The notes beneath the pieces are model-generated. The model was not told the DNA's origin. It did not search any database and was given only the letters and a program-made list of their open reading frames with translations. This document shows, piece by piece, positions 1 through 21,325 of a stretch of DNA of 21,325 bases (position 1 is the first letter of the stretch; each line of letters begins with the position of its first letter). The translations under genes were made by a program, and so were the position numbers. Location of the stretch: contig CAMOOA010000009.1 of assembly GCA_946621045.1 (NCBI GenBank), positions 1 through 21,325 on the forward strand, in the 5' to 3' direction. The DNA comes from an uncultured Erysipelotrichaceae bacterium (GTDB lineage Bacteria > Bacillota_I > Bacilli_A > Erysipelotrichales > Erysipelotrichaceae).

Positions 1-503
1 TTGACAGCGCAGGTCTGCCGCATCTCAACAGCCTGATGGGCGGCAAGGGCGGCACAAAGTCGGTAAATGATTTAAAGGAATTAAAAGCATATATGGGACT
101 CCCGATGATCGTGAAGGGAATCATGACGGTCAAAGGTGCCTTAAAAGCTGTCGAAGCCGGCGCGGATGCGGTCATCGTATCCAATCACGGCGGCCGGGTG
201 CTTTCCGATACCCCGGCTACCGCAGAGGTGCTGCCGGAAATCGTCGATGCGGTAAAGGGAAAGACAAAGATTCTCGTGGACGGAGGCATCCGTTCCGGAC
301 TGGATGTATTCAAGGCGCTGGCCATCGGCGCAGACGCATGTCTGATCTGCCGGCCGGTGCTGATTGCCTACTACGGCGGACGTCAGGAAGGCATTGAATG
401 TTACCTCGACAAGATCAAAGCGGAGCTCATGGATACGATGTACATGTGCGGTGCTTCTTCCATTTCTGAAATCAGCCGGGAGATGATCCGGCTGCCGGAG
501 TGA
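1..503 (+). CDS. FMN-dependent alpha-hydroxy-acid oxidase/dehydrogenase, C-terminal part (5' truncated by window)
   Basis: The reading frame is open from base 3 to the TGA at 501-503, so only the C-terminal 166 residues are present. The family (glycolate oxidase, lactate oxidase, L-lactate dehydrogenase) oxidises L-2-hydroxy acids to 2-oxo acids with FMN in a TIM barrel. Visible signatures are the KGIM lysine strand (FMN contact), the SNHGGR block carrying the catalytic histidine and the substrate-binding arginine, and the VDGGIRSGLDVFKALAIGA phosphate-binding segment that holds the FMN phosphate. The usual SNHGxRxLD appears here as SNHGGRVLSD, a small variation. The final CGASSISEI resembles the family C-terminus (GxxxixEl). 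The next gene begins almost at the stop codon, so the two are probably cotranscribed. Whether the substrate is lactate, glycolate or another acid cannot be told. The start lies upstream of the window. Confidence 0.9.
   Translation, partial: DSAGLPHLNSLMGGKGGTKSVNDLKELKAYMGLPMIVKGIMTVKGALKAVEAGADAVIVSNHGGRVLSDTPATAEVLPEIVDAVKGKTKILVDGGIRSGLDVFKALAIGADACLICRPVLIAYYGGRQEGIECYLDKIKAELMDTMYMCGASSISEISREMIRLPE
497..500 (+). promoter_or_regulatory. Ribosome binding site (GGAG) deciding the SGNH hydrolase start
   Basis: GGAG lies in the last codons of the upstream gene, 5 nt before ATG 506. It supports ATG 506 over the overlapping GTG at 500. Confidence 0.6.
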
Positions 504-505
504 AT

Positions 506-1060
506 ATGACAAAGATCATCTGTATCGGGGACTCCAATACCTACGGCTATGATCCCCGTTCCTATCTGGCAGACCGCTATGCGAAAAATGTCCGCTGGAC
601 CGGACGTCTTGAGGAAGCCGGCTTTGAAGTCATCAATCTCGGCATGAACGGCATCTGTATTCCCAAAGACGGAAGGAGTATGGTTCCCTTGCTGGAACAG
701 TATGAACCGTATGAGTGCTGTGTGATCATGCTGGGAAGTAATGATTTGCTCGAAGAGGCGGACGCAGAGGAATGCGCAGAACGGATGCGGCATTTCCTGG
801 AAGGACTTCCGAAGAAGGTTCTGCTTATATCCCCGGTGCCGTTTGTACAGGGACAGTGGATTTCAAATCCTTCACAGATCCGTGCGTCGGAAGAACTCGG
901 ATATGAATACCGCAGGCTTGCGGAAACCATGCATATTCCGTTTGCGGATGCGGGAAACTGGAATGTGAAGCTGTCCTATGACGGCGTCCATTATCTTCCC
1001 GAAGGGCATGAAGCCTTTGCGGAGGGTCTTGCGGAAACGATCCGGAATATGAAAATCTGA
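506..1060 (+). CDS. SGNH/GDSL-family hydrolase (esterase or deacetylase-like)
   Basis: This 184-residue protein carries all SGNH blocks: GDSN with nucleophile Ser10, an NLGMNG block II glycine, the LGSND block III asparagine, and DGVH with Asp159 and His162 completing the triad. The family hydrolyses ester bonds, often removing acetyl groups from carbohydrates or acting as arylesterase. No signal peptide is seen, so it should be cytoplasmic. The start is taken at ATG 506 because a GGAG (497-500) sits 5 nt upstream inside the end of the previous gene. A GTG at 500 is in frame but lacks a ribosome site. The 2-nt gap to the upstream stop suggests translational coupling with the hydroxy-acid enzyme. 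A terminator follows, so it is not part of the sugar cassettes. The true substrate is unknown. Confidence 0.85.
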   Translation: MTKIICIGDSNTYGYDPRSYLADRYAKNVRWTGRLEEAGFEVINLGMNGICIPKDGRSMVPLLEQYEPYECCVIMLGSNDLLEEADAEECAERMRHFLEGLPKKVLLISPVPFVQGQWISNPSQIRASEELGYEYRRLAETMHIPFADAGNWNVKLSYDGVHYLPEGHEAFAEGLAETIRNMKI

Positions 1061-1067
1061 ACAGGAT

Positions 1068-1108
1068 AAAAAAGGCGGAATCATGCGTGAATGCGATTCC
1101 GTCTTTTA
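1068..1108. terminator. Rho-independent terminator, usable from both strands
   Basis: An A-run is followed by a nine-pair stem (1074-1082 with 1095-1103, one G-T pair), a 12-nt loop, and TTTT. It closes the SGNH gene on the plus strand. On the minus strand the A-run at 1067-1073 becomes a T-run, so it can also end the AraC gene whose stop is at 1142. Confidence 0.85.
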
Positions 1109-1141
1109 TACTGCCGTAATAAAGATGATTACGGATACCGG

Positions 1142-2005
1142 TTACTGATCGGTGAAAATCCGGTATTCTTTCCGGTATTCGGAAGGGGAGATGCCAAGGG
1201 TATTTTTAAACGCCCGTGAGAAATGAAGCGGATTGTCATAGCCGACCGAGCTGCCGATTTCCGCGATCGGCTGCTTTGTCCGTTTCAGAAGCTCAGCGGC
1301 CTTGTTCATACGGTACTGGATCAGAAATGCCTGAGGAGACTTTCCGAAGGTCTCCTTGAACAGGCGGCTGAAATAACTGCGGTTGAGACCGCTGACATCG
1401 GCAATCTCCTCAATGGAAAGATCCCGCTGGTAGTTGCCTTCAATGTAGGAGAGGGATTCACGCATGTAGAAATCGCGCAGCTTCCTGCGGGTTTCAGTGA
1501 CTCTTGTCTTACTGGTGGAAACCAGCTCATCCATAAACAGCATCCCCAGTCCGATCAGATGAATCGGGCTTTTTTCATGGGAATCCACAATCTGCAGCAT
1601 GCGTTCCGGAACTGCAGTATTATCCGCAGAAACCGGTGTATATACCGGCTGATGTTCACTGAGGCCGGCGAGCTTCATGCATTCGCGGGCACGCAAGCCG
1701 TCAAACTCCAGCCAGACATATTTCCACGGGTCATCCGGATCGGCGTAATAGCTGCTGATCTGATCGGGGCACAGAAGAAAGCCCTGATGCGCGCCAAGAT
1801 AAAAGGTCTGGCCGCTGGTTTCCAGCCGTCCTTTTCCGCTCAGCACATAGTGAAAGAGAAAATGATTCCGCTTTGCGGGACCGAACTGATGCAGGGGAGA
1901 ACACTGTTCCCAGCCGAACTGATACAGAATAAGGTCAATGAACAGCTCGTCATGCGCCACATAGAAGCGAAGTTTTGTGTCGGTCTGAATATCTTTCTGA
2001 TTCAT
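1142..2005 (-). CDS. AraC-family transcriptional regulator with cupin-type sensor domain (cassette A)
   Basis: This 287-residue regulator has an N-terminal AraC-type cupin (about residues 45-105, including HYVLSGKGR and WLEFDG). Its C-terminal double helix-turn-helix (about 195-285) carries IADVSGLNRSYFSRLFK and IGSSVGYDNPLHFSRAFK. The domain order and length are typical of sugar-responsive AraC activators, where the cupin binds the inducer. The ATG at 2003-2005 is preceded on the minus strand by GGAGAA, a good ribosome site. It is transcribed divergently from the ABC transporter operon starting at 2305, and the two share a 299-bp intergenic region. It is therefore the likely local activator of that operon. 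The inducer is inferred, not visible; an alpha-galactoside or melibiose-like sugar would fit the neighbouring GH36 enzyme. Confidence 0.93.
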   Translation of the reverse strand: MNQKDIQTDTKLRFYVAHDELFIDLILYQFGWEQCSPLHQFGPAKRNHFLFHYVLSGKGRLETSGQTFYLGAHQGFLLCPDQISSYYADPDDPWKYVWLEFDGLRARECMKLAGLSEHQPVYTPVSADNTAVPERMLQIVDSHEKSPIHLIGLGMLFMDELVSTSKTRVTETRRKLRDFYMRESLSYIEGNYQRDLSIEEIADVSGLNRSYFSRLFKETFGKSPQAFLIQYRMNKAAELLKRTKQPIAEIGSSVGYDNPLHFSRAFKNTLGISPSEYRKEYRIFTDQ

Positions 2006-2055
2006 AATCGGTTCTCCGTCAGCCGCAGGTATATATCCTGCGGTGTATTACATGC

Positions 2056-2061
2056 ATTATA
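2056..2061 (-). promoter_or_regulatory. Possible -10 hexamer for the divergent AraC gene
   Basis: TATAAT on the minus strand, 51 nt upstream of the regulator ATG. No matching -35 hexamer is found at normal spacing, so promoter identity is weak. Confidence 0.25.
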
Positions 2062-2169
2062 TATCATTATGTGACATCAATGGTGATTATCCTGTGAATT
2101 ATGAAAAATTGGGATATAGAAAATCACACGCGGAAATCCTTTTTGCGGGAGGCAATTGTTACCATGAGT

Positions 2170-2199
2170 ATGACAAAAGGTAAGCGCTTTCAGTATCGT
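2170..2199 (+). promoter_or_regulatory. Candidate promoter of the ABC/alpha-galactosidase operon
   Basis: ATGACA (2170-2175, five of six to TTGACA) is followed after 18 nt by TATCGT (2194-2199, four of six to TATAAT). The cre-like site at 2179-2192 falls inside the spacer, which is where CcpA binding would block RNA polymerase. The weak -10 would suit an activator-dependent promoter. Confidence 0.35.
2179..2192 (+). promoter_or_regulatory. cre-like catabolite-response site (CcpA operator)
   Basis: GGTAAGCGCTTTCA matches the established cre consensus TGWAARCGYTWNCW at 13 of 14 positions; only the first base differs. It lies 113 nt upstream of the solute-binding protein start. It implies repression of cassette A when a preferred sugar is present, if the host has CcpA. 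Confidence 0.7.
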
Positions 2200-2290
2200 G
2201 CACAGTACTGGAAACAGGAAGGTTACCGAATGCCGTAATGCCGGCCGAAACTCAGACAAAGCAACAGATGGATTCAGAACAGGTAAATGA

Positions 2291-2297
2291 AAAGGAG
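2291..2297 (+). promoter_or_regulatory. Ribosome binding site (AAAGGAG) deciding the lipoprotein start
   Basis: AAAGGAG stands 7 nt before ATG 2305. An in-frame ATG at 2287 lies upstream of this site and has none of its own, and starting there would add six residues before the signal peptide. Confidence 0.75.
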
Positions 2298-2304
2298 AAT
2301 TAAC

Positions 2305-3945
2305 ATGCGTAAACTGCAGAAAGGCTTCTGCACTGCAATGGCAGCGCTGATGGCTGCCACAACCCTTGCCGGATGTATGACAAAACCTACAACAACGCAG
2401 AATACAGGAAGCGCGAAAGTTGAGGCGCCGGAGGATATCTGGGCACCGTATGACGAAACAGTCGTCGTTACAACGATGGGTGAAGAGAACAGCGGAACCG
2501 AATTCCAGGGCGATGACGACTACGGAAACAACCCCTGGTACCGTGCGTATAAGGAGCGTTTCAATATCGACCTTCAGAACAAGTGGATCAGCAATGACTA
2601 CAGCACAAAGCTGAATCTTGCGATCGCAGACCGTGACATTGCGGATGTCTTCTATGTCGACTCCGCACGTCTCACCACACTGTATGAAGCAGGACTGATC
2701 ATGAACCTTGAGGATGTCTTCGACCGTTATGCGTCCGATACCCTCAAGCAGTACCGTAAGGATTATGCGGACACCTGGGAAACCGGTGAGTTTGACGGCC
2801 AGCTCTACGGCATGCCGCAGATGAACTACGGTATCATCGACCAGTTCCAGTACATCTGGATCCGTCAGGACTGGATGAAGGAATGCGGCTTCGATGAGCC
2901 CAAGACCATGGACGATGTGATCAAGATTGCGACAACATTCGCAGAAAAGTACGGCGGATACGCACTTCCGGAATGCCAGACGCTTGAAAACTTCTACCGT
3001 ATCGCACTGGCATGGGGCGCACATCCGGGCATCTGGGTCAAACAGGCTGACGGAACCATCGGCTACGGAACCATTCAGCCGGAGATGAAGGAAGCCCTCG
3101 CACAGTACACCGAGTGGTACAAGGAAGGCATCGTCAATCCGAACTTCACAACCCTGAACTGGGACAAGATGATGCAGGGAATGATCAACGGCGAATGCGG
3201 TGTCATTCCGTTTGCACAGTGGTTCGGATACAACCCGCTGCCGGATCTGATCAAGAACCAGGGACCGGAGGCAATCTTCTATCCGTATGAAATCCCGACC
3301 ATTGACGGCTCCCCGATCAAAGGCAGCGTCACCTTCAACAACAACGGTTACGTTGTTATCTCCAAGGACTGCCAGAATCCGGAAGCGATCATGAAGATCG
3401 TCAACTTCTATGTCTATACCGTAAATGATGCGGTCGGCAAGGAAAGCAATGAATATCTTTCCTCCCTCCACAGCTTCAACTATCCGAACGTTGTCCGCGG
3501 CACAAGAATCATCAACCCGATGAATGACTACAACCAGTTCATTCAGGTCAAGGCTGCGTATGACGCATGGGCAAGAGGCGAAGAGGTTGATACCTCCGAG
3601 CTCGGCACAAACGTTTCGAAATTCGAGAGCTGCGTCAACTGGAACACTTCGCAGGATCCCAACGGTGTCGGCGACTGGCTCCAGCAGGGTAATGATCGTT
3701 CCGCTTACGGCATCGCGAAGAAGTATGTAGACGAAAAACAGTATGTGCAGGATGAGAAGTGGGGACCGGATACTCCGACGCTTCAGGCTGCAGGAAGCAC
3801 ACTGAACGATATCCTGATTGAAGGCTTCACAAAGATCATCATCGGCGAAAAACCGATCGACTACTTTGACGAAGTTGTCCAGCAGTGGAGAACTGCCGGC
3901 GGCGATAAGGCCACACAGGAAATCAACGAAACCTACGGCGGCTGA
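2305..3945 (+). CDS. Extracellular sugar-binding lipoprotein of an LplA-type ABC importer
   Basis: This 546-residue protein starts with a lipoprotein signal: basic MRKLQK, a hydrophobic stretch, then a lipobox LAGC with the modified cysteine at residue 24. It is followed by a short Thr/Pro-rich linker, so it should be anchored outside the membrane. The mature part has the pattern of family-1 solute-binding proteins of the large LplA/LipO/YtcQ type (about 500-550 residues), with many Trp and Tyr residues suited to stacking on sugars and a C-terminal EAIMKIVNFY segment typical of this group. It would capture an oligosaccharide for the two permeases downstream. The operon context with GH36 makes an alpha-galactoside plausible, but specificity cannot be read from the sequence. 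Expression relative to the permeases may be raised by a strong hairpin just after its stop codon. Confidence 0.92.
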   Translation: MRKLQKGFCTAMAALMAATTLAGCMTKPTTTQNTGSAKVEAPEDIWAPYDETVVVTTMGEENSGTEFQGDDDYGNNPWYRAYKERFNIDLQNKWISNDYSTKLNLAIADRDIADVFYVDSARLTTLYEAGLIMNLEDVFDRYASDTLKQYRKDYADTWETGEFDGQLYGMPQMNYGIIDQFQYIWIRQDWMKECGFDEPKTMDDVIKIATTFAEKYGGYALPECQTLENFYRIALAWGAHPGIWVKQADGTIGYGTIQPEMKEALAQYTEWYKEGIVNPNFTTLNWDKMMQGMINGECGVIPFAQWFGYNPLPDLIKNQGPEAIFYPYEIPTIDGSPIKGSVTFNNNGYVVISKDCQNPEAIMKIVNFYVYTVNDAVGKESNEYLSSLHSFNYPNVVRGTRIINPMNDYNQFIQVKAAYDAWARGEEVDTSELGTNVSKFESCVNWNTSQDPNGVGDWLQQGNDRSAYGIAKKYVDEKQYVQDEKWGPDTPTLQAAGSTLNDILIEGFTKIIIGEKPIDYFDEVVQQWRTAGGDKATQEINETYGG

Positions 3946-3961
3946 TCATTAAGTGATTTAC

Positions 3962-3996
3962 ATACCGGCAGCGGAGCTTCCATACGCTGCCGGTAT
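3962..3996 (+). promoter_or_regulatory. Perfect intercistronic hairpin after the binding-protein gene
   Basis: A perfect 12-base-pair inverted repeat (arms 3962-3973 and 3985-3996, 11-nt loop) begins 16 nt after the lipoprotein stop. No T-run follows, so it is not a classical terminator. It resembles the mRNA-stabilising or partially terminating hairpins known between binding-protein and permease genes (for example malE-malF), which give a surplus of binding protein. The role here is inferred. Confidence 0.75.
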
Positions 3997-4012
3997 CCGT
4001 CATCTTCTGAAG

Positions 4013-4018
4013 AAGGAG
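4013..4018 (+). promoter_or_regulatory. Ribosome binding site (AAGGAG) deciding the LplB-type permease start
   Basis: AAGGAG lies 6 nt before ATG 4025. The frame is open back to an ATG at 3953, but that start would run through the intercistronic hairpin and has no ribosome site. Confidence 0.75.
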
Positions 4019-4024
4019 AAAGAA

Positions 4025-4924
4025 ATGAAGAAAAAAAAGTTTAATATAAGCAGTTTGTGGCAATACTACCTGATGCTTGTGCCGGGAGTGATTCTGACCT
4101 TCATATTCAGTTATATTCCTCTGTACGGTGTAATCATCGCGTTTGAAAAATACAACGTCGGTATGGGATTTGCCTCACCGTGGGTCGGACTGGAAAACTT
4201 CCGTTATCTGTTCGCCCAGCCGACATTTACAAGAACGATCTGGAACACCTTGTACATCTCATTCTGGAAGCTTGCGCTCGGCATCGTTGTGCCGGTCACG
4301 ATCGCGGTGCTTCTGAATGAAATGGCTTCGGACAAGCTCAAGCGGTTCTATCAGACCCTGATCTATATTCCGAACTTTCTGTCCTGGATCATCATGGCCG
4401 GTGTCCTGATGGATATTCTGAGCAGCACCGGCGCGATCAACATGATCCTGATGAAACTGGGCTTTCCGGGTGTGGACTTCCTCGGAAACGCAAAGGTATT
4501 CCCTTGGACAATGATCATCAGTGATGTATGGAAAGGCTTCGGTTACGGAACCATCGTCTATCTTGCGGCGCTGACCGGAATTGACCCGAGTCTCTATGAA
4601 TCGGCGATGCTGGACGGCGCAAACCGCTGGGAACAGATCAAAAACATCACTATCCCACTGTTAATGCCTACGGTTGTGCTGATGACCGTGCTGGCGCTCG
4701 GAAGTGTTCTGAACGCCGGCTTCGATCAGATCTACAACCTGTACAGCCCGGCGGTATGGGAAACGGCCGATATCATCGATACCTATGTCTACCGTCTCGG
4801 TATTCAGCAGGCGCAGTATTCCGTCGGTGCGGCGGTCGGTCTCTTCAAGTCCCTCGTATCCGCGATCATGGTAATCGTGTCCTACAGACTGGCCGACAAG
4901 CTTGCCGGCTACCGGATTCTGTAA
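4025..4924 (+). CDS. ABC sugar permease, LplB/YtcP-partner type
   Basis: This 299-residue inner-membrane protein has about six hydrophobic spans. It begins with a lysine-rich cytoplasmic tail and the LMLVPGVILTFIFSYIPLYG span characteristic of LplB-type permeases. The binding-protein-dependent transport signature (EAA loop) is at about residues 190-210, including ESAMLDGA; it docks the ATPase. Length agrees with B. subtilis LplB (about 318 residues). The start at ATG 4025 is set by its AAGGAG. It forms a heterodimer with the next gene product and receives sugar from the upstream lipoprotein. No ATP-binding subunit is encoded nearby; such importers usually share a general MsmX-type ATPase encoded elsewhere. 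Confidence 0.93.
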   Translation: MKKKKFNISSLWQYYLMLVPGVILTFIFSYIPLYGVIIAFEKYNVGMGFASPWVGLENFRYLFAQPTFTRTIWNTLYISFWKLALGIVVPVTIAVLLNEMASDKLKRFYQTLIYIPNFLSWIIMAGVLMDILSSTGAINMILMKLGFPGVDFLGNAKVFPWTMIISDVWKGFGYGTIVYLAALTGIDPSLYESAMLDGANRWEQIKNITIPLLMPTVVLMTVLALGSVLNAGFDQIYNLYSPAVWETADIIDTYVYRLGIQQAQYSVGAAVGLFKSLVSAIMVIVSYRLADKLAGYRIL

Positions 4925-4940
4925 TGGAGGTACGGATCAT

Positions 4941-5819
4941 ATGAAAAAGAAACAGTTCTCACTGTATCAGCTGATCCTGATCATCGGACTCGGCATTATC
5001 TGTATTACATGCGTGCTTCCGTTTATTCACCTGCTTGCGGTATCCTTCTCCAGCAGCGCTGCGGTTGCGGCGGGCAGGGTAGGATTCTGGCCGGTGGAAT
5101 TTACGGCCGCAAGCTATGAGTATGTCATTACCGGCGGACGCTTCCTGCGTGCGATGGGTATTTCCGTTGAGCGTGTCATTATCGGAACACTTCTCAATAT
5201 CGTTCTGATGATTCTCACCGCATACCCGCTTGCGCACAATGATCTCCCCGGCCGCGGCATTCTCTCAGGCTTCTTCGTTCTGACCATGCTTATAGGAGGC
5301 GGTATGATTCCGACCTACCTGCTTGTCTCAGGACTCGGACTCAAGGATACGATCTGGGCGCTCGTTCTGCCCGGCGCGCTTCCGGTCTACAATATGATCA
5401 TTCTTATGAACTTCATCCGCGGACTTCCTCCTGCACTGGAGGAGGCAGCCTGGATCGACGGCGCGTCCCCGTTCCAGACCCTCATCTATGTCATCTTCCC
5501 GCTGCTCGGTCCGAGCCTTGCGACCGTCGGACTGTTCTCCATGGTCGGCCACTGGAACGACTGGTTTGCCGGAATGATCTACATGAGCGAACCGCTGAAC
5601 TATCCGCTTCAGACATACCTTCAGACCCTGCTCGTTGATTTTGAAAAACTCCTGCAGTCGGATACCACCGGCAACATCCAGGATATTCTTTCCAAGATGA
5701 ATGCCCGTACCGGCCGTGCGGCGCAGCTGTTCCTCGGCGCGCTGCCGATCATGCTGGTATATCCGTTCCTGCAGCGGTACTTCACAACGGGTCTGACGCT
5801 CGGAAGCGTTAAAGAATAA
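4941..5819 (+). CDS. ABC sugar permease, LplC/YtcP type
   Basis: This 292-residue protein has about six membrane spans. It starts with a short basic tail, followed by a first span ending in LPFIHLLAVSFSSS, typical of the LplC/YtcP branch of carbohydrate permeases. The EAA loop EEAAWIDGASP (about residues 167-177) marks the ATPase contact, and the family-typical ending (PFLQRYFTTGLTLGSVKE) is intact. ATG 4941 is chosen over an upstream in-frame ATG at 4902 because TGGAGG (4925-4930) lies just before it and the 4902 start would overlap the previous gene. It begins 16 nt after the stop of its partner permease, so both are in one operon. It should form the membrane pore together with the LplB-type protein. 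Confidence 0.93.
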   Translation: MKKKQFSLYQLILIIGLGIICITCVLPFIHLLAVSFSSSAAVAAGRVGFWPVEFTAASYEYVITGGRFLRAMGISVERVIIGTLLNIVLMILTAYPLAHNDLPGRGILSGFFVLTMLIGGGMIPTYLLVSGLGLKDTIWALVLPGALPVYNMIILMNFIRGLPPALEEAAWIDGASPFQTLIYVIFPLLGPSLATVGLFSMVGHWNDWFAGMIYMSEPLNYPLQTYLQTLLVDFEKLLQSDTTGNIQDILSKMNARTGRAAQLFLGALPIMLVYPFLQRYFTTGLTLGSVKE

Positions 5820-5827
5820 CCCCATTT

Positions 5828-5885
5828 ACCCATACTCCTGCCCTGCGGAGGACAGTGCCGCAGGGTTGGAAGATGGGTTTCTTAA
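5828..5885 (+). terminator. Compound hairpin after the permease genes, possible partial terminator
   Basis: A perfect 8-bp inner stem (5841-5848 with 5858-5865) is enclosed by a 6-bp outer stem (5828-5833 with 5873-5878), then TTTCTT. The T-run is short and interrupted, so read-through to the downstream genes is likely. It may set the ratio between transporter and enzyme expression. Confidence 0.5.
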
Positions 5886-5928
5886 ACAGAGGCAGTCGCA
5901 GATACTGCAGGATTGATTCGGAGGAAAC

Positions 5929-6708
5929 ATGCGTTTTTCAGGGACATCCGGACCGGATTTTGATTACATGCACGAAGGGAAACGGACCACCGGACTGAAA
6001 CGGGTCTGGGAGGTTTTGTCGCGGGATTATATCCGTCTGTATGCGGCAGGTATGCTCAATGTGCTGACCATGGTTCCCCTTGGCTTCCTGCTTGGATATG
6101 CGCAGGCGACCCACAGTATTCTGATTTCCATGATTGGCGGAATACTCGGCGGAATGATCGCGGCGCCCTGTTTCTACGGGATGTGTGATTCCCTGATGCG
6201 GAGTCTTCGCAATGACTACACCGGCTGGCGGGAACAGTATGGGACCTCGATCCGGGAAAACTGGAAAAGCACCCTGTTTCCGGGCGCCTTCTGGGGCATG
6301 ATCTTCTCGCTTCAGTTTTTCATCCTGATGCATCTGCATGTGCTGGACGGAGGAGTTCTGATCCTGGTATCGCTGTTTGTCAGTATTGCGGTATTCACCG
6401 GACTCTTCCTCTGGTTCATCTCCCAGCATGTCCTGATTCAGATCGGGTTTGCGGCGCTGTTTAAAAACAGCTTTCTGCTGTTCTTCCGGTTTTTTCCGAA
6501 GACTGTGGAAATTACAGCGGCGGCGCTGGTATATCTCGGACTGCTGTTAAGGATGTTTCCCAATTCGGTATTCCTTCTGATCTCGGCAGGCTTCTGGCTG
6601 CCGCTGCTCTGCATCTTCCTGATTATCTATCCTTCACTGGATCAGATATTCAGTATTGAAACAACATTACAGAAACGGAAGAAATCTTCCGCAGAGAATG
6701 AGGATTAA
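5929..6708 (+). CDS. Polytopic membrane protein of unknown function, possibly YesL/DUF624-like
   Basis: This 259-residue protein has about six hydrophobic spans (roughly residues 36-57, 63-85, 117-138, 142-164, 192-210, 213-236). Its N-terminal cytoplasmic stretch ends in a KRVWEVLSRDYIRLY segment, and the C-terminus is charged (KRKKSSAENED). There is no signal peptide or catalytic motif. GGAGG (5920-5924) precedes ATG 5929. Proteins of the YesL (DUF624) family are often encoded beside Lpl-type sugar importers in Bacillota, and the position here fits, but I assign this only tentatively: the length is greater than the roughly 210 residues of B. subtilis YesL. It lies between the permeases and the alpha-galactosidase, and its stop is 4 nt from the next start. 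An accessory role in transport or sensing is possible. Confidence 0.75.
   Translation: MRFSGTSGPDFDYMHEGKRTTGLKRVWEVLSRDYIRLYAAGMLNVLTMVPLGFLLGYAQATHSILISMIGGILGGMIAAPCFYGMCDSLMRSLRNDYTGWREQYGTSIRENWKSTLFPGAFWGMIFSLQFFILMHLHVLDGGVLILVSLFVSIAVFTGLFLWFISQHVLIQIGFAALFKNSFLLFFRFFPKTVEITAAALVYLGLLLRMFPNSVFLLISAGFWLPLLCIFLIIYPSLDQIFSIETTLQKRKKSSAENED
6700..6704 (+). promoter_or_regulatory. Ribosome binding site (GAGGA) deciding the GH36 start
   Basis: GAGGA lies in the last codons of the upstream membrane-protein gene, 8 nt before ATG 6713. Other in-frame ATGs at 6656 and 6698 would overlap the upstream gene by 11-53 nt and lack a ribosome site. Confidence 0.65.
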
Positions 6709-6712
6709 TAAT

Positions 6713-8941
6713 ATGCCTGTTGTATTTAATGAACAAGCTTCGACAATTACCATCAACACAGAAAACACAAGCTATCAGATGAAGATCGGTCCATGCAGTA
6801 TTCTGATGCACACCTATTACGGAGCGCGTATCGACTGCGATGCGGGTTATGCGGTGTCCTACCGGGACCGCGGCTTCTCCGTCAATCCGTATGACTCCAT
6901 TGAAAACCGGCGGGTTTCCTCGGACACGATGCCGCTGGAATACCCGTGCGAGGGAAGCGGCGATCACCGTGCCCCGGCCTTCAGCCTGCGGCGGAAAAAC
7001 GGCGCCGTCGGCTGTGATCTGCGCTATGTGAATCACAGTATTCATGCAGGAAAGTACAGTCTTCCCGGACTGCCCGCGGTATATGCGGAAGAGGAAGAGG
7101 CGGAAACGCTTCTGGTTACCCTGCAGGATCAGTCCGCGCACATCACGGTAACCCTGCAGTACGGCATTCTGCCGAAGCTGGATATTATTACCCGCGCCGC
7201 ATGTGTTGTAAATGACGGAGACGAAACGGTATTTCTCGACAATGCGGCGAGCGCAAATGTCGACATCATTGCCGGAAACTGGGAACTGATTCACTTTTAC
7301 GGAAGACATGCGGGCGAGCGCAATACCGCAAGAACGGAAATCGGCCAGCGCGAGATTGTGATCGGAAGCCGCAGAGGAATGAGCAGCCATCATGAGAACC
7401 CGTTTGTGATCCTTGCGGAGAGCGATACGACGGAACTGCACGGCCAGTGCATCGGCATGTGCTTTGTCTACAGCGGATCCTTCGCATGCAATGTATCGAA
7501 GGACGCGTTCGGAACCGTTCGCTCGGTCATGGGCATTCAGCCGGAACACTTCGATTATCCGCTGGAACCGGGTGAATCCTTCCAGGCGCCGGAAGTGATC
7601 CTTGCCTACAGCGGAAGCGGTCTTGGTCATCTGAGCCATCTGTATCACAAGGTGATTTCCGATCATATCTGCCGCGGTCCGTGGAGAAATGCGCGCCGCC
7701 CGGTTCTCATCAACAACTGGGAAGCCACCACCATGAACTTTGACGGCGATCTGATCGTTTCCATCGCAAAGAAAGCAGCTGAACTCGGTGTTGAAATGCT
7801 TGTTCTGGATGACGGATGGTTCGGCGCACGCAATACGGACATGGCAGGTCTTGGCGACTGGGTGGTCAATGAGAAGAAGCTCGGCTGCACAATGGGCGAG
7901 CTTGCGGACAAGATCCGCGCCATGGGCATGAAATTCGGTCTCTGGATCGAACCGGAAATGGTCAATGAAGACAGTGATCTGTTCCGGACGCATCCCGACT
8001 ACGCGATGCGTATTCCGGGAAAAGATCCGGCGCTTGGAAGAAACCAGCTGGTGCTGGATTTCTCAAGAGAGGAAGTCGTGGACAATATCTTCGGACAGAT
8101 TTCCAAAGTTCTCGATGAATGCAGAGCGGACTATGTGAAGATGGATATGAACCGTCCGATCGTGGATGTATATTCCGCCGTGGCGGAGTATCAGAGCCAG
8201 GGAAAGATTCTGTATAACTACATCAAAGGTGTCTACCGTTTTATGGATCTGTTGCTGGAGCGCTATCCGGATCTTCTTCTGGAAGGCTGTTCCGGAGGCG
8301 GCGGACGCTTTGACGCAGGCATGCTGTACTACTGTCCGCAGATCTGGTGCAGTGACAACACGGACGCGATTGACCGGATCCGCATTCAGTACGGCACCAG
8401 CTTCTGTTATCCGCTGAAGACGATGGGCGCGCATGTTTCTGCCGTACCCAACGGCGATACCAAGCGCTGCACGCCGATCCATACCAGAGGGGTTGTCGCA
8501 ATGGAAGGCACCTTCGGCTATGAACTGGATCTGAATCTGATCTCCGAATCCGAGATGGAAGAGGTGAAGGAACAGATCGTAACGTTCAAGAAATACTGGG
8601 ATCTTCTCCACAACGGAACGTACTACCGTCTTACCGATGTGATGAAGAACCGCTCCGAAGCCGCATGGATGATGGTTTCGGAAGATCAGAAGGAAGCGCT
8701 CGTCAATATTGTGGTGCTTGATACGACAGGCAACTGCCCGAACCGGTATATCCGGTGCGCGGGACTTGACCCGATGGCTCAGTATGAGGATGAAAAGGGA
8801 ACGGTATACTCCGGCAATGTGCTGATGACGATCGGACTTCCGATGCCTCTGAAGTATGTGCCGAATACCCAGTGGCGGGAGTCCGCACGGGAATATGACG
8901 CCTTCCAGATTCATCTTGTAAAACGGACCGTCAGCGCATAA
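6713..8941 (+). CDS. Alpha-galactosidase, glycoside hydrolase family 36
   Basis: This 742-residue enzyme is of typical length for bacterial GH36 (RafA/AgaA type). It removes terminal alpha-1,6-galactose from raffinose, stachyose, melibiose or galactomannan fragments, with retention. An N-terminal beta-sandwich (about 1-330) is followed by the TIM barrel: LDDGWFGARN (about 365-375), GLWIEPEMV, the nucleophile block VKMDMNR with Asp478, EGCSGGGGRFD, and WCSDNTDA with acid/base Asp548. As I recall, these two numbers equal those of the Geobacillus enzyme. The nucleophile block has Met where most members have Trp (KWDMNR). There is no signal peptide, so it acts in the cytoplasm on sugar imported by the ABC system upstream. 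It starts 4 nt after the membrane-protein gene and belongs to the same operon. Family assignment is firm; the exact substrate is not. Confidence 0.96.
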   Translation: MPVVFNEQASTITINTENTSYQMKIGPCSILMHTYYGARIDCDAGYAVSYRDRGFSVNPYDSIENRRVSSDTMPLEYPCEGSGDHRAPAFSLRRKNGAVGCDLRYVNHSIHAGKYSLPGLPAVYAEEEEAETLLVTLQDQSAHITVTLQYGILPKLDIITRAACVVNDGDETVFLDNAASANVDIIAGNWELIHFYGRHAGERNTARTEIGQREIVIGSRRGMSSHHENPFVILAESDTTELHGQCIGMCFVYSGSFACNVSKDAFGTVRSVMGIQPEHFDYPLEPGESFQAPEVILAYSGSGLGHLSHLYHKVISDHICRGPWRNARRPVLINNWEATTMNFDGDLIVSIAKKAAELGVEMLVLDDGWFGARNTDMAGLGDWVVNEKKLGCTMGELADKIRAMGMKFGLWIEPEMVNEDSDLFRTHPDYAMRIPGKDPALGRNQLVLDFSREEVVDNIFGQISKVLDECRADYVKMDMNRPIVDVYSAVAEYQSQGKILYNYIKGVYRFMDLLLERYPDLLLEGCSGGGGRFDAGMLYYCPQIWCSDNTDAIDRIRIQYGTSFCYPLKTMGAHVSAVPNGDTKRCTPIHTRGVVAMEGTFGYELDLNLISESEMEEVKEQIVTFKKYWDLLHNGTYYRLTDVMKNRSEAAWMMVSEDQKEALVNIVVLDTTGNCPNRYIRCAGLDPMAQYEDEKGTVYSGNVLMTIGLPMPLKYVPNTQWRESAREYDAFQIHLVKRTVSA

Positions 8942-8955
8942 CAACTGACACACAG

Positions 8956-9023
8956 CAGCGGTATCCCTTATTCTCTTCCTGTATGGAAAGAACGGGAGCC
9001 GCTGTTTCCTGCTTTCAGGAAAC
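8956..9023 (+). terminator. Two consecutive hairpins between GH36 and the next gene
   Basis: A long imperfect hairpin (6-bp base stem 8956-8961 with 8999-9004, partly paired interior) is followed by a perfect 8-bp hairpin (9004-9011 with 9016-9023, loop CTTT). They share one base, so they may be alternative structures. There is no long T-run. This could be a weak terminator, an attenuator or an mRNA 3'-end protector. Confidence 0.45.
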
Positions 9024-9049
9024 GGACACTCGCAGAAAGGGCATACGAA

Positions 9050-9736
9050 ATGGCCAGTGAATATCTGAAATGGAAATACCGGAATGAACAGCCGGAAGAA
9101 AAACACGGTGATACGGGCCGGAACTGGAAGAACTGGTTTCATTATCACAAGTGGTTTCTGCTTGCCGGGGTGATTGTCCTGGGAATGCTGGGAAGTCTTT
9201 TTTCCGCGATGTTCGGGATCGGGAAAACAAAGCCTGATCTGGAAGTGGCGGCGGCTGTATCCGTCCTGCTTTCCGATGAGGACCTGCATTCCATGGAAGA
9301 ACAGTTTGCGCATCTTGCCGGGGATTATAACCATGACGGAAAGACCGTTGTCAGAGTCCATTACTACCGGCTGAATGCGCCGGACCATACACCGGAAAAC
9401 GATGATGAGGCGCGGATCTATTATGCAAGTGAAATACAGCTTGCCGGAGATCTGGAGGAATGCGGCAGTTTTCTGTTTCTGATGGATGATCCCGACCGGT
9501 TTCAGAGGACCTTTCAGATTCTCTCCCTGCGGGACGGATCTGAACCGGAAGAATATACGGATGCGTCCGGCTGTACAGTGCACCTTTCGGAAATCGAAGG
9601 GTTTTCGGAGATTCCCGCCGCAGAGAATCTGTATCTTGCGCGCCGGCGGTTTCCGAAAACGCAGACCGTAAAACACCTGTCTGAATGCGAAACAATGTGG
9701 AAATCGGTCACGGAACATGTGCCTGCGCAAAACTGA
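9050..9736 (+). CDS. Single-pass membrane protein of unknown function (cassette A, last gene)
   Basis: I do not recognise a named family. This 228-residue protein has a charged N-terminus (EYLKWKYRNEQPEEK) and a WKNWFHYHKW aromatic/basic motif directly before one hydrophobic span (about 35-56). An acidic domain of about 170 residues follows and probably faces outward. Similar N-termini (short charged segment, NWxHYHKW, one span) seem familiar from proteins encoded with Lpl-type importers in Clostridia, but this is from memory and not a firm homology. The outer domain lacks catalytic motifs. It is separated from GH36 by 108 nt with hairpins, and GCAGAAAGGG (9032-9041) before ATG 9050 is a modest ribosome site. 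A perfect terminator follows it, so it ends the cassette. A role as partner of the six-span protein at 5929-6708 is a guess. Confidence 0.75.
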   Translation: MASEYLKWKYRNEQPEEKHGDTGRNWKNWFHYHKWFLLAGVIVLGMLGSLFSAMFGIGKTKPDLEVAAAVSVLLSDEDLHSMEEQFAHLAGDYNHDGKTVVRVHYYRLNAPDHTPENDDEARIYYASEIQLAGDLEECGSFLFLMDDPDRFQRTFQILSLRDGSEPEEYTDASGCTVHLSEIEGFSEIPAAENLYLARRRFPKTQTVKHLSECETMWKSVTEHVPAQN

Positions 9737-9748
9737 ATCCTGCATGTG

Positions 9749-9776
9749 AAAACAACAGGCCGGAACCTGTTGTTTT
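9749..9776. terminator. Strong bidirectional Rho-independent terminator
   Basis: A perfect 11-bp inverted repeat (9749-9759 with 9766-9776, 6-nt loop) has AAAA at one end and TTTT at the other. It separates the end of cassette A from the convergent AraC gene of cassette B. Confidence 0.93.
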
Positions 9777-9793
9777 AAGTTATATATACCTTA

Positions 9794-10996
9794 TTATCCT
9801 TCCGCAAATACGGGAGCGGAGCCGGAGCGGTACTGGGAGGGCGTAATGCCGTACATCCTGCGGAAACATTTCACAAAGTAGTTGGCATCGGGTATGCCGA
9901 CCTGAGAACTGATTTCGGAGATGGTGTAGTGTGTTGATCTTAACAGCCGGGAGGCAGTCTCAATGCGGATCTTCATGAGATAGGCATTGGGTGTCATTCC
10001 GGTTTCCTTTTTAAACAGTCGGATATAATAGCCGGCACTGATGCCGAGCCTGTCAGCGGTTTCTTCCACACTGATCGGATTCTGGTAATGCCGTTCGATC
10101 TCATAGATGCCGCTCATGGTGATCGTGCTGTACTGTTCGGATTTAAAGCGCCGCACGGCTTCGCACATGACGCGGATCAGCCGTTCGGTTTCCCGGGTCA
10201 TTTCCTCCCGGCTCTGACAGCGCTGGATGTTGTGGCTGCTTTCACCGGTGATCTGATCGATCAGAACAGGGGGAAGACCTGCCTTCATGACCGCAAGCCG
10301 GATCGTAGTGCGGGTGATGGAGGAGCTGACCCGGCCGCTGTCCACCGTGGAGCCGATCCGCACCATGAAGCGGACATTGTTGTGAAGATAACGGTACAGG
10401 TCAACCGCTTCCTTTGTGCGGCCCTGGGTGATCATGTCCATCATTTCAGTTTCCGCACGGTAGCGTTCATTGACCAGCGTTTCAAAGTTCTCCCGGGTAT
10501 ACTGCCATTCATTCGGCGAACTCGGAAGTTCATCCTTCAGGGAAAGCAGGGTTTTTTCCGGAGATTCCGGTTCGACATGGGATACCAGAATCCGTATGCC
10601 GTGCAGGACATTGTTTTCGACAAGCATGGGATAATGCGACCGGTACGCCCGGTATTCCTTGACCGGAAGATTTTTAATATTGTACCGGCGGACCAGCAGT
10701 TCCACGGCAGCCTCATTGAGTTCCTCCGTACAGAAGGGACCCACTGCCGCAATCATATCCGCAAGACGGACGAGAACCACATGCATGCGAAGGATATCCC
10801 GGAAGGAGATCACCGTGCGGTCACTCAGCTGGTCGAGAATCAGACGGAAGCCCTTCGGGGTGAGGGATTTCTGGGAGGAATGAAAATGGTGCGCCTTACA
10901 GAAGGCGTCAATATCCGCATCCGTTTTGAGCAGGGTGATATCGGTTTTTGTAATTTCACTGAGAAACGAACATGCCTCGGACAGGGGAAGTGCCAT
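9794..10996 (-). CDS. AraC-family transcriptional regulator with large uncharacterised sensor domain (cassette B)
   Basis: This 400-residue protein has a C-terminal AraC DNA-binding domain at about 306-395. Its two helix-turn-helix units include ADRLGISAGYYIRLFKKETG and ISSQVGIPDANYFVKCFRR. The N-terminal 300 residues are not the AraC cupin; they contain alpha-helical segments and a stretch around 210-290 that I cannot assign. Regulators with a long N-terminal part of this kind are common in gut Clostridia. ATG 10994-10996 is preceded on the minus strand by AAGGAGG, an excellent ribosome site. It is divergent from the PTS-glucuronidase operon (155 bp between starts), so it is the likely activator of that operon, perhaps responding to a glucuronide. 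No transmembrane segment is evident. Confidence 0.92.
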   Translation of the reverse strand: MALPLSEACSFLSEITKTDITLLKTDADIDAFCKAHHFHSSQKSLTPKGFRLILDQLSDRTVISFRDILRMHVVLVRLADMIAAVGPFCTEELNEAAVELLVRRYNIKNLPVKEYRAYRSHYPMLVENNVLHGIRILVSHVEPESPEKTLLSLKDELPSSPNEWQYTRENFETLVNERYRAETEMMDMITQGRTKEAVDLYRYLHNNVRFMVRIGSTVDSGRVSSSITRTTIRLAVMKAGLPPVLIDQITGESSHNIQRCQSREEMTRETERLIRVMCEAVRRFKSEQYSTITMSGIYEIERHYQNPISVEETADRLGISAGYYIRLFKKETGMTPNAYLMKIRIETASRLLRSTHYTISEISSQVGIPDANYFVKCFRRMYGITPSQYRSGSAPVFAEG

Positions 10997-11151
10997 AAAA
11001 CCTCCTTAAACATCAATATAATTCTATACAGGCACATTTTATTCTATTAAATCATGCATGTCATCTGTTACTTTATCATTGCGAACAGGAAACAGAAGCG
11101 TTTCCGTACGGCGGGCCCCGTATCACGCACAACTGTCATGGAGGATAAAAT
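10997..11151. promoter_or_regulatory. Divergent control region between AraC gene and PTS-glucuronidase operon
   Basis: These 155 bases carry the ribosome sites of both divergent genes (AGGAGG on the minus strand at 11001-11006; GGAGG before ATG 11152) and an AT-rich centre (11010-11080). They also hold a spaced inverted repeat near 11088-11105. No convincing -35/-10 pair was found for either strand, consistent with activator-dependent promoters. Confidence 0.45.
11088..11105. promoter_or_regulatory. Inverted repeat, possible operator (weak cre-like)
   Basis: GGAAAC and GTTTCC are separated by AGAAGC, giving 6-bp arms 47-64 nt upstream of the PTS gene. Its right half reads as a partial cre site (about 10 of 14), much weaker than the sites of cassettes A and C. 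It could be a regulator-binding site instead. Confidence 0.35.
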
Positions 11152-12534
11152 ATGGCAAAGGATTACAACGCACTTGCAAAAAACATTATTGATAATATCG
11201 GCGGGGAAGAAAATGTAATCTCTCTCGCTCATTGTGTCACTCGTCTGCGCTTCCGTCTGAAGGACGAAGGCAAGGTAAACCAGGAAGCTCTTTCCAAGGT
11301 TCCCGGCGTTCTCAAGGTCCTGCAGGCAGGCGGCCAGTACCAGGTTGTCATCGGCCAGGATGTTACAGAGGCTTATGACGCAGTACTGAAAAACTACAAC
11401 ATCAGCGCCGGCGGCGAAGTCGATGCCGATCCGGCTGACACCAAGGCAGACGGCGGAAAGAAGAAAGTAGACATTGCGGGCGGTATTGCCGACCTCGTCT
11501 CCGGTATCTTCATGCCGTTCATGGGCGCATTCATGGGCGCCGGACTTCTCAAGGGCGTACTCGTCCTGCTTACCACATTCAGCCTGCTCGACAAGGCAAG
11601 CTCCACCTACACGATTCTCTATGCGGCCGCAGACGGCGTCTTCTACTTCCTGCCGATGTTCCTGGCATACTGTGCAGGTAAGAAATTCGGCGGCAGCCCG
11701 TTCCTGACGATGGCACTTGCGGCAGCGATGCTGTATCCGAACTTCGGCGCGCTGAGCAGCTCTGAAACACCGGTTACCTTCCTCGGCATTCCGGTGACCA
11801 TGATCACCTACTCCAGCACCGTTCTTCCGATCATCGTTGCGGCATACTTCCAGGCAAAGATCGAAAAGTTCCTCAACGGTGTTCTTCCGAAGGTTGTTCG
11901 TTCCATCTTCACACCGCTCATCATCATGGCAGTGCTCTTCCCGCTCATCGTTCTCGTTGTCGGTCCGGTCACTGACATCGTCGGTAAGTTCCTTGCGAAC
12001 ATCATCAAGTCCGCACTCGACTTCGCACCGGCAATCGGCGGCTTCGCAATGGCAGCGCTCTGGCCGATCATGATCATCTTCGGTGTTCACTGGGGAATGG
12101 TTCCCATCGTTATGAACAACCACGCAGTACTCGGTTATGACTACATTCTCCCGCTCACAGTCGGCACCAACTTCGGTATCGCCGCTGCAGTATTCGCAAT
12201 CTTCCTGAAGTCCAAGCGTGCTGAGACAAAGGAAATGGCAGGTACAGCCGCAATCTCCGCATTCGTCGGCGGTGTTACAGAACCGGCAATCTACGGTATC
12301 CTCATGAAGTGCAAGAAGGTCTTCGCGGCAGTCTGCCTTGCGAACGGTATCGGCGGCGCAATCTGCGGCATCATGCACGTAACACGTGATACCATGATTA
12401 CAGTCAACGGCCTTACCCTCCCGGCAATCGCGGCAGTGTACGGTCCGTGGGGAATCGTTGCGATCGTAATCTCGATGATCGCAGGCTTCGCGGCCGGATT
12501 CCTGCTGTTCAAAGATGAAATGATGGATGCCTGA
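11152..12534 (+). CDS. PTS permease EIIBC of the glucose/beta-glucoside superfamily, lacking EIIA
   Basis: This 460-residue protein begins with an EIIB domain (about 1-85) whose phosphocysteine is Cys28 in SLAHCVTRLRF. A polar linker (about 86-108) leads to a membrane EIIC domain with about ten spans and the conserved GGVTEPAIYG (373-382). It corresponds to the beta-glucoside/trehalose/sucrose branch (full BCA proteins about 620 residues) minus the C-terminal EIIA, so EIIA must be supplied in trans. GGAGG stands just before ATG 11152. All of the roughly 28 phenylalanine codons I read are TTC, a sign of selection for high expression. The only downstream enzyme is a beta-glucuronidase and no phospho-glycosidase is nearby, which makes the substrate puzzling. 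Family is firm; substrate unknown. Confidence 0.93.
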   Translation: MAKDYNALAKNIIDNIGGEENVISLAHCVTRLRFRLKDEGKVNQEALSKVPGVLKVLQAGGQYQVVIGQDVTEAYDAVLKNYNISAGGEVDADPADTKADGGKKKVDIAGGIADLVSGIFMPFMGAFMGAGLLKGVLVLLTTFSLLDKASSTYTILYAAADGVFYFLPMFLAYCAGKKFGGSPFLTMALAAAMLYPNFGALSSSETPVTFLGIPVTMITYSSTVLPIIVAAYFQAKIEKFLNGVLPKVVRSIFTPLIIMAVLFPLIVLVVGPVTDIVGKFLANIIKSALDFAPAIGGFAMAALWPIMIIFGVHWGMVPIVMNNHAVLGYDYILPLTVGTNFGIAAAVFAIFLKSKRAETKEMAGTAAISAFVGGVTEPAIYGILMKCKKVFAAVCLANGIGGAICGIMHVTRDTMITVNGLTLPAIAAVYGPWGIVAIVISMIAGFAAGFLLFKDEMMDA

Positions 12535-12545
12535 GCATCCAACCC

Positions 12546-12550
12546 GGAGG
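12546..12550 (+). promoter_or_regulatory. Ribosome binding site (GGAGG) deciding the glucuronidase start
   Basis: GGAGG stands 9 nt before ATG 12560. An in-frame ATG at 12527 overlaps the PTS gene and would add eleven residues with no family counterpart. Confidence 0.75.
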
Positions 12551-12559
12551 TGCACAACC

Positions 12560-14368
12560 ATGCTTGAAACAACGATGATTTATCCCGCCACAAATGAAAC
12601 ACGGCTCGCGCTGAAACTGGATGATATGTGGCACTTCCGTTTTGATCCGAAATCGGAAGGAGAAGCACAGGGCTGGAAGGACGGCATTCACAGTGATGTC
12701 ACGGTTCCGGTGCCGGGAAGCTTTCAGGAAAGCTTTACCGACAGCGCATCCCGCACCTACTGCGGCGACTTCTGGTATGAATATGACTTCTTCGTTCCTT
12801 CCTTCCGGAAGGATCAGGCAGTCCAGCTGCGCTTCGGCAGTATTGCCCATCGCTCTGTGGTTTATCTCAACGGCACAAAGATCGGGGAACAGGAAGGCGG
12901 TTACCTTCCTGTCCTCCTCGATATCACCGATGCGGTAAAACCCAATGCGGTGAACAAAGTTGTCGTAAAGGCAAACAACGAACTGAACGAAACGTCCATC
13001 CCGTGCGGTGCCGTAAAGACACTGGCGGATGGACGGAAAATCGCCAAGCCGTACTTTGACTTCTTCAACTACGCCGGCATTCAGCGCAGCGTGTGGCTGC
13101 ACATCGTGCCGAAGGAAGCAATCCTCGACTACGATACGGACTACTGCATCGACGGAGAGAATGCATGCGTGAAGTATTCCGTAACGCACAACTCGAACCA
13201 TGCAGTGCATGTGGTTCTGAAGGATGCGGAAGGAAATACCGTTGCGGAAGGAACCGGCGCAGAAGGTGAGCTTACGGTCAGGAATGCGCACCTCTGGGAT
13301 GTCCGGGCGCCGTATCTCTATACGACTGAGATCTTCCTCTGCGAAGGAGAAACCGTATGCGATGTCATCCGCGAAAAGATCGGCATCCGCACGGTACGGA
13401 TCGAAGGAACTTCCATTCTTCTGAATGACAAGCCGGTCTATCTGAAGGGCTTCGGCAAGCATGAAGACTTCCCGGTTTACGGAAAGGGCTTCAGCTGGCC
13501 GGTCGTGAAGTATGACTTTGAATGCATGAAGTGGATCCATGCCAACTGTTTCCGCACCAGCCATTATCCGTATGCGGAGGAATGGTACCGGTATGCGGAT
13601 GAGCAGGGCTTCCTCATCATCGATGAGGTGCCTGCCGTCGGCATGATGCGCTCCACCCACAACTTCGTGGATGCGGGTACCGGAAAGTATACATACTTCT
13701 TTGAAATTCCGACCGTCGGACTGCTGAAGGAGCATCACATTTCCCAGGTGCGTCAGATGATCACAAGAGACAAGAACCACCCGTCGGTCATTGCCTTCAG
13801 TCTCTTCAATGAGCCGGAGACCACAAGTGAATATGCGGAACAGTATTTCCGCGATGTGTTTGAGGCAGCGCGGAAGATGGATCCGCAGAAGCGTCCGCTG
13901 ACCGGCGCGTTTGAGAAGAACAGTTCGCCGGAAAAAGACCGCTGTGTGCAGTTCTGCGACTTTGTCTGCCTGAACCGCTACTACGGATGGTATATCTCGG
14001 GCGGCGAGGACTTCCCGGAAGCGGAGATGAAATTCCGCGATGAGATGGACCGCTGGAAGGCAAAGAATCTGAACAAGCCGTTTGTCTTCACCGAGTTCGG
14101 ATGCGATACGCTGGAATCACTGCACAGCCTCTCGGCAGAGCAGTGGTCGCAGGAATACCAGCAGAAATACATGGAAATGAATTTCCGGGTATTCGATGAC
14201 TATGACTTCGTGCAGGGAGAGCTTGCATGGGCATTCGCCGACTTCCAGACATCGGAAGGCATCTTCCGTGTCGGCGGCAATAAAAAAGGCGTCTTCACCA
14301 GAGACCGCAAACCCAAACAGGTTGCGCAGGACTTCCGCAGACGCTGGGAAACAAAGAACGGAAAGTAA
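12560..14368 (+). CDS. uidA: Beta-glucuronidase, glycoside hydrolase family 2
   Basis: This 602-residue protein has the length and layout of E. coli UidA: sugar-binding jelly roll (about 25-185), immunoglobulin-like domain (to about 285), then the TIM barrel. It has the acid/base Glu418 in NEPET and the nucleophile Glu512 in TEFGCDTL. The NxK motif in GGNKKG (Asn574, Lys576), which recognises the glucuronate carboxylate, is also present. Segments such as GFGKHED, NCFRTSHYPYAEEW and GIFRVGGNKKG match UidA closely. It hydrolyses beta-D-glucuronides to glucuronic acid and aglycone. Between PAVGM and KNHPSV it has an insertion of the same length as I recall for E. coli, which resembles Loop 1 enzymes. 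There is no signal peptide, so it is cytoplasmic. It begins 25 nt after the PTS permease and is cotranscribed with it. Confidence 0.96.
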   Translation: MLETTMIYPATNETRLALKLDDMWHFRFDPKSEGEAQGWKDGIHSDVTVPVPGSFQESFTDSASRTYCGDFWYEYDFFVPSFRKDQAVQLRFGSIAHRSVVYLNGTKIGEQEGGYLPVLLDITDAVKPNAVNKVVVKANNELNETSIPCGAVKTLADGRKIAKPYFDFFNYAGIQRSVWLHIVPKEAILDYDTDYCIDGENACVKYSVTHNSNHAVHVVLKDAEGNTVAEGTGAEGELTVRNAHLWDVRAPYLYTTEIFLCEGETVCDVIREKIGIRTVRIEGTSILLNDKPVYLKGFGKHEDFPVYGKGFSWPVVKYDFECMKWIHANCFRTSHYPYAEEWYRYADEQGFLIIDEVPAVGMMRSTHNFVDAGTGKYTYFFEIPTVGLLKEHHISQVRQMITRDKNHPSVIAFSLFNEPETTSEYAEQYFRDVFEAARKMDPQKRPLTGAFEKNSSPEKDRCVQFCDFVCLNRYYGWYISGGEDFPEAEMKFRDEMDRWKAKNLNKPFVFTEFGCDTLESLHSLSAEQWSQEYQQKYMEMNFRVFDDYDFVQGELAWAFADFQTSEGIFRVGGNKKGVFTRDRKPKQVAQDFRRRWETKNGK

Positions 14369-14380
14369 CAGAACCGTGAG

Positions 14381-14407
14381 GCAGTGCGCAGCCGCGCACT
14401 GCTTTTT
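14381..14407 (+). terminator. Strong Rho-independent terminator after the glucuronidase
   Basis: A perfect 9-bp GC-rich stem (14381-14389 with 14394-14402), a 4-nt loop and TTTTT. It ends the PTS-glucuronidase operon 12 nt after its last stop codon. Confidence 0.93.
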
Positions 14408-14431
14408 ACATGCGAAAAAGATAAAGCGGAA

Positions 14432-15703
14432 TCAGGGGTTCACCGGATGATCCTGTCTGCGGTACTTCGCAGGAGTAACGCCGGTCACGGCCCGGAAGGT
14501 CTGAATGAAATAGCTCGGGGTCGCAAAGGCCAGCTGTTCGGAGATCTCCGCAACCGGCAGTGCGGTTGTCTCAAGCAGGATCTTTGCCTTATGGATCCTT
14601 GCGTCACGCAGGTAGGTGCTGACAGACTTTCCGGTTTCGGCCCTGAACTTTTCCGTCAGGTAATATTCCGAGTAGCCGACCAGTGCCGCAAGATCGGCCG
14701 CGGTGATCTTCCGGTTCAGGGACAGCTCAATATAGTCGCAGCATTTCTGCACGGCATGGGAATAGTTCGGGTTGCTTTTAAGGTGATGGACCCGGTAGAT
14801 GAAATCATGCAGCATGGTGTTTCCCAGCATGCTCAGCTCACCGGTGTCATGCGAGTTTTCCGTCATCTGAATATAGTAGTCGCCCAGCGGATAGGCAATT
14901 TCCGGAGAGAGGCCGCCTTCCATGGCTGCCCGGGTAACCAGTGTGGTAAAGACGATCAGTGAGGTTTTGATCTGCCGCAGGAGCTCGCGGCCGGTGACCG
15001 GCACGCCGGGGGAAAGGGAAGCACTCTGCTGGAGCGCATCATGATAGGCGATATTGCCGTCCCGCACCGCCTGCAGTAATGCCTGTTCTGCCTGATAGAC
15101 CGCAAGCCGGTTGCGGGTACCGGCTGAACTGAATGCAGCTTTTGTCCCGGAGGGTTCCGAAGGGCGGTCAATGTCCCCAAAACCGATCTGTTCCCCGGTC
15201 AGGGCATTGTGCACAAGAATGACATAGCGGGTAAAGACCGCATAGGACATGAGCGGAATATCATTGATCCGGTCGCAGAGCTGTTTCGGCCAGGTGAACT
15301 GCTTCTTTCCAAGGATCGCCGTATACAGCGCATTCCGGAAGCTGTCCGGATCCGGCCGCAGGTAAAAGACCGGACCGCAGACAAACAGCAGGGTTTCCTC
15401 CCGCACGGTTTCGATGGTGACCGCCCACTGCATGCCGACTTCCGAGCCGATGATGCGGGGAAATACGGTAGTTTTATCCTTCACAAGGTCCAGCGCGCGG
15501 GAAAGACCGCCGAGCGCGCGGAAGGCCTGATCCAGCGGATGGACAAGATGGTCCGGGCAGCGGACCGCAATAAACTCTCCGGTATCGGAATAACACCAGA
15601 CATAAAACCGGTCCGATTCGGGAATGATGGACTGCAGTAATAACAGATTCTGTTCCGCCCGGCTGACGCCCTGGACAGAAACCGTGGTATTGGACTCGCT
15701 CAT
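14432..15703 (-). CDS. AraC-family transcriptional regulator (cassette C)
   Basis: This 423-residue protein has a C-terminal AraC domain (about 331-420, with LAALVGYSEYYLTEKFRAETG and ISEQLAFATPSYFIQTFRAVTG). Its N-terminal region is long (about 300 residues) and I cannot assign it; it shows no cupin and no membrane span. It differs clearly from the other two regulators here. ATG 15701-15703 has no Shine-Dalgarno sequence, and an in-frame TAA lies four codons upstream, so the start is here or further inside. Translation may be weak or start at an internal codon. It is divergent from the symporter-GH2 operon (206 bp between starts) and is its likely activator, perhaps sensing a galactoside, uronide or rhamnoside. 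Confidence 0.88.
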   Translation of the reverse strand: MSESNTTVSVQGVSRAEQNLLLLQSIIPESDRFYVWCYSDTGEFIAVRCPDHLVHPLDQAFRALGGLSRALDLVKDKTTVFPRIIGSEVGMQWAVTIETVREETLLFVCGPVFYLRPDPDSFRNALYTAILGKKQFTWPKQLCDRINDIPLMSYAVFTRYVILVHNALTGEQIGFGDIDRPSEPSGTKAAFSSAGTRNRLAVYQAEQALLQAVRDGNIAYHDALQQSASLSPGVPVTGRELLRQIKTSLIVFTTLVTRAAMEGGLSPEIAYPLGDYYIQMTENSHDTGELSMLGNTMLHDFIYRVHHLKSNPNYSHAVQKCCDYIELSLNRKITAADLAALVGYSEYYLTEKFRAETGKSVSTYLRDARIHKAKILLETTALPVAEISEQLAFATPSYFIQTFRAVTGVTPAKYRRQDHPVNP

Positions 15704-15743
15704 AACTGATTTTTAACATTATTTCCTGCAGGATTTCAACCGG

Positions 15744-15762
15744 AAGCGCATAAACTGCGCTT
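15744..15762. repeat. Short inverted repeat upstream of cassette C, possible operator or leader hairpin
   Basis: AAGCGCA and TGCGCTT are separated by TAAAC (7-bp perfect arms), with TTTT following on the plus strand. It sits in the leader of the minus-strand AraC gene, 41-59 nt from its start. It could be an autoregulatory operator or a small hairpin. Confidence 0.45.
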
Positions 15763-15829
15763 TTTCTGCGTTTTCAAAAAATATCATTATCCTTAATTTC
15801 TGACATTTTTCCGGAATGATTGACTTTAT

Positions 15830-15843
15830 GGAAAGCGCTTGCA
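15830..15843 (+). promoter_or_regulatory. cre-like catabolite-response site (CcpA operator)
   Basis: GGAAAGCGCTTGCA fits the cre consensus TGWAARCGYTWNCW at 13 of 14 positions, missing only the first base, just like the site of cassette A. It lies 67 nt upstream of the symporter start and just after TTGACT. Repression of cassette C by preferred sugars is implied. Confidence 0.7.
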
Positions 15844-15909
15844 AAACCATAATGAAAGCAGATAAACCGGCAGATATATTCCGGAACAGAAAAAGAGAGG
15901 ATAGAGTAC

Positions 15910-17424
15910 ATGGAAAACACAAACAAAGTTCCTGCATCCGAAGCGGTTCATTACCGCAAAGCCAAACTCTGGCAGATCATCCTTGTGGCGTTCAACGCTT
16001 TCAACGGCATGGCTGTCTACTTCCTGATCGGTCTTGCGAGCTATTCCGCATCGATCGGCTATGGTATCGCGACACTTGCGGTAGGAGGACTGCTGACCTT
16101 CACACGTATCTTTGATGCTATTACCGATCCGATTCTGGCCTTCCTGTATGACCGTGTGATGACGCCGTTTGGAAAAGTGCGTCCGCTGATGCTTGGGGGT
16201 TGGGTAATCCAGAGCGCAGGTCTCCTCTGCATGTTCAACTTTTTTTCCAGCAAAGGACATGGCGTCGCAACATTCCTTGGCTTCTATATGCTTTATGTAA
16301 TCGGTTATACAATCGTAAATATGACTGCACAGACACTTCCTGCGCTGATGACAAACGATCCGAAGCAGCGCCCGACAGTCGGTGTCTGGCAGACAGTCCT
16401 GAACTATATCACTCCGATGGTATTGAATATTATCGTCTACACAAAGCTGATGCCGGCTTACGGCGGAAACTTCAATCAGGAATTTCTGAATATCGTAACC
16501 TGGTTCTGCGTAACAATTTCCTTTATCGGTGTAGTTCTGGTGTGCATTGGCATTGCGGCATATGACAAACCGGAAAACTTCGAGGGAATCGGTAAAACAG
16601 AACATCTGAAGCTGAAAGATATGATGGATGTTCTCAAGAACAATAAACCGCTGCAGAGTTATATTATTTCAGCCTCTTCTGACAAGATCGCTCAGCAGGC
16701 AGCCGCTGCTTCCATTGTCGGCACGATGCTGAATGGTATTCTTATTGGGAATATGGGACTTGCGACAACGCTCAGCGTAATCGGAATGCTGCCGAGTATT
16801 CTGTTTGCGATCCTGGGGGCACGCTATGCCGGGAAACACGGAAACAAAGAGTCCATCGTTACCTGGACGCGCTACTCCCTGTATGCCAACGTGGCTATCA
16901 TTGTCTTCTTTACGATTTTACGGTTTACAACGGGAACACATACCATCGCAACGATGGGACCGAGCATGATCCTGTATGTAGTTCTTACCTTTATCGTTAA
17001 CGGTTTTGCGATGTGTGTCACAACCGCAAACGTTGGTTTTATGGCAGATATCATTGACTACGAACTTGATCGTTCGGGCAAATATATTCCGGCAGTAGTG
17101 ACAGGAACATACAGTCTTGTGGATAAAATCGTTTCTTCCTTTTCGGCCGCAATCGCGACGGGATGTGTAGCTCTGATCGGTTATACAACGACGATGCCGC
17201 AGCCGGGTGATCCTTCTACAATGGGCGTATTCATCATGACAATGTTCCTTCGCTACGGACTCGCGATTCTCGGTTTCATCTGCACCCTGCTCGCAATGCG
17301 TTCCTGCAAGCTCAACCGTGAGGAAATGGTTCATGTCCAGCAGCGTATCGAAAACAAAAAACATGCAAAGCAGGAAGAATTATTCAGCGAAGAACTGCAT
17401 AAAGGAGATCCTGCAAATGCGTAA
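15910..17424 (+). CDS. GPH-family sugar:cation symporter (glycoside-pentoside-hexuronide type)
   Basis: This 504-residue membrane protein has about twelve spans. The N-terminal signature RIFDAITDPILAFLYDR (about 66-82) contains the paired aspartates (69, 73) that in MelB-type symporters take part in cation and sugar binding. It is followed by KVRP (89-92), the counterpart of the GRFRP loop. A second conserved region, MADIIDYELDRSGKYIPAVVTGTYSLVDKI as the family's cytoplasmic loop, is near residues 378-408. Known substrates of the family include melibiose, glucuronides (UidB) and xylosides. Here it leads an operon with a GH2 enzyme and an alpha-rhamnosidase, so it probably imports their glycoside substrate with Na+ or H+. 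Its last 8 nt overlap the next gene. Specificity is inferred. Confidence 0.93.
   Translation: MENTNKVPASEAVHYRKAKLWQIILVAFNAFNGMAVYFLIGLASYSASIGYGIATLAVGGLLTFTRIFDAITDPILAFLYDRVMTPFGKVRPLMLGGWVIQSAGLLCMFNFFSSKGHGVATFLGFYMLYVIGYTIVNMTAQTLPALMTNDPKQRPTVGVWQTVLNYITPMVLNIIVYTKLMPAYGGNFNQEFLNIVTWFCVTISFIGVVLVCIGIAAYDKPENFEGIGKTEHLKLKDMMDVLKNNKPLQSYIISASSDKIAQQAAAASIVGTMLNGILIGNMGLATTLSVIGMLPSILFAILGARYAGKHGNKESIVTWTRYSLYANVAIIVFFTILRFTTGTHTIATMGPSMILYVVLTFIVNGFAMCVTTANVGFMADIIDYELDRSGKYIPAVVTGTYSLVDKIVSSFSAAIATGCVALIGYTTTMPQPGDPSTMGVFIMTMFLRYGLAILGFICTLLAMRSCKLNREEMVHVQQRIENKKHAKQEELFSEELHKGDPANA
17401..17407 (+). promoter_or_regulatory. Ribosome binding site (AAAGGAG) inside the symporter gene, deciding the GH2 start
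   Basis: AAAGGAG stands 9 nt before ATG 17417. The frame is open back to 17318, but that start lies 107 nt inside the symporter gene and would add 33 residues foreign to GH2 enzymes. Confidence 0.75.
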
Positions 17425-19609
17425 TATCAGGGTATTAAGCGACGGATGGAAGTTTGTAAAGCAGGCTGCTGGCGTTGAACAGGCCATGCATGCGGAGGGA
17501 GAGAGCATCTCTCTTCCGCATACCTGGAATGCGATCGACGGTCAGGACGGCGGAAATGACTATTACCGCGGAACCTGCTGGTATGTCAGAGAACTGAGCG
17601 AGGAAGAACTGTCCGGTGAATGCGCATACCTTGAATTCAACGGCGCCGCGATGCGGGCAGACGTCTACGTCAACGGCATTCTCGCAGACCATCATGACGG
17701 CGGTTATTCCACGTTCCGCATCGATCTCAGTGCATATAAAGGAAATACGGTAATCGCAGTCGCGGTAAACAACGAAGACAATACCTGCGTCTATCCCCAG
17801 AAGGCGGACTTCACCTTCTACGGCGGTCTCTACCGCGAGGTAAAACTGATTTCTGTTCCGAAGGAGCACTTTGAACTGCTTAAGGACGGAACCCCCGGCA
17901 TCAAGGTCACACCGTGTGTGGACTTCGACGCAAAACGGGCTGTTGTGACCGTGGAGACCTGGCAGAACAGTGACAACGTTTCCGTTACCGTAAACAATGA
18001 AACAAAAACCGTTCCTTCCGAGAACGGACATGCATGCGCAGAATTCACGATTGAAAACGTGCATCTCTGGGACGGCCCGGACGATCCGTATCTCTACACC
18101 GCAAAGGCGTGCCTTGAAAGCGGCGATGAAATCAGCACCCGCTTCGGATGCCGGGTATTTGCCTGCGATCCGCAGAAGGGCTTCTTCCTCAACGGACGGA
18201 GCTATCCGCTGCGCGGCGTGAGCCGCCACCAGGATCATAAGGGAAGCGGAAATGCGCTCTCTTATGAAGAACATGCGGAAGACATGAAGATCATCCGGGA
18301 GCTCGGCGCCAATACACTGCGGCTTGCCCATTACCAGCATGCGCAGGAGTTCTATGACCTGTGCGATGAAAACGGCATCGTGGTCTGGGCGGAGATCCCG
18401 TATATCACCATGCATATGACAAACGGCCGGGAAAACACGCTCTCCCAGATGAAAGAACTGATCACCCAGTGCTACAACCATCCCAGCATTGCGGTATGGG
18501 GTCTCTCCAATGAGATCACAGCCGCAAGCGCGGTGAATGAAGACCTGCTCGAAAACCACCGGCTGCTCAATGAGCTCTGCCATAAGATGGATCCGACACG
18601 TCTTACCACCATGGCGAATGTCTTCATGCTGGAGATCGACAGCCCGATCCTTGAGATCCCCGATATCAACAGCTACAACCTCTACTTCGGCTGGTATCTC
18701 GGCGAACTCGAACAGACAGATGAATTCTTTGATGAATATCATGCGAAATACCCGGATCGTGTCATCGGCTTCTCCGAATACGGTGCGGATGCCAACCCGG
18801 CATTCCATTCATCAAAACCGGAGAAGGGCGACTACACCGAGGAATATCAGGCGCTCTATCACGAACATATGCTGAAGATGATCGAAGAACGTCCGTATCT
18901 CTGGGCAACGCATGTATGGAATCTCTTCGACTTTGCGGCGGACGGACGCGATGAAGGCGGAAAGCACGGCGAAAACCAGAAGGGCCTTGTGACCTTTGAC
19001 CGGACGCTGCGCAAGGATGCATTCTATCTGTATAAGGCAGCCTGGAATAAGAACGAACCGTTCGTTCACCTCTGCGGCAAGCGCTACGTCAACCGCTGTG
19101 AGGAAGAGACCGAAATCAAGGTCTATTCCAACTGCAGTAAGGTGACACTGTATGTCGACGGCAATAAAATTGATACAAAAGAAGGAAAGACTGTATTCAC
19201 CTTCCGGATCCCGCTGCTTGGCGAGCATCTGATCAAAGCGGAGGCAGACGGAGTCGAAGACACCATGTGCATCCACCGGGTATCGGAGCCGGAGGAATCC
19301 TACATCTTCAATAAGGCATCCGCATCCGTAACCAACTGGTTTGACGCGGATAATACCGATCCTGCATATTTCTCGCTTCAGGATACACTCGGTGAGATTC
19401 AGGCGCATCCGCAGGCCGGCGCAATCATTGATCAGATGATGGCAAAAGGCGCATCCGAACGCGGCGATGTGGCGGATGCGGTAAAGGACAACCCGGCGCT
19501 CAAGCGCATGATGGGAAGAATGACACTCATCAGCCTGCTCAAACAGAGCGGCGCGGATGAGGAGAGTATGAAACAGCTCAACCGGATATTACAGGGGATT
19601 AAAAAATGA
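17417..19609 (+). CDS. Glycoside hydrolase family 2, beta-galactosidase-like, with extra C-terminal helical tail
   Basis: This 730-residue enzyme has the GH2 order: jelly-roll sugar-binding domain (about 1-165), immunoglobulin-like domain (to about 260) and TIM barrel with RGVSRHQDH. The acid/base is Glu366 (GLSNEI) and the nucleophile Glu454 (GFSEYGAD). The block FDFAADGRDEGG...GLVTFDR fits a group usually annotated beta-galactosidase. Asn520-Gln521-Lys522 lies where glucuronidases have NxK, but many GH2 beta-galactosidases have N-D-K there, so a uronidase role is possible but not shown. A further domain (about 560-630) is followed by a helical tail (about 637-730) of unknown role. There is no signal peptide, so it is cytoplasmic. 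It overlaps the symporter gene by 8 nt and shares ATGA with the next gene, a tightly coupled operon. Confidence 0.9.
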   Translation: MRNIRVLSDGWKFVKQAAGVEQAMHAEGESISLPHTWNAIDGQDGGNDYYRGTCWYVRELSEEELSGECAYLEFNGAAMRADVYVNGILADHHDGGYSTFRIDLSAYKGNTVIAVAVNNEDNTCVYPQKADFTFYGGLYREVKLISVPKEHFELLKDGTPGIKVTPCVDFDAKRAVVTVETWQNSDNVSVTVNNETKTVPSENGHACAEFTIENVHLWDGPDDPYLYTAKACLESGDEISTRFGCRVFACDPQKGFFLNGRSYPLRGVSRHQDHKGSGNALSYEEHAEDMKIIRELGANTLRLAHYQHAQEFYDLCDENGIVVWAEIPYITMHMTNGRENTLSQMKELITQCYNHPSIAVWGLSNEITAASAVNEDLLENHRLLNELCHKMDPTRLTTMANVFMLEIDSPILEIPDINSYNLYFGWYLGELEQTDEFFDEYHAKYPDRVIGFSEYGADANPAFHSSKPEKGDYTEEYQALYHEHMLKMIEERPYLWATHVWNLFDFAADGRDEGGKHGENQKGLVTFDRTLRKDAFYLYKAAWNKNEPFVHLCGKRYVNRCEEETEIKVYSNCSKVTLYVDGNKIDTKEGKTVFTFRIPLLGEHLIKAEADGVEDTMCIHRVSEPEESYIFNKASASVTNWFDADNTDPAYFSLQDTLGEIQAHPQAGAIIDQMMAKGASERGDVADAVKDNPALKRMMGRMTLISLLKQSGADEESMKQLNRILQGIKK

Positions 19610-20451
19610 GAACAGCAGTGCAGCAGATTATGCTCGGAACCGTGACGGATACCGAGGCGAAGGCAAAGGAAACTCTGAAGCGCATCAAGGACGCCGGCTA
19701 TGACGGCCTGGAACTCAACCGCTTCATGATTCATCCGTCTTCTCTGATGGTGCGTCTTATGACACGGGCCGCAGGCATGCCGACGGGAAAAGGCGGAAAC
19801 CTCAACTGGAAACAGCTTCTGGAAGACGCCGGACTGTCGGTGATCAGCCTTCATGCAGATCTTGGAAGTCTCGAGCGCGAGCCGGAGGCAGTGATCAATG
19901 AGGCGAAGGAATTCCACACCGATACGGTGGTGATCACCGGAATGTACCGCTTTGACTATTCCGATGAGACTACCGTACGGGACCTTGCGTCACGTCTGAA
20001 CAAATCCGGTGCACTGCTTAAGGAACAGGGCATTTCCCTGCTGTATCACAATCACAACACGGAGCTCTTACAGGTGAAGCCGGGCGTGACCGCCTATGAC
20101 ATCCTGCTGGAGGAAACCGATCCGGAATATGTGAACTTTGAGTTTGACAGCTACTGGTTCACAGACGGCGGCGCCAGTGCGGAGAAGTGGATGAAAAAGC
20201 TCGGCTCCCGCATGAAGCTCTGGCATGTCACCGACCGCGGGTTCCGGCAGAAGGGACCGTCCATGACACCGATTCTCAAAGCCGACAGTGTGGAACTCGG
20301 AACCGGAACGATGGATCTGGATACCCTGAAGGATATCGCGGTGGAAAACGGAGTCAGCGCGGTGGTTCTGGAAAGTCATAAGAACTGGATCGATAAGGAT
20401 CCAATAAAGAGTCTGGAACTCAGCGCAAAATGGATGAATGAGAGGTTCTGA
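19606..20451 (+). CDS. Sugar isomerase/epimerase-like protein, AP-endonuclease-2 (xylose isomerase-like) TIM barrel
   Basis: This 281-residue protein has the xylose-isomerase-like barrel of sugar-phosphate isomerases/epimerases. Likely metal ligands are Glu153 (YHNHNTE), Asp181 (FEFDSYW), His207 (LWHVTD) and Glu256 (VVLES), with a GTGTMD segment near 232-237. The superfamily covers sugar and keto-sugar isomerases and epimerases, inositol dehydratase (IolE) and the large subunit of C-glycoside-cleaving enzymes, so the reaction is open. It is not L-rhamnose isomerase, which is longer (about 420 residues). Its ATG overlaps the GH2 stop (ATGA, 19606-19609) with AGGGGA upstream as ribosome site. 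The alpha-rhamnosidase starts 3 nt after its stop. It presumably processes a sugar released by one of these glycosidases. Confidence 0.85.
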   Translation: MRTAVQQIMLGTVTDTEAKAKETLKRIKDAGYDGLELNRFMIHPSSLMVRLMTRAAGMPTGKGGNLNWKQLLEDAGLSVISLHADLGSLEREPEAVINEAKEFHTDTVVITGMYRFDYSDETTVRDLASRLNKSGALLKEQGISLLYHNHNTELLQVKPGVTAYDILLEETDPEYVNFEFDSYWFTDGGASAEKWMKKLGSRMKLWHVTDRGFRQKGPSMTPILKADSVELGTGTMDLDTLKDIAVENGVSAVVLESHKNWIDKDPIKSLELSAKWMNERF

Positions 20452-20454
20452 ACT

Positions 20455-21325
20455 ATGGAAATGAAGAACCATGCATTACCGAATACATGGAAGGCGGTAT
20501 GGATCGATCCCGAATCGGAACACGATGCGGAAGCGGTTCAGCCGGCTTCTGTATTGAAGCGGACATTTGACGCTGTCCGCGGTACCGAAGCGGTATTCTA
20601 TATCACCTGCCACGGTCTGTATGAGGCATACCTCAACGGAACACGGATCGGCGAAGCGGTGCTTGCGCCGGGAACCGGGGACTATAAACAGCGCCTGTTT
20701 GTGCAGGCGTATGATGTGACTTCCCTGCTCAGAGAAGGCGCAAATGAACTGTGCGTCATTCTCGGAGACGGTTGGTACCGCGGAAGCGTCGGCATTGACG
20801 GACTGCGCAATTACTACGGCAGCGATCTTGCGCTGCTTGCCCAGCTCGAAATCGACGGCACGCCGGCGGTATGGACCGATGAGCAGTGGCAGGCATCACA
20901 GAATGGTCCTGTCAGAGAAAATGATCTCCAGCAGGGCGAAGGTTATGATGCACGCATGGAAGAGATCACGGACTGGCATCCGGTAACCGCAAAAGATTAC
21001 GGCTATGACAATCTGGTAATCGATGACGGCGTTCCGGTGCTTGAACAGGAACGCTTCACAGGCAAAGTGATCACCACTCCGAACGGACAGACCGTGATTG
21101 ATTTCGGACAGAATCTTGCCGGCTATACAGAAATCAAAGTCACTGCGCATGCAGGGGAGACGATCTCGCTGCGCCATGGGGAAACCCTGGATGAAAACGG
21201 AAACTTTACGCAGGCAAACTTTGCGCCGGGCGACCGCAACCCGCACGGGGAGATTGCCCAGAAGTTTACGTGCATCTGTAAGGAAGGGGAGAATGTCTTC
21301 AAGCCCCGCTTCAGCATCTACGGCT
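20455..21325 (+). CDS. Alpha-L-rhamnosidase, glycoside hydrolase family 78, N-terminal part (3' truncated by window)
   Basis: The frame from ATG 20455 stays open to the window end (290 codons) without a stop. The visible part matches the N-terminal beta-sandwich domains of bacterial GH78: LKRTF, HGLYEAYLNGTRIGEAVLAPGTGDY, GDGWYRG (104-110), VIDFGQN (about 214-220) and LRHGETLDENG, ending before the SIYGFRY-type junction. The catalytic (alpha/alpha)6 barrel with its acidic residues lies beyond the window, so activity cannot be confirmed. The enzyme family removes terminal alpha-L-rhamnose from flavonoid glycosides, saponins, rhamnogalacturonan fragments and arabinogalactan. No signal peptide is present, so it is cytoplasmic. 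AGAGG (20441-20445) precedes the start. It is the fourth gene of the symporter-GH2 operon. Confidence 0.92.
   Translation, partial: MEMKNHALPNTWKAVWIDPESEHDAEAVQPASVLKRTFDAVRGTEAVFYITCHGLYEAYLNGTRIGEAVLAPGTGDYKQRLFVQAYDVTSLLREGANELCVILGDGWYRGSVGIDGLRNYYGSDLALLAQLEIDGTPAVWTDEQWQASQNGPVRENDLQQGEGYDARMEEITDWHPVTAKDYGYDNLVIDDGVPVLEQERFTGKVITTPNGQTVIDFGQNLAGYTEIKVTAHAGETISLRHGETLDENGNFTQANFAPGDRNPHGEIAQKFTCICKEGENVFKPRFSIYG

Follow-up and report, generated by a model that had tools for sequence, protein, structure and literature searches.

We propose that positions 14432 to 21325 of the window (the whole stretch of 21,325 nucleotides analyzed here) likely hold the opening portion of an operon for glycoside scavenging that is widely shared among gut bacteria; we call this operon cassette C. 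This degree of confidence applies to the explanation as a whole, namely, an operon whose products import a glycoside, remove its sugars stepwise, and feed them into catabolism. The structure imported and dismantled is probably of plant origin and contains rhamnose and glucuronic acid.

Results

Cassette C comprises AraC2, an AraC-family regulator divergent from the operon (14432..15703, minus strand; Pfam HTH_18/HTH_AraC), followed on the plus strand by a GPH-type glycoside/hexuronide symporter (15910..17424), GUS2, a GH2 β-glucuronidase of the FMN-binding type (17417..19609), a 281-amino-acid AP_endonuc_2 TIM barrel, a candidate 3-keto-glycoside β-eliminase (19606..20451), and the 5' part of a GH78 α-L-rhamnosidase gene (20455..21324). 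The sequence-only reading had overlooked the TIM-barrel gene; the symporter family that it named is borne out by Pfam PF13347 (MFS_2), above cut-off, with TIGR00792 at 113 bits, under its cut-off of 231. By eye, the N termini carry no apparent signal peptides, in agreement with the same reading. The symporter and GUS2 genes overlap by 8 bp, those of GUS2 and the TIM barrel by 4 bp, and 3 bp separate the TIM barrel from GH78; a single transcript is predicted. A cre-like palindrome, GGAAAGCGCTTGCA, found by pattern search with one mismatch, lies between the regulator and symporter genes (15830..15843); it hints only faintly at regulation, since the window holds 11 such matches against 5.3 expected and 5 of 100 shuffles reach at least 11.

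The conservation of this arrangement was assessed in a set of 80 loci (the best 80 of 244, retrieved with the TIM barrel as the query), so that all co-occurrence counts are conditional on the TIM-barrel clade; per-partner counts refer to the loci whose flank allowed the question. A divergent AraC gene followed by GPH, FMN-GUS, TIM barrel, GH78, GH43, and GH1 is the conserved order. Of the 47 loci whose flanks are complete, 32 hold all six partners of the TIM barrel, and the exact string AraC-GPH-GUS2-TIM-GH78-GH43-GH1 occurs in 32/80 loci. This recurrence, together with the overlapping or nearly touching genes, shows that the grouping is more than chance. Individually, a divergent relative of the regulator was found in 55/59 loci, GPH upstream of the TIM-barrel gene in 58/61, GUS2 in 59/68, GH78 in 66/71 (at most 8 kb from the TIM barrel in either direction), GH43 in 55/66, and GH1 in 42/59. 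Six loci in which no GH1 was called have a GH35 β-galactosidase gene next to GH43, and an SGNH esterase gene separates GUS2 from the TIM barrel in 6 of the 80. GH43 and GH1 lie beyond the window and are predicted in this genome from synteny. The whole set also occurs in two records that bear a name and no MAG label and are taken here for isolates: Clostridiales bacterium NK3B98 (L073) and Erysipelotrichaceae bacterium NK3D112 (L092).

Starting instead from GUS2 in a genus sample, all six matches at 71 to 80% identity fall in this operon. Four relatives at ∼60% identity were inspected: only that of G004 is in the operon, those of L041 and L042 have no TIM barrel downstream, and in L040 the contig stops 150 bp after GUS2. 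In a phylum sample of 392 genomes, just 10 held a GUS2 relative at 1e-150, the best at 63% identity. A variant in rabbit Lachnospiraceae retains GPH, the TIM barrel, and, contig permitting, GH78 without GUS2, and the glucuronidase is thus not obligatory in the operon.

Cassette B, immediately upstream, had been read as part of the same enzyme set and is in fact a separate, already described arrangement of a PTS transporter and an RgGUS-type glucuronidase, outside the conserved order. It has its own AraC-family regulator (9794..10996, minus strand), a PTS EIIBC of the β-glucoside/sucrose type (11152..12534, plus strand; PF00367 and PF02378 above cut-off, TIGR01995 at 458 bits, under its cut-off of 614.7), and GUS1 (12560..14368, plus strand). 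The latter had rightly been called a GH2 β-glucuronidase: it scores 666.8 bits against NCBIfam PRK10150 (cut-off, 544) and 907 bits against 5z18/6ec6, the closest PDB entries. Its relatives at 61 to 65% identity in the genus sample have a PTS gene just upstream in four of four cases, one a fragment, and the window PTS has no match across the 80 operon loci; yet in one genome (G005) a PTS-GUS1 pair sits one gene past GH1, on the opposite strand. The window also encodes a GH36 protein (6656..8941), whose domain match upholds the neighboring α-galactosidase of the sequence-only reading.

GUS2 is a second β-glucuronidase, of the FMN-binding, drug-reactivating type, with FMN binding and hydrolysis predicted from its sequence. 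Its best PDB match is 7KGZ, Roseburia hominis 3 GUS (1,092.8 bits by phmmer; 6MVG scores 796.9 bits), with an alignment spanning residues 1 to 733, the full length including the C-terminal region, and the GH2 domains PF02837, PF00703, and PF02836 are all above their Pfam cut-offs. The putative catalytic glutamates lie in LSNE (residues 363 to 366) and SEYG (453 to 456), patterns of which are matched by 57/59 and 59/59 orthologs. An N-x-K motif, which we take to bind the glucuronate carboxylate and to mark a glucuronidase, is present as NQKG (520 to 523), and a loose pattern for it matches 59 of 59 orthologs. A phenylalanine and a tyrosine align with F406 and Y430 of Rh3, which help process an aryl glucuronide; the FMN of Rh3 is located ∼30 Å from the active site. 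The top NCBIfam model is glucuronidase LacZ4 (539 bits, under its cut-off of 950). We rejected the β-galactosidase-like assignment of the sequence-only reading, the top matches being glucuronidases and β-galactosidase models scoring 73 to 230 bits against cut-offs of at least 900. Since both GH2 enzymes are glucuronidase-type, the triad of glucuronidase, GH2 β-galactosidase, and GH78 that it had put forward is wrong: the window encodes two glucuronidases and no GH2 β-galactosidase. The β-galactosidase label is easily given: PDB entries 6mvh and 8ges carry it, but 6mvh is the structure of R. hominis 2 GUS, an FMN-binding glucuronidase.

The GH78 assignment is supported in the part that the window contains, the first 290 codons, with the N-terminal and concanavalin-like domains (PF08531 and PF05592); the catalytic domain, PF17389, lies beyond the window end. 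Full-length relatives in L031, L037, and L043 possess PF08531, PF05592, PF17389, and PF17390. The L031 ortholog aligns over residues 37 to 742 with 3w5m, which we take to be the GH78 α-L-rhamnosidase SaRha78A, and both glutamates presumed catalytic in 3w5m, on whose presence the sequence-only reading depended, are found in it. Patterns for the two residues occur in 57/66 and 59/66 GH78 proteins of the loci.

Linkage to sugar catabolism is seen in some genomes. Genes of rhamnose catabolism lie next to the operon in 5/80 loci and mannonate (glucuronate) genes in 4/80, the latter forming a four-locus cluster with UxuA-type and mannonate-oxidoreductase-type genes. Among 32 genomes picked by eye from 39 loci showing GPH, GUS2, GH78, GH43, and GH1 (by title mostly MAGs), 29 have UxaC and 3 show none; 26 have RhaD scoring at least 304 bits, of which 15 exceed the cut-off, and 6 have no strong RhaD. 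RhaA was not found in 28 of the 32; a candidate rhamnose isomerase accompanies RhaD.

The only close solved relatives of the TIM barrel, by sequence and by fold, are 3-keto-glycoside β-eliminases and uncharacterized kin. H148, H150, D181, H207, and E256 are invariant in 30 aligned rows, and across the 80 loci the patterns for the four motifs are found in 80, 77, 80, and 80. These residues correspond, by motif and strand order rather than by residue-by-residue superposition, to the metal and catalytic set of AtOGE, given in the relevant passage of PMC10628242 as His132, His134, Asp163, His189, and Glu233. The protein may therefore be a 3-keto-glycoside β-eliminase. That it is instead a plain isomerase or epimerase of a released sugar is a serious possibility, if short of probable; against it stand its nearest relatives and the UxaC and rhamnose isomerase candidate described above, with which neither released sugar seems to need such an isomerase. 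Tentatively, and as a rather unlikely extension of the eliminase assignment, one plant glycoside would be cut both by hydrolysis (FMN-GUS, GH78, GH43, and GH1/GH35) and by oxidation and β-elimination, with the TIM barrel as a lyase for a 3-keto-glycoside, perhaps a 3-keto-glucuronide, and the oxidoreductase encoded elsewhere. No C3 oxidoreductase family appeared among the 14 largest unexplained neighbor clusters (836 genes, 279 clusters), and a search for PF01408 on three operon contigs (G085 C1, G066 C61, and G088 C71) gave one borderline match, ∼70 kb away. In L105, a dihydroorotate-dehydrogenase-like gene lies directly upstream.

Discussion

Our working model is that the GPH symporter would import a small plant oligosaccharide or glycoside with terminal α-L-rhamnose and β-D-glucuronic acid. 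In the cytoplasm, GH78 would take off rhamnose and the FMN-type glucuronidase would take off glucuronate; GH43 and GH1 (GH35 in other genomes), encoded farther downstream, would release additional sugars, which are probably arabinose or xylose along with galactose or glucose. Catabolism would proceed by way of rhamnulokinase and RhaD for rhamnose and of UxaC and UxuA for glucuronate, and the TIM barrel may act on an oxidized (3-keto) glycoside intermediate. The rhamnose, glucuronate, and possibly galactose of the sequence-only reading thus hold at the level of sugars, with another enzyme set (GH78 kept with FMN-GUS, GH1 or GH35, and adjoining catabolic genes), whereas its soyasaponin or arabinogalactan is still conjectural.

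If the operon model is right, the Rha-GlcA-Gal(-Ara) tip of arabinogalactan is the best-fitting single glycan, at a little under an even chance, followed at some distance by saponin or flavonoid glycosides. Arabinogalactan-protein or pectin side-chain oligosaccharides, which other bacteria would free extracellularly and GPH would take up, are a realistic if tentative proposal: they contain the same sugars, suit the GH35/GH1 and GH43 partners and a transporter of the small-sugar type, and agree with the fact that no secreted endo-enzyme was noticed among the recurrent neighbors listed, as expected of a scavenger. However, the conserved order contains no ABC importer, and the distance of GH43 from solved structures (best, 39.8 bits) is too great for it to be assigned to arabinofuranosidases or galactanases. 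The stripping of a triterpenoid saponin of the soyasaponin or alfalfa type, the earlier proposal with corrected enzymes, seems unlikely; GH78 would remove Rha, GH1/GH35 Gal, GUS2 GlcA from the aglycone, and GH43 the Ara/Xyl of a second chain. The sugar composition of soyasaponin fits a Rha/Gal/GlcA enzyme set, the hosts in the 80 locus titles include ruminants (29) and rabbits (7 "Lapin" bins), the residues matching Rh3 F406/Y430 would suit an aryl glucuronide, and the TIM barrel is similar to enzymes that cleave natural-product glycosides by elimination. The enzymes look cytoplasmic, and the substrates of GPH symporters are small sugars, which makes uptake of such a large amphipathic molecule doubtful; moreover, in the 14 largest recurrent-neighbor clusters, no triterpene-acting gene was noticed. 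Human faecal inocula are nonetheless described in PMC7230228 as converting soyasaponin I almost completely to soyasapogenol B in 48 h.

FMN-binding glucuronidases have been studied as drug reactivators. As reported in the relevant parts of these studies, they process glucuronides of drugs and chemicals in vitro, those of mycophenolate and triclosan among them (PMC9377255 and PMC8748916); they correlate with mycophenolate reactivation in human faecal samples (PMC9377255), although their abundance did not follow the turnover of triclosan glucuronide in faecal extracts (PMC8748916). An operon devoted mainly to such glucuronides and xenobiotics, with GH78 acting on something separate, is nevertheless very improbable given how regularly GH78 accompanies the TIM barrel and the linked rhamnose catabolism in some loci. 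The conserved operon ties a close relative of these enzymes to a rhamnosidase, GH43, GH1/GH35, and, in some genomes, genes of rhamnose and glucuronate catabolism, so that a natural plant substrate can be tested for directly. Should the combined hydrolytic and eliminative route be true, FMN-binding glucuronidases would gain a natural partner pathway as well as a plant substrate. If the eliminase-like gene is confirmed, the range of oxidative glycoside cleavage would grow to include the hydrolase operons of rumen bacteria.

Several known systems resemble parts of this region. Passages of PMC10112845 describe the RgGUS operon of R. gnavus as holding a PTS transporter and a putative β-glucosidase; cassette B likewise has a PTS gene ahead of its RgGUS-type enzyme but has a divergent AraC regulator and no β-glucosidase gene between PTS and GUS. 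The TIM barrel is 24 to 27% identical over aligned residues to AtOGE (8bvk) and to the AL1 and BT1 3-keto-β-glucopyranoside-1,2-lyases (8tcr and 8tct), from which it differs in sitting among hydrolases, with no linked C3 oxidoreductase found. The GH78 ortholog shares both catalytic glutamates with SaRha78A, whereas the long N-terminal part of 3w5m is absent from the ortholog, which is also one residue shorter ahead of the acid glutamate. Finally, GUS2 matches the FMN-binding R. hominis 3 and 2 GUS enzymes (7KGZ and 6MVH) over its full length, in its catalytic and N-x-K motifs, in the two aromatic residues, and in an alignable C-terminal region; its FMN binding is predicted, and what sets it apart is its place in an operon with GPH, the TIM barrel, GH78, GH43, and GH1.

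Putative glycoside-use genes of the window

Three sugar units (A, B, and C) follow one another in the window. Unit A (positions 2287-8941) pairs the genes of an ABC importer with one for a GH36 alpha-galactosidase; unit B consists of a divergent AraC gene, a PTS EIIBC gene (11152-12534), and the GH2 gene GUS1 (12560-14368); and unit C comprises a divergent AraC gene (14432-15703), a symporter gene of the glycoside/hexuronide (GPH) type (15910-17424), a second GH2 gene, GUS2 (17417-19609), the gene of a 281-residue TIM-barrel protein (19606-20451), and a GH78 gene of which the first 290 codons are present (20455 to the window end). From the symporter gene onward, the coordinates of unit C give an 8-bp overlap, a 4-bp overlap, and then a 3-bp gap, from which we infer that these genes form one transcript. 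The ABC unit and unit C each have a palindromic cre-like site in the promoter region (2179-2192 and 15830-15843, respectively), and such matches reach only about twice the chance number across the window. None of the 25 most shared 14-mers of 51 intergenic regions was present in the window's own intergenic region. The window start cuts an FMN-dependent dehydrogenase gene (PF01070), of which the C-terminal end is visible (3-503), and the 259- and 228-residue proteins encoded beside the GH36 gene (5929-6708 and 9050-9736) gave no Pfam match at 0.001.

The sequence-only reading had proposed that a beta-glucuronidase, a GH2 beta-galactosidase, and a GH78 rhamnosidase act as a triad. The first assignment is confirmed for GUS1 by a score of 907 bits to the Ruminococcus gnavus enzyme structures 5z18/6ec6. 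GUS2, taken there for the beta-galactosidase, best matched 7KGZ among all PDB sequences, over the whole protein (1,092.8 bits), followed by 6MVG and 6MVH. PMC8748916 identifies 7KGZ as Roseburia hominis 3 GUS, a beta-glucuronidase that binds FMN ∼30 Å from the active site and in which F406 and Y430 are important for triclosan glucuronide; GUS2 carries F and Y at these positions, as counted by hand on the 7KGZ alignment. A pattern search also found LSNE, SEYG, and N-x-K in GUS2. The top NCBIfam model was the glucuronidase LacZ4, yet below its own cut-off (539 of 950 bits), and the beta-galactosidase models scored far under theirs. On these PDB matches, motifs, and NCBIfam scores, we reject a beta-galactosidase function for GUS2 and count two glucuronidases and no GH2 beta-galactosidase in the window.

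The GH78 assignment stands for the N-terminal 290 codons; the catalytic domain is outside the window. A full-length orthologue (L031) aligned with 3w5m over residues 37-742 and has Glu at the positions of both E636 and E895, which we take to be the catalytic residues. The catalytic motif patterns matched 57/66 and 59/66 of the GH78 proteins of related loci, and most misses came from loci with a more distant GH78 type (48-54% identity).

A conserved operon around GUS2

The order AraC-GPH-GUS2-TIM barrel-GH78 is common to the nearest genomes examined (G004, which is divergent, G005, G006, G008, G013, and G021), and a short contig of G036 shows it from the GPH gene to a cut GH78 gene. Where the contig continues past GH78 (G008, G006, G013, G005, and G004), GH43-type and GH1-type genes follow, as checked with profiles, at least partly, in three of these genomes. 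The GPH gene of G013 (UBA3691; L034:12663-14177) lies in two frames, which points to a sequencing error or to a disrupted gene. Named genomes were scanned with the TIM barrel as query; from the 244 loci obtained, we retained the best 80 and searched them by tblastn, a locus being counted only if its flank was long enough for the question. Among these best 80, AraC was found in 55/59 loci, GPH in 58/61, GUS2 in 59/68, GH78 in 66/71 (on either side of the TIM barrel), GH43 in 55/66, GH1 in 42/59, and all six partners together in 32/47, rates that are conditional because the sample was picked by the TIM barrel. Starting from GUS2, all six matches at 71-80% identity in the genus sample sit in the operon. 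Four matches at ∼60% were inspected: that of G004 also sits there, two (L041 and L042) have no TIM barrel downstream, and the contig of the last (L040) stops 150 bp past GUS2. In a 392-genome sample of the phylum, 10 genomes held GUS2 relatives, with a top identity of 63%.

The groups named among the 80 loci are Clostridia, Oscillospiraceae, Lachnospiraceae, Ruminococcaceae, Christensenellaceae, and Erysipelotrichaceae, and only NK3B98 and NK3D112 have records with neither a MAG nor an uncultured label. A ruminant host appears in 29 locus titles, seven loci are rabbit (Lapin) bins, and a further 21 titles bear RUG codes, presumably denoting rumen genomes. Median identities across the loci, a few non-operon matches included, were 72-80%, relative to the window for GPH, GUS2, and the TIM barrel and to relatives' proteins for GH78, GH43, and GH1. 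Such identities across groups so distant suggest that the operon may have spread by lateral transfer.

Variants of the operon

In six loci (L050, L078, L083, L107, L115, and L117), a GH35 beta-galactosidase gene lies immediately before or after GH43 and no GH1 gene was called. The GH35 profiles, run on L083 and L078, gave 493.5 and 476.7 bits with NCBIfam GH35_fam (cut-off, 500); the L083 protein best matched 3u7v in the PDB, and the gene is in two pieces in L050 and L107. All but L107, which ends too early for that count, belong to the 17 loci scored as lacking GH1. This replacement suggests, short of proof, that GH1, too, acts on a beta-galactoside.

An SGNH esterase gene is inserted between GUS2 and the TIM barrel in L058, L059, L083, L098, L099, and L117 (Pfam on L059), and its product has an N-terminal hydrophobic stretch, as judged by eye. 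In seven rabbit loci (L097, L100, L103, L104, L106, L108, and L113), an uncharacterized protein of ∼525 residues (e.g., L103:10965-12539) is encoded directly 3' of the TIM barrel, and GUS2 is absent from all six rabbit loci long enough to judge. Members of this family are encoded in 11 of the 80 loci, in L055 and L085 together with GUS2. Its profile had no match in the PDB (best E, 0.12), one member had none in Pfam, and the predicted model, although poor (pLDDT 45), appears beta rich. As for the TIM barrel itself, a seemingly longer version (P0001) is an internal-repeat artefact by eye, and a member of the same family lies outside the operon at L105:8470-10846, directly 3' of a dihydroorotate-dehydrogenase/4Fe-4S-type gene.

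Possible substrates and probable fate of the sugars

Arabinogalactan tips and saponins both fit a set of rhamnose, glucuronate, probably galactose, and a GH43 sugar. The small-sugar symporter and the apparently cytoplasmic enzymes speak for an oligosaccharide, and the eliminase-like TIM barrel and the SGNH esterase for a decorated glycoside.

Genes for catabolism of the sugars were sought in 32 genomes, picked by eye from 39 loci showing GPH, GUS2, GH78, GH43, and GH1 (left out: L047, L055, L058, L098, L099, L116, and L118; in L048, L049, and L054, the GPH gene is truncated and the AraC gene lies beyond the visible part). UxaC was found in 29/32 genomes, which argues against the TIM barrel being the glucuronate isomerase. 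RhaA was found in 4/32 and RhaI over its cut-off in 0/32, a scarcity that at first suggested that the TIM barrel might supply the lacking L-rhamnose isomerase. RhaD matched strongly (at least 304 bits) in 26/32 genomes, over the cut-off in 15, and clusters with a rhamnulokinase and an arabinose/fucose-isomerase-like protein of 472 to 508 residues, which counters that suggestion. Among 16 RhaD neighborhoods inspected from these 26, the isomerase-like gene is whole in 14 (L128:3631-5052, ∼473 residues, and 13 more among L124-L139), mostly adjoining RhaD (one gene off in L133); in the other two, RhaA occupies the slot (G074) or the contig end cuts it. Profiles run on the L128 protein showed weak similarity to arabinose/fucose isomerases (best NCBIfam, 37 bits). 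The accessible part of PMC3870299 names only RhaA and RhaI as L-rhamnose isomerase types, and the ∼473-residue protein is, judging by sequence and gene context, a probable non-orthologous one. Genes for rhamnose use lie next to the operon in 5 of the 80 loci (L070, L085, L093, L096, and L117), and UxuA-type and mannonate-oxidoreductase-type genes in four (L054, L056, L063, and L079; profile-confirmed in L063). The presence and adjacency of these catabolic genes support the view that the operon would truly free L-rhamnose and D-glucuronate.

Relation to cassette B and to known systems

Operation of units B and C as one was rejected, as the window PTS was matched in none of the 80 loci; GUS1-like genes occur in only three (L047, 38%; L066, 43%; L091, 59%). 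In G005 (L038:311-6562), a single gene (MatE type) separates GH1 from a PTS-GUS1 pair on the opposite strand, so that the two cassettes are neighbors there as in the window, and G008 has a GUS1 relative upstream of its operon; some link between the cassettes may thus exist. Glucuronate has no 6-hydroxyl to phosphorylate, and a PTS is nonetheless paired with a glucuronidase at 11152-14368; this PTS might import a glucuronosyl-hexose.

A PTS gene directly precedes each of the four genus-sample GUS1 matches at 61-65% identity (L140-L143). The PTS genes upstream of GUS1 relatives encode a fused EIIBC like that of the window or separate lactose/cellobiose-type EIIB and EIIC (Pfam on L038). Among 10 matches at 51-55%, the neighbor of GUS1 is instead a GPH gene in five (L147, L148, L151, L152, and L153), and L149 yielded no gene list. 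According to PMC10112845, the RgGUS operon contains a PTS transporter. The PTS-GUS1 unit is already known. No description of the GUS2 operon turned up in the literature listings and paper passages searched. The larger finding behind the partly correct sequence-only reading, with its mislabelled triad, is a conserved and apparently undescribed operon that puts an FMN-binding-type glucuronidase into probable plant glycoside use.
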